DNA of 40,959 bases, from positions 1-40,959 of IMG/VR virus record IMGVR_UViG_3300026130_000011; one strand, 5' to 3'. Under the pieces are notes generated by a model that saw only the letters and a program-made list of their open reading frames with translations, had not been told where the DNA came from and searched no databases. A program made the translations under genes and the position numbers. Position 1 is the stretch's first letter; every line of letters begins with the position of its first letter. This stretch comes from a virus. Shown here piece after piece: positions 1-40,959 of this stretch.

Positions 1-911
1 GCTACCGTCCAAAAACTATCGACGAGTGTATCCTTCCTAACTCCCTGAAGCAAACGTTTAAGTCTATCGTGAATGGCGGTGAACTGCCTAACATGATGTT
101 CGCTGGTTCGGCTGGTGTTGGTAAGACTACTGTAGCAAAAGCGTTATGTAATGAGCTTGACCTAGATTACATCTTGATCAACGCTTCTGAAGACGGCAAC
201 ATTGATACCCTGCGTACCAAAATCCGTCAGTTCGCTTCCTCCGTTTCTCTGTCTGGCGGGTACAAAGTTGTTATCCTCGATGAGGCTGACTACCTTAATG
301 CTCAGTCAACGCAGCCTGCTCTCCGTGGGTTTATCGAGGAGTTCTCTAATAACTGCCGATTCATTCTAACCTGTAACTTCAAGAACAAGATTATTGAACC
401 GCTCCACTCTCGTTGTTCGGTTTATGAGTTTGCTATTCCTAAGGATCAGAAACCTAAGATTGCGGCTCAGTTCTTTAAGCGCCTCCAGGAAATCCTCAAT
501 ATCGAAAACATTGAGTTTGACCAGAAGGCACTGGCTGTACTGGTTGAGAAGCATTTTCCTGATTGGCGTCGAGTGTTGAATGAAGTTCAGCGTCACTCTA
601 TTACGGGCAAAATCGATGCTGGCTCTATTGTTGACCTGTCTGATGACAACTTCAATGTACTGACCAATTCGCTGAAGGACAAAGACTTTAAGGTGATGCG
701 CAAGTGGGTTGCTGACAATATTGACATTGAACCACAGGCTATCTTCCGTAAGATTTATGACACGATGTACGATAAGATTGAACCGCAATCTATCCCTCAA
801 ACCGTTGTAACCCTTGCCGAGTACCAGTACAAAAACGCATTCGTTGCTGACCATGAATTGAATGTTGTTGCTTGTATGACTGAACTTATGTCTGATGTAA
901 GGTGGAAGTGA
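1..911 (+). CDS. 44: Sliding clamp loader large subunit (T4 gp44-like), 5' end cut by window
   Basis: The reading frame is open from the window edge (first full codon at base 3), so the N-terminus lies outside. The product is an AAA+ ATPase which, as a complex with gp62, opens the gp45 sliding clamp and loads it on primer-template DNA. The opening residues YRPKTIDECILP match the start of T4 gp44. A Walker A motif (GSAGVGKTT) lies near base 110, a Walker B-like motif (VVILDEAD) near base 270, and a sensor/arginine-finger region (LHSRC) near base 400. The C-terminus ends in DVRWK, like the T4 protein's MQWK. An ATG at 911 overlaps its stop codon, so translation of the next gene is probably coupled. 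The GTG at 69 is an internal codon, not the start. Confidence 0.95.
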   Translation, partial: YRPKTIDECILPNSLKQTFKSIVNGGELPNMMFAGSAGVGKTTVAKALCNELDLDYILINASEDGNIDTLRTKIRQFASSVSLSGGYKVVILDEADYLNAQSTQPALRGFIEEFSNNCRFILTCNFKNKIIEPLHSRCSVYEFAIPKDQKPKIAAQFFKRLQEILNIENIEFDQKALAVLVEKHFPDWRRVLNEVQRHSITGKIDAGSIVDLSDDNFNVLTNSLKDKDFKVMRKWVADNIDIEPQAIFRKIYDTMYDKIEPQSIPQTVVTLAEYQYKNAFVADHELNVVACMTELMSDVRWK

Positions 912-1516
912 TGGACTTAATATATGATTATGAGACCCTCTCAGCTAAAGTTGAGTCGGTTCCGGTGGTTACGCTGGCGACACTAAAGTTCGACAGGGAA
1001 AGGTTCAAAACCAATCCGTATACTTTCCCTGAGCTAGTAGAGTCATGTGTTCTGTACAAGTTTAATGTTGCTGAACAAATTGAGCGATACAAAAGGGTTA
1101 TTGATAAAGAAACGTTAGACTGGTGGCAGAACGTCCCTAAGGAAGTCCGCGATGCTCAGTTAAAACCTAGCCAGGATGACTTATCGGTTTCTAATATACC
1201 TTCGATTTTTAATTCGTTAGTAGATAAGAAAACAACTATATGGACTCGAGGAAATACTTTCGATCCTGTTATCACTGATATTTACTTTCGTCAATTAGAA
1301 GAGTATAATTACCCTTACAGCTGGTGGAATATTCGGGACACCCGTTCGTTTATAGACGGGCTGACATACGGTTCTGATATTTCAAATAGCTTTATACCCG
1401 ATGACCTGAAAGAAAAGTTTGATGCGCATGACCCTCGTCACGATATCTCTATGGACGTTATGCGTATGCAATACATTATTCGGTTGTTGTATTCTGATGA
1501 ACCACCTTGGGATTGA
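911..1516 (+). CDS. dexA: DexA-like 3'-5' exonuclease (DEDDh family)
   Basis: This 201-residue protein resembles T4 DexA, a 3'-5' exonuclease of the DnaQ-like/Rv2179c-like group. Visible motifs are DYET near residue 6 (two metal-binding acids), RGNTFDP in the middle, WNIRDTRSFIDGL, and a C-terminal HDPRHDISMD carrying the catalytic His and Asp. All align in order with T4 DexA. I chose the ATG at 911, which overlaps the stop of gene 44 and has a GGTGGA ribosome-binding site just upstream, rather than the GTG at 902. Its position between clamp loader genes 44 and 62 differs from T4, where dexA lies elsewhere. A match to the early-promoter consensus lies inside the gene at 1281-1309. Confidence 0.88.
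   Translation: MDLIYDYETLSAKVESVPVVTLATLKFDRERFKTNPYTFPELVESCVLYKFNVAEQIERYKRVIDKETLDWWQNVPKEVRDAQLKPSQDDLSVSNIPSIFNSLVDKKTTIWTRGNTFDPVITDIYFRQLEEYNYPYSWWNIRDTRSFIDGLTYGSDISNSFIPDDLKEKFDAHDPRHDISMDVMRMQYIIRLLYSDEPPWD
1281..1309 (+). promoter_or_regulatory. Candidate internal early promoter (TTTACT-N17-TATAAT) inside dexA
   Basis: TTTACT at 1281-1286, a 17-base spacer and TATAAT at 1304-1309 form an exact match to the consensus shared by many intergenic promoters in this window. It lies within dexA and could drive clamp loader small subunit and regA expression. It is coding sequence, so function is unproven. Confidence 0.5.
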
Positions 1517-1518
1517 TT

Positions 1519-1902
1519 ATGGCATATTCACCTTTTGATTTTTTGAACGCAATAAACTACAGCAAAGAACAACTTATTGTTGATGCTGAAACCGAGAAAC
1601 AGTACGTCCCCTTCAAGGTTAATATGGGGTTGTCGTACTTTGATGACACTGTTAGGCTCGCTAATGTTATGAACATGCACCACAAAATAGATAAGAAACT
1701 TCAGAACGATTTTCTTATAAATATTATTAGGAAACGGAAGAGATTCTCTAAATGGTTTAAACCTGAGAAGTCTTCCGACCTTGAAGTGGTCAAAGAATAT
1801 TATGGATATAGCACCGAAAAAGCTCGTCACGCTTTGACCTTACTAACTAATGAACAAATTGAAGAGTTAAAGAGAAGGACGTATAAGGGTGGAAGAAAAT
1901 AA
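1519..1902 (+). CDS. 62: Sliding clamp loader small subunit (T4 gp62-like)
   Basis: This 127-residue protein is the non-ATPase partner of gp44 in the clamp loader. It matches the short gp62 type of marine and cyanobacterial T4-like phages: an N-terminal PFDFLNAINYSK, a central block ending in NMHHKIDKKLQ, then RKRKRFSKW and a C-terminal helical stretch YYGYSTEKARHAL. T4 gp62 itself is longer (187 residues) and only weakly similar. I chose the ATG at 1519; an upstream TTG at 1507 is less likely because the protein then gains residues not seen in the family. It is followed directly by regA, as in T4. Confidence 0.85.
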   Translation: MAYSPFDFLNAINYSKEQLIVDAETEKQYVPFKVNMGLSYFDDTVRLANVMNMHHKIDKKLQNDFLINIIRKRKRFSKWFKPEKSSDLEVVKEYYGYSTEKARHALTLLTNEQIEELKRRTYKGGRK

Positions 1903-2302
1903 AACAATAGAATGGTCTCCAGCCATGTTACTTGAAGTAACACTAAATGAGCCGGATGACTTCCTTAAGGTTCGCGAAACCTTAACCCGAATTGGCGTAG
2001 CATCCCGCAAAGACAATAAACTATATCAGTCATGCCATATCCTACATAAGCAGGGCAGGTACTTTATTGTTCATTTTAAGGAACTATTCTTGCTAGACGG
2101 AAAGTCGAGCAACTTACTAGAGAATGATGTTCAGCGAAGAAACACTATAGCTACGCTTTTGAGTGATTGGGGTCTTATTGATGTGGTAGATAAAGAGCAG
2201 TCTAAAAATGTTGCTCCGCTTCGCCAGATTAAAGTGATCTCATTCAAAGATAAACATAACTGGGAACTATGCCCAAAATATAATATTGGAATTGCGAAAT
2301 GA
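1889..2302 (+). CDS. regA: RegA translational repressor of early genes
   Basis: RegA binds the ribosome-binding region of phage early mRNAs and represses their translation. This protein follows T4 RegA closely: EVTLNEPDDFLKVRETLTRIG, LYQSCHILHKQGRYFIVHFKE, a central RRNTIATLLSDWGLI and a C-terminal VISFKDKHNWELCPKY. The GTG at 1889 gives 137 residues and has an AGAAGG ribosome-binding site about ten bases upstream. The ATG at 1925 gives about 125 residues, close to T4 RegA (122), but lacks a clear ribosome-binding site. The start is therefore uncertain by 12 residues. The gene overlaps the end of gene 62 by 14 bases. The order 44-(dexA)-62-regA keeps the T4 replication operon arrangement. Confidence 0.92.
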   Translation: MEENKTIEWSPAMLLEVTLNEPDDFLKVRETLTRIGVASRKDNKLYQSCHILHKQGRYFIVHFKELFLLDGKSSNLLENDVQRRNTIATLLSDWGLIDVVDKEQSKNVAPLRQIKVISFKDKHNWELCPKYNIGIAK

Positions 2303-2553
2303 AACCTACATATGATAATTTGTTTATCGCGGAAATGAAAAAGGATACCACTACAGCAAGCGGTATCGTACTGTCTCGAGATATTGAGACAGGTAATAAA
2401 CCAGCAGTTGTACTGGCTGCTGGTCCGGACGCTAAAGGCGTCAAAGCTGGTATGAAGTGTTACGTCAAATGGTCTGACGCTGTACCAGTGACTCACGAAG
2501 GACAAATTGGAGCATTTATTTCAGAAAAAAGTGTTCTAGCATACTTCGATTGA
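2299..2553 (+). CDS. groES: GroES-like co-chaperonin
   Basis: This 84-residue protein has the Hsp10/GroES layout: an N-terminal KPTYDNLFIAEM strand, a mobile-loop-like stretch (KKDTTTASGIVLS), a VVLAAGP turn, and a C-terminal half with YVKWSDAVPV and a final hydrophobic strand. In T4 the unrelated-looking gp31 replaces host GroES for folding the major capsid protein. Here a more canonical GroES probably plays that role with host GroEL. The ATG at 2299 overlaps the stop of regA. A late promoter lies right behind its stop codon and the next gene encodes another chaperone. Confidence 0.8.
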   Translation: MKPTYDNLFIAEMKKDTTTASGIVLSRDIETGNKPAVVLAAGPDAKGVKAGMKCYVKWSDAVPVTHEGQIGAFISEKSVLAYFD

Positions 2554-2554
2554 G

Positions 2555-2562
2555 TATAAATA
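2555..2562 (+). promoter_or_regulatory. Candidate late promoter TATAAATA upstream of hsp20
   Basis: TATAAATA is the T4-type late promoter core, recognised by the phage late sigma factor. It lies 71 bases before the Hsp20 start codon, immediately after the groES stop. Its intergenic position directly ahead of a gene supports it. Confidence 0.6.
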
Positions 2563-2564
2563 AA

Positions 2565-2591
2565 GGTGAGTGCGGAATAGTCCGGCTCACC
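2565..2591 (+). other. Hairpin in the 5' leader of hsp20
   Basis: GGTGAG (2565-2570) pairs with CTCACC (2586-2591), and an inner CGGA pairs with TCCG around an ATAG loop. The following sequence is AT-rich without a T-run, so it does not look like an intrinsic terminator. It would sit at or near the 5' end of the late transcript. Confidence 0.55.
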
Positions 2592-2632
2592 ATTTAAAAT
2601 TAAATTCTTGCTTAATAAAAGGAGAATGTCTT

Positions 2633-3085
2633 ATGACAATCAATCACCCATCATTCGTTGGCTTCGAAACTCTGTTTGACAAAATTGACCGTATGGCTCA
2701 TCAGCAGAATCCAGGCTACCCTCCACACAATATCCTAAAGTTTGACGACAATGACGAAGACTTCGTTCTTGAGCTCGCGCTTGCTGGCTACCGTCAAGAG
2801 GATATTGAAATCGTTCTCGAGAAAGATACCCTAACCGTTCAAACAACTAAGGACTACGGTTCAAATGTTGACGGTGTGGTATTCCTACACAAAGGCGTAT
2901 CGACTAAGAAGTTCCGCAAAACGTTTACAATTGCTGATAACATCGAAGTTATCGGTGCCAGCATGACAAACGGTATGCTTCAAATTGAACTTCATAAGTT
3001 TGTACCGGAAGAGGACAAGCCTCGATACATTAGTATAAGTAATGATGTAGATAAGAAAACAGAATCAATATATCTCACTGAATAG
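2633..3085 (+). CDS. Small heat-shock protein (Hsp20/alpha-crystallin family)
   Basis: This 150-residue protein has an alpha-crystallin domain: DEDFVLELALAGYRQEDIEIVL is followed by the strand LTVQTTKD, then the GVSTKKFRKTFTIADNIEV segment and MTNGMLQIELHK. These are the usual landmarks of IbpA-type Hsp20s. A C-terminal ISI triplet resembles the I-x-I oligomer anchor. Hsp20 genes are known in T4-like cyanophages, where a scaffolding or protein-stability role has been suggested. The ATG at 2633 follows AAAGGAGA by about eight bases; earlier in-frame codons would start inside the leader hairpin. The late promoter upstream suggests expression during particle assembly. Confidence 0.9.
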   Translation: MTINHPSFVGFETLFDKIDRMAHQQNPGYPPHNILKFDDNDEDFVLELALAGYRQEDIEIVLEKDTLTVQTTKDYGSNVDGVVFLHKGVSTKKFRKTFTIADNIEVIGASMTNGMLQIELHKFVPEEDKPRYISISNDVDKKTESIYLTE

Positions 3086-3096
3086 TTATACTAAAG

Positions 3097-3104
3097 TATA
3101 AATA
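3097..3104 (+). promoter_or_regulatory. Candidate late promoter TATAAATA
   Basis: This TATAAATA core lies in the intergenic region between hsp20 and a run of three small genes (3144-3724), 40 bases ahead of the first start codon. Confidence 0.6.
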
Positions 3105-3143
3105 ATTTTATCGTAACGAACACAACACACAAGGAAACTCAAA

Positions 3144-3335
3144 ATGTTCGGTAAAATTAAACGCAGTGTTAAACACACTATCAAACGGGCTGCTATTGCG
3201 GCAGTCCGTTCTAGAAAAGAAGAAGCCTACTTTAAACTAGCGCATTACATGGCTCATGAATATCCTTCTGATTGGTCTCTGCACCAGATTGTAGCAGACA
3301 TCAAAGTCAAACAGAAAGAAGGGGCACTGAAATGA
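3144..3335 (+). CDS. Small basic protein of unknown function
   Basis: I do not recognise this 63-residue protein. The N-terminal half is rich in lysine and arginine (KIKRSVKHTIKRAA, then VRSRKEE) and the C-terminal half carries a possible short helix. No membrane segment or known motif is visible. ACAAGGAAA lies about eight bases ahead of the ATG, a fair ribosome-binding site. It is preceded by a candidate late promoter and its stop overlaps the start of the next gene, so the pair is probably co-translated. Confidence 0.7.
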   Translation: MFGKIKRSVKHTIKRAAIAAVRSRKEEAYFKLAHYMAHEYPSDWSLHQIVADIKVKQKEGALK

Positions 3336-3484
3336 ACTGGTTGAAAGCTGTTCTTAAAGAATTGAGCAAAGATTCATACGAGCGCTATCGCGACCGTGTT
3401 GAAGAATATCTTGCTTCCTCGTCATCTATGGTTGAACTGGAAAACAGAATACGTCAGATTGAACGCGGCGAAGTAAAACTTTAA
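3332..3484 (+). CDS. Small protein resembling DUF3563
   Basis: This 50-residue protein starts at the ATG at 3332, overlapping the stop of the previous gene. Its core, RVEEYLASSSSMVELENRIR followed by QIERG, looks like the short DUF3563 family of bacteria and phages, in which YL-x-S and a D/ELE-x-R-x-R motif precede a terminal aspartate/glutamate-arginine-glycine. That assignment is from memory of the family and only moderate. Function is unknown for the whole family. Confidence 0.65.
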   Translation: MNWLKAVLKELSKDSYERYRDRVEEYLASSSSMVELENRIRQIERGEVKL

Positions 3485-3517
3485 TATATAATACACAACA
3501 CACACAAGGAGACTAAT

Positions 3518-3724
3518 ATGTCAACTAAAAACCCGTTTGAAATTCGTACAGAAATCCTAGCAATGGCTAAGGATTACATGGACAAACAGTATGCCCTCAA
3601 CCTTGAGGTGGCGCAGAAGATGAGCGAAGCAGTCGGCTCTACTGCTATGCCAACAATATATACTGTTGAAGACCTCATGGAAAAGGCTAAAGAGTTCTAT
3701 TCTTTCGTTTCTAAGAAAGACTAA
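3518..3724 (+). CDS. Conserved hypothetical protein
   Basis: This 68-residue protein begins MSTKNPFEIRTEILAMAKDY, a pattern I associate with small conserved proteins of marine T4-like phages with no known role. It is mostly alpha-helical by appearance and weakly phasin-like, with no membrane segment. ACAAGGAGA lies eight bases upstream of the ATG, a strong ribosome-binding site. A clear intrinsic terminator follows 18 bases after its stop, so this is the last gene of the late unit starting near 3100. Confidence 0.7.
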   Translation: MSTKNPFEIRTEILAMAKDYMDKQYALNLEVAQKMSEAVGSTAMPTIYTVEDLMEKAKEFYSFVSKKD

Positions 3725-3742
3725 TAAACCCTTAAACCCACA

Positions 3743-3767
3743 CCCCGCCAAGCGGGGTTTTTATTAT
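3743..3767 (+). terminator. Intrinsic terminator
   Basis: CCCCGC (3743-3748), a three-base CAA loop, GCGGGG (3752-3757) and the tract TTTTTATTAT form a textbook rho-independent terminator. Confidence 0.9.
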
Positions 3768-3778
3768 AGGTGAATAAT

Positions 3779-4288
3779 ATGCTACTACCTGATGTGACTT
3801 TTTATATGCGTGAACGTGATGAATCCATTGGCGGTGAAAACCCGTTCAAGTGGGTTTACAAAACAACCAAAGACCTATTTGCTAATAAGAAAGTAGTAAT
3901 CTTTGGACTCCCTGGAGCATTTACCCCTACCTGTTCCAACTCACAGCTTCCTGGCTATGAAGAAATGTACGATGAATTTACAGCAAAGGGTGTAGATGAA
4001 ATCTGGTGTACCTCAGTAAACGATGCGTTTGTTATGTACCAGTGGGGAAAGGCTCAAGGGCTAGATAACGTTAAGCTGCTACCAGATGGCAATGGTGACT
4101 TTGCTGATGGGCTGGGTATGCTTGTGGATAAAACTAATCTTGGGTTCGGTAAGCGCAGCTGGCGTTACGCTATGCTCGTAGAAGATCTAGAAATTAAAAA
4201 CATTTGGCAAGAAGCCGATATTATGGATAACTGTCCAATCGACCCATATGACGTATCTTCGCCTGAATATGTAATTGAACGACTATAA
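3779..4288 (+). CDS. Peroxiredoxin (Prx5-like, AhpC/TSA fold)
   Basis: Peroxiredoxins reduce peroxides using a peroxidatic cysteine. The family motif PGAFTPTCS is present, with the catalytic Cys near residue 52 and the helper Thr three residues earlier. The downstream SVNDAFVMYQWGKAQG and LLPDGNGDFADGLG segments are typical of the Prx5/hybrid-Prx group, as is the 169-residue length. Later in the chain NCPIDPYD contains a second cysteine that could resolve the disulfide, though this is a guess. AGGTG lies just ahead of the ATG at 3779, which is preferred over the GTG at 3770. It sits close to GroES and Hsp20, giving a small stress-protection group. Confidence 0.88.
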   Translation: MLLPDVTFYMRERDESIGGENPFKWVYKTTKDLFANKKVVIFGLPGAFTPTCSNSQLPGYEEMYDEFTAKGVDEIWCTSVNDAFVMYQWGKAQGLDNVKLLPDGNGDFADGLGMLVDKTNLGFGKRSWRYAMLVEDLEIKNIWQEADIMDNCPIDPYDVSSPEYVIERL

Positions 4289-4297
4289 GGAATTATT

Positions 4298-4579
4298 ATG
4301 ACAACTAAAGTAATCCGCTTGACCACTGGTGAAGAAATCATCGCGAAAGTTAATGCTGTTGAGGGTGTTAATCTAAACATTGAATCCCCGCTAATTCTCC
4401 TCCCCACCGAGGACGGAAAGCTGACCTTTGCGACTTGGATCCCGTACATGCGCGATAAGACGCTTGACATTAACTTGAATACTGTTATGTTTATGTTCGA
4501 GCCAGTCACTGAGATGGCTGACCACTACCGTGAAGCCACTACTGGTATCAAGGTTCCGGACAAGAAAATAATTGTATAA
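4298..4579 (+). CDS. Sm-like conserved phage protein
   Basis: This 93-residue protein opens with KVIRLTTGEEIIAKV, which matches a family of small phage proteins with an Sm/LSm-like beta-barrel start, common in T4-like phages of marine bacteria. The middle part has IESPLILLPTEDGK and WIPYMRD. The family function is unknown; RNA binding is possible by fold only. AAGGAATT precedes the ATG, giving a good ribosome-binding site. The gene ends just before the polymerase promoter/terminator region. Confidence 0.75.
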   Translation: MTTKVIRLTTGEEIIAKVNAVEGVNLNIESPLILLPTEDGKLTFATWIPYMRDKTLDINLNTVMFMFEPVTEMADHYREATTGIKVPDKKIIV

Positions 4580-4584
4580 AGTGC

Positions 4585-4613
4585 TTTACTTTTGAACTCA
4601 ATGGGCGTATACT
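4585..4613 (+). promoter_or_regulatory. Early-type promoter for DNA polymerase
   Basis: TTTACT at 4585-4590 (in GCTTTACTT context), a 17-base spacer, and TATACT at 4608-4613. Transcription would start near 4620, about 30 bases ahead of the polymerase start codon. The -10 element lies within the left arm and loop edge of the terminator hairpin at 4603-4628. Confidence 0.75.
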
Positions 4614-4633
4614 TATCGGTATATGCCCTTTTT
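4603..4633 (+). terminator. Terminator hairpin overlapping the polymerase promoter
   Basis: GGGCGTATAC (4603-4612) pairs with GTATATGCCC (4619-4628) over ten base pairs including one G-T, around a six-base loop, followed by TTTTT. It should stop transcripts arriving from upstream. RNA begun at the local promoter starts inside the hairpin and escapes. An alternative role is an autoregulatory RNA operator for gp43, as in T4, but it lies rather far from the ribosome-binding site. Confidence 0.75.
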
Positions 4634-4651
4634 CATTATGGAGATAAAACA

Positions 4652-7186
4652 TTGTCTGAATTTTACACATCAGTTGAACGCTTTGGTAATTCCCTTCTCT
4701 ACCGAGGATACAAGAACGGTCAGCGTGTACAGGATAAGATTAAGTTCAAGCCGACCCTATTTGTCCCAGACGCGAAGTCTAGTACTTTCGCCCTAGATGG
4801 TTGCCCCGTATCTCACGTGAACTTTGACTCTATGCGAGACGCAAAAGAGTTCATGGAGCAGTACCGTGATATGCCTAACTTTAAAGTCTATGGCAATACA
4901 AATTACGTTGTACAGTATATCCAAGAGAAATTCCCAGGCAAGAACATTGCGTTCTCTCGTGAAGATATTGACGTTGCCTCAATCGACATCGAGGTCTACT
5001 CAGCAGATGGGTTTCCGGAACCAGATGAAGCTGCTTATCCTGTAACCGCAATTTGTATGAAATCTTCTAAGGATGACACATATATCGTTTGGGGTACTAA
5101 GGACTATGACTACAGCAAACGTCACGAAGACCTGAAAGACGTGAAGATTGAATACCGCCAGTGTAAAGACGAAGCAACCCTACTTATGCAGTTCGTGTCG
5201 CATTGGTCATCCCCGCTACATTGTCCAGATGTAGTGACTGGTTGGAACACCCGTTTCTTTGATATTCCGTACCTTGTGAACCGTATAGGCAAAGTCCTCG
5301 GTTCAGACATGGTGAAGAAACTAAGTCCATGGGGGTTAGTCAACGAGCGTAATTCTAAGATCAACGGTCGCGATGTACAGCGATACGAGCTCTCTGGTAT
5401 CGCCGAGCTAGACTTCCTAGAACTGTTCAAGAAGTTCACATACTCAGCCCAGGAAAGCTACAAGCTTGACCACATTGCTCACGTAATCCTGGGCGAAAAG
5501 AAACTGAGTTATGAAGAGTTCGGTAACTTGTTCAACCTATACGTCGAAGACCATCAGCTGTTCATTGACTACAACGTCAAGGACGTGCTCCTTGTTCAGC
5601 GACTTGAAGATAAGATGGGCTTGATTACCCTAGCTATGACACTGGCTTATCGCGGTGGCGTGAACTACTCCGAAACGCTCGGGACTACTGGTATTTGGGA
5701 CTCTATCATATACCGAGACCTTCACGACAAAGGCGTTGTCCTTCAGCCCAACGAAGAGAAGTTCAAGACTGAATTTGCGGGTGGTTACGTTAAAGCACCA
5801 AAGGTTGGTCTACATAACTGGGTCGTTTCTTTTGACTTGAACTCTCTGTACCCCCACCTTATCATGCAGGGCAATATGTCTCCCGAGACTATTCATGATG
5901 GTACGATGGGGTCGATCAGCGTAGAAAGCTGCCTCGACAAAGTTGAGATGAACCCAGGAGAGTATGCCGTTGCCCCTAATGGTGCGATGTTCCGGAAGGA
6001 TCAGCGTGGCGTTATCCCTACAATAATCGAAGAGATGTACGCTGAACGTAAAATGGCTAAGAAGGAAATGCTTCGCGCTGAGCAAGAATTGGTTGACCTT
6101 AAACAAACGAGCGGATATACGAAGGATGACGTGTACCAACTCGAGAAAAAGATATCGACTCTGAATAATAAACAGATGGCTATTAAGATCTTGATGAACT
6201 CACTTTATGGCGCATTGGGCAACCGTTACTTCCGTCACTTTGACCTGCGTATGGCGGAGGCGATTACGTTGTACGGTCAGCTGGCTATCAAGTGGGCTGA
6301 AAAGGCATTTAATGGCTTCATGAATAAAGTCGTGGGGACTAAGAATTATGATTATGTCATCGCTATTGATACTGATTCTAACTACGTTGACTTTGGTCCT
6401 CTGGTTGAGAAGCTTGGTTACAAAGACAAACCAGTCAAAGAAACAGTCGCGCTGATCGATAAGATTTGTAAAGATCAGTTTGAACCAATGATTGCGAAGG
6501 CATACAAAGAGCTCGCCGAGTACATGAACGCTTATGAAGATAAGATGGTTATGGAACGTGAGGTAATTGCCGACCGTGGTGTATGGGTAGCCAAGAAACG
6601 TTATATCCTGAACGTTCATAACTCTGAAGGCGTCGAGTACAAAGAACCTAAACTTAAGATGATGGGTATTGAGGCGGTCAAGTCTTCGACCCCAGGGATT
6701 TGTCGCGATGCTATGAAGGAACTATTCAAAGTCATCATGACAGGCTCCGAGAGCAATACTCAGAAGGCGATTGCTCAGTTTAAGGGTTACTTTACGAATC
6801 AGCCGCCAGAGTCTGTAAGCTTCCCTCGAGGCGTCTCTGACGTTATTAAGTGGCGCGATCGTAGTAATATCTACAAGAAGGGCACTCCGATCCACGTTCG
6901 CGGTGCTTTGATGTATAACCATACGCTTGAGCAAAAAGGGTTGAAGGTTTATCCAAAAATACAGAATGGCGATAAGGTCAAGTTCTGTTACTTGAAGAAA
7001 CCAAACCCGATAGGCGAGAACGTTATCTCTTATCCTGATTACTTGCCCGAAGAGCTTCAGCTTCACAAGTATGTGGACTATGAGACGATGTTTAACAAAA
7101 CGTTCCTCGATGCGATTACTCCGATTCTAGATGCGATTGGCTGGTCTGCTGAAGAGCGTGTAAGTATTGAGGATTTCTTTGGATGA
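4652..7186 (+). CDS. 43: DNA polymerase (T4 gp43-like, family B)
   Basis: This 844-residue replicative polymerase has a 3'-5' exonuclease domain (ASIDIEVYS; VTGWNTRFFDIPYLVNRI) and palm motifs SFDLNSLYPHLIMQG, KILMNSLYGALGN and AIDTDSNYVDF. KKRYIL follows in the thumb-proximal region. The protein is complete. No in-frame ATG exists between the promoter and the conserved N-terminus. TTG at 4652 is the best start because GGAG lies eight bases upstream and the product then begins SEFYTSVERFGN, parallel to the T4 start KEFYISIETVGN. Longer starts would lie upstream of the transcription start. The stop overlaps the next ATG. Confidence 0.96.
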   Translation: MSEFYTSVERFGNSLLYRGYKNGQRVQDKIKFKPTLFVPDAKSSTFALDGCPVSHVNFDSMRDAKEFMEQYRDMPNFKVYGNTNYVVQYIQEKFPGKNIAFSREDIDVASIDIEVYSADGFPEPDEAAYPVTAICMKSSKDDTYIVWGTKDYDYSKRHEDLKDVKIEYRQCKDEATLLMQFVSHWSSPLHCPDVVTGWNTRFFDIPYLVNRIGKVLGSDMVKKLSPWGLVNERNSKINGRDVQRYELSGIAELDFLELFKKFTYSAQESYKLDHIAHVILGEKKLSYEEFGNLFNLYVEDHQLFIDYNVKDVLLVQRLEDKMGLITLAMTLAYRGGVNYSETLGTTGIWDSIIYRDLHDKGVVLQPNEEKFKTEFAGGYVKAPKVGLHNWVVSFDLNSLYPHLIMQGNMSPETIHDGTMGSISVESCLDKVEMNPGEYAVAPNGAMFRKDQRGVIPTIIEEMYAERKMAKKEMLRAEQELVDLKQTSGYTKDDVYQLEKKISTLNNKQMAIKILMNSLYGALGNRYFRHFDLRMAEAITLYGQLAIKWAEKAFNGFMNKVVGTKNYDYVIAIDTDSNYVDFGPLVEKLGYKDKPVKETVALIDKICKDQFEPMIAKAYKELAEYMNAYEDKMVMEREVIADRGVWVAKKRYILNVHNSEGVEYKEPKLKMMGIEAVKSSTPGICRDAMKELFKVIMTGSESNTQKAIAQFKGYFTNQPPESVSFPRGVSDVIKWRDRSNIYKKGTPIHVRGALMYNHTLEQKGLKVYPKIQNGDKVKFCYLKKPNPIGENVISYPDYLPEELQLHKYVDYETMFNKTFLDAITPILDAIGWSAEERVSIEDFFG

Positions 7187-7428
7187 ACGTAGAAGATGAA
7201 TTAATGATTATAACCATGGAGGAGTGCGCCGAGCTACAAATGGCGCTCTCCAAACGTATGCGCTTTGGCGGTAATATGGATAACATCAAACAGGAGCTAG
7301 GTGACGTTGCTGCTATGTTGGGATTGTTCCTTGAGTGTGGGTTGATCACGGACGAAGAGCTACAGGCAAATGCTCATAAGAAATTGCTGAAACTCCGGAA
7401 GTGGTCAAACTTGCCTATCCCTAAATAG
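7183..7428 (+). CDS. MazG-like nucleotide pyrophosphohydrolase
   Basis: This 81-residue protein carries the all-alpha NTP pyrophosphohydrolase signature: MEECAELQMALSKRMRFG, then a second acidic helix with QELGDVAAMLGLFLE. The E-x2-E and E-x2-D residues would bind magnesium and hydrolyse (d)NTPs to monophosphates. It could clean the nucleotide pool or feed pyrophosphorolysis products into deoxynucleotide synthesis. The ATG overlaps the polymerase stop codon, so the two are translationally coupled. Confidence 0.85.
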   Translation: MNVEDELMIITMEECAELQMALSKRMRFGGNMDNIKQELGDVAAMLGLFLECGLITDEELQANAHKKLLKLRKWSNLPIPK

Positions 7429-7462
7429 GGAATGTACCGTATCTGAATTAAGGGCATTGAAA

Positions 7463-7693
7463 ATGTACATAGTTGAGAGTCGATTCACTCACATAGAAAC
7501 AAAAGAATCCACCGAAATCCACAAAGAAAATGATGTATACCAATACTCATACGATTCCCCTCCCATCCAAGAATGTAAACTAAGGTTAGATAACGAAGTC
7601 ATAGAAGTTGATGAGATTATCTCTGTCACCGAAGATGTCGTCGAGTTCTATGACCCTAACCATATTAGGTACAAATGGTATAAAAGAGAATAG
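7463..7693 (+). CDS. Hypothetical protein
   Basis: This 76-residue protein is not recognised. It is rich in charged and aromatic residues (YIVESRFTHIETKES at the start, YDPNHIRYKWYKRE at the end) and looks like a small beta-rich soluble protein with no membrane segment. AAGGGCATT is a weak ribosome-binding site ahead of the ATG at 7463. It lies at the end of the polymerase unit, just before a new early promoter. Confidence 0.6.
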   Translation: MYIVESRFTHIETKESTEIHKENDVYQYSYDSPPIQECKLRLDNEVIEVDEIISVTEDVVEFYDPNHIRYKWYKRE

Positions 7694-7694
7694 A

Positions 7695-7751
7695 CATATT
7701 CTAAATTGATATAACAAAAAGCTTTACTTTTTATCGATCAATTGCTATAAT
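7695..7751 (+). promoter_or_regulatory. Early promoter with conserved AT-rich upstream element
   Basis: TTTACT at 7723-7728, a 17-base spacer, and TATAAT at 7746-7751. The upstream element CATATTCTAAA-N2-GATATAA (7695-7713) recurs almost unchanged ahead of the promoter at 39176. Within the spacer, TCGATCAATT (7734-7743) can pair with AATTGATTGA (7761-7770) at the ribosome-binding site. Confidence 0.85.
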
Positions 7752-7781
7752 ACATGTATAAATTGATTGAGGAACTTTGTT

Positions 7782-8189
7782 ATGACTATGAAAATTACTA
7801 CCCCAGCAATGTCCCACGCTCGTATTGCTGAGATGGAGGATATCTGCTTCTCTGACTTCCACAAAGATGTCTACGGATACCGTCCTCGTGGTGTTGAGTG
7901 GGATTCTTGGGTGAACATGAGCGAGTGGGGTTTCAACAATGCGCTTGATAGAATGATGGATAAGATGCAAGCCGACATTGCCCTTGAAGAACAGCGCGAA
8001 GCTGAAGCTCTTGAATCGTTCAAGGCTGACCTCCAGAATCTGATGGCATCAGGTGTGGGTGATTGGAAAGCAGCACTTCGTTGTATGATGAAAGAAACTG
8101 AAGAAGACAACGTCGAATACTTCCTCTGGAGTTTGGGTATCGGTTATGCCAAACGCGAAGAAATCGTGAACAAATTTTTTAATCTTTGA
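7782..8189 (+). CDS. Conserved hypothetical early protein
   Basis: This 135-residue protein contains SDFHKDVYGYRPRG followed by WVNMSEWGFNNAL, a pattern I have seen in unassigned proteins of many phages. The middle is a charged helix with EEQREAEALESFKADLQNLM. No catalytic motif is evident. I chose the ATG at 7782, seven bases after GAGGAAC, over the upstream TTG at 7767. It is the first gene of the transcript from the promoter at 7723. Confidence 0.75.
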   Translation: MTMKITTPAMSHARIAEMEDICFSDFHKDVYGYRPRGVEWDSWVNMSEWGFNNALDRMMDKMQADIALEEQREAEALESFKADLQNLMASGVGDWKAALRCMMKETEEDNVEYFLWSLGIGYAKREEIVNKFFNL

Positions 8190-8203
8190 GAAGGTATAAT
8201 ATT

Positions 8204-8665
8204 ATGAAAATCGAACTCGGTAAAACCTACTCTGTATCAAACAAATACAAAAAGACTTTTGTTGAGGATAACTTCCTCACCTCAACGATGGAAGGCATGC
8301 CGTCATTTGACCGAATTACTGTATGGCGTTCAGGCACAATTAAGGTGACGCCAATACACGAGTATGAAGTTGAATATCTACAAGAGATGTTAGATGCTGG
8401 TGATGATTGCGACAACTTTGATTTTGATGAATTCGAAGAGGTTGAGTTCGATTCATCATGGGATGGCTATTCGGAAGAGTATGAATCTGGTGATGCGGAA
8501 AATCTGGCAAAGGTCGAAGAACTAATCGAAGAATATGAGTCGCTAGAAGAAGACGATTATTTTGACTTTATTAGTTACGCTGAAGAGAAATATGAATACG
8601 ACTATGAAGAAGTCACATACTGTATTGAAGGACCGATTGTGGTAGAACTAGTGGAGCTAGATTGA
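8204..8665 (+). CDS. Highly acidic hypothetical protein
   Basis: I count 46 Asp/Glu against about ten Lys/Arg in 153 residues, with dense runs such as DFDEFEEVEFD and EELIEEYESLEEDDYFDF. There is no recognised domain. The first 60 residues are less acidic and may form a small beta domain; the rest looks helical. Strong acidity and early expression would suit a DNA mimic that blocks host defence proteins, but nothing in the sequence proves this. The ATG at 8204 follows AGAAGG. Its stop overlaps the next start. Confidence 0.75.
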   Translation: MKIELGKTYSVSNKYKKTFVEDNFLTSTMEGMPSFDRITVWRSGTIKVTPIHEYEVEYLQEMLDAGDDCDNFDFDEFEEVEFDSSWDGYSEEYESGDAENLAKVEELIEEYESLEEDDYFDFISYAEEKYEYDYEEVTYCIEGPIVVELVELD

Positions 8666-8865
8666 TGAAAAACGTGATTAAATCTTTGACTCATCCTGAT
8701 GTTCTATGGTTCGTTTCAATAGTTGTGATCGGATCAACTATCGTCGATCGCCTCAAAAACCCTGTGGCTGAACCTATATTTGTTTTGCTGTCGCCAATAT
8801 GTTTGATGTATTTGGCGTATGACGCGAGGCGGGTTTTCTACAAATTCAAACCAAAACGGGGGTAG
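8665..8865 (+). CDS. Small membrane protein
   Basis: This 66-residue protein has two predicted hydrophobic segments: VLWFVSIVVIGSTIV near residues 13-27 and IFVLLSPICLMYLAY near residues 38-52. It ends in a positively charged tail (FKPKRG). It is probably an inner-membrane protein of unknown role. The ATG overlaps the stop of the acidic protein. Confidence 0.7.
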   Translation: MKNVIKSLTHPDVLWFVSIVVIGSTIVDRLKNPVAEPIFVLLSPICLMYLAYDARRVFYKFKPKRG

Positions 8866-8868
8866 GCA

Positions 8869-9051
8869 ATGTATGTTGTCCAGATATACACTGAGGCTGG
8901 TTGGCAAACTTACTGCGACGATCGAGGTAATATAATCCGATTTGCTGATTTAGATTTCGCTGAACTTTACTTTAATGATAAAGCAGAGTATAATAAACTT
9001 TGTTATCGCGCAATTGATGAAAGAGATATTGACAATGAAGAAGCCTTCTGA
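8869..9051 (+). CDS. Hypothetical protein
   Basis: This 60-residue protein (start MYVVQIYTEAGW) is not recognised. GGGGGTAGG precedes the ATG, a strong ribosome-binding site. The DNA of its C-terminal half carries an exact early-promoter match at 8966-8994, which would serve the downstream ligase. The gene overlaps the ligase start by 17 bases. Confidence 0.65.
   Translation: MYVVQIYTEAGWQTYCDDRGNIIRFADLDFAELYFNDKAEYNKLCYRAIDERDIDNEEAF
8966..8994 (+). promoter_or_regulatory. Early-type promoter upstream of DNA ligase
   Basis: TTTACT at 8966-8971, exactly 17 bases, and TATAAT at 8989-8994. It lies inside the preceding small gene and ends about 40 bases before the ligase ATG, a normal leader distance. 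Confidence 0.65.
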
Positions 9052-10321
9052 CTACATTATTGAACTTTGTAAAACCAACTCCCGTCTTGAGAAAGAGTCT
9101 ATCCTAGCTGACGCTATGTCCAACAATGAGTTTGTTCGCGGATTTAAACGAGCTCTGGACACCTTCGAAACATTCGGAGTCAAGAAAGTTGAAGAAGTCT
9201 ATCACGATAACGATACCCTTGACATCGAATCCTACTACCATATGCTTGATAATCTTGCGGCAAGACGTTTGACTGGTAACGAAGCCCGAGATAAAATCAA
9301 GGCGATGTCTACCTCAATAGATGACGTTGAATGGAATATGTTCTATCGACGTGTTCTACTAAAAAATATGGACTGCGGTGTTAACGTTACCACTTGGAAT
9401 AAGGTCGCAAAAAAGGTGGATAAATCTTTAGTGGTTCCGGTGTTTTCTTGTCAACTAGCGTATGATGGCGCGAAAGTCGATAATATGTCTGGCGAAAAAC
9501 TCGTTGAAATCAAGCTTGATGGTGTGCGTGTTATTGCTATTGTGTACAGCGACGGTCGCGTTTCCCTACACTCAAGGAACGGAAAGCGTTTGGAGAATTT
9601 CCCTAAAATAGAAGAAGCTTTGTCTAAATATGCTGTAGAAAGTTGCCCCCTTGTTTTTGACGGTGAGGTGATGAGTTCATCATTCCAAGACTTGATGAAG
9701 CAAGTACACCGTAAGGATGATGTACAGACTGACGATGCTGTCCTATATCTGTTCGATTGCGTATCTCTTGATGAGTTCACGGCAGGGTATTCGTCCACAC
9801 CCCAGCGTGTACGTTCGGAACTCTTGCGTAACACCGTACAACCTGAATATTGTATTCGAGTAGTAAACCAAACGCCTATTGACTTAGATACCGATTTAGG
9901 TCAGAAACACTTTGCGGAAATTAATAGAATGGCTATTAAAAATGGCTACGAAGGTGTGATGATCAAAGATCCCGAGGCTCCATACGAAACCAAGCGTACC
10001 AAGTCTTGGCTAAAAATTAAGCCATTCATAGAAGTAACATTAACAGTAACAGATGTTCAAGAGGGGACTGGTAAATATGAAAACAATACGGGAGCTCTTG
10101 TATGCGCTGGTCGAGATGCCGGAAAAGACATTCTGGTCAATGTCGGTAGTGGTCTATCTGATGCTATGCGCAGTGATATATGGGCTGACAAAGATTCTGT
10201 GGTAGGTCAGCTGGTTGAGATAAAAGCGGACGCTGTAACCCAAAACCAAGACGGGACATACTCACTAAGATTCCCACGATTTAAATCATTTAGAGGCTTT
10301 GAGCCAGGAGAAAAGTTGTAA
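9035..10321 (+). CDS. 30: ATP-dependent DNA ligase (T4 gp30-like)
   Basis: This 428-residue protein has the nucleotidyltransferase motif I EIKLDGVR with the adenylated Lys, motif III (VFDGEV), motif IIIa region (YLFDCV), motif IV (YEGVMIKDP) and motif V (SWLKIKP). These are followed by an OB-fold C-terminus with VNVGSGLSD. The N-terminal helical domain (ARRLTGNEARDKIK, MDCGVNVTTWNKV) parallels T4 ligase. I chose the ATG at 9035 because GAGAT precedes it by seven bases and earlier Mets lie inside the upstream gene. It seals nicks during replication and repair. The stop overlaps the start of the next gene. Confidence 0.95.
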   Translation: MKKPSDYIIELCKTNSRLEKESILADAMSNNEFVRGFKRALDTFETFGVKKVEEVYHDNDTLDIESYYHMLDNLAARRLTGNEARDKIKAMSTSIDDVEWNMFYRRVLLKNMDCGVNVTTWNKVAKKVDKSLVVPVFSCQLAYDGAKVDNMSGEKLVEIKLDGVRVIAIVYSDGRVSLHSRNGKRLENFPKIEEALSKYAVESCPLVFDGEVMSSSFQDLMKQVHRKDDVQTDDAVLYLFDCVSLDEFTAGYSSTPQRVRSELLRNTVQPEYCIRVVNQTPIDLDTDLGQKHFAEINRMAIKNGYEGVMIKDPEAPYETKRTKSWLKIKPFIEVTLTVTDVQEGTGKYENNTGALVCAGRDAGKDILVNVGSGLSDAMRSDIWADKDSVVGQLVEIKADAVTQNQDGTYSLRFPRFKSFRGFEPGEKL

Positions 10322-10710
10322 TGACTAATTTTGATAAAGTTGTAAAATTCATGAACACATTCGGTCAGGAAGTTAAGCCTCAACCTGAGCTACCTTCTAT
10401 TGACATTCAGGCTCTTCGAGTAGACCTGATTAAAGAAGAACTCGATGAATTGATTGAAGCCCTAGCCGATAAAGATATCGTTGAAGTTGCGGACGCTCTG
10501 ACTGATATTCTTTATGTAACATACGGTGCTGGCGCTGCGTTTGGTATTGACCTTGACGCTTGCTTCGATGAGGTTCAACGCTCTAACATGAGTAAACTTG
10601 GCGCTGACGGAAAGCCGATGTATCGTGAAGACGGTAAAGTAATGAAAGGTCCAAATTATTCAGAGCCAGACTTAAAAAGTACTTTACAAACCCAGGAAGA
10701 TTTAGTATAA
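10321..10710 (+). CDS. MazG-superfamily pyrophosphohydrolase (PRA-PH-like)
   Basis: This 129-residue protein carries the metal-binding helices LIKEELDELIEAL and VEVADALTDILYVTYG, followed by DEVQRSNMSK and a GKPMYREDGKVMKG hairpin. That is the layout of the phosphoribosyl-ATP pyrophosphohydrolase-like branch common in phages. It probably hydrolyses a (d)NTP or a modified nucleotide. It is the second such enzyme in the window after 7183-7428. Because it directly precedes the DNA-modification island, a role in removing an unwanted nucleotide is possible but unproven. Confidence 0.85.
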   Translation: MTNFDKVVKFMNTFGQEVKPQPELPSIDIQALRVDLIKEELDELIEALADKDIVEVADALTDILYVTYGAGAAFGIDLDACFDEVQRSNMSKLGADGKPMYREDGKVMKGPNYSEPDLKSTLQTQEDLV

Positions 10711-10711
10711 T
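10683..10711 (+). promoter_or_regulatory. Early-type promoter upstream of the TET/JBP gene
   Basis: TTTACA at 10683-10688, 17 bases, and TATAAT at 10706-10711, overlapping the end of the pyrophosphohydrolase gene. Its -10 ends 46 bases ahead of the dioxygenase ATG. Confidence 0.65.
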
Positions 10712-10757
10712 ATTCGGAACCTTCGGGAGATTTCGTAAACTATTAGGATCTAAAATT

Positions 10758-12206
10758 ATGGAAAAAGTTACAATTAACGGTCGGCAATGGCAAAAGTATA
10801 TCGGTGACGAAGGGCAAGATGTTTATGTTGCCCTCTTCGTTGAAGACCAAGAGAACCTCATCGGCAAATACGCTGATGAGGATTCATTCGATATTCTCAT
10901 TGACAAAGACGCTGACTTTTATCTACCGCCATCGTGTGATGTAGTCGCTTCTACTGACTGCGATAAGCAATGTATCAACTGTATAGGTGAAGACCGTGTT
11001 GCGTTCAAATTCCGTAAGAACGTATTCACGCAGGAAGAACAAGACGGTGCTTATGCTGGTCTTTACAGCGCTGCTGCTGAGTCTAACAACCGTGGTATGG
11101 CTGCTGGTCCTCGAGCCGAAACAAGTCAGGGTCGCGAATGGGTTACTCCGTTCCAGCGCGATATCCTGGACTTCTTTGCTAAGGGTTCTCCGCAGAACGT
11201 TATGGGTACTGACCCAGTTGAGGACATTATCAAGAAACATGAAACCAAGCAGTACGAAACACGTGGCGAAGTTTGGTTGGTTCAAAAGGTCGAGAAAGAA
11301 TATGAGGATTACCGCAATTTCTTTGATCAGTGCCTAGCCAAACTCCGTTCCCTTCCGGTAGATGAAGCTCGGGAATATGCTATACACGTTCGCGATACGA
11401 TGATCAGCGGAACTTCCTACGCTACTCCGCTGTGGTCCGGAATCACTGGCTTCTATGGACGCTACCCTCGTATCCCTTATGGTCGTGCTACTAGCCATGT
11501 AGAGCATAACCGAGAAGACTTTGAGAAGTGCTACCCGTTTGCCCGTAAACTCGACCAAGAGTTTGCTCGCTTACTTCCGCAGCGTTATGCGTACCAAAAA
11601 AGATGTGCTGACAGTATCGACCCTAAATTCTTGATTGGCGAGGATACTACCTTTACGACCGTTACAGTCAATACAACTCAGTCTGACCGAAATGCTCGTA
11701 TGGCTTGTCATAAGGATGCTGGTTCATTAAATGAGGGTTTCTCTAACCTTACTGTAATTGCTCCGAAAGGTAAATCATGGAAGGGCGGATACCTTACTGC
11801 TCCGGAAGTTCGCGCAGCTATTGATGTTCGACCAGGAGATCTACTCCTTATTGATAATATGCGAATAATTCACGGCAATCAGCCTATTGAAGCCCCTGAC
11901 TCTGGCGAAGAAGACCTACTTCGTATGTCCCTTGTTTTCTACTTCCGTGAGGATATGTTACAACTAGGTTCTTGGGATTATGAGGCGCTGCGTCGTAAGT
12001 TTGTTGACGATCGTCGAACCAACAAAGAACATCCGTTATGGAAAGAGCGTTGGAATGGCGTGAGTCCTGGTTTTATGAACGATAATTCAGAAGAATGGTA
12101 TCAATACCTTTTAGAACATGGAGGCGAAGAGTTGATGAAAGAAAACCAACCAGGGTTATGGGATCATTTCAACAACTCTAATGATTTAGAATCATTTTTC
12201 TCTTAG
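10758..12206 (+). CDS. TET/JBP-type 2-oxoglutarate/Fe(II) dioxygenase (predicted thymine or methylcytosine hydroxylase)
   Basis: The C-terminal third of this 482-residue protein carries the double-stranded beta-helix pattern of TET/JBP enzymes. FTTVTVN leads into HKDAGSLNEGF (iron-binding His-x-Asp), GGYLTAPE, DVRPGDLLLIDN, IIHGNQPI (distal His) and LRMSLVFYFRE (2-oxoglutarate-binding Arg). The N-terminal 280 residues are unassigned and include a CDKQCINC cysteine cluster and an ITGFYGRYPRIPYGRA block. Such enzymes hydroxylate the methyl group of thymine or 5-methylcytosine in DNA. No cytosine methyltransferase is seen here, and a hydroxymethyluracil-DNA kinase lies downstream, so thymine is the likelier substrate. 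AGGA lies ten bases ahead of the ATG. The gene overlaps tail-to-tail with the antisense HNH gene. Confidence 0.72.
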   Translation: MEKVTINGRQWQKYIGDEGQDVYVALFVEDQENLIGKYADEDSFDILIDKDADFYLPPSCDVVASTDCDKQCINCIGEDRVAFKFRKNVFTQEEQDGAYAGLYSAAAESNNRGMAAGPRAETSQGREWVTPFQRDILDFFAKGSPQNVMGTDPVEDIIKKHETKQYETRGEVWLVQKVEKEYEDYRNFFDQCLAKLRSLPVDEAREYAIHVRDTMISGTSYATPLWSGITGFYGRYPRIPYGRATSHVEHNREDFEKCYPFARKLDQEFARLLPQRYAYQKRCADSIDPKFLIGEDTTFTTVTVNTTQSDRNARMACHKDAGSLNEGFSNLTVIAPKGKSWKGGYLTAPEVRAAIDVRPGDLLLIDNMRIIHGNQPIEAPDSGEEDLLRMSLVFYFREDMLQLGSWDYEALRRKFVDDRRTNKEHPLWKERWNGVSPGFMNDNSEEWYQYLLEHGGEELMKENQPGLWDHFNNSNDLESFFS

Positions 12207-12932
12207 GGTTTTACAATTGTCGAAGTGGTATCTATTCATGTTACCTTTGTGTTTGGATACCACTCCGCAATGAGGGCAAGTTATATCTTCTCTGCTGTTG
12301 AAAGTTCCTCTATATTTCTGTATTCGGGCTAAACGTTTATCTTTGTCATTATAGAAATCTTTCATAGATTGCTTGTGTGTTTCCCTAGCTTCTTCTGTGT
12401 GCATATGATGGTAGTTTAATTTACCGCTTTCTGAAAATTTATCCCTTGCTTCTTCAGATAGGTTTTTATTTGATAATCTTTGTTTTCTTGTCTCTTCGTC
12501 GTAGGCAGCCCAACCCATTTTAGATTTAGATTCTTCATTGTGAGTTTTGCCGAAGAATGGATTATTCTCTCCGGACATCCTTTTAGAATGTAGAGAATTT
12601 TTCCTACTGACATAAGATTCGTACAATTTAGAGTTTATATCTTTTCTAAAGAACTTGACTGCCGAATACGATTGCGATAATACATCAGGAAACGCTTTAG
12701 CGAGTATTAAGTGGGCTAACCTATGCGCCCTAGTTGGGAGCAATATTTTGTTCCAAGGGTTTTCCACTAAGTTTGTGTATTCTGGGAACATATCCTTAGC
12801 CTTTGGACATATGTGGTGCTTCTCGCCTTCGGTAGAGTCATTGTAAGCCTCTATTAACCGAATGTATCTTGACATGTAATGTTTGTTGTGAGGTTTTGAT
12901 GCTAATATTGAATAAATAAGTTTGCTGTCCAT
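12192..12932 (-). CDS. HNH homing endonuclease (NUMOD3, C-terminal zinc finger)
   Basis: This 246-residue protein is encoded against the direction of all its neighbours. It has an HNH core (EGEKHHICPKAKDMFPEY, then PWNKILLPTRAHRLAHLIL) and a NUMOD3 DNA-binding module (NPFFGKTHNEESKSKM). Repeated NUMOD-like helices follow, then a C-terminal zinc finger (CPHCGVVSKHKGN ending in DNC). It is a free-standing homing endonuclease of the T4 mob/seg kind. AAGGAGAAAG lies just ahead of its ATG on the minus strand. A late-type TATAAATA lies 69-76 bases upstream. Its 3' end overlaps the dioxygenase gene by 15 bases. It splits the modification island in two. Confidence 0.9.
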   Translation of the reverse strand: MDSKLIYSILASKPHNKHYMSRYIRLIEAYNDSTEGEKHHICPKAKDMFPEYTNLVENPWNKILLPTRAHRLAHLILAKAFPDVLSQSYSAVKFFRKDINSKLYESYVSRKNSLHSKRMSGENNPFFGKTHNEESKSKMGWAAYDEETRKQRLSNKNLSEEARDKFSESGKLNYHHMHTEEARETHKQSMKDFYNDKDKRLARIQKYRGTFNSREDITCPHCGVVSKHKGNMNRYHFDNCKTLREK

Positions 12933-12960
12933 TTACTTTCTCCTTAAGTTGTAGTATAAT
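12932..12960 (+). promoter_or_regulatory. Early promoter for the amidotransferase/amidoligase genes
   Basis: TTTACT at 12932-12937, exactly 17 bases, and TATAAT at 12955-12960. On the other strand the same bases hold the ribosome-binding site of the HNH gene, so the two control elements are superimposed. Confidence 0.8.
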
Positions 12961-12972
12961 AACGGATAGAGT

Positions 12973-13037
12973 GGTTGGGGCGACCCGCGAACCATACCTT
13001 TATTTATAATTTTGCGATTTTCAGGGGTTAGCCCTGA
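12973..13037 (+). other. Structured 5' leader of the amidotransferase gene
   Basis: Two stem-loops lie between the promoter and the start codon. The first is GGTTGGG (12973-12979) with CCC and AACC up to 12993, which pairs with a small bulge. The second is a perfect TCAGGG / CCCTGA hairpin (13021-13037) with a five-base loop. Neither is followed by a T-run. The roughly 95-base leader is long for this phage. Confidence 0.45.
13001..13008 (-). promoter_or_regulatory. Candidate late promoter for the HNH endonuclease
   Basis: The + strand reads TATTTATA, giving TATAAATA on the minus strand 69-76 bases upstream of the HNH start codon. This would make the homing endonuclease a late, separately controlled gene. 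Confidence 0.6.
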
Positions 13038-13062
13038 CATGTGGTTTGGAGGATTTCTTTTA

Positions 13063-13677
13063 ATGTGCGCAGTAATGGGATTTGAATTAAAAAACGTAAC
13101 AAGAGATGATATAAGTGCTATCCGCACCCTATTCTTTGAATCACAAATCCGAGGGAGGCACGCTACTGGCGTGTCTTTCCTAAAAGAGGGTAAGATACAT
13201 ACGATAAAGGAAGCTGTTGAGGCATCTGAATTTATAAAACATCATCCACCAATCGACTGGGTTGACGAGAACGGTAACATAACAGCTATCGCTCATTGTC
13301 GGTACAGTACTTCTGACTTGCGTTTTAATCAACCTATTGCTGACGAAAAGTTATCTGTTGTTCATAACGGTGTTATTTCGCAAGAACTTCCGGAGAATTG
13401 GTATAGACTCTATGGAATCAAATGCGAAACCGCTAACGACACCGAACTTCTTTTCCATCGCCCTTCTTTAAATGAGTGGGCAAATTCTTCAATTTCCGCT
13501 TTACTTTTGACAGTAAATGGAATAGAATATATGCGTAATGGTAAAAGACCATTATGGTGTGCTGACATTGAACACGGTCGTATATTTGCTTCGACTTCTG
13601 ACATTATAAGTAGAAGTCAATTCAAAACTAAATCAAAAAACCGAGTTAGTTTTGCTGGTATAGACTTACAACCATAG
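13063..13677 (+). CDS. Class II glutamine amidotransferase (Ntn-type glutaminase)
   Basis: This 204-residue protein starts MCAVMGF, which places a cysteine directly after the initiator Met as the N-terminal nucleophile of class II glutaminases. The fold signatures follow: RGRHATGVSF, AHCRYSTSDLRFNQPI and VVHNGVISQ, then a NDTELLFH segment. Such domains release ammonia from glutamine for a partner synthetase. It stands alone here, without an asparagine-synthetase or GlmS domain, and is followed eight bases later by an amidoligase, the natural candidate partner. The ATG at 13063 is eight bases after GGAGGATT; the earlier in-frame ATG would hide the nucleophile. Confidence 0.88.
   Translation: MCAVMGFELKNVTRDDISAIRTLFFESQIRGRHATGVSFLKEGKIHTIKEAVEASEFIKHHPPIDWVDENGNITAIAHCRYSTSDLRFNQPIADEKLSVVHNGVISQELPENWYRLYGIKCETANDTELLFHRPSLNEWANSSISALLLTVNGIEYMRNGKRPLWCADIEHGRIFASTSDIISRSQFKTKSKNRVSFAGIDLQP
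13500..13528 (+). promoter_or_regulatory. Weak candidate internal promoter
   Basis: GCTTTACTT at 13498-13506 places TTTACT at 13500-13505. A 17-base spacer leads to TAGAAT at 13523-13528, inside the amidotransferase gene. The imperfect -10 makes this uncertain. Confidence 0.3.
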
Positions 13678-13685
13678 GATACATT

Positions 13686-14558
13686 ATGTACAATAAAGAT
13701 GATTTTACTTGGGGCTACGAGATTGAGTGGGGCGATATTGACCGTCGCCTAGAGATTCCGGAGCATCTAGGTTCTTGGGAATATTCAGAGACTGACGTAG
13801 TAAACCTGCGTCCACCATACAAATACGTTGCTTGTGATCCGCTCGGCGAAGACCCTCCGTTCGGGGGAGAGGTCAATACTAAACCGACCAAAACCTGGGA
13901 AGAACAGGTAGATCGAATCCAAGAGATTAAACAGTGGTTTACTGATCAGGGATGCGAGCCTACTTCAAACTGCCTAAGCCATTCGCATCTACACGTGTAT
14001 GTGCCTGAGCTAACTAAAGATCTAGATGCCCTTAAGCGTTTGATCAAATACATTAAAGCGAACCAAGCTGACGTTGTAGAGAACTGCGGTCTATTCCATG
14101 AAGCGGCTTCCATGAAGAAAGCGAAAGGCGCTACCATGTATATGAAATATGACGGTGGACGCCAGATGCCTGATTACATGGCTGACAATATTATTAATCT
14201 GGCTAAAGACTTTGATCACTTCATCAAGCTCCATGCTGCTGGCAAGGACGGTGTTTCGATGGGTCGCCCTTTCCGTTACGCGATTAACACCTACTGCCTA
14301 AAACATACTGGAACAATCGAGTTTCGGTGTTTTCGGGCTACCACAGAACGTAAGCATATGGAATCTATGTTCCGTTTCGTTGAGGCGTTTATTGATGCTG
14401 CCCTAAACGATGGTCCGAGCGTTAAAGAAATTTTGGCTGATGGCGACTATGAGTTTCCGCCATTCCAGTGGGACTTGAATCAGTGGATAGGGCACCAAAA
14501 GACAAAGTGGGACAAAGACCGTGGCAAAAAACAGCGAGCATACATTGAAGTTGCGTAG
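13686..14558 (+). CDS. Amidoligase (COOH-NH2 ligase, glutamine-synthetase-like fold)
   Basis: This 290-residue protein matches the amidoligase_2 family: TWGYEIEWGD at the N-terminus (acidic metal/ATP site), FGGEVNTKPT (second acidic motif), HSHLHVYVPE (histidine pair), and the C-terminal GTIEFRCFRAT. Family members join a carboxylate to an amine using ATP and are known in phage and bacterial clusters with glutamine amidotransferases and acetyltransferases. Here it sits between exactly those two genes. The acceptor could be an amino acid attached to DNA, a free metabolite or a protein; the modification-island context favours the first. It overlaps the GNAT gene by 38 bases. Confidence 0.8.
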   Translation: MYNKDDFTWGYEIEWGDIDRRLEIPEHLGSWEYSETDVVNLRPPYKYVACDPLGEDPPFGGEVNTKPTKTWEEQVDRIQEIKQWFTDQGCEPTSNCLSHSHLHVYVPELTKDLDALKRLIKYIKANQADVVENCGLFHEAASMKKAKGATMYMKYDGGRQMPDYMADNIINLAKDFDHFIKLHAAGKDGVSMGRPFRYAINTYCLKHTGTIEFRCFRATTERKHMESMFRFVEAFIDAALNDGPSVKEILADGDYEFPPFQWDLNQWIGHQKTKWDKDRGKKQRAYIEVA

Positions 14559-15078
14559 CACGACAGCGGAGGAGTTTACCTCCGCTATATCTGATGACCC
14601 TGCGGATAAGTTCGCCAATACCTTTATTGCGAAGGCGAACATGCAGGGGTTATGGGATAAGTGTATAGGGTTATGGGATGGCGACCAGCTTGCTGGCGCT
14701 ATCATAACGACTGTGTCTAAACGTTCACCAAAAGTAGCAAACCTACAACTCCTCCATACGTTTGCGGCTCATAGGGGTAAGGGTGTTGCCCGAATCCTTT
14801 GCGAAGATTCTCTTGAGCGAGTAAAGGGGCAGGCGACATACTTCCGTGTGTCCTCTGAAATCCCTGCTATTAAGTTCTACGAGAAGATCGGCTTTACTTT
14901 CCAAGGTAAACAGAAAAGTGGCTGCCAGCTATCTATCTTCCGCATAAACAATACTTTCGCTGATAGCTATTATCAGCTAGACGATCCTGTCATCTACTCC
15001 GCAGTACACAAGAAAGGCAAAGGCGGTTGCGTCGAAGTCTTTCTTGAATCACCAAAAGGGTTAGAAGATTTCTTCTGA
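14521..15078 (+). CDS. GNAT-family N-acetyltransferase
   Basis: The GNAT core is visible: KVANLQLLHTFAAHRGKGVA gives strand 4 plus the acetyl-CoA pyrophosphate-binding loop (R/Q-x2-G-x-G/A form HRGKGVA). FRVSSEIPAIKFYEKIGF is the strand 5/helix 4 signature. Length is 185 residues from the GTG at 14521. That start overlaps the amidoligase gene and has only a weak ribosome-binding site, and a TTG at 14545 is an alternative, so the N-terminus is uncertain. Acetyltransferases are among the known tailoring enzymes of thymidine hypermodification, which fits its place in the island. The C-terminal extension (YQLDDPVIYSAVHKKGKGG) is unassigned. Confidence 0.85.
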   Translation: MAKNSEHTLKLRSTTAEEFTSAISDDPADKFANTFIAKANMQGLWDKCIGLWDGDQLAGAIITTVSKRSPKVANLQLLHTFAAHRGKGVARILCEDSLERVKGQATYFRVSSEIPAIKFYEKIGFTFQGKQKSGCQLSIFRINNTFADSYYQLDDPVIYSAVHKKGKGGCVEVFLESPKGLEDFF

Positions 15079-15084
15079 TCCTTA

Positions 15085-15137
15085 TTCCTATTTGATATAA
15101 TAATTTCCTTTACTTTTATCCCAGATCCACCTATAAT
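15085..15137 (+). promoter_or_regulatory. Early promoter for the GIY-YIG/ParB gene
   Basis: TTTACT at 15109-15114, 17 bases, and TATAAT at 15132-15137. The upstream stretch TATTCCTATTTGATATAATA resembles the upstream elements at 7695 and 39138. The start codon at 15167 follows GATCGAGGA. Confidence 0.8.
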
Positions 15138-15166
15138 TACCTTGTATTGAGATCGAGGACTATATC

Positions 15167-16474
15167 ATGGCTAAAAAAAATCAAGCGTTCGTATACGGTT
15201 GGAATAATATTCAGAACAAAAAGAAATACGTAGGATTTCGTAAGAGTAGCGAAATCAACGACGGCTACAAATTTTCATCAGAAGACAAAGAGCTTAAAAG
15301 GGATTGGTCAAGAGGTTTACTACACAGGTCAATCCTTTTTGTAGGTACACCCGAAGAAGCTATAAAATACGAAAGCAAACTACTACACCACTTTAACGCA
15401 CGCACCAACGGGCAGTTTTACAACAAGTCAAACGGAGGCGGAGTAGGTTGTAAAGGTTGGGAGGAACTTTCAGAGAGCGTAATTCAGGGAGGAATAGATT
15501 GGGTTGAGAAGGGTATAGAGCCAATCACAGAATCAAAAGACACTTACGATGTAATCGATACAAAACTAGTTAATCGGATTTGGAAAAACTGCCAAGAGGG
15601 GAAATACCAAGTAGTTGAAACTAATATTGAGGAAATTCGTAAATTTGATCACAACCAGGTTCGTTTAGTATTATTAGACCCGAAACACGTACAAGCTATT
15701 GCGGAGAAGATGGAAGACGACCCAGCAGAGGCTCGTACTAACGTTTCTCCAATTATAGTTTGCGTCAGCCCAGACGGTACACGAACTATACTAGACGGAA
15801 ACCACACTTCCAGGGCAGTAGATGTAGCTAATTGGCAATCAGCGCCAGTTATATACTTAAATTCTTCGGAGTTTAATGATAGCCAGTCGAATATGGATAA
15901 GTTTGGTAACGTTGCTAATCACAACCCTAAATTGAAGAAACCAAATAGTTCACGTGATTGCCAGAGAGCTATCACAAACTTATGGGCGAACAACTTTAGG
16001 GATAATGACCCAAACCTTGAGATCCTACAAAGTGAAAAATTTAAAAACACTTGTTTAGAAGTTTTTTACCCACTTTGGTCGCTAAGGGAGATCGCTTCTA
16101 ACTACAGTAAAGCAGTCATTAACGTAAAAACAGATAAGGCGACAGCTGACCTTAACTTTATTAAATACAGTTCAAAGGAGCTTGACGCTATCGCTAAATC
16201 TGTTAGAGACCGCAACCCTGATTTGGCAGTGATTACGGTATCTTCTGGCGCTTGTTACAACTCTGGTATTGGTGGGGTTCTTAACAAGATGGGCGGTATG
16301 GATAATTGGAATGGAATGCTTATTATTCACCACGGCAACATTAATGAATACGAGCTTTGGACGGAATCTGAAGCCAAGCTACATAAAGCTTTAAAACGTG
16401 TTCACCCCGATTGCGATATAAAGATTCGAATTCTTAAAGCATTCGAGACGAAACAAAAACGAGTAAATCTTTAA
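15167..16474 (+). CDS. GIY-YIG-like nuclease fused to a ParB/sulfiredoxin-like domain
   Basis: This 435-residue protein has two recognisable parts. Residues 1-90 look like a GIY-YIG nuclease: FVYGWNN, NKKKYVGFRKSS, a later EEAIKYESKLLHHFNA with the candidate catalytic Glu, and FYNKSNGGG. Residues 165-245 carry a ParB-like fold: VRLVLLDPKHVQAIAEKM, then PIIVCVSPDGTRTILDGNHTSRAV. The DGNHTSRA motif recalls the DGQHR variants seen in DNA-modification proteins. The C-terminal 190 residues are unassigned. ParB-like proteins recur next to the modification kinase/transferase pair in phages, and a fused nuclease could act on unmodified DNA, but this is inference. The next gene's ATG overlaps its stop. 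Confidence 0.68.
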   Translation: MAKKNQAFVYGWNNIQNKKKYVGFRKSSEINDGYKFSSEDKELKRDWSRGLLHRSILFVGTPEEAIKYESKLLHHFNARTNGQFYNKSNGGGVGCKGWEELSESVIQGGIDWVEKGIEPITESKDTYDVIDTKLVNRIWKNCQEGKYQVVETNIEEIRKFDHNQVRLVLLDPKHVQAIAEKMEDDPAEARTNVSPIIVCVSPDGTRTILDGNHTSRAVDVANWQSAPVIYLNSSEFNDSQSNMDKFGNVANHNPKLKKPNSSRDCQRAITNLWANNFRDNDPNLEILQSEKFKNTCLEVFYPLWSLREIASNYSKAVINVKTDKATADLNFIKYSSKELDAIAKSVRDRNPDLAVITVSSGACYNSGIGGVLNKMGGMDNWNGMLIIHHGNINEYELWTESEAKLHKALKRVHPDCDIKIRILKAFETKQKRVNL

Positions 16475-17487
16475 TGAACTATAACGAAAACCGAAGAGAG
16501 GCTTTCATTAAGTGGTATGCGTGGTCCTTGGAATTCAAGGACTGCGACCCCGCTGTTTGGATGACCAATTACCTTAATGATAGATTTGAACATAACTCAG
16601 AGCAGCGTATCTGGCTGTCTTGGTTGTATGGCAATACATACTACCTACCAACCGCTTGGGTTCTTATTAATGAGTTCCCTGACTTTGAGTTGGCTACCTA
16701 TGACCGAATGAACCAATGGAACACGGAGAACTATAAACGTCTCCGCTACCAAACGGACACAAAATGGTCTAAGGGACACTTAGCCGATATGTTCAAATCC
16801 TATCATGCTTTCGTTGGAGATAAAACCCAGCGCGAAGTATTTGAGCAGTATATGGGGGATAACGAAGAACAAAATTTCGATAAACTATATGAAGTCGTCA
16901 AAGATAAGTTCTACAAGTTCGGACGCTATTCTACTTGGTTCTTTCTACAGCACCTAAATCATACCGCCAATATCCCAAACGTACCAGATAGTTTATTGCT
17001 AGATGACTTTAGCGGTTCTCGCTCTCATCGTAATGGCTTATTGCTGGCGCTCGGTAAGGATGATCAGTACGATGTACGTCAGACTATTGGGGAATATGCT
17101 TGGCTCGAAGCAGAAGCAAAAAGTATAATGGAAGAGATGAAAAGTCGCTTCCCACACTTGACTTCTGAGATAAATCCGTTTACAATGGAAACCTGTCTCT
17201 GTTCATTTAAGAAGATATTCCGAGTGCGTCATGGCAGATACTTGGGGTATTACAATGACAGGGTCGCAGAGGAGATCTCTAAGGTTGAATCTGATGGTTG
17301 GTATGGTATTGAGTGGCGTGTACTTTGGGACGCTCGTAGAGAAACTCTTGATGCTAGGCTGTATGATTCAAACGTTATCCAAAAGGGTAAGATGGCTGAG
17401 TTCGTTGAAACTAATAATATTGACCGACTAGACTGGATGTTCAAAGAAGACGAACCAGTCTCAATGGGTCTTGATGCTTTTATGTGA
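16474..17487 (+). CDS. Amino acid:DNA transferase (aGPT-pyrophosphorylase family)
   Basis: This 337-residue protein resembles the alpha-glutamyl/putrescinyl thymine pyrophosphorylases. These displace pyrophosphate from 5-pyrophosphorylmethyl-uracil in DNA with an amino acid or amine. Landmarks are RIWLSWLYGNTYYLPTAWV, NEFPDFE, RLRYQTDTKWSKGHLADM, RYSTWFFLQHLNH, and the LDDFSGSRSHRNGLLLALG block. The last three motifs carry the polar residues I would expect in an active site. Its immediate partner downstream is the predicted 5-hydroxymethyluracil kinase, as in known hypermodification clusters. The added group cannot be predicted from the sequence. Confidence 0.8.
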   Translation: MNYNENRREAFIKWYAWSLEFKDCDPAVWMTNYLNDRFEHNSEQRIWLSWLYGNTYYLPTAWVLINEFPDFELATYDRMNQWNTENYKRLRYQTDTKWSKGHLADMFKSYHAFVGDKTQREVFEQYMGDNEEQNFDKLYEVVKDKFYKFGRYSTWFFLQHLNHTANIPNVPDSLLLDDFSGSRSHRNGLLLALGKDDQYDVRQTIGEYAWLEAEAKSIMEEMKSRFPHLTSEINPFTMETCLCSFKKIFRVRHGRYLGYYNDRVAEEISKVESDGWYGIEWRVLWDARRETLDARLYDSNVIQKGKMAEFVETNNIDRLDWMFKEDEPVSMGLDAFM

Positions 17488-17494
17488 GGATATT

Positions 17495-18040
17495 ATGAAA
17501 CTAATTTATTTGATTGGCGTGCCAGGAACAGGTAAGTCTACAATCATGAAAGAATTTATGAGCAGATTCGATGGGTGGAAAACCGACCGTCCGATTGACC
17601 TGCTAGACACGCACGTGAGCGGGAACGTGCGCGTGCTCGGGAAATACGAAGAAGGCGAAACGTTCTCAGGGACAGACCGTTTGTCTATGGCTGTCGCGCC
17701 AAAAGCAATTGAATACTTTACTTCTAACCCAGAAGAGGTTATAATAGGTGAAGGTGATAGATTGAATAACAAAGGCGTTTTTGAATCTGTTGAAGATAAA
17801 GTCATAATCCATCTAACGGTCTCGGATAAAGAACGTCAACGTCGATACGATGAACGTGGCTCGGAGCAGAGTGATAAGTTCATCCAAACAGTAGCAACTA
17901 AATGTAAAAATATAGTAGAGGCTTTCGGCGATCAGCAAACCCTATTCGGCGAAGAAGAGGGATGTATTGTTGAGTTCAAACACGAGACTCCTGAGGATAC
18001 GCAAAAAGTCGTGGAGTATATGATGTCATGTATTCGCTAA
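17495..18040 (+). CDS. P-loop 5-hydroxymethyluracil-DNA kinase (predicted)
   Basis: This 181-residue P-loop kinase has Walker A GVPGTGKST at residues 8-16. It then has VRVLGKYEEGETFSGTDRLS, which matches the G-x-Y...GTDRLSM signature of phage kinases that pyrophosphorylate 5-hydroxymethyluracil bases in DNA. EVIIGEGDRL is the Walker B-like acid region, and RQRRYDERG an arginine-rich lid. It would activate the base for the adjacent transferase. A generic nucleotide kinase is less likely given the GTDRLSM motif and the neighbour. GAGGA is five bases ahead of the ATG at 17495. It overlaps the primase-like gene by 13 bases and contains an exact early-promoter match at 17717. Confidence 0.78.
   Translation: MKLIYLIGVPGTGKSTIMKEFMSRFDGWKTDRPIDLLDTHVSGNVRVLGKYEEGETFSGTDRLSMAVAPKAIEYFTSNPEEVIIGEGDRLNNKGVFESVEDKVIIHLTVSDKERQRRYDERGSEQSDKFIQTVATKCKNIVEAFGDQQTLFGEEEGCIVEFKHETPEDTQKVVEYMMSCIR
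17717..17745 (+). promoter_or_regulatory. Candidate internal early promoter inside the kinase gene
   Basis: TTTACT at 17717-17722, exactly 17 bases, and TATAAT at 17740-17745. It could give the primase, deaminase and downstream genes expression independent of the modification island. Confidence 0.5.
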
Positions 18041-18963
18041 CAATTTTCAAGAATCGTTTCGATAATAAGACAAATAAGCGCATGGACTTCGAGACCTGGG
18101 AACAGTTCGAAGAACTCTTGTATAAGCTTGCCTCGCAGCCCCTAGCAGGTAAAGAGGCTGCTCAACTAATTTCGCCAGCAGTATATTTGGAAGGCGAGAA
18201 ACGTCGAAATGCGAATGTTATAGAATGGGCTGGTTGGGCTGCTGTTGATGTTGATGAACATAAGTTCGAGGGAGACTTAGAAAATGAACTTAGATCTAAG
18301 TTTGGTTCTTGGGATTTTGTCTGTTACAGTACTGCTAGCAGTAGCGCTGATCATCCAAAGTTTAGGTTGGTCTTCCCACTTAAATCAGGAGTTAAAGCGG
18401 ATAAGATTAAAGCATTCTGGTTTGCGCTCAACACCGAACTCGATTCAATTGGAGATAAACAGACTAAAGATTTGTCTCGGATGTATTACATACCTGCGGA
18501 GTATGCTGGCGCTAACAACTTCATCTTTAGTAATCGCGGTGATTACATTGATCCCGATGAGTTGATAAAGAAACACCCCTTTATCCAGAAACAATCAAAC
18601 AACTTCATCGACAATCTTCCGGAGGCTATGCAGAAAGAGATTATTGCTCATCGTAAAGCTAAACTTCCCAACCGTGAAAAATTTAAATGGAGCAGTATTC
18701 ATGATTGTCCGTTTGTCAATAAGAAAATGCTGGTTGAATACCGAGCTATTTCTGAGACTGGTTGGTATCATAAGATGTATCAATTTATGGTAGCAGTTGC
18801 ATTTAATGCGATTAAAAGTGGATACCCGATATCCGGAAACGAAATTGAAATGATGGCGAGAGAGCTTGACCGAGAAACTGGCAATTGGTATGAGAAAAGA
18901 CCTTTACTGCTTGAGGCAAATTCTGCGCTTAATTATGCTTATAAGAACAGTGAGGTTTTATGA
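18028..18963 (+). CDS. Primase-like protein (archaeo-eukaryotic/RepB-type, predicted)
   Basis: This 311-residue protein looks like an AEP-type (prim-pol or RepB-like) primase. WAAVDVDEH provides a D-x-D pair, TASSSADHPKFRLVFPL an S-x-H-like step, and DLSRMYYIPA a third conserved strand. The C-terminal helical part (GWYHKMYQFMVAVAF ... ISGNEIEMMARELD ... GNWY) resembles primase C-terminal domains. I see no zinc finger or TOPRIM motif, so it is not a T4 gp61 (DnaG-type) homologue, although it lies upstream of uvsX and the gp41 helicase. Primer synthesis for lagging-strand replication is the likely role. Its start overlaps the kinase gene and its stop overlaps the deaminase start. Confidence 0.62.
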   Translation: MYSLTIFKNRFDNKTNKRMDFETWEQFEELLYKLASQPLAGKEAAQLISPAVYLEGEKRRNANVIEWAGWAAVDVDEHKFEGDLENELRSKFGSWDFVCYSTASSSADHPKFRLVFPLKSGVKADKIKAFWFALNTELDSIGDKQTKDLSRMYYIPAEYAGANNFIFSNRGDYIDPDELIKKHPFIQKQSNNFIDNLPEAMQKEIIAHRKAKLPNREKFKWSSIHDCPFVNKKMLVEYRAISETGWYHKMYQFMVAVAFNAIKSGYPISGNEIEMMARELDRETGNWYEKRPLLLEANSALNYAYKNSEVL

Positions 18964-19415
18964 ACGAATGGGACAAAAGGTTTATTAGACAAGCCAAAGA
19001 AATATCAACGTGGTCAAAAGACCCAAGAACGCTAATAGGCGCAATCGCTGTTAAAGACCGAAGAATACTTTCTACCGGATATAATGGCTTCCCTCGAGGC
19101 GTAGCTGATGATGAGAGGCTAGATGTTCGGGAAATTAAACATAAGTATGTCGTCCATGCCGAAGCTAATTGTATTTACAACGCAGTTCATCATGGGGTAT
19201 CGTTAGCAGGTTCAACCTTCTACGTTTATGGCTTGCCCGTCTGTAATGAATGCGCTAAGGGTATAATTCAGTCAGGGGTTACTAGAGTTGTTATGCAGCT
19301 ACGCGAACTGCCTACCAATAAGTGGCAAGATTCGTATCAGATAACGAAGGAAATGTTTAGGGAAGCAAAAATAAGTTTTGAAATGTATTTACTTGACAAC
19401 GAAATTAGTTTATAA
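18960..19415 (+). CDS. cd: Deoxycytidylate (dCMP) deaminase
   Basis: This 151-residue zinc enzyme converts dCMP to dUMP, the substrate for thymidylate synthase. HAEANCIYNA provides the zinc-binding His and catalytic Glu. LPVCNECAKGIIQ provides the two zinc-binding cysteines. GYNGFPRGV is the typical N-terminal substrate-binding loop. With ThyX 3 kb downstream it forms a dTMP supply route. The last codons carry the early promoter for uvsX. The ATG overlaps the stop codon of the previous gene. Confidence 0.93.
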   Translation: MNEWDKRFIRQAKEISTWSKDPRTLIGAIAVKDRRILSTGYNGFPRGVADDERLDVREIKHKYVVHAEANCIYNAVHHGVSLAGSTFYVYGLPVCNECAKGIIQSGVTRVVMQLRELPTNKWQDSYQITKEMFREAKISFEMYLLDNEISL

Positions 19416-19416
19416 T
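19388..19416 (+). promoter_or_regulatory. Early promoter for uvsX
   Basis: TTTACT at 19388-19393, 17 bases, and TATAAT at 19411-19416, overlapping the end of the deaminase gene. A GAGGAAAC ribosome-binding site and the uvsX ATG at 19446 follow. Confidence 0.75.
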
Positions 19417-19445
19417 ACACCTGTATTTAAAAATGAGGAAACATT

Positions 19446-20513
19446 ATGGGTTTAATGGATAAATTGAAGAAGAACTCGAAGATTGAAGATACTTCGATTC
19501 TTAACGAATCTAAACTATTCTCTGATAAGGATATGGTGGTCACCGAAGTACCGATGATCAACGTTGCGTTATCTGGTCGATTGGACGGTGGGTTGACCCC
19601 AGGACTAACTGTTTTGGCTGGTCCATCTAAACACTTTAAAACATCGTTCGCGCTGCTTATGGCTTCGGCGTATTTGAAGAAATATCCTGACGCAATCATG
19701 CTGTTCTATGATAGCGAGTTTGGTTCTCCTCAGGCATACTTTGAGACGTTTGGTATCGACACTGGTCGTGTACTTCACACTCCAGTTATGAACGTCGAAG
19801 AACTTAAATTTGATATGATGTCTCAGCTAGAAAACATCGACCGTGAAGATAAAGTCATTGTTGTAATAGACTCTATCGGTAACTTGGCTTCCAAGAAAGA
19901 AGTTGAAGACGCTATCAACGAGAAGTCCGTTGCTGACATGACTCGAGCTAAGTCTCTCAAAGCACTGTTCCGTATGGTCACTCCATACCTAACTAAGAAG
20001 GATATCCCCCTACTAGCAATCAACCACACGTATATGGAAATCGGTCTATTCCCGAAAGCTATTGTTGGCGGTGGCACTGGTATCTACTACAGCGCTGATA
20101 ATATCTGGATCCTTGGTCGCCGTCAGAACAAGACGGGCACTGAGATTACGGGTTATGACTTTGTAATCAATGTAGAGAAATCGCGTTACGTTAAAGAGAA
20201 GTCTCAAATCCCAATTAGCGTATCATGGGATGCTGGTATTGAGCGATTCTCTGGTATGTTTGACCTTGCCCTAGCACTAGGATATATCACTAAATCTGGC
20301 AGTCGATATCAACTAACTGACCTTGAAACAGGTGAGATTGACGATAAGAAAATCTGGCGCAAAGATATCGGTGATGACTTTTGGACTAAACTGATTGAAC
20401 ATAAACCATTTGCTGAAGCGATTCAGAAACAGTATATGATTGGATATAAAGCTGAACTCGGGGAAAACTTTTTAGAAGATATTCCTTTACCTGACGAGGA
20501 AGAAGAGGTATAA
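19446..20513 (+). CDS. uvsX: UvsX recombinase (RecA-like)
   Basis: This 355-residue strand-exchange protein has the UvsX-type Walker A AGPSKHFKTS near residue 58, a Walker B region (VIVVIDSIGNLASKKEVEDA), and the L2-adjacent LLAINHTYMEIG. A second ATPase-edge motif, GGTGIYYSADNIW, follows. The acidic C-terminus (PLPDEEEEV) is also typical. UvsX drives recombination-dependent replication and repair with gp32 and UvsY. Start, length and motif order agree with T4 UvsX (about 390 residues), so the gene appears complete. Confidence 0.95.
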   Translation: MGLMDKLKKNSKIEDTSILNESKLFSDKDMVVTEVPMINVALSGRLDGGLTPGLTVLAGPSKHFKTSFALLMASAYLKKYPDAIMLFYDSEFGSPQAYFETFGIDTGRVLHTPVMNVEELKFDMMSQLENIDREDKVIVVIDSIGNLASKKEVEDAINEKSVADMTRAKSLKALFRMVTPYLTKKDIPLLAINHTYMEIGLFPKAIVGGGTGIYYSADNIWILGRRQNKTGTEITGYDFVINVEKSRYVKEKSQIPISVSWDAGIERFSGMFDLALALGYITKSGSRYQLTDLETGEIDDKKIWRKDIGDDFWTKLIEHKPFAEAIQKQYMIGYKAELGENFLEDIPLPDEEEEV

Positions 20514-20514
20514 T

Positions 20515-20829
20515 ATGTCGTACGAGTTGATTGAAGACAAAGATAATTCTTTCTACTCTGTCAAGATTACTGATGGACCATACTCCGGTGTGGTCTATGA
20601 GTACGGTAGAGTTTCGCTTAAACACATAGAAGAAACAGACGAAGCCCAACTTTCATATAGCTATGAAGTCATTGAAGGTGATAATACTTTAGAGGGCGAT
20701 GTTGACTTCGAGAATTATATTGGCGATATCCTTTCTGAAATATTGGTTGAAGCGTTCGATACAGGCAATTACAAAATAGGTGGTAATGATGGCAAATCTG
20801 GAAACAACAATTCTAAGGAATCTGATTAA
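20515..20829 (+). CDS. Conserved hypothetical protein between uvsX and gene 41
   Basis: This 104-residue acidic protein (MSYELIEDKDNSFYSVKITD) has alternating hydrophobic residues suggesting beta strands, then a helix (YIGDILSEILVEAF) and a polar, Asn/Gly/Ser-rich tail. Similar short proteins sit between recombinase and helicase genes in marine T4-like phages, with no known function. GAGGT and TATAAT directly precede the ATG; the same bases match a promoter but would start RNA inside the gene. It overlaps gene 41 by about 40 bases. Confidence 0.7.
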   Translation: MSYELIEDKDNSFYSVKITDGPYSGVVYEYGRVSLKHIEETDEAQLSYSYEVIEGDNTLEGDVDFENYIGDILSEILVEAFDTGNYKIGGNDGKSGNNNSKESD

Positions 20830-22174
20830 CGAGGAATCGTTCACCAGACAAGTTGTTCCTTTTTTGAAATCTGAATACTTTGACGAATCTCATCGGTTCG
20901 TCTTTGATCAGATAGTTAAGTTCGTCAACAAGTATAATAGTCTCCCCTCGCGGGAGGCTTTTCTTATTGATGCTGGCGAGGCATTGACTGGCGCAGTAGA
21001 TGCTGCCGAAGTCACTGAGATTGTTGGCGAAATCTTTGAACCTCAAGAAGTAGATCGCAAATGGCTTATGGATTCTACTGAGAAGTGGTGTCAGGATAGA
21101 GCTATCTTCCTGGCTATCATGGAAGGTATTTCTATCATTGATGGTAAGCATAAGACCCTAACCAAAAACGCATTGCCTGACTTATTGTCTCAGGCTTTGG
21201 CGGTTACGTTCGATCATCGCGTTGGTCACGATTACCTTGATGAAGCAAAATCTCGTTATGATTTTTACCATATGGAAGAGAAGCGGATGCCGTTTGACCT
21301 TGAGTTGTTTAACGACATTACGAAAGGCGGACTGCCGAATAAGACTTTGAACGTGGCTCTTGCTGGCACTGGTGTTGGTAAATCTTTGTTCATGTGTCAT
21401 TGTGCTGGCGCTAACTTATCTGCCGGAAAGAATGTGCTATATATTACTATGGAGATGGCTGAAGAACGTATTGCTGAACGTATTGACGCCAACCTCATGA
21501 ACGTCACCATTGACCAGCTTGAGACGTTGCCTCGTGAGATGTTCGAAACTAAGGTACAGAAGATTGCCAACAAGACTAATGGCAAACTTATCGTCAAGGA
21601 ATATCCAACTGGCTCGGCTCATACGGGGCACTTCCGTGCTCTACTGAATGACCTAAAACTTAAGCGAAACTTTGAACCTGATATCATTTACATTGACTAT
21701 TTGAATATTTGTTCATCTTCGCGTATGAAAGGTCTTGGTGGCTCGGTTAATACCTACTCTCTGATTAAATCTATTGCGGAGGAAATACGTGGTCTCGCAG
21801 TTGAATTCGATGTCCCAATCGTCACCGCCACCCAAACTACTCGAAGCGGATATGGTAACACTGACGTTGGACTTGAGGACACGTCTGAGTCTTTCGGGCT
21901 TCCTGCTACTGCTGACTTTATGTTTGCGTTGATAAGTAACGAGGAACTCGAGAAGCTTGGTCAGATTATGGTTAAGCAGCTGAAGAACCGATACAATGAC
22001 CCAGGACATAACAAGCGATTTGTTATCGGGGTTGACCGAGCTAAAATGAAACTGTACGATGTAGAAGCTAGTGCTCAAAACTTAATCGGCGGCTCTGCGC
22101 CTCAACAGGATACTGGACCGATTAACAGCTTTGGGTCAAACGAAAAGAAAGATTACACTGATTTTAAATTTTAA
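20789..22174 (+). CDS. 41: Replicative DNA helicase (T4 gp41-like, DnaB family)
   Basis: This 461-residue helicase unwinds DNA at the fork as a hexamer and works with the primase. The N-terminal domain has SEYFDESHRFVFDQIV and the linker VGHDYLDEAKSRY. The RecA-like core has Walker A AGTGVGKSL, NVLYITMEMAEERIAERIDANL, Walker B PDIIYIDYLNIC, and PIVTATQTTRSGYG, followed by SFGLPATADFMFAL. All match T4 gp41 in order. Several starts are possible; I chose the ATG at 20789, five bases after AGGTGG. The ATG at 20786 and GTG at 20780 are alternatives. Confidence 0.94.
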   Translation: MANLETTILRNLINEESFTRQVVPFLKSEYFDESHRFVFDQIVKFVNKYNSLPSREAFLIDAGEALTGAVDAAEVTEIVGEIFEPQEVDRKWLMDSTEKWCQDRAIFLAIMEGISIIDGKHKTLTKNALPDLLSQALAVTFDHRVGHDYLDEAKSRYDFYHMEEKRMPFDLELFNDITKGGLPNKTLNVALAGTGVGKSLFMCHCAGANLSAGKNVLYITMEMAEERIAERIDANLMNVTIDQLETLPREMFETKVQKIANKTNGKLIVKEYPTGSAHTGHFRALLNDLKLKRNFEPDIIYIDYLNICSSSRMKGLGGSVNTYSLIKSIAEEIRGLAVEFDVPIVTATQTTRSGYGNTDVGLEDTSESFGLPATADFMFALISNEELEKLGQIMVKQLKNRYNDPGHNKRFVIGVDRAKMKLYDVEASAQNLIGGSAPQQDTGPINSFGSNEKKDYTDFKF

Positions 22175-22183
22175 GGTGAATGA

Positions 22184-22873
22184 ATGAAAAGTTATAATGA
22201 AATAGCTAGTGCCCGTCTTGTTAGCTACTCTCAGGCGACTGAAGAGTTTAAGGACATGGGGGTTGATGGTGTTCAAGAATTGATCGCTTATTGTGCAAGG
22301 GTTTCTAATCCAAAGAATCAAGTAAACAATGAGACAGCAGAAAAGTTGATCAATTATTTGATTAAACACTCTCACTGGTCACCGTTAGAAGTCGTGAGCG
22401 CAAACATTGAGATTGTGACTACACGCGATATTGCTCGTCAGATTCTACGCCACCGCTCGTTCTCTTTCCAAGAGTTCAGTCAGCGTTATGCCGATCCTTT
22501 CGAGCAGTTTGATGAAGCGTTCTGTTATCGTGAAGCGCGTATGCAGGACGAGGTGAATCGTCAGAACTCAGTCGTATCTGACGACCCTAAGATTCAGGAA
22601 GAATGGATGCGTATTCAACAGCGTGTACTAAACTTTGTTAAGAAAGAGTACGGATATGCGCGTGAACTTGGTATCGCTAAGGAACAACGTAGAGCCTTGC
22701 TGCCTGAAGGTAATACCCTCTCATACCTTTACATGAACGGCACTATCCGCAGCTGGATTCACTTCATTCAGTTGAGGGCTGGCAACGGTACTCAGAAAGA
22801 ACATCAGATGATCGCAATTGAGTGCGCAAAGGCAATCAACAAGATCTTCCCCTATGCGGCAAAATTAATTTAA
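22184..22873 (+). CDS. thyX: Flavin-dependent thymidylate synthase ThyX
   Basis: ThyX makes dTMP from dUMP using methylenetetrahydrofolate, FAD and NADPH. The signature RHRSFSFQEFSQRY matches the ThyX motif RHR-x7-S-x-R-Y. HSHWSPLEVV and the C-terminal SLP-like REQRRALLPEGNT region (read as EQRRALLPEGNT) with NGTIRSWIHFIQLR complete the family pattern. Length (229) is normal. In the context of the modification island it shows that ordinary thymidylate, rather than hydroxymethyl-dUMP, is made by the enzyme visible here. Confidence 0.95.
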   Translation: MKSYNEIASARLVSYSQATEEFKDMGVDGVQELIAYCARVSNPKNQVNNETAEKLINYLIKHSHWSPLEVVSANIEIVTTRDIARQILRHRSFSFQEFSQRYADPFEQFDEAFCYREARMQDEVNRQNSVVSDDPKIQEEWMRIQQRVLNFVKKEYGYARELGIAKEQRRALLPEGNTLSYLYMNGTIRSWIHFIQLRAGNGTQKEHQMIAIECAKAINKIFPYAAKLI

Positions 22874-22880
22874 AAATCGC

Positions 22881-22909
22881 TTTACTTCCCTCAACGTATG
22901 TACTATACT
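22881..22909 (+). promoter_or_regulatory. Early promoter with perfect inverted repeat
   Basis: TTTACT at 22881-22886 in GCTTTACTT context, 17 bases, and TATACT at 22904-22909. ACTTCCCTCAA (22884-22894) is the exact reverse complement of TTGAGGGAAGT (22924-22934), which is the ribosome-binding site of the next gene. Confidence 0.8.
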
Positions 22910-22937
22910 AAGTAGTATTGAAATTGAGGGAAGTTTA

Positions 22938-23342
22938 ATGTTAGAAGTTTACGCATATTCAGACAATACAGAAATTACCAGCAAAGTAGAAAAGGCAGTT
23001 TACTACGCGATTTCAGTATTACTACCTAAGACTAGAGCACTCAGCGTAGAAGTAGAAATAGAACCGATGGGCGAATGGGAACACGGTTATTGCCACGGAG
23101 TAGGCGGCAAATACTACGAAATATCAGTCAACTCAGACCTCAGCGAAGAAGATATTATTAAAACCGTTCTTCACGAAATGGTACACGTTAAACAGTACCA
23201 TAAGGGCGAACTCAGCCTTAAGAAACAGGAAAAAGTTTGGCGAGGAGCCAAGTGGGAAGGCGAAGACTACAGGGAGTTTCCTTGGGAATTAGAAGCGTAC
23301 GAACTAGAGGAGGAATTATACCTTGGATTTATTAACCAGTAA
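22938..23342 (+). CDS. Zinc metalloprotease-like protein (HExxH motif)
   Basis: This 134-residue protein has the zinc motif VLHEMVHVKQY near residue 79, and a downstream acidic segment PWELEAYELEEE that can supply the third ligand. WEHGYCHGVGGKYYEISVNS precedes it. The compact size resembles SprT-like or minimal gluzincin domains found in phages; the natural substrate is unknown. It follows its own early promoter with a four-base gap from the GAGGGAAG site. Its 3' end overlaps the next gene by 20 bases and carries a minus-strand promoter match. Confidence 0.75.
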   Translation: MLEVYAYSDNTEITSKVEKAVYYAISVLLPKTRALSVEVEIEPMGEWEHGYCHGVGGKYYEISVNSDLSEEDIIKTVLHEMVHVKQYHKGELSLKKQEKVWRGAKWEGEDYREFPWELEAYELEEELYLGFINQ

Positions 23343-23343
23343 A
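23315..23343 (-). promoter_or_regulatory. Candidate antisense early promoter
   Basis: On the minus strand TTTACT (23343-23338), 17 bases, and TATAAT (23320-23315) match the consensus exactly. It would transcribe leftward, antisense to the metalloprotease gene and thyX. Confidence 0.4.
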
Positions 23344-23583
23344 GAACTTTTTGGGGCATTTATCCTAGCGGTATTTGGACTCGGTTTGTATTTTATGTAC
23401 ATGAAAGGTTCTCATTATGGTGCTCGGGTTGGAGCCAGGATCGGGTTCAATAAAGGTTTAGAAGAAGGATTCAACAAAGGATTGGAAAAAGGGACTTATG
23501 TTAGTATAGAACTATTACAGAAACATGGTATTTTAGACTATACTATGGAAGAGATTGACGAAATATTAAAGGAGAAGTTGTAA
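23323..23583 (+). CDS. Small membrane-anchored protein
   Basis: This 86-residue protein begins at a TTG (23323), nine bases after AGAGGAGG, the strongest ribosome-binding site nearby. A single N-terminal membrane segment (LFGAFILAVFGLGLYFMYM) is followed by a repeat GFNKGLEEGFNKGLEKG and a helical soluble tail. Function is unknown. The repeated FNKGLE unit suggests an amphipathic helix or coiled coil near the membrane. Confidence 0.65.
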   Translation: MDLLTSKELFGAFILAVFGLGLYFMYMKGSHYGARVGARIGFNKGLEEGFNKGLEKGTYVSIELLQKHGILDYTMEEIDEILKEKL

Positions 23584-23584
23584 T

Positions 23585-23746
23585 ATGAGTCATATGGGAA
23601 AACATATAGTAGAAGTTGTAAACATGTACGAGAGCGGTAGAAATGTCAACCAAATTTCTAAGGCTCTTCATATTCCGGTCGAAATCGTAGACCAGATCAT
23701 TGAATCTAACTTTGGGGTGAAACCTCAACAGTTTTTAACGGAATAA
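23585..23746 (+). CDS. Small helix-turn-helix-like protein
   Basis: This 53-residue gene begins at the ATG at 23585, one base after the previous stop, and runs to the TAA at 23744-23746. The segment NMYESGRNVNQISKALHIPV, followed by EIVDQIIE, has the spacing of a helix-turn-helix (helix, SKALHIP turn, recognition helix). It is the last gene before a strong terminator. Regulatory DNA binding is a guess from the pattern alone. Confidence 0.65.
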   Translation: MSHMGKHIVEVVNMYESGRNVNQISKALHIPVEIVDQIIESNFGVKPQQFLTE

Positions 23747-23758
23747 TTCCTCCAGTTT

Positions 23759-23780
23759 GGCTCCTTCGGGAGCCTTTTTT
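23759..23780 (+). terminator. Intrinsic terminator with TTCG loop
   Basis: GGCTCC, the stable TTCG tetraloop, GGAGCC and a run of six T residues. It closes the replication/nucleotide gene block ahead of the late head-protein block. Confidence 0.92.
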
Positions 23781-23783
23781 GTT

Positions 23784-23791
23784 TATAAATA
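23784..23791 (+). promoter_or_regulatory. Late promoter of the head-protein block
   Basis: TATAAATA lies directly after the terminator and about 32 bases ahead of the first gene of the 23.8-34.7 kb block. The terminator/promoter junction strongly supports it. Confidence 0.75.
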
Positions 23792-23822
23792 ATATATAAT
23801 TTGTATTTAAATGGGAACCCTG

Positions 23823-25094
23823 ATGCTACATTTCAATCAATTTTCTAAGCTCAAAGAAGCCACGATAGTCAATCAAACGACTTATACGACTGGGCATAAA
23901 CTCGAGTTGCGCAAAACCGCAAAGGACGTATTGAAAGACGCCCTTAAAGGCGATATAGAATTGGCTGACCCGCAAGAGGCAATTGAACTTGTTATCGGTA
24001 AGGGCACTGCTTCTGTATACGTTAAATCTGGTGGACAAGTATATAAGATTGTTGGTTCGGAATCGGGCATCAACGGTTCGTTCAATCACGCTGGTGGCGG
24101 TAAATCAGATACCCATAAAAAGACTCGTTGTAAAGAAGCAATGAGCGTTATTGTATTCAAGCATTGGCAAGAGACTGGTTCACTTATCGACGAAGATAGC
24201 GCGATTAAAGAACTAACTAAGTGGGGTGCCGACCCATCTGTATATGGTTCAACTTACTACACAAGCGCCAAACTACAGCTTGAATCGTTTAAGAAAATCA
24301 AGCGTATGGGTACTATGCACTTCGAGTTTCAGGGCGACACCTATTCGGCTCCCATCTACGCTAAAGCAAAAGCATTGGGTGGACCTAAGTCTGCGGACAA
24401 CTGGAACCCTGCGGATATCTGGCTATTCAACGATTCTTGGAAAGGTAATCTGAAAACTGAACTGGATAAGATCGAACACATTCAAGAACTGAACCTTTGG
24501 ATTCGTCGCCATTACGTTAAGAAAAACATTGTCCCTATTTCCCTCAAACAAGCTTCCGGAAAATCACACATCGAACTAATCGAACCTATCAAATACAAAA
24601 ACCGCCAGCTTGATTATGACTTTACTTTGAACCGTATCATTATTGCTGGTTCTTGTAAGTCCGTATTCGTTGAGACTAACTCAGGCTTCCAGTTTAAGGC
24701 AAACGCTCGCGCTGCTAAGGATAATCCAAACCTATTCTACGAAGGTACTATGAAGAAGGAAAACTTCTCTATGGGCGCTATTGATAAACCTGAGTGGGAT
24801 CGTTTCTCTCGCGGTGAAGTTCCGGCAGGTAAGACTATCAAGCCAACTGACGGTTTGTTGAGCCGCTCGCTTGCCACGTATACTAAGTACAAAGACGTTA
24901 TCCTACAAAAAGATAATGAGAACCTATGGGCTCCAGACTTTAATTCTATGGATAACCTAGCCAAGCAGCGCTACATTCACTGCGCGGACTTCCTTAAGTT
25001 CGTTATGGAAAATTACGAAGAAACTATTCGCTTCGGCTTCTTTGCCTCTATGAAAGTTTCAGACATTAACTCAATGTACCTGAAGATTAAGTAA
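23823..25094 (+). CDS. Probable virion-associated protein, unknown function
   Basis: I do not recognise this 423-residue protein beyond similarity in style to conserved late proteins of T4-like phages. It starts MLHFNQFSKLKEAT, which fits the short leader with an L-x-E/A cleavage-like site seen across this block. The body is mixed alpha/beta (KGTASVYVKSGGQVYKIVGS, NPADIWLFNDSW, RFGFFASMKVSDINSMYLKI) with no known catalytic motif. I chose the ATG at 23823 over 23811 because GGGAAC stands ahead of it and the same arrangement recurs at 27971. Confidence 0.7.
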   Translation: MLHFNQFSKLKEATIVNQTTYTTGHKLELRKTAKDVLKDALKGDIELADPQEAIELVIGKGTASVYVKSGGQVYKIVGSESGINGSFNHAGGGKSDTHKKTRCKEAMSVIVFKHWQETGSLIDEDSAIKELTKWGADPSVYGSTYYTSAKLQLESFKKIKRMGTMHFEFQGDTYSAPIYAKAKALGGPKSADNWNPADIWLFNDSWKGNLKTELDKIEHIQELNLWIRRHYVKKNIVPISLKQASGKSHIELIEPIKYKNRQLDYDFTLNRIIIAGSCKSVFVETNSGFQFKANARAAKDNPNLFYEGTMKKENFSMGAIDKPEWDRFSRGEVPAGKTIKPTDGLLSRSLATYTKYKDVILQKDNENLWAPDFNSMDNLAKQRYIHCADFLKFVMENYEETIRFGFFASMKVSDINSMYLKIK

Positions 25095-25095
25095 T

Positions 25096-25692
25096 ATGAA
25101 AAAGTTTAAAGATTTTATCTCTGAAGAGAAAGACGGCAACCCTTGCTGGAAAGGTTACAAGCAGCTTGGTATGAAGAAGAAAGGCGACAAAGAAGTACCT
25201 AATTGTGTGCCTGAAGAGAATGAACTTGAAGAACGTTCTACAGGTCAACAAATTAAAACAATGGTCGGTAAATTCTTCAATAAGAAAAATTATAAAGCAG
25301 CGGCTGAATATGCTAAGAAATCTGGTAAAAAGGCAGCTGACGTTGCTCGTATGTATAAGGGTGTCGATGCCAGAGAATTAGCTTCTATGATCGGCGAAGA
25401 TACTGAACTTGAAGAGTCTGCTGAATACCAAGGTAAGAAAGTGACCCTTAACAACCCATTCCGATTGCCCTCTGGTTCTAAAAAGAAGTTTGGCGTGTAC
25501 GTAAAAAACGACAAAGGCAATGTCGTGATGGTTAAGTTTGGCGACCCTAATATGGAAATAAAACGTGATGACCCAGAACGTCGCAAGTCATTCCGCGCTC
25601 GTCATGGTTGTGATACAGACCCTGGTCCAAAATGGAAAGCAAAATTTTGGAGTTGTCACCAATGGAGAGCTGGCGCAAAGGTGGATAATTAA
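25096..25692 (+). CDS. Probable head-internal structural protein
   Basis: This 198-residue protein is modular. It starts MKKFKDFISE, a leader with an I-x-E cleavage-like site. It then has a cysteine-containing CWKGYKQLGMKKKGDKEVP segment ending in NCVPEE, a middle helical part, and ELEESA, another cleavage-like site. The C-terminal domain opens YQGKKVTLNNPFRLPSGS and closes with PNMEIKRDDPERRKSFRARH and CDTDPGPKWKAKFWSC. Both the CWKGYKQ and the RDDPERRK modules recur in other phages' virion proteins. I expect it to be packaged in the head and possibly trimmed by the prohead protease. Confidence 0.7.
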   Translation: MKKFKDFISEEKDGNPCWKGYKQLGMKKKGDKEVPNCVPEENELEERSTGQQIKTMVGKFFNKKNYKAAAEYAKKSGKKAADVARMYKGVDARELASMIGEDTELEESAEYQGKKVTLNNPFRLPSGSKKKFGVYVKNDKGNVVMVKFGDPNMEIKRDDPERRKSFRARHGCDTDPGPKWKAKFWSCHQWRAGAKVDN

Positions 25693-27155
25693 TGAAAGGC
25701 TTCACTCAGTTCCTAAACGAGACTATAATTAAAAAGGATGGTAAGTATCGTCTGGTGTCAAAGTCAGGTAAGAACCTTGGTGAATTTGATACTAGAGATG
25801 AAGCCGAGGAGCGCGAGCGCGAGATTCAATACTTTAAAAGTAAAAATGAAGAGCATGGCGCAGGCGAAGAAGGCACACCGGAATTATTAAGGAAGTATAA
25901 AAAAGATACCCCAATGGAAGGTTTCGATGCTTTCAGTTCTTTACTCACCGAAGAAAAGAACACCCATATGACGCACATCGAAGATCAGGTTATCTATGGT
26001 GGTGTTAACGGAGCGCGGGAAGCCATCCTAGCTCTCAGGTCCCTCCGCGATATGCTCGCAGGTAATAGTAAAGGATCGACTGACGTAACTGTTAAATGGG
26101 ATGGCGCTCCTGCCGTTTTCTGTGGTATAGACCCTGAAGACGGTAAATTCTTTGTGGCAAAGAAAGGTATCTTTAATAAGAACCCGAAAGTCTATAAAAC
26201 TAAACAGGATATCTACGACGACATAGATAATGCAGAGTTGGCTCAGAAGATGCTTGTTTCTCTTGAAGAGCTATCTAAACTAGGAATTAAAGGCGTTGTT
26301 CAAGGTGACATCATGTTTACTGACGACGTCAAGGAAGAGACAATTGACGGCGAAAAATATCTTACTTTTCATCCTAATACTATTGTGTACGCTGTACCTA
26401 GTGAATCAGAAGCCGCTCGGAGTATTCGTAAAGCCAAAATCGGTGTCGTGTTCCATACAGCCTACAATGGGTCTTCCTTCGCCGACATGCGAGCGAGTTA
26501 TGGAGTAGACGTAAGTAAGTTCAAATCAGTTCCTACAGTATGGGCGGAAAGTGCTACGTTGAAAGACTTATCGGGCACTGTAACTCTAACGCAAAAAGAT
26601 ACAAAAGAAGTTACTGATGCGCTGTCAACCGCAGGTAAGATTTTCTCGCGAATATCTGGTTCTACGTTAAGAGAACTAGAAGCTCATCCTGATTTACCAC
26701 GTTTGATTGAGACTTATAATAACTCCTTTGTACGCAAGGGTGAAGTCATCAAGGATACCAGAAATCACGTTGAAGGTTTGATCAAATTCATTGAAGAACG
26801 TTACGCAAAAGAAATTGATAAGCGCAAGTCTGAGAAAGGTAAGCAGGCTCAACGAGACAAGTTGGACACTATCCTTGAATTTTTTAATCGTAAAAACAAG
26901 CCATCTTTGGTCCAGATTTTTGAATTACAGAAGGCTATCGTCAACGCCAAGATGATAGTTATTAAGAAACTAAATAAGCTAAATAATATAAATACTTTTG
27001 TTAAGACCAAGAATGGCTTTAAGGTTACTGGCGCAGAAGGGTTTGTTGCTATAGACCATATGAAAGGTGGAGCGGTTAAGCTCGTCGATCGTATGGAGTT
27101 TTCAATGAACAACTTTGATCCAGATATTGTGAAAGGTTTTGATAAGGTTCGGTAG
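25692..27155 (+). CDS. Nucleotidyltransferase/ligase-like virion protein (KWDG motif)
   Basis: This 487-residue protein has a covalent nucleotidyltransferase motif I, VKWDGAPAVF, with Lys near residue 135. FFVAKKGIF, KGVVQGDIMF and KIGVVFHTAY could be motifs III, IIIa and IV. It is related to a conserved phage family of unknown function (possibly DUF6267); RNA or DNA ligase activity is not established. The N-terminus carries the leader MKGFTQFLNE and a recurrent module (GKYRLVSKSGKNLGEFDTRD). A second L-x-E site (SSLLTEE) lies near residue 86, before the catalytic domain. This suggests an enzyme packaged in the head and freed by proteolysis. Confidence 0.7.
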   Translation: MKGFTQFLNETIIKKDGKYRLVSKSGKNLGEFDTRDEAEEREREIQYFKSKNEEHGAGEEGTPELLRKYKKDTPMEGFDAFSSLLTEEKNTHMTHIEDQVIYGGVNGAREAILALRSLRDMLAGNSKGSTDVTVKWDGAPAVFCGIDPEDGKFFVAKKGIFNKNPKVYKTKQDIYDDIDNAELAQKMLVSLEELSKLGIKGVVQGDIMFTDDVKEETIDGEKYLTFHPNTIVYAVPSESEAARSIRKAKIGVVFHTAYNGSSFADMRASYGVDVSKFKSVPTVWAESATLKDLSGTVTLTQKDTKEVTDALSTAGKIFSRISGSTLRELEAHPDLPRLIETYNNSFVRKGEVIKDTRNHVEGLIKFIEERYAKEIDKRKSEKGKQAQRDKLDTILEFFNRKNKPSLVQIFELQKAIVNAKMIVIKKLNKLNNINTFVKTKNGFKVTGAEGFVAIDHMKGGAVKLVDRMEFSMNNFDPDIVKGFDKVR

Positions 27156-27180
27156 TTAATAACTTAGAGATTGAAGTTAT

Positions 27181-27188
27181 TATAAATA
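27181..27188 (+). promoter_or_regulatory. Late promoter upstream of a GIY-YIG endonuclease
   Basis: TATAAATA in the 65-base intergenic region before 27221. A second TATAAATA at 26987-26994 lies inside the preceding gene and is less convincing. Confidence 0.6.
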
Positions 27189-27220
27189 CTTGTATAGGCT
27201 AACAAATACAGGTATTGGAT

Positions 27221-27913
27221 ATGAGAACTTATGTTTACTGGATAAGAAGGGAAGCCCATACTGACATAGCCTCCGAAGGGTATGTCGGTATAACAAAAGA
27301 CTTATTGGAAAGAATCAGGCAGCACAAGAAAAAGGCGAGTAATTTACACCTAGAAAACGCCTTAAATAAATATGATGACATAATCGTTGAGTGCTACGCT
27401 ATTTGCCCTGATAGGGAAACAGCAAAGAATATCGAGAAGTCTTTGCGACCTTCCCCTAAAATAGGTTGGAACGAGGCACCTGGAGGAGATATACCGCCTC
27501 CAGTTAAAGGTAATAAGAAAGTCATAGAGAAAATAAGAAATTCTATTTTGGCTCTTGGTACTGTACCTTACTGCGAAAATACTCATAGCCCAGAAGCTAT
27601 AGAGAAAAGGTTAGAGGCTAGAAGGAAGTCAAAGCCAATGTGGTTCCACAACCCAGATACCCTTGAGTATAGGTTGATAAAAACCGCATATGAAGACGTT
27701 CCGGAAGGTTGGGTTCGAGGGAGAAAACCAAAGGTTGTTCGCGAACCCAAAGAAAGAACTGGCAACAGCGCAAAATGGATTGTTAATGATGGGGAAGTGG
27801 ATCACCAAGTTTTCAATTTGAAACAATGGTGTAGAGATAATAATATCCCCTATCTTGGGGAAAAGCCTTATAATAGTTGGAAAAATTATAAGGCTACAAA
27901 GGTGAAGAAATAG
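27221..27913 (+). CDS. GIY-YIG homing endonuclease
   Basis: This 230-residue protein has the GIY-YIG pattern: TYVYWIRRE, EGYVGITKDLLERIRQHKK, then LENALNKYDDIIVE and the catalytic-Glu helix (RETAKNIEKSLRP). IGWNEAPGG gives the conserved Asn. SPEAIEKRLEARRKSKPMW and KWIVNDGEVDHQVFNLKQW resemble NUMOD-type DNA-binding segments. It is a free-standing mobile gene inserted into the head-protein block. I chose the ATG at 27221; the TTG at 27215 is less likely. Its own late promoter and flanking gaps set it apart from neighbours that are packed head to tail. Confidence 0.85.
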   Translation: MRTYVYWIRREAHTDIASEGYVGITKDLLERIRQHKKKASNLHLENALNKYDDIIVECYAICPDRETAKNIEKSLRPSPKIGWNEAPGGDIPPPVKGNKKVIEKIRNSILALGTVPYCENTHSPEAIEKRLEARRKSKPMWFHNPDTLEYRLIKTAYEDVPEGWVRGRKPKVVREPKERTGNSAKWIVNDGEVDHQVFNLKQWCRDNNIPYLGEKPYNSWKNYKATKVKK

Positions 27914-27970
27914 GTTGGGATTCACCCACCCGTTAGTTTATATAGGTTAAGCATCCGAATGGGAACAGAT

Positions 27971-28378
27971 ATGCTATCATTTCAAGAATACAGTTTAGAA
28001 GAAGAATTAATGTTAGAAGAACTCGAGATCGACGAAGATCTAGACGAGGCTCTGACATTACAGCAGCGTATGAAAGCTAAAGCGACTTTCCGTAAAAATA
28101 AGGCAAAGATCGCTATGGGTAAGAAAAGGGCTGAGAAGAAAATTGCCTCGCCTGAAAAACTCAAAGCTAGGGCGAAAAAACAAGCCCGCAAAGCAATAGA
28201 AAAGAAACTTCTTAAGAATAAGACCAAAGACGAATTGTCGTTCTCAGCACGTCAAGAGCTAGAGAAAAAGGTCGAGAAAAAGAAAGGCGCTATTGAACGT
28301 ATTGCTAAAAAACTTCTTCCAAAAGTCAAAAAGGCAGAACTAGAGAAGAAGCGCGGTAATAAGACTGAGGATAAGTAA
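27971..28378 (+). CDS. Basic, coiled-coil prohead-core-like protein
   Basis: This 135-residue protein has an acidic N-terminus (SLEEELMLEELEIDEDLDEA), then a long lysine-rich helix starting LTLQQRMKAKATFRKNKAKI and continuing to the end. This acidic-then-basic layout, with a DEDLDEA cleavage-like junction, recurs in T4-like phages as a probable prohead core or DNA-associated internal protein. The basic part could bind packaged DNA after removal of the acidic part. The ATG at 27971 follows GGGAACAG, as in the gene at 23823. Confidence 0.68.
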   Translation: MLSFQEYSLEEELMLEELEIDEDLDEALTLQQRMKAKATFRKNKAKIAMGKKRAEKKIASPEKLKARAKKQARKAIEKKLLKNKTKDELSFSARQELEKKVEKKKGAIERIAKKLLPKVKKAELEKKRGNKTEDK

Positions 28379-29211
28379 TGAATCTAAAGTCTTTCACACA
28401 ATACCTGACCGAAGCTTCGGAAGGAAAAACTGTCACAGTATGCTGGGGGCGATATAACCCAGCAACAATCGGTCACGAAAAACTATTTGACGCCACCAAA
28501 AAGGCGGCTGGTACTGGTGACTATTTTATCTACACCACTCAATCAAATGACGCGAAAAAGAATCCGCTAGAATATACAACTAAAATAAAGTATATGCGCA
28601 AAATGTTCCCGCGTCATGCTCGAGCAATTATCCTAGACAAATCAATCCGCACTATCTTCGACCTAATGACCAGCCTATATGATAAAGGCTACACTAAAAT
28701 AAACCTAGTGGCTGGTTCAGACCGAGTTACTGAGTATGATGCTACTTGTAACAAATACAACGGTGTTAACGGTCGCCACGGCTTCTATAACTTTGAAGGT
28801 GGCGTGAACGTAGTATCCGCAGGTCAACGCGACCCAGACGGTGAAGGCGTTGAAGGTATGTCTGGCACAAAATTACGTGGCTATGTTAGCGATAATAATT
28901 TCGCTAAGTTTAGCGAGGTAATGCCAAAGAACTTTAAAGAAGTTCAGGATTATTTTAACGATATAAGAAAGGGGCTTGGCTTATCTGAGTCATACTCTTT
29001 CCGCGAACACATCCAACTTGAAACCGTATCTGAAGCGCGTGAAGCTTATGTTGAAGGCGAACTTTATGAAAAGGGTGATTTGGTTGTGATCAAGGAATCA
29101 GAAGAAATCGCGAAGATACTAGTGACTGGCGCGAATTATTTAATTGTCGAAGACTCAGCAGGCAAGAAGCTACGTAAGTGGCTCGATGCGGTCGAACCAC
29201 TCGAGAAATAA
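28378..29211 (+). CDS. HIGH-motif nucleotidyltransferase, probable head-internal enzyme
   Basis: This 277-residue protein has the cytidylyl/adenylyltransferase motif GRYNPATIGHEKLF (T-x-GH form) near residue 24. A second nucleotide-binding motif is MSGTKLRGYV near residue 160. NLVAGSDRV lies between them. It is likely an NMN- or related nucleotidyltransferase domain. It starts MNLKSFTQYLTEASEG, with an L-x-E/A leader, and ends in a small SH3-like module (EKGDLVVIKESEEIAKIL) that recurs in phage virion proteins. The leader and neighbours suggest it is packaged in the head, like other late proteins here. Confidence 0.78.
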   Translation: MNLKSFTQYLTEASEGKTVTVCWGRYNPATIGHEKLFDATKKAAGTGDYFIYTTQSNDAKKNPLEYTTKIKYMRKMFPRHARAIILDKSIRTIFDLMTSLYDKGYTKINLVAGSDRVTEYDATCNKYNGVNGRHGFYNFEGGVNVVSAGQRDPDGEGVEGMSGTKLRGYVSDNNFAKFSEVMPKNFKEVQDYFNDIRKGLGLSESYSFREHIQLETVSEAREAYVEGELYEKGDLVVIKESEEIAKILVTGANYLIVEDSAGKKLRKWLDAVEPLEK

Positions 29212-29213
29212 CT

Positions 29214-29468
29214 ATGGATAATATAGATAAGGTACTTGGTCGCCTAGAAGCAAAAATCGATAATATCAATAGACTCGTTGAGCATATTGAAGAAACCGAC
29301 CGAAAAATTTCAAGGTTGGAGATTAGGTCTGAGCATCAACATTCATTGATTGAAAAGCTACAAGACACAGTCCACGACCACCATAACAAACACTTTTTAA
29401 CATTTATGTTATTGGGCACCATCACTTTGGTAGCTTCAATTAGCATTTGGTTTATTACCTGGAGATAA
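29214..29468 (+). CDS. Coiled-coil protein with C-terminal membrane anchor
   Basis: This 84-residue protein has an N-terminal heptad-like helix (VLGRLEAKIDNINRLVEHIE), a charged central coil, and a single C-terminal membrane segment (FLTFMLLGTITLVASISIWF). It is tail-anchored with the coil on the cytoplasmic side. Function is unknown; in this place a role in lysis or in membrane association of assembling heads is possible. The ATG at 29214 lies two bases after the previous stop. Confidence 0.7.
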   Translation: MDNIDKVLGRLEAKIDNINRLVEHIEETDRKISRLEIRSEHQHSLIEKLQDTVHDHHNKHFLTFMLLGTITLVASISIWFITWR

Positions 29469-29470
29469 AA

Positions 29471-30511
29471 ATGTACAATAAAAACCCTATTGCTGAAGCG
29501 TACCTAAAAATGCTCGCCGAAGCAACTAAAGTAGAAGCCGAAGACGAAGATGATACAGAAGTCGACGAGACTGATGATCGCGAAAGGTCTGAGCCTAAGA
29601 AACCTAAGAAAGACCCTGCCGCTATTAAGCCAAAGGAAGATGACGCAGCTGACGAAGACAAGCCTATGAAGGAATCTGTTGACGAAGCTGAGCTTGAAGC
29701 AATCGCTATGAAGCTTGGCGTACAAGTCGCTGACGTTAAGAAATTCCTTGATACTATGCAGCAGCATAAAGCGCTTGGCGAAAGCGTTGAACAGCTTGAT
29801 GAAATCTCAAAAGAGACCAAAGCAAGCTACCTTAAGAAAGCCAACAAAGATTCTTACGATATGTTTACTGGCAAGAAGCCTGGTTCTAAAGAGAAAATGG
29901 ATAAGCGTCGCGCTGGTATCCAGAAAGTATCTAAGGAATTGGAAGGTCAGAAGAAACTTGCTGATTACGATCCTAAGACTAAGCAATACACTCGTGAAGA
30001 AGTTGAACTAGACGAAGCTACAATGGCTGACATCAAGAAAGAAGTTCAAGCTAAACTCGATAAAATGAACGATAAAGAGTTGATGGACTTTGAGGCGAAG
30101 CATAAGAAAGCTACTCCAATTGACTTCAACCGTGCTATGATAACCACTGACGTAGTAAACGCTGAATTGAAGAAACGTAAGATTCGTCCTATGGCTAAAT
30201 CAATTCACGAGCCAGGCGCAATGAAGCACGCAGGTAAGTTTAAGCGTTACACTGGTAAGAACGCTCCCAAAAACGGAGAGAAGCTTGATGAAGGTAAAGG
30301 TTTCGAAGCACAGTACAAGCAAGGTATGAAAGGCACTGTTAAAACTAAGAAGTTTAAAGACGAAGCAGCTTTTGAAAAATGGCTCGACAAAAACGAAGGT
30401 AACGTTGAGGTCATGAGCTTTAGGGATTTAGATGAATCAGTTGAAGTTCAAGAATCAGCTATCAAAGGCAAACACCTCCGTTCTCTAATTGATGCACTAA
30501 AGGGTAAGTAA
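29471..30511 (+). CDS. Modular head-internal protein with repeated protease-site motifs
   Basis: This 346-residue protein starts MYNKNPIAEAYLKMLAEATK, with two L/I-x-E/A sites. Further sites occur at SVDEAE (residue 72), EQLDEI (residue 111) and EEVELDEA (residue 182). The N-terminal 70 residues are very acidic. Between sites are lysine-rich helical modules, one of which (EISKETKASYLKKA) is shared with the 593-residue protein at 31745. The pattern suggests a precursor cut by the prohead protease into several packaged peptides. The ATG at 29471 follows GGAGAT. Confidence 0.7.
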   Translation: MYNKNPIAEAYLKMLAEATKVEAEDEDDTEVDETDDRERSEPKKPKKDPAAIKPKEDDAADEDKPMKESVDEAELEAIAMKLGVQVADVKKFLDTMQQHKALGESVEQLDEISKETKASYLKKANKDSYDMFTGKKPGSKEKMDKRRAGIQKVSKELEGQKKLADYDPKTKQYTREEVELDEATMADIKKEVQAKLDKMNDKELMDFEAKHKKATPIDFNRAMITTDVVNAELKKRKIRPMAKSIHEPGAMKHAGKFKRYTGKNAPKNGEKLDEGKGFEAQYKQGMKGTVKTKKFKDEAAFEKWLDKNEGNVEVMSFRDLDESVEVQESAIKGKHLRSLIDALKGK

Positions 30512-30512
30512 G

Positions 30513-30785
30513 ATGAAGAAACCATCAGGTCTACGTAACGCCATCGCAAAACGCGATGGCTACTACTCACCAAAGGGTGAGAAACTTAAAGGCGCTTCTC
30601 TAAGCCAAGCAGAAGTCGATGCTTGGAATGGCGTAAAAGAAGAAGCTGCTCCGGCTCCTGTAGTTAAAGAAGTTGTGGTCGAAGAAGCTGCTCCGTCAGT
30701 CGAAGATGACATTGCCATCGAAATTACTAAATCTGAAACAGTACTAGATAAAGTATTCAAAAAGGTTTCTCGTAAGAAGAAATAA
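30513..30785 (+). CDS. Small Ala/Glu-rich hypothetical protein
   Basis: This 90-residue protein has a basic N-terminus (LRNAIAKRDGYYSPKGEKL), an Ala/Pro/Glu-rich middle (KEEAAPAPVVKEVVVEEAAP) and a lysine-rich C-terminus (KKVSRKKK). The middle is low-complexity and probably disordered. It lies one base after the preceding modular protein and is likely a late virion-associated or core peptide. No function can be assigned. Confidence 0.65.
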   Translation: MKKPSGLRNAIAKRDGYYSPKGEKLKGASLSQAEVDAWNGVKEEAAPAPVVKEVVVEEAAPSVEDDIAIEITKSETVLDKVFKKVSRKKK

Positions 30786-30788
30786 TAT

Positions 30789-31154
30789 ATGAAATTATTT
30801 GATGTGATCACGGAAGAAAACTTCCTACTATATGCATCCCATTGTTATAACAATTTACAGGCGACAAGCCTCGATGAATTTTATTCTGACTTAAACCGAA
30901 TAAAATATTTGAGGCGCTTGTTTAAAAGGATCGATGAAGGTGATTTACAAGAGCGACTAATCTTAAATCACCTAATCGTGATATATAATGTGTTTGGGAT
31001 TGAGGGTGGTCACAAGCTGACGTTCTTTAAAGTTGAACGAAAGCATTGGGGGTATCTAAAAACCTTTTTGATATACTTAAATTATTTAACTGAAGACGCA
31101 CTTCCTATGATACCTTTAGACGAAAGTATTGTAGATGCTTTAAGGAAACTATAA
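30789..31154 (+). CDS. Conserved late protein of unknown function
   Basis: This 121-residue protein begins MKLFDVITEENF, consistent with the I-x-E leader of this block. It then has a helical core (EFYSDLNRIKYLRRLFKRID, LNHLIVIYNVFG, YLKTFLIYLNYL). The ILNHLIVIYNVFGIEGG segment is conserved among T4-like phages of marine and other Gram-negative hosts, by my recollection, but has no known role. The next gene starts directly at its stop codon. Confidence 0.75.
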   Translation: MKLFDVITEENFLLYASHCYNNLQATSLDEFYSDLNRIKYLRRLFKRIDEGDLQERLILNHLIVIYNVFGIEGGHKLTFFKVERKHWGYLKTFLIYLNYLTEDALPMIPLDESIVDALRKL

Positions 31155-31741
31155 TGGGACTTATTTCGGGCGCTGCTAATGCCTATTTTACATACAAATT
31201 TCTACGTTTGTTGACCCAGGATTGGAAAGACACGGATGCGTATAAATTAGGTATAGTCGATGAAGACGGTAAGGCTCTGAAGAAAATAAGAGACCTAGAC
31301 ACACAGGACGAGAAAGATGCGTATTCAGTGTTCAATAGACTTGTCTTCAACCTCAAACGTATTATTGGCAAATTGCCCTTTGGAAAAACTAGACTGGCTA
31401 GTTACGCTGCAGCTTTATTTTTAATAAAGGAGCACCAAGGTGTCGACAATGAAGCTATCGAGAATATTCTGGCTGAAATGGAAATCGATTTTACAGACGA
31501 TATCCTCGAATCTACAGACGAGTGGTTTATTAGAGAAGGAAGGCTCGGACAGGGAACCTATGCTCTGACAAACGATATAGCCTCTCCAGCTACTTTAGAA
31601 ATCGCTGGGCGTAAAGGATCAAAGGTTATTAGCGAAGGCTCAGAGCCATACGGCGAAATCATGGGACTTCCAGTATATAAAGTTAAACATGTAACAACTG
31701 GTCAGATATTGTTCGTGACCTCTAAAGACATTAAAAGGTAA
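31154..31741 (+). CDS. Conserved late protein, probable head/neck component
   Basis: This 195-residue protein starts MGLISGAANAYFTYKFLRLL and continues DAYKLGIVDEDGKALKKIRD, FNRLVFNLKRIIGKLPFGK and RLASYAAALFLIKEHQG. This is a pattern conserved in many T4-like phages beside the previous gene. The C-terminal part has NDIASPATL and IMGLPVYKVKHVTTGQ, a small SH3-like domain. A virion role is inferred from context only. The ATG overlaps the preceding stop. Confidence 0.75.
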   Translation: MGLISGAANAYFTYKFLRLLTQDWKDTDAYKLGIVDEDGKALKKIRDLDTQDEKDAYSVFNRLVFNLKRIIGKLPFGKTRLASYAAALFLIKEHQGVDNEAIENILAEMEIDFTDDILESTDEWFIREGRLGQGTYALTNDIASPATLEIAGRKGSKVISEGSEPYGEIMGLPVYKVKHVTTGQILFVTSKDIKR

Positions 31742-31744
31742 GGT

Positions 31745-33526
31745 ATGAACCCAATACTCAAAAAACTCTTAGCCGAGAAAAAGGCGAAGGATTACGATAA
31801 AGACGGTAAGATTGACGATCATGAAAAGGATCACGCTTCTGAAGAAGAGCGCTTTAAAAAGATCGAGAAAGATATCGCTGACCTAAAGGCTCACGAGAAA
31901 GAAGACGACATGGAAGAAGGTTATGTCGACTTTGGTCGTTCTCGTAAAGCGTCTAGGGCTAATGATGAAATTCGTGCCCGTGCTCGTAAATTCGAGAAAG
32001 ACCAGGAACACAGGAAGCGTGTAAGAGACGGTGGCGGTGAACAGCTTAAACTAAAATTCGAGCAGTTCATGACGATTCTTGATGAAGCTGTGGGCGACGA
32101 CTTTAAACAGATGATCAAGATGTTCCCTACTTCTAAGATCGAACGTCTTATGAAGATTGACAAAAATGCTGAGCGTGTAGATGCCCTTCGCGCTGAACTA
32201 AAACGTCGCGGCAAACTCAAGGAAGAAGTTGAACTAGACGAAGCATACAAAACACCTGAAGAAGCGAAAGCATACGAAGCAGGTAAGAATGCGTGGCGTG
32301 CCAAGAAAAAGTATGACGCAAATCCTAACAAAGACCCTAAGCTAAAGGCTGCGTGGTCTAGAGGTCATAATGAAGCGCGTGCTAAGTTCGTGAAGAAGTA
32401 CGGTAGCGAAGAAGAGAAAATGCGTTATGAGTCAGTTGAACTTGAAGAAGCAACTCACACACCTGAGAAGATTCTAGGATCAAAACCTTCACAGAGTATC
32501 AAGTCTAAAGATCAGTGGATTAAAGCCGCAAAGGGTATGGGGCTAGTCGTTAAGTCTCCAAGCACTACTCCTGATGGTGATAATAACTCAGATATGTACC
32601 TAACTGCCTTTGATAAGCAAGGTAATATGAAAGGCACTTGGTATAAGACTCATGGCGTCTTTAAAGAGTCAGTTCAACTCGATGAAGTTAGTAAAAAGAC
32701 TCTAGGTTCGTACATCAAGAAGGCATCGCAGAACGCTGCAAACAATAAGGCTAATGCTCAACTCTCTTTCAAACGAGGCAAGGACGAATTAGCATTTGCA
32801 CAGCAAGATAAAGCAAACAAGCGTCTCAAAGGTATCGAGAAAGCTACTGACCGTCTAACTAAAGAAGAAGTTGAACTTGAAGAAGCCAAAATGACTTATT
32901 GGATCGGAACACCAAAGGTCGAAAAAGGTAAAATCAAGAAACATCACACCGCAGAAGTAAAGGCATCAAGCGAAGCTGAAGCAAAGAAAAAGGCTGCCGA
33001 TTTCTTTGAAAATGGTTACACGCCAAACGATATAAAAGTTGTTATGAAATACGATGAGTCTGTTGAACTTGAAGAAGCTGCTCAAATCATTAGATTGACA
33101 GCTAAAGATAGTGCAGGCAACACATTCAAACTTGTTTACAATGTCGATAAGGATTTTGTTGGTCTTTCTAACCAAAACAAGGTAGCTAAGGCTCTGGGAA
33201 GTATAGTTTCAAGAATGCCAACTGCTAAGGGCAACGCTGCTGTTAAAGATGCTGTGAGGTCTGGATTCAAACAGGCTGGCGCTAAGGGAATTCTGGCTAA
33301 GGTCAATGCAATCTCTGATTACCGCTTCTCTATTTTGAACGAAGAAGTTGAACTTGAAGAAGAAGTGTCAGCTAACAACGCATCTTCTGGGTCCGTCGAT
33401 ATGAATCAGAATGGCGGTTACAAGAAGAAAGACAAGCGTGGTAAATATGATACAGATAATATGTTCCGTCGCAATAACGGGCTAAAGGTTATCGAAAGGA
33501 TCATGAAAGCTCGCGGTTCCAAATAA
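31745..33526 (+). CDS. Large modular polyprotein with seven protease-site repeats
   Basis: This 593-residue protein carries repeated cleavage-like motifs: ILDE/A at residue 114, EVELDE/A at 166, SVELEE/A at 235, SVQLDE/V at 314, EVELEE/A at 380, SVELEE/A at 444 and EVELEE/E at 539. They fit the L-x-E consensus of T4 prohead protease gp21. They divide the chain into modules of about 50-95 residues. An EF-hand-like DKDGKIDDHEKD lies near residue 18, and VSKKTLGSYIKKASQNA is a module shared with the protein at 29471. The start MNPILKKLLAE fits the leader pattern. I infer a packaged precursor cut into separate internal peptides. Confidence 0.72.
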   Translation: MNPILKKLLAEKKAKDYDKDGKIDDHEKDHASEEERFKKIEKDIADLKAHEKEDDMEEGYVDFGRSRKASRANDEIRARARKFEKDQEHRKRVRDGGGEQLKLKFEQFMTILDEAVGDDFKQMIKMFPTSKIERLMKIDKNAERVDALRAELKRRGKLKEEVELDEAYKTPEEAKAYEAGKNAWRAKKKYDANPNKDPKLKAAWSRGHNEARAKFVKKYGSEEEKMRYESVELEEATHTPEKILGSKPSQSIKSKDQWIKAAKGMGLVVKSPSTTPDGDNNSDMYLTAFDKQGNMKGTWYKTHGVFKESVQLDEVSKKTLGSYIKKASQNAANNKANAQLSFKRGKDELAFAQQDKANKRLKGIEKATDRLTKEEVELEEAKMTYWIGTPKVEKGKIKKHHTAEVKASSEAEAKKKAADFFENGYTPNDIKVVMKYDESVELEEAAQIIRLTAKDSAGNTFKLVYNVDKDFVGLSNQNKVAKALGSIVSRMPTAKGNAAVKDAVRSGFKQAGAKGILAKVNAISDYRFSILNEEVELEEEVSANNASSGSVDMNQNGGYKKKDKRGKYDTDNMFRRNNGLKVIERIMKARGSK

Positions 33527-33541
33527 TTACAAGGAAAATCA

Positions 33542-34189
33542 ATGAAAACATTTAAATCTTTTATCGTCGAAGCAGTATCATTGCCCGATGATTACGTGGC
33601 TAAGGTTGTCTCTTGGATTATCGACGAACCAGTTGATACTTCTAAACTAAAGATCCAACGTTCAGGTTCTTACCTTTCTGTGTATTATAATGGAAGCTAT
33701 AACGATGTTGTTGCTAAACAGCAACTAAATAAAGCTGGTTTGAAGATGAAGTCAGATGGTAATGGCGAATACTTTGAGAAATCAAAGGCTGTCATTGAGT
33801 TGGGTAGTCGTTTGTCTATCTCTGATCTCAACAAATTCGCCACAGTTTTTACTAAGGCAGTTGGCAAACCGCCTAAAGAACTATCTGATGCTGAAATCGT
33901 TAAGATGATTGTTGACACGGCATCTAAACTTAAACCTTACAAACAGAAGGTTATTGGCACTGCAGCCAAGATGGATTCAATCATGTCATATGCAACTAAA
34001 GTATATGACAATGTTAATGGCGCTCGAGCTAGTTTCATTAAGGAACTAGAGAAACAGGCTGGCGTTGAATCAGTTTCCTTTAGCGAGTTTGATAATACAT
34101 ATTCTGTAAAGACAGAAGACGGACGATACAAAGTAGAAATAGATCAGATTGATAAATACGGCGGTATCGTAATCAACGTTAAAGGCTAA
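33542..34189 (+). CDS. Probable head-internal protein, unknown function
   Basis: This 215-residue protein starts MKTFKSFIVEAVS, the clearest example of the F-x2-F-I/L-x-E/A leader in the block. The rest is mixed alpha/beta, with SGSYLSVYYNGSYNDVV, ELGSRLSISDLNKFATVFTK and a C-terminal YSVKTEDGRYKVEIDQID. No enzymatic motif is visible. It probably enters the head as a cleaved internal protein. Confidence 0.68.
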   Translation: MKTFKSFIVEAVSLPDDYVAKVVSWIIDEPVDTSKLKIQRSGSYLSVYYNGSYNDVVAKQQLNKAGLKMKSDGNGEYFEKSKAVIELGSRLSISDLNKFATVFTKAVGKPPKELSDAEIVKMIVDTASKLKPYKQKVIGTAAKMDSIMSYATKVYDNVNGARASFIKELEKQAGVESVSFSEFDNTYSVKTEDGRYKVEIDQIDKYGGIVINVKG

Positions 34190-34208
34190 TTAAATGGGGT
34201 GATATATA

Positions 34209-34664
34209 ATGTTATCAATATTAGGTTCTTTGTTGGGATTCGCAGGTTCTGCGGTCCCAGCTGTTATAGACCACTTTAAGGATAAAGAAAAGAACAAGCA
34301 AGAGATTGAAGTGCTAAAGCTCCAAGGCGAATTGGTTAAACAAGGTTCAGAGTTGGATCTACTTGCGTTCCGTGAGAAGGCTGCTGACTCTGAACATGCT
34401 CGTTTGATTGAACATGATATGTCAATGTCAAATGAATCTGGGTTCTTTGGTGGTCTACGTAAGTCTGTACGTCCAGTAATCACTTATCTGTTCTTTACTT
34501 TATTTGCTACTGTTAAGGGAACTATGTTGTACTACTCTTACACAACAACAGGAGACTTCTTGGTAGCTGTACAACAGATATGGGATGAAGAAACTCAAGC
34601 TATCTTTGCGGCTATCATATCGTTCTGGTTTGGTAGTAGAGCTCTAGAAAAACGTAAACTCTAG
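34209..34664 (+). CDS. Holin (three-membrane-segment type)
   Basis: This 151-residue protein resembles the 3-TM holin family also seen in gene transfer agents. It has an N-terminal hydrophobic segment (ILGSLLGFAGSAVPAVI), a charged middle coil (KNKQEIEVLKLQGELVKQGS), then LRKSVRPVITYLFFTLFATV and a final hydrophobic stretch (AIFAAIISFWFGSRALEKRK). Holins form membrane holes that time lysis. It closes the late block. No endolysin is visible nearby. An antisense-oriented promoter lies 31-59 bases beyond its stop. Confidence 0.75.
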   Translation: MLSILGSLLGFAGSAVPAVIDHFKDKEKNKQEIEVLKLQGELVKQGSELDLLAFREKAADSEHARLIEHDMSMSNESGFFGGLRKSVRPVITYLFFTLFATVKGTMLYYSYTTTGDFLVAVQQIWDEETQAIFAAIISFWFGSRALEKRKL

Positions 34665-34694
34665 TATATTCACCCCGCCCCAAACAGTAGTTCT

Positions 34695-34723
34695 ATTATA
34701 CTACGACATTCTAAAAAAGTAAA
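34695..34723 (-). promoter_or_regulatory. Antisense early promoter facing the holin gene
   Basis: On the minus strand TTTACT (34723-34718, in GGCTTTACTT), exactly 17 bases, and TATAAT (34700-34695). It is divergent to the nrdA promoter and points into the holin and head genes on their antisense strand. Confidence 0.6.
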
Positions 34724-34763
34724 GCCATTTTTTAAATCAAATAGTCAAAATATGGCTTTACTT
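34717..34763. repeat. 12-base inverted repeat holding two divergent -35 elements
   Basis: AAGTAAAGCCAT (34717-34728) is the exact reverse complement of ATGGCTTTACTT (34752-34763). Each arm contains one TTTACT hexamer, so the two divergent promoters share a symmetric core separated by 23 AT-rich bases. Confidence 0.85.
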
Positions 34764-34785
34764 CTATCAATCATTACTATATAAT
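34757..34785 (+). promoter_or_regulatory. Early promoter for nrdA
   Basis: TTTACT at 34757-34762 in GGCTTTACTT, 17 bases, and TATAAT at 34780-34785, 36 bases ahead of the nrdA ATG. Confidence 0.85.
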
Positions 34786-34821
34786 TCACTCGTAATTAAA
34801 ATTTTACATGAGATTGACTAT

Positions 34822-37116
34822 ATGAATACAAGCATTAAAGTAACAAAGCGCGATGGCTCGACAGAGCCATTCGATCTCGATAAAGTACACAAAGTTCTAG
34901 AGTGGGCTACTGACGATGTCAAAGGTGTTTCTGTATCGGAGATCGAGCTTCGCGCAAATATCCAACTATATGATAAGATTCCTTCTGACGAGATTCATGA
35001 GCTATTGATCAAGTCAGCGGCTGAACTTATTTCGGAACATACCCCCAACTACCAGTTTGTCGCTGCTCGTCTAGTGAACTACAAGCTACGCAAAGAGGTT
35101 TATGGTCGATACAAGCCTCTGCCCCTCGGCACTGTTATTCAAAATAATATTAAGTATGGCGTGTATGACAAGGAAATTCTAGAGAAATATTCTACTGAAG
35201 AAATCCTAATCATGGATCATTACATTAAGCATGACCGTGACGATAAGTTCACGTATGTTGCTATGGAACAGTTCCGTGGTAAATACCTAGTACAAGACCG
35301 TTCAACTAAGCAGATCTTTGAGACTCCTCAAATCGCTTACATGATGATTGGCGCTACACTTTTTGGTAGTTACCCAAAAGAAACGCGTATGCAGTACGTT
35401 AAGGACTTTTACGATGCAGTTTCAGAATTCTATATCTCTCTTCCTACGCCTATTATGGCGGGAGTACGCACCCCGACTCGTCAATTTAGTTCTTGTGTTC
35501 TTATTGAGTCCGGTGATACTCTCGATAGCATTAATGCTACTGCTTCTGCTGTGGTTAGATACATCTCTAAGAAAGCAGGTATAGGAATCAATGCTGGATC
35601 AATTCGCGCTGAAGGTAGTCGTGTTGGCGACGGCAGCGTTGTACATACAGGTCTTATTCCTTTCCTTAAGTATTTTCAAGCTGCTGTTAAGTCCTGCTCG
35701 CAGGGTGGTGTTCGCGGTGGCGCTGCTACTGTTTACCTTCCAGTTTGGCATTTGGAATATGAAAATCTGGTTGTCCTAAAGAATAATAAGGGTACTGACG
35801 AAACTCGGGTACGTCATATGGACTATGCCTTCCAGTTCAACAAGACTATGTACGAGCGTTTGTTGACAGGCGGTAATATTACGTTATTCAGCCCTAACGA
35901 CGTTCCAGGGCTTCTAGAGGCGTTCTACGCTGATCAGGAAGAGTTTAAGCGGTTGTATGAAAAGTATGAAGCAGATAAATCTATTCGCAGAAAAGAATTG
36001 ACTGCTATGGAAGTATTCAGTTCATTCCTGACTGAACGTAAGGACACTGGTCGAATCTACTTAATGAACGTTGACCATGCTAATGATCACGGTGCGTTTA
36101 TTGCTGATAAGGCTCCTATTAAACAAAGTAATCTATGCTGCGAGATTGACTTGCCGACTAACCCATTATCAGACGTTAATGGCGATGAAGGTGAAATTTC
36201 GTTATGTACCCTAGCAGCAATCAACTGGGGTATGATTAATGAACCTAAAGACTTTGAAAAATACTGCACCATTGCAGTACGAGCTCTTGATGCGCTACTT
36301 GACTATCAGGCATATCCAGTACGTGCTGCAGAAATCTCGACCCATAATCGTCGACCTCTGGGTGTAGGTATTATCAACCTTGCTTACTTCCTTGCCAAAC
36401 GAGGATTGAAGTACGATGACTCTGCTCTTGAAACAGTAGATGAGTTCGCTGAAGCGTGGTCTTACTACTTGATCAAAGCAAGTGCCGATCTAGCTGTTGA
36501 GAAGGGCGCTTGTCCGAAGTCTGACGAAACTAAGTATGGCATGGGTATTACGCCAAACATGACCTACAAAGCTGACGTTGATACTTTGGTTAAGCCTCAG
36601 AATCGTATGGATTGGACTAGCCTCCGCAACCAGTTGAATATGAACGGTATCCGCAACTCTACTCTGATGGCTCTAATGCCTGCTGAAACATCGGCTCAGA
36701 TTAGTAACAGCACAAACGGTATTGAGCCACCTCGTGCGCTGGTATCTTACAAACAGTCTAAAGATGGTGTAATGGCTCAGGTTGTTCCTGGCTTCCACCA
36801 CTTGAGAAATAAGTACGACCTGTTGTGGGATCAGAAAACGCCTGAGGGTTACTTAAAAATCTGTGCTGTTCTTCAGAAGTATATTGATCAGGGTATCTCG
36901 GTTAATACCAGCTACAACCCTGAGCACTTTGAGGACGGTAAAGTACCGATGAGCCAGCTGATTAAGGATATGGTGACGTTCTATAAGTTTGGCGGAAAAC
37001 AACTATATTACAATAACACGTTTGACGGTTCGGGCGAACTAAAAGACGATTCGCCTATTGACGACCTCCCTTCTGAAATTGAAGATGACGGTCATTGCGA
37101 TAGCTGTACCATTTAG
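34822..37116 (+). CDS. nrdA: Ribonucleotide reductase class Ia, large subunit NrdA
   Basis: This 764-residue enzyme reduces ribonucleoside diphosphates to deoxyribonucleotides together with NrdB. Visible features are an N-terminal ATP-cone (VTKRDGSTEPFDLDKVHKVL), FSSCVLIESGDTLDSI (first redox cysteine), SNLCCEIDLPT (active-site Asn, Cys, Glu), and SLCTLAAINW (second redox cysteine). MPAETSAQISN, the radical-transfer tyrosines in KQLYYNNT, and the C-terminal CDSC pair complete the set. The subunit is complete and should be active and allosterically regulated. A good terminator follows it, so nrdB may be partly separate in expression. Confidence 0.97.
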   Translation: MNTSIKVTKRDGSTEPFDLDKVHKVLEWATDDVKGVSVSEIELRANIQLYDKIPSDEIHELLIKSAAELISEHTPNYQFVAARLVNYKLRKEVYGRYKPLPLGTVIQNNIKYGVYDKEILEKYSTEEILIMDHYIKHDRDDKFTYVAMEQFRGKYLVQDRSTKQIFETPQIAYMMIGATLFGSYPKETRMQYVKDFYDAVSEFYISLPTPIMAGVRTPTRQFSSCVLIESGDTLDSINATASAVVRYISKKAGIGINAGSIRAEGSRVGDGSVVHTGLIPFLKYFQAAVKSCSQGGVRGGAATVYLPVWHLEYENLVVLKNNKGTDETRVRHMDYAFQFNKTMYERLLTGGNITLFSPNDVPGLLEAFYADQEEFKRLYEKYEADKSIRRKELTAMEVFSSFLTERKDTGRIYLMNVDHANDHGAFIADKAPIKQSNLCCEIDLPTNPLSDVNGDEGEISLCTLAAINWGMINEPKDFEKYCTIAVRALDALLDYQAYPVRAAEISTHNRRPLGVGIINLAYFLAKRGLKYDDSALETVDEFAEAWSYYLIKASADLAVEKGACPKSDETKYGMGITPNMTYKADVDTLVKPQNRMDWTSLRNQLNMNGIRNSTLMALMPAETSAQISNSTNGIEPPRALVSYKQSKDGVMAQVVPGFHHLRNKYDLLWDQKTPEGYLKICAVLQKYIDQGISVNTSYNPEHFEDGKVPMSQLIKDMVTFYKFGGKQLYYNNTFDGSGELKDDSPIDDLPSEIEDDGHCDSCTI

Positions 37117-37123
37117 TCAATCT

Positions 37124-37145
37124 GGGGGCGAAAGCCCCCTTTCTT
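37124..37145 (+). terminator. Intrinsic terminator after nrdA
   Basis: GGGGGC, GAAA tetraloop, GCCCCC, then TTTCTT. It lies between nrdA and nrdB, so it may attenuate rather than fully stop transcription into nrdB. Confidence 0.85.
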
Positions 37146-37186
37146 ATAATCCTATATAATGCACTATTTGAAAAAGGAGAATAGAA

Positions 37187-38323
37187 TTGTCAGTTTTCCA
37201 ACGTAAATTAAAATCCCACTTAGACTCAGCAATGTTCTTTGACGAGGCTGTAGATGTAGCAAGATACGATCACATTAAGTATCCGCAGCTTGATAAACTA
37301 ACTGAAAAGGCGCTTGGTTTCTTTTGGTTGCCCCAGGAAGTTGATGTAACAAAAGATAAGATAGACTTTAATAAACTCGATAAACACGAGCAGCACATCT
37401 TTACATCAAACCTTAAGCGCCAGATTCTACTAGATTCGGTTCAGGGAAGATCGCCTAACCTTGCGTTTCTGCCCTATGTTTCTCTTCCTGAAGTTGAAAC
37501 AATGATTGAAACTTGGTCTTTCTTTGAGACCATTCACTCGCGCTCGTACACACATATTATCCGTAATATCTACAGCAACCCAAGTAAAGTATTTGATGAG
37601 ATGTTAGATATCCCTGAGATTACTGCTTGTGCTGACGACATTAGTAAATACTACGACGACTTCATTGAGTACGCTAAATGGTATGAAATGTTCGGCGAAG
37701 GCTCGCATACTGTATTGAGTCATAATAAAGAAAACGTTACTAAAACAGTGACTTTGCGTGAACTCAAAAAGAAATTGTGGCTTTGTCTGAATAGCGTTAA
37801 CATCCTAGAGGGTGTCCGCTTCTACGTTTCCTTTGCTTGCTCTTGGGCGTTTGCTGAACTTAAGAAGATGGAAGGCAATGCCAAAATCATTAAGTTTATT
37901 GCGCGCGATGAAAACGTACACCTAGCAACATCTCAACAAATGCTAAAATTGTTGGCTAAAGAAGACCCTGATTTTGAGCACCTTCGTAGAGAATGTGAGG
38001 GCGAAGTCACTGAAATGTTCGTTAATGCCATTGAGCAAGAGAAAAGATGGGCAGCATACCTTTTCCAGTCAGGGTCTATGATCGGTCTGAATGAAAAACT
38101 TCTGGCAGATTATGTTGAATGGATTGGAACCAAGCGAATGAGAACCCTTGGGTATCACTCACCCTATACCGTTCCTCAGGCTAACCCTCTTCCATGGACA
38201 GAAAAATGGGTTGGTGGTGGATCTGTTCAGGTAGCACCCCAGGAAACCGAAATAACAAGTTACGTCACCGGAGGCGTTAAGCAAGACGTGACCACAGAAA
38301 CACTACAAGGATTATCATTGTGA
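37187..38323 (+). CDS. nrdB: Ribonucleotide reductase class Ia, small subunit NrdB
   Basis: This 378-residue subunit holds the diiron-tyrosyl radical cofactor. Metal-ligand motifs are visible: ETWSFFETIHSRSYTHI (Glu and His), NILEGVRFYVSF (Glu), and FIARDENVHLA (Glu and His). The start is TTG at 37187, eight bases after AAAGGAGA; no ATG lies between the terminator and the conserved N-terminus. The C-terminal tail (TTETLQGLSL) would contact NrdA. A TATAAT-like sequence near 37153 has no matching -35 at 17 bases, so the promoter is unclear. The stop overlaps the glutaredoxin start. Confidence 0.96.
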   Translation: MSVFQRKLKSHLDSAMFFDEAVDVARYDHIKYPQLDKLTEKALGFFWLPQEVDVTKDKIDFNKLDKHEQHIFTSNLKRQILLDSVQGRSPNLAFLPYVSLPEVETMIETWSFFETIHSRSYTHIIRNIYSNPSKVFDEMLDIPEITACADDISKYYDDFIEYAKWYEMFGEGSHTVLSHNKENVTKTVTLRELKKKLWLCLNSVNILEGVRFYVSFACSWAFAELKKMEGNAKIIKFIARDENVHLATSQQMLKLLAKEDPDFEHLRRECEGEVTEMFVNAIEQEKRWAAYLFQSGSMIGLNEKLLADYVEWIGTKRMRTLGYHSPYTVPQANPLPWTEKWVGGGSVQVAPQETEITSYVTGGVKQDVTTETLQGLSL

Positions 38324-38568
38324 TTATTGTATATTCTAAAATGGCTTGCGCTTTTTGCGAGCGTGCGAAATACCTACTTGGCCAAAAAGGCGAAGATTGG
38401 AAAGAAATTCGTATCGGAAAGGATATAGATATAGACGAGTTTAAGGAGTTATTTCCGGACGCTCGAACAGTCCCACAAATCGTTGAGATGACCGAATCTG
38501 GCGCTAAAAAGATTGGCGGGTATGACGATCTAGTTAATTGGTATACTGCTAAGGAAATGAGTATATGA
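38320..38568 (+). CDS. Glutaredoxin
   Basis: This 82-residue glutaredoxin has the redox motif MACAFCERAKYLL (C-x2-C), RTVPQIVE with the cis-proline, and KIGGYDDL for glutathione binding. It is the likely electron donor for the ribonucleotide reductase encoded just upstream. The start is GTG at 38320, overlapping the nrdB stop, with AAGG about ten bases upstream. Confidence 0.92.
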   Translation: MIIVYSKMACAFCERAKYLLGQKGEDWKEIRIGKDIDIDEFKELFPDARTVPQIVEMTESGAKKIGGYDDLVNWYTAKEMSI

Positions 38569-38702
38569 ATGAATATAACGTAGTATGTTCTTCTTGCGAT
38601 ATGGAGTTTAATGTCGCATTTGTTGAGGAAGATGCTGAGGTTAGATACTGCAGCTTCTGTGGCGAAGAACTAATCGAAGAATTGGACTTCAACGAAGACT
38701 GA
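38565..38702 (+). CDS. Small zinc-ribbon protein
   Basis: This 45-residue gene runs from the ATG at 38565, overlapping the glutaredoxin stop, to the TGA at 38700-38702, overlapping the next ATG. Two cysteine pairs, CSSC near residue 8 and CSFC near residue 29, form a C-x2-C ... C-x2-C zinc ribbon; the tail is acidic (ELIEELDFNED). Function is unknown; RNA polymerase or nucleic-acid binding is possible for such ribbons. Confidence 0.75.
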   Translation: MNEYNVVCSSCDMEFNVAFVEEDAEVRYCSFCGEELIEELDFNED

Positions 38703-39136
38703 TGTGGTATTATAAAGGAGAAGAGTTTACCAGCGATGACATAGGCGAATATATCGGGTTCGTCTACTGTATAACTGACTTGTCTAATGGCATGAAATAC
38801 ATAGGCAAGAAGGGTTTAAAATCTACCCGTAAACTCCCTCCGCTCAAAGGACAGAAGCGGAGAAGAACAAAAATAATAGAAACAGATTGGCAGACTTACT
38901 ACGGTTCTTCAGAGGAGGTAAAAAACCTCGTAGAAGAATTTGGTGGCGAAAGGTTCAAGCGCGAAATAATCCACCTCTGTAAGACTAAGGGCGAGATGAG
39001 TTATGTTGAAATGTATTATCAGATAACAACTCATGCCCTCCTCAAACCCGATGAATATTACAATGCGTTCATAGGCGGTAAGATCCACCGAAAACACATT
39101 AAACACATCGACCCCTCTAAGATTGAAATCTTCTAA
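38702..39136 (+). CDS. GIY-YIG-like putative endonuclease of the nrd region
   Basis: This 144-residue protein starts with GFVYCITDLSNGMKYIGKKG, a GIY-YIG-type strand pair. It continues KGQKRRRTKIIETDWQTYYG, then FKREIIHLCKTKGEMSYVEM with the candidate catalytic Glu, and YYNAFIGG with the conserved Asn. Short proteins of this type are frequent in T4-like phages. It might be a homing nuclease relic or a repair/host-DNA nuclease. The start overlaps the zinc-ribbon gene's stop; a bidirectional terminator and new promoter follow its stop. Confidence 0.75.
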   Translation: MWYYKGEEFTSDDIGEYIGFVYCITDLSNGMKYIGKKGLKSTRKLPPLKGQKRRRTKIIETDWQTYYGSSEEVKNLVEEFGGERFKREIIHLCKTKGEMSYVEMYYQITTHALLKPDEYYNAFIGGKIHRKHIKHIDPSKIEIF

Positions 39137-39137
39137 G

Positions 39138-39204
39138 CATATTCTAAAACGATATAAAAAAGCCCCTCATGGGGCTTTACTTTTATCCACCATCCTTGTA
39201 TAAT
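39138..39204 (+). promoter_or_regulatory. Early promoter with upstream element, overlapping a terminator
   Basis: TTTACT at 39176-39181, 17 bases, and TATAAT at 39199-39204. Upstream, CATATTCTAAA-N2-GATATAA (39138-39156) repeats the element at 7695. The hairpin at 39159-39178 separates the upstream element from the -10 and includes the first half of the -35. Confidence 0.85.
39159..39178. terminator. Bidirectional hairpin terminator
   Basis: AAAGCCCC, TCAT loop, GGGGCTTT. On the + strand it is followed by ACTTTTAT; on the minus strand it is followed by a run of six T residues, the better terminator tract. It may stop both sense read-through from nrd and antisense RNA. Confidence 0.75.
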
Positions 39205-39232
39205 CAATGTATAATGAATTGAGGATAATATT

Positions 39233-39532
39233 ATGAATGCTAATGAATCTAAAGTTTTCTACGCAGTTTGTGAAGGCGCTTACCAGGATTGCGGTTACGA
39301 TGTTGAATTCATCTCTAAAATCGTTGAACTGACCGTCCATCAAGTTAAAGGGTACATCGGAAGCCTAGCCAAGAAAGGTGCGGTTCGTACTATGTCTGAT
39401 CGGGTAAATGGTCAAGATTGGACTACTATCTTGCCTACATGGGCTCCAGGCTGGTTCCTTTCTGATGAGATGGGTCGAGGCGAATTTGAGACTCGGGTTC
39501 ACGAAGAATGGCTTAAGTTGAAGGAGGCATGA
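39233..39532 (+). CDS. Winged-helix-like early protein
   Basis: This 99-residue protein contains SKIVELTVHQVKGYIGSLAKKG, followed by AVRTMSDRVNGQDWTTI. That is the spacing of a helix-turn-helix plus beta wing as in small MarR/ArsR-type folds. No effector domain is present. It is the first gene of the early unit from the promoter at 39176. GAGGATAAT precedes the ATG. A regulatory role is plausible, unproven. Confidence 0.65.
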   Translation: MNANESKVFYAVCEGAYQDCGYDVEFISKIVELTVHQVKGYIGSLAKKGAVRTMSDRVNGQDWTTILPTWAPGWFLSDEMGRGEFETRVHEEWLKLKEA

Positions 39533-39535
39533 GTG

Positions 39536-39781
39536 ATGAAATACAAATACGCTAATGTGAAATTCAACAATGGCAATGGAGCTTTACTCTGTAATGCTTG
39601 TAGAGTGATTATTGCTACAGGTCACGATCATGAAGACCGACTACACTTCTGCGAATCGTGCTCAGATGTTCTTCTGCAGCAAGAAAGATACATGTACCAT
39701 AAAGTACGTATCTGGAAAAGTCAGAATGAAGCGCTGGATGAACTAGCTAAACAAGACCAAGAATGGTTTGGTAAGGGGTGA
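39536..39781 (+). CDS. Small protein with paired CxxC motifs
   Basis: This 81-residue protein has CNACRVII and, after a HDHEDRLHF stretch, CESCSDVLL, giving C-x2-C ... C-x2-C typical of a zinc ribbon. The C-terminal half is a charged helix. AAGGAGG is nine bases ahead of the ATG at 39536. Function is unknown. Confidence 0.7.
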   Translation: MKYKYANVKFNNGNGALLCNACRVIIATGHDHEDRLHFCESCSDVLLQQERYMYHKVRIWKSQNEALDELAKQDQEWFGKG

Positions 39782-40066
39782 ATGATGAAAGACGTTTGGA
39801 AAAACTACGGTCTACCAGATGATCCAGATGGAAGCGTCACAGAAGACCGTGTGTCTATAACAAAAAAAGAATATGAATTGTTTGAGAAACTAAAAAAGAT
39901 ATGGTTCCATACACAACCCCAATGGAGTAATTCATACTTTATATGTGGCGAAGGTGGTGAACATGATACCCACGGTTTACCTGATACCATTCTAGTTTGC
40001 CCTCGTATGGGGGAGAATACAACTGCAATCTATCGTAAAGAAAAAGTAGGAAGGGGTGGACAATAA
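39782..40066 (+). CDS. Conserved hypothetical early protein
   Basis: This 94-residue protein has a helical start (KEYELFEKLKKIW) and then NSYFICGEGGEHDTHGLPDT and ILVCPRMGENTTAIYRK. I associate that pattern with unassigned proteins in several phages. Two adjacent ATGs (39782, 39785) could start it; AAGGGGTG lies immediately ahead, which slightly favours the second. Confidence 0.65.
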   Translation: MMKDVWKNYGLPDDPDGSVTEDRVSITKKEYELFEKLKKIWFHTQPQWSNSYFICGEGGEHDTHGLPDTILVCPRMGENTTAIYRKEKVGRGGQ

Positions 40067-40324
40067 ATGATGAAAAATAGATACGGCGAAGAATACTGGT
40101 TTGAGCGAGCAGGGCAGCATACCTATCGATTTCATATGGAAGATGGCGGTACAAAGTACATGCGTATGGGTGGACGTGAAGGTCAGGAAAAACTTGACAT
40201 GGAAGACCTTGGATTCTTTGATCCGGCAGGCGGACCGTTTGTTCAAATAGGTAGCATAGTTGATGGCAAGGCAGTAACTCGTATTCGCAGTAATGAAGAC
40301 GGAATATATGTTGAGGTAGAATAA
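40067..40324 (+). CDS. Hypothetical early protein
   Basis: This 85-residue protein is not recognised. It looks beta-rich (YWFERAGQHTYRFHMEDGG, FVQIGSIVDGKAVTRIRSN). GGAAGGGGTGGA lies ahead of two adjacent ATGs at 40067 and 40070. It follows the previous stop directly, as part of a packed early operon. Confidence 0.62.
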   Translation: MMKNRYGEEYWFERAGQHTYRFHMEDGGTKYMRMGGREGQEKLDMEDLGFFDPAGGPFVQIGSIVDGKAVTRIRSNEDGIYVEVE

Positions 40325-40325
40325 C

Positions 40326-40499
40326 ATGGATCAAGGCATATTAGCACAAGCAAGACGTTTCTATCATCATGTCTATAATGGTGGTACTTTGAAACCTGAA
40401 GATGTTTCTTACATGGTTCGGGCTCTTGAAGAAGCATATGCTGAAATTGAACAGTTGAAAGAAAACAAAAAGAATGACTATCCAAGTAAGCAATCGTAA
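40326..40499 (+). CDS. Small helical hypothetical protein
   Basis: This 57-residue gene runs from the ATG at 40326 to the TAA at 40497-40499. It has QARRFYHHVYNGGTLKPEDV followed by a helix with EEAYAEIEQLKENKK. No known motif. It begins one base after the previous stop and overlaps the next gene by 26 bases, which supports real translation. Confidence 0.6.
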   Translation: MDQGILAQARRFYHHVYNGGTLKPEDVSYMVRALEEAYAEIEQLKENKKNDYPSKQS

Positions 40500-40689
40500 A
40501 GCAAAATTCACCGAACTAAAACTATACTGTACTTTTGCTAAAGAAAATGACTACATCGAAGTCACAGAATGGTCTAACGGTGAAGGATACGATGTGACTA
40601 TCAGTAACGCTGGTGAGACCAAGAATCTATCATTAACAATAGGTGAGTTTGAAGCACTCACTGTACTGATTAACTACCGAGGTGAATGA
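40474..40689 (+). CDS. Hypothetical protein
   Basis: This 71-residue protein is not recognised. Strand-rich features include FTELKLYCTF, YIEVTEWSNGEGYDVTIS and SLTIGEFEALTVLINY. It starts inside the end of the previous gene in another frame, and its own stop overlaps the next start. Confidence 0.6.
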   Translation: MTIQVSNRKAKFTELKLYCTFAKENDYIEVTEWSNGEGYDVTISNAGETKNLSLTIGEFEALTVLINYRGE

Positions 40690-40835
40690 TGACAGTTAAA
40701 GAGTTGAAAAAAATGTTAGAACTATATGATGACAATGCCGATGTGCTGTTCTCAGCACCTGATGATTTGTATAGCGTTAAAGTTGTTCCACAAGATAGTG
40801 ACCGTGAATACTATGTGTACTTGGAGGCTGAGTGA
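40686..40835 (+). CDS. Small hypothetical protein
   Basis: This gene of 49 codons (or 48 from the second ATG at 40689) has MTVKELKKMLELYDDNADVL, then FSAPDDLYSVKVVPQ. This resembles a class of small phage proteins of unknown function that share ELK-x2-L-x3-DD and V-x-V-strand features. The stop at 40833-40835 overlaps the following ATG. Confidence 0.6.
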   Translation: MMTVKELKKMLELYDDNADVLFSAPDDLYSVKVVPQDSDREYYVYLEAE

Positions 40836-40959
40836 TGGAAAAGCAATACACTATCCAAGAAGTTCGTACTATGATCTGTGAGTTCTTTGATACTCGCAAC
40901 CCTTACAAATATCTCGATGAAGCCGCTGGGCATGTAGCAGTTCAACAATTTCTAGAATC
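40835..40959 (+). CDS. Hypothetical protein, cut by window end
   Basis: An open frame begins at the ATG at 40835, overlapping the previous TGA, and reads MEKQYTIQEVRTMICEFF then DTRNPYKYLDEAAGHVAV without a stop to the window edge. It is too short to identify. Confidence 0.55.
   Translation, partial: MEKQYTIQEVRTMICEFFDTRNPYKYLDEAAGHVAVQQFLE

Follow-up and report, generated by a model that had tools for sequence, protein, structure and literature searches.

The DNA analysed here, a 40,959-nt (40.9-kb) fragment of a marine phage that we refer to as the window, harbors an island at positions 10758-18040 which, as we consider likely, hypermodifies thymine in the phage DNA by means of enzymes docked on the sliding clamp. 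An initial annotation had described a thymine hypermodification island with a TET/JBP-type dioxygenase, a base kinase and an amino acid:DNA transferase (ADDT), and our analysis supports this description. The seven plus-strand genes that it listed were all found in their places, though a homing endonuclease on the minus strand had been overlooked. The genes of the island, together with a thymidylate synthase outside of it, are as follows:

10758..12206, + strand: TET/JBP-type 2OG-Fe(II) dioxygenase, 482 aa (PF12851, E=1.3e-12)
12192..12932, - strand: HNH/NUMOD3 homing endonuclease, between TET and glutaminase (PF07460, E=1.8e-8; phrog_655, E=5e-26)
13063..13677, + strand: class II glutamine amidotransferase domain alone, predicted ammonia source (PF13522, GATase_6, E=4.4e-10)
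13686..14558, + strand: carboxylate-amine ligase (amidoligase) of the YbdK/GCS/glutamine-synthetase fold (predicted structure)
14521..15078, + strand: GNAT acyltransferase (PF13673, E=8.1e-11)
15167..16474, + strand: GIY-YIG nuclease domain fused to a ParB/sulfiredoxin-fold domain (phrog_314, E=3e-11; predicted structure)
16474..17487, + strand: ADDT, 337 aa (PF18724, E=9e-22; phrog_3271)
17495..18040, + strand: P-loop base kinase, predicted 5hmU-DNA kinase (PF18751, Ploopntkinase3, E=3.9e-17; phrog_800)
22184..22873, + strand: ThyX thymidylate synthase, predicted maker of ordinary dTMP, outside the island (PF02511)

For TET, glutaminase, GNAT, ADDT and the kinase, the profile matches lie above the curated Pfam cut-offs, which bears out their annotation. 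The sequence match of the amidoligase to PF12224 is weak and falls under the cut-off (E=0.01), but its AlphaFold model (pLDDT 85.6, pTM 0.86) matches YbdK, glutamate-cysteine ligase and glutamine synthetase with Z 9.4-10.9, in agreement with the fold proposed for it. Both domains of the GIY-YIG/ParB fusion were likewise matched by predicted structure, residues 5-90 of the model by I-TevI (Z 7.0) and residues ~146-330 by ParB/KorB (Z 10.6). The genes of the island were found together again in dozens of viral contigs, such that the island is not a chance assembly. A reading of the island as a host or defence system was rejected, because a search of 85,000 bacterial and archaeal genomes with the kinase yielded a single distant match.

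The TET protein (47.7 bits against PF12851, cut-off 34.9) carries the HxD...H and arginine motif (H318, D320, H372, R389) invariant across 23 homologues; in the search for relatives of solved structure, only clavaminate synthase was found (E=0.007), and no solved phage TET. We predict it to be a thymine 5-methyl hydroxylase acting on DNA, a prediction that rests on the absence of sources for 5mC and 5hmdUMP. Specifically, no C5-methyltransferase (PF00145) was detected in 50 records, some of them of 120-156 kb, in a search whose controls gave matches. Furthermore, no enzyme of the thymidylate-synthase type (PF00303), including dCMP hydroxymethylases, was detected in 26 TET-phage records (25 metagenomic ones, partly fragments, and C48C1), of which 11 contain ThyX. 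ViI, M6, W-14 and D506, in contrast, have a divergent PF00303 enzyme and lack TET. These absences suggest that 5hmU probably arises in DNA through TET acting on thymine made by ThyX. As a 40.9-kb fragment, the window might leave out a C5-methyltransferase or hydroxymethylase encoded elsewhere in the genome, although both are also absent from larger relatives, up to 154 kb.

The target might instead be cytosine, such that TET would oxidise 5mC, which could come from a host methyltransferase or from an unseen one, to 5hmC, and the kinase and ADDT would hypermodify the latter. To our knowledge, the substrate of the phage TET enzymes so far characterised is indeed 5mC, and the name of phrog_842 indicates that partners of the TET-associated glycosyltransferase (TAGT) type occur with hydroxymethylcytosine, too. 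Nevertheless, we regard a cytosine target as unlikely in view of the negative searches for C5-methyltransferases and dCMP hydroxymethylases, and because only thymine pathways are known to contain ADDT and the kinase superfamily (PMC6449724).

ADDT matches PF18724 with 78.4 bits (cut-off 26.2) and has 13 columns that are invariant with the ADDTs of ViI and Cr30. All three fall into phrog_3271, whereas the ADDTs of M6 and W-14 belong to phrog_6364; no relative of solved structure was found. We infer that the enzyme swaps a pyrophosphate on the base for an amine nucleophile. The kinase, whose start probably lies at 17495, has invariant Walker A, GTD and EGDR motifs, and its earlier placement among the 5hmU kinases of hypermodifying phages holds for the wider group. 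It shares phrog_800 with M6 gp54, aligns with it by hhalign at a probability of 95.5 (E 1.5e-8), and this homology along with the Walker A, GxDR and EG motifs places it in the wider superfamily of 5-hmdU DNA kinases. However, it does not belong to the characterised families, since M6 gp54 matches PF18748 and ViI Vi01_196 matches PF18747, while the window kinase matches neither profile up to E=0.1 and falls into the uncharacterised sister family PF18751 instead. Neither the kinase nor the 337-residue protein thus turned out to belong to an unrelated family, PF18751 and PF18724 being matched. The PF18751 family is also present in ~360 mycobacteriophages, far fewer of which have a visible ADDT, and membership in it is therefore no proof by itself of 5hmU-DNA kinase activity.

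The co-inheritance of these genes is evident from their distribution, though related contigs enter the counts, which hence are not independent observations. ADDT is found in 36 of 51 untruncated TET loci, and the remaining 15 have neither ADDT nor kinase. The kinase accompanies ADDT in 34 of the 36 loci (the sequences of the two others, L043 and L057, stop shortly behind ADDT), as does GNAT (34/36), and glutaminase is present in 31, about half of these being without amidoligase. It is absent from the loci with a long, ViI-like ADDT (L046, L047, L061, L081; also L050 and Cr30), and from L056, whose sequence begins just upstream of ADDT. None of the 15 TET loci without ADDT carries glutaminase, GNAT, amidoligase or the GIY/ParB protein; the slot is taken by a glycosyltransferase, namely TAGT in 12 loci and another glycosyltransferase in the rest. 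On the TET tree, the kinase/ADDT and glycosyltransferase modules have been exchanged at least seven times, as forced by supported branches, so that the two modules probably share the TET product as their substrate. This exchange was absent from the initial annotation, as were the polymerase-type C-terminal tails discussed below.

The two nuclease-type genes differ in their relationship to the island. The HNH/NUMOD3 gene is missing from the gap between TET and glutaminase in most relatives and probably is an intruder. The GIY-YIG/ParB gene, in contrast, is flanked by GNAT and ADDT in 12 of the 15 islands that contain the amidoligase, and its residues Y21, G23, E69 and N86 are invariant across 10 homologues. 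Because its position is kept and its GIY residues are intact, we rejected the idea that it, too, is a mere homing intruder.

The presence of glutaminase raises the question of which amine ADDT uses. The gene probably starts at 13063 with the residues MC, which makes Cys2 the N-terminal nucleophile, and C2, R80, N102, G103 and D126 are invariant across 17 homologues. Its best solved relatives are amidophosphoribosyltransferases of the PurF type, enzymes that use ammonia to displace pyrophosphate. By analogy, ADDT could use ammonia released by glutaminase to generate 5-aminomethyluracil, which would be acylated by GNAT and, in some phages, receive an acid from the amidoligase. We put this forward tentatively. 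The frequency of glutaminase in ADDT loci, often without amidoligase, and its absence from glycosyltransferase loci and from those with the long, ViI-like ADDT would fit with such a role, but PurF is matched weakly (E=1e-5), and the short ADDTs belong to phrog_3271 together with the ADDT of ViI, whose substrate is an amino acid. Equally tentatively, we suggest that ADDT could link an amino acid via the side chain (serine, as in ViI). The amine would then be free for GNAT, and the amidoligase, together with glutaminase, would convert the remaining carboxylate to an amide. The two free groups would suit all three enzymes, the window ADDT groups with that of ViI rather than with those of M6 and W-14, and a profile search of the island revealed no PLP decarboxylase. 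However, this route leaves unexplained why many loci have glutaminase without amidoligase.

For clamp-docked thymine hypermodification as we envisage it, we infer an order of reactions in which catalysis, nucleophile and final base are likewise predicted. The modified thymine would be built in phage DNA that is finished or still nascent. Ordinary thymine would be provided by ThyX and polymerised normally, and TET would then oxidise it within DNA at the 5-methyl group, yielding 5-hydroxymethyluracil. The hydroxymethyl group would next be (pyro)phosphorylated by the PF18751 kinase, ADDT would displace the pyrophosphate by an amine, be it an amino acid or ammonia from glutaminase, and GNAT would acylate this amine. 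In the subset of islands that have it, the amidoligase would add a further amide.

The parallel to ViI and M6 that had been drawn for the window stands with respect to kinase and transferase, but not for the source of 5hmU, because TET replaces the dUMP hydroxymethylase. With ViI, M6 and phiW-14, the island shares a PF18724 ADDT, a P-loop kinase of the wider group (though, as compared to ViI and M6, from another family) and modification after incorporation; it differs in having TET/JBP and ThyX, and in carrying glutaminase, GNAT, amidoligase and the GIY/ParB protein where those phages employ PLP or radical-SAM tailoring. Phage TET + TAGT systems have the same TET family in the same genomic slot, and TAGT bears the same tail, but their tailoring is glycosyl rather than by kinase/ADDT. 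Furthermore, the TET + TAGT systems known so far target 5mC and involve a C5-methyltransferase, which is absent from our 50 records. In the kinetoplastid base J pathway, JBP1/2 oxidise T to 5hmU in situ, as is predicted here, and the 5hmU is then glucosylated, whereas that of the island is probably phosphorylated and aminated. The carboxymethylcytosine pathway of phage S-B43 (CmoX/CmoY, PMC12783734) also has a base-acting amide ligase with a ParB-domain protein nearby, but involves cytosine chemistry and an AMP-forming ligase in place of the glutamine-synthetase fold. If our reading is true, hypermodified thymine derived from 5hmU would be reached here by a second route, in which TET oxidises the base in place instead of a modified nucleotide being synthesised, and in which the cassettes for tailoring are swapped behind a constant TET.

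We recognise here that three of the island's enzymes, TET, GNAT and ADDT, end in tails of the same type as that of the phage's own DNA polymerase:

7163..7183, + strand: DNA polymerase C-terminal tail SIEDFFG, reference peptide for clamp binding (polymerase gene 4592-7186)
12183..12203, + strand: TET tail DLESFFS, polymerase-like, predicted sliding-clamp-binding peptide
15058..15075, + strand: GNAT tail GLEDFF
17467..17484, + strand: ADDT tail GLDAFM

The window's kinase, glutaminase and amidoligase are without such a tail, as are TET, ADDT and kinase of Cr30. A matrix built from 12 polymerase tails only and run on 61 protein families flagged, besides polymerase, TET (93% of tails) and TAGT (88%), followed by GNAT (47%) and ADDT (33%). 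A looser pattern, for which polymerase and gp55, the late sigma factor, were not counted, was positive for five of nine modification families as opposed to one of 50 others (p=1.4e-4). We also ranked the ORFs of six phage genomes by how well they match the polymerase tail of the respective phage. Of 14 enzymes that modify DNA in situ, 11 were among the top five non-polymerase ORFs (expected 0.3; p<1e-5). The tail type varies between phages, being VNLLSMM in ViI, KLW in D506, LGxFF in W-14, DLSxLF in Cr30 and L[DE]xFF in others, and the enzyme tails covary with that of the polymerase (p=5e-5 upon permuting polymerases among eight phages). In D506, for instance, KLW is found on polymerase, kinase, a helical-domain protein and ADDT.

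There is precedent for such a function in T4 and RB69: gp43, gp55 and gp33 of T4 bind the sliding clamp gp45 via interchangeable C-termini (PMC2988020), and a clamp-binding C-terminal motif of T4-type phages has been described (PMC9690074). The tails found here conform to the acidic/hydrophobic motif of gp43 and gp55. This suggests that TET, GNAT and ADDT may travel with the replication machinery, modifying the DNA during copying, and we propose that their tails would dock on the phage sliding clamp, such that the duplex is modified behind the fork. More generally, we are fairly confident that, in phages with their own clamp, enzymes modifying bases within DNA carry a coevolving copy of the polymerase's clamp-binding tail, which would make hypermodification replisome-docked. 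The modifiers covered by this proposal are TET, ADDT, hmU kinases, TET-associated glycosyltransferases and some methyltransferases. A similar case is the T4 alpha-glucosyltransferase, a DNA-modifying enzyme that binds gp45, whereas the beta-glucosyltransferase does not, and glucosylation levels in T4 are set mostly by promoter strength and not by clamp binding (PMC13216743). However, the alpha enzyme ends in EQFDIITK, which is not a polymerase-type tail, while in the island several unrelated enzymes share one.

Chance can yield short hydrophobic ends, and glutaminase has a different conserved tail, DLQ, so one might argue that the shared tails are coincidental or serve as another sorting signal. 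We consider this quite improbable. The covariation with the polymerase holds for a number of unrelated tail types, among them KLW in D506, and the known clamp binder gp55 bears the same tail. Moreover, the tail is lacking in the TETs of the small phages HTVC112P and P12024L as well as in ADDT and kinase of M6. Docking of the modifying enzymes on the clamp would offer a testable answer to the question how a phage modifies its own DNA fast enough. The tail can also be used to search sequences for enzymes of DNA modification that are still unknown. AAY80_028 of phage DLP6, previously unannotated, was selected by its tail and then recognised as a TAGT, and the tail likewise singled out the helical-domain (HMUDK_hel) proteins of ViI and D506.

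The window spans the 40,959 bases of an IMG/VR virus record and is a piece of a T4-related phage, with a clamp loader, RegA, a polymerase, DnaB-type and RecA-type proteins and NrdAB. The island within it is real: all seven plus-strand genes listed by the initial annotation were found, and the TET (Tet_JBP dioxygenase), glutaminase, GNAT, ADDT (amino acid:DNA transferase) and kinase pass Pfam cut-offs, while the amidoligase is recognised by fold only (YbdK, GCS and glutamine synthetase matches, Z 9.4-10.9). The proposed GIY-YIG/ParB fusion (435 aa) likewise stands, its GIY-YIG part resembling I-TevI (Z 7.0) and its ParB/sulfiredoxin-fold part KorB (Z 10.6). A second, free-standing GIY-YIG protein is encoded at 27215-27913 (PF01541, E=1e-9). 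The island also holds an eighth gene:

12192-12932, minus strand: HNH/NUMOD3 homing endonuclease, in the gap separating TET from the glutaminase, convergent with TET

In most relatives this gap is empty and the homing endonuclease absent there. The general kind of island, thymine hypermodification, is already known, and Iyer et al. in 2013 reportedly foresaw TET-based variants of it.

We examined the surroundings of TET or ADDT relatives at 83 loci, including phage C48C1, and counted co-occurrence in the 51 TET loci with enough flank. ADDT is present in 36 of these, with the kinase alongside in 34; the two loci without it, L043 and L057, both end shortly past ADDT. GNAT (34/36), glutaminase (31/36), amidoligase (15/36) and the GIY/ParB protein (12/36) complete the module, whose gene order varies, GATase-GNAT-ADDT-TET-kinase (GATase being the glutaminase) occurring in many loci. 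None of the 15 TET loci lacking ADDT carries any of these five genes; the slot behind TET is instead taken by a glycosyltransferase, namely TAGT (TET-associated glycosyltransferase, PF20691) in 12 and others in L058, L059 and, by eye and with no Pfam match, L001. The TET tree requires nine changes between the two module types, of which well supported branches force seven, a count hardly below that for shuffled labels. TET is thus the constant partner, with two interchangeable tailoring modules behind it. This would be expected were its product, a 5-hydroxymethyl pyrimidine, the substrate of both. As far as we can tell, it is new that ADDT and glycosyl modules trade places behind TET, with other sources of 5hmU and 5mC excluded in the records searched. 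In L001 (C48C1), the stretch behind TET (21401-23433) encodes the putative glycosyltransferase and, again by eye, a UDP-galactopyranose mutase-like protein, so that the sugar on the base is perhaps of furanose type. Between TET and ADDT, L081 (11278-12417) encodes a phrog_3650 protein, PLP enzyme-like by eye (no Pfam match), whose position recalls M6, where it likewise lies next to ADDT.

As to the base, no PF00303 enzyme was found in 26 records (25 metagenomic records and C48C1), which therefore lack a classical dUMP or dCMP hydroxymethylase; ThyX occurs in 11 of them, including the window. In ViI, M6 and W-14, known for hypermodified thymine, the pattern is inverted: TET is missing and a divergent PF00303 enzyme is present. 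This holds also for Vibrio phage D506, which has the same kinds of genes. Cr30 carries TET, ADDT and a PF18751-like kinase as well as an ordinary thymidylate synthase (E=4e-113). The simplest reading would be that thymine is oxidised in DNA. Host-made 5mC is a possible but less likely substrate of TET; C5-cytosine methyltransferases were found in none of 50 records, some of 99-156 kb, control genomes being positive. Cr30, a cultured Caulobacter phage, is a ready test subject: its locus (L084; NC_025422 51788-60681) encodes TET, ADDT, kinase and a TAGT-like protein, the ADDT being annotated as hypothetical and the kinase as terminase small subunit.

The window kinase belongs to PF18751, outside both characterised families, PF18747 (ViI) and PF18748 (M6), though it shares phrog_800 with M6 gp54 (profile alignment over 123 columns). 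Because many mycobacteriophages have similar kinases, there named adenylate kinase or terminase small subunit, family membership alone is insufficient for assigning the substrate; the tight kinase-ADDT pairing would carry that assignment. The ADDTs of the window, ViI and Cr30 fall in phrog_3271, those of M6 and W-14 in phrog_6364. For the subsequent chemistry we give equal weight to an amino acid adduct, afterwards amidated and acetylated, and to ammonia as the nucleophile of ADDT. The glutaminase, with its active site intact, accompanies short ADDTs even without an amidoligase and is missing beside long ADDTs of the ViI/Cr30 kind, and its nearest solved relatives are PurF, where ammonia displaces pyrophosphate; both points would fit ammonia. 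Island glutaminases end in a conserved DLQ (window 13660-13677), unlike the polymerase tail.

Polymerase-like tails occur on other proteins of the island. By eye, in alignments, we noticed that TET (DLESFFS), GNAT (GLEDFF) and ADDT (GLDAFM) end like the polymerase (SIEDFFG). Codons differ from tail to tail (TTTTTC, TTCTTC, TTCTTT, TTTATG), so that the resemblance is one of protein sequence. In T4 the C-termini of polymerase (SLDFLFG) and gp55 (SLDFLYEAND) are interchangeable and bind the clamp gp45 (PMC2988020), and an LDFL motif is found in clamp-binding C-termini (PMC9690074). A matrix derived solely from 12 polymerase tails was applied to 61 families (1,403 ORFs): only TET (93%) and TAGT (88%), besides polymerase, had more than half of their tails above the 99.9% null, followed by GNAT (47%) and ADDT (33%). 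A looser pattern, polymerase and gp55 excluded, was positive in 5/9 modification families versus 1/50 others (p=1.4e-4). The window kinase and the TET, ADDT and kinase of Cr30 are exceptions without a polymerase-type tail. A D12-class adenine methyltransferase of C48C1 (L001, 3883-4767) ends in TLDAFFG, resembling the same phage's polymerase.

Covariation is the stronger test, and modification enzymes follow their own phage's polymerase tail. In ViI the polymerase ends in VNLLSMM, the kinase in VSLLGLM, ADDT in VNLMSLL and HMUDK_hel in VNLLDRL, and LIMEstone is alike; D506 has ARKLW, TKKLW, TRKLW and TKRLW in the same order. The tails seen in W-14 are KLGAFF and GLGSFF, those in Cr30 DLSSLF and DLSKLF. 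LIMEstone and D506 were picked as top ADDT matches with their tails unseen. Permuting polymerases among eight phages gave p=5e-5, the lowest value that this test can return, and in six genomes 11 of 14 modification enzymes ranked within the top five non-polymerase ORFs by match to their own polymerase tail (0.3 expected). The dUMP hydroxymethylase of D506, which acts on nucleotides, ranked 56th and lacks the tail, as do the TETs of two small phages and the ADDT and kinase of M6. As far as we can tell, polymerase-matched tails on modification enzymes, for which we predict clamp binding, are new. T4 alpha-glucosyltransferase also binds gp45, but without such a tail, unlike TET, GNAT and ADDT of the window; clamp binding did not set T4 glucosylation levels (PMC13216743), so that the predicted docking is of uncertain benefit.

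Small proteins with their own phage's polymerase-type tail occur in D506 (55591-55890, 99 aa) and ViI (30355-30567, 70 aa); they may be gp33-like coactivators or so far unrecognised clamp clients. In W-14, a PD-(D/E)XK nuclease and a DUF4326 protein (26496-27356 and 81170-81487) carry the polymerase tail type LGxFF.
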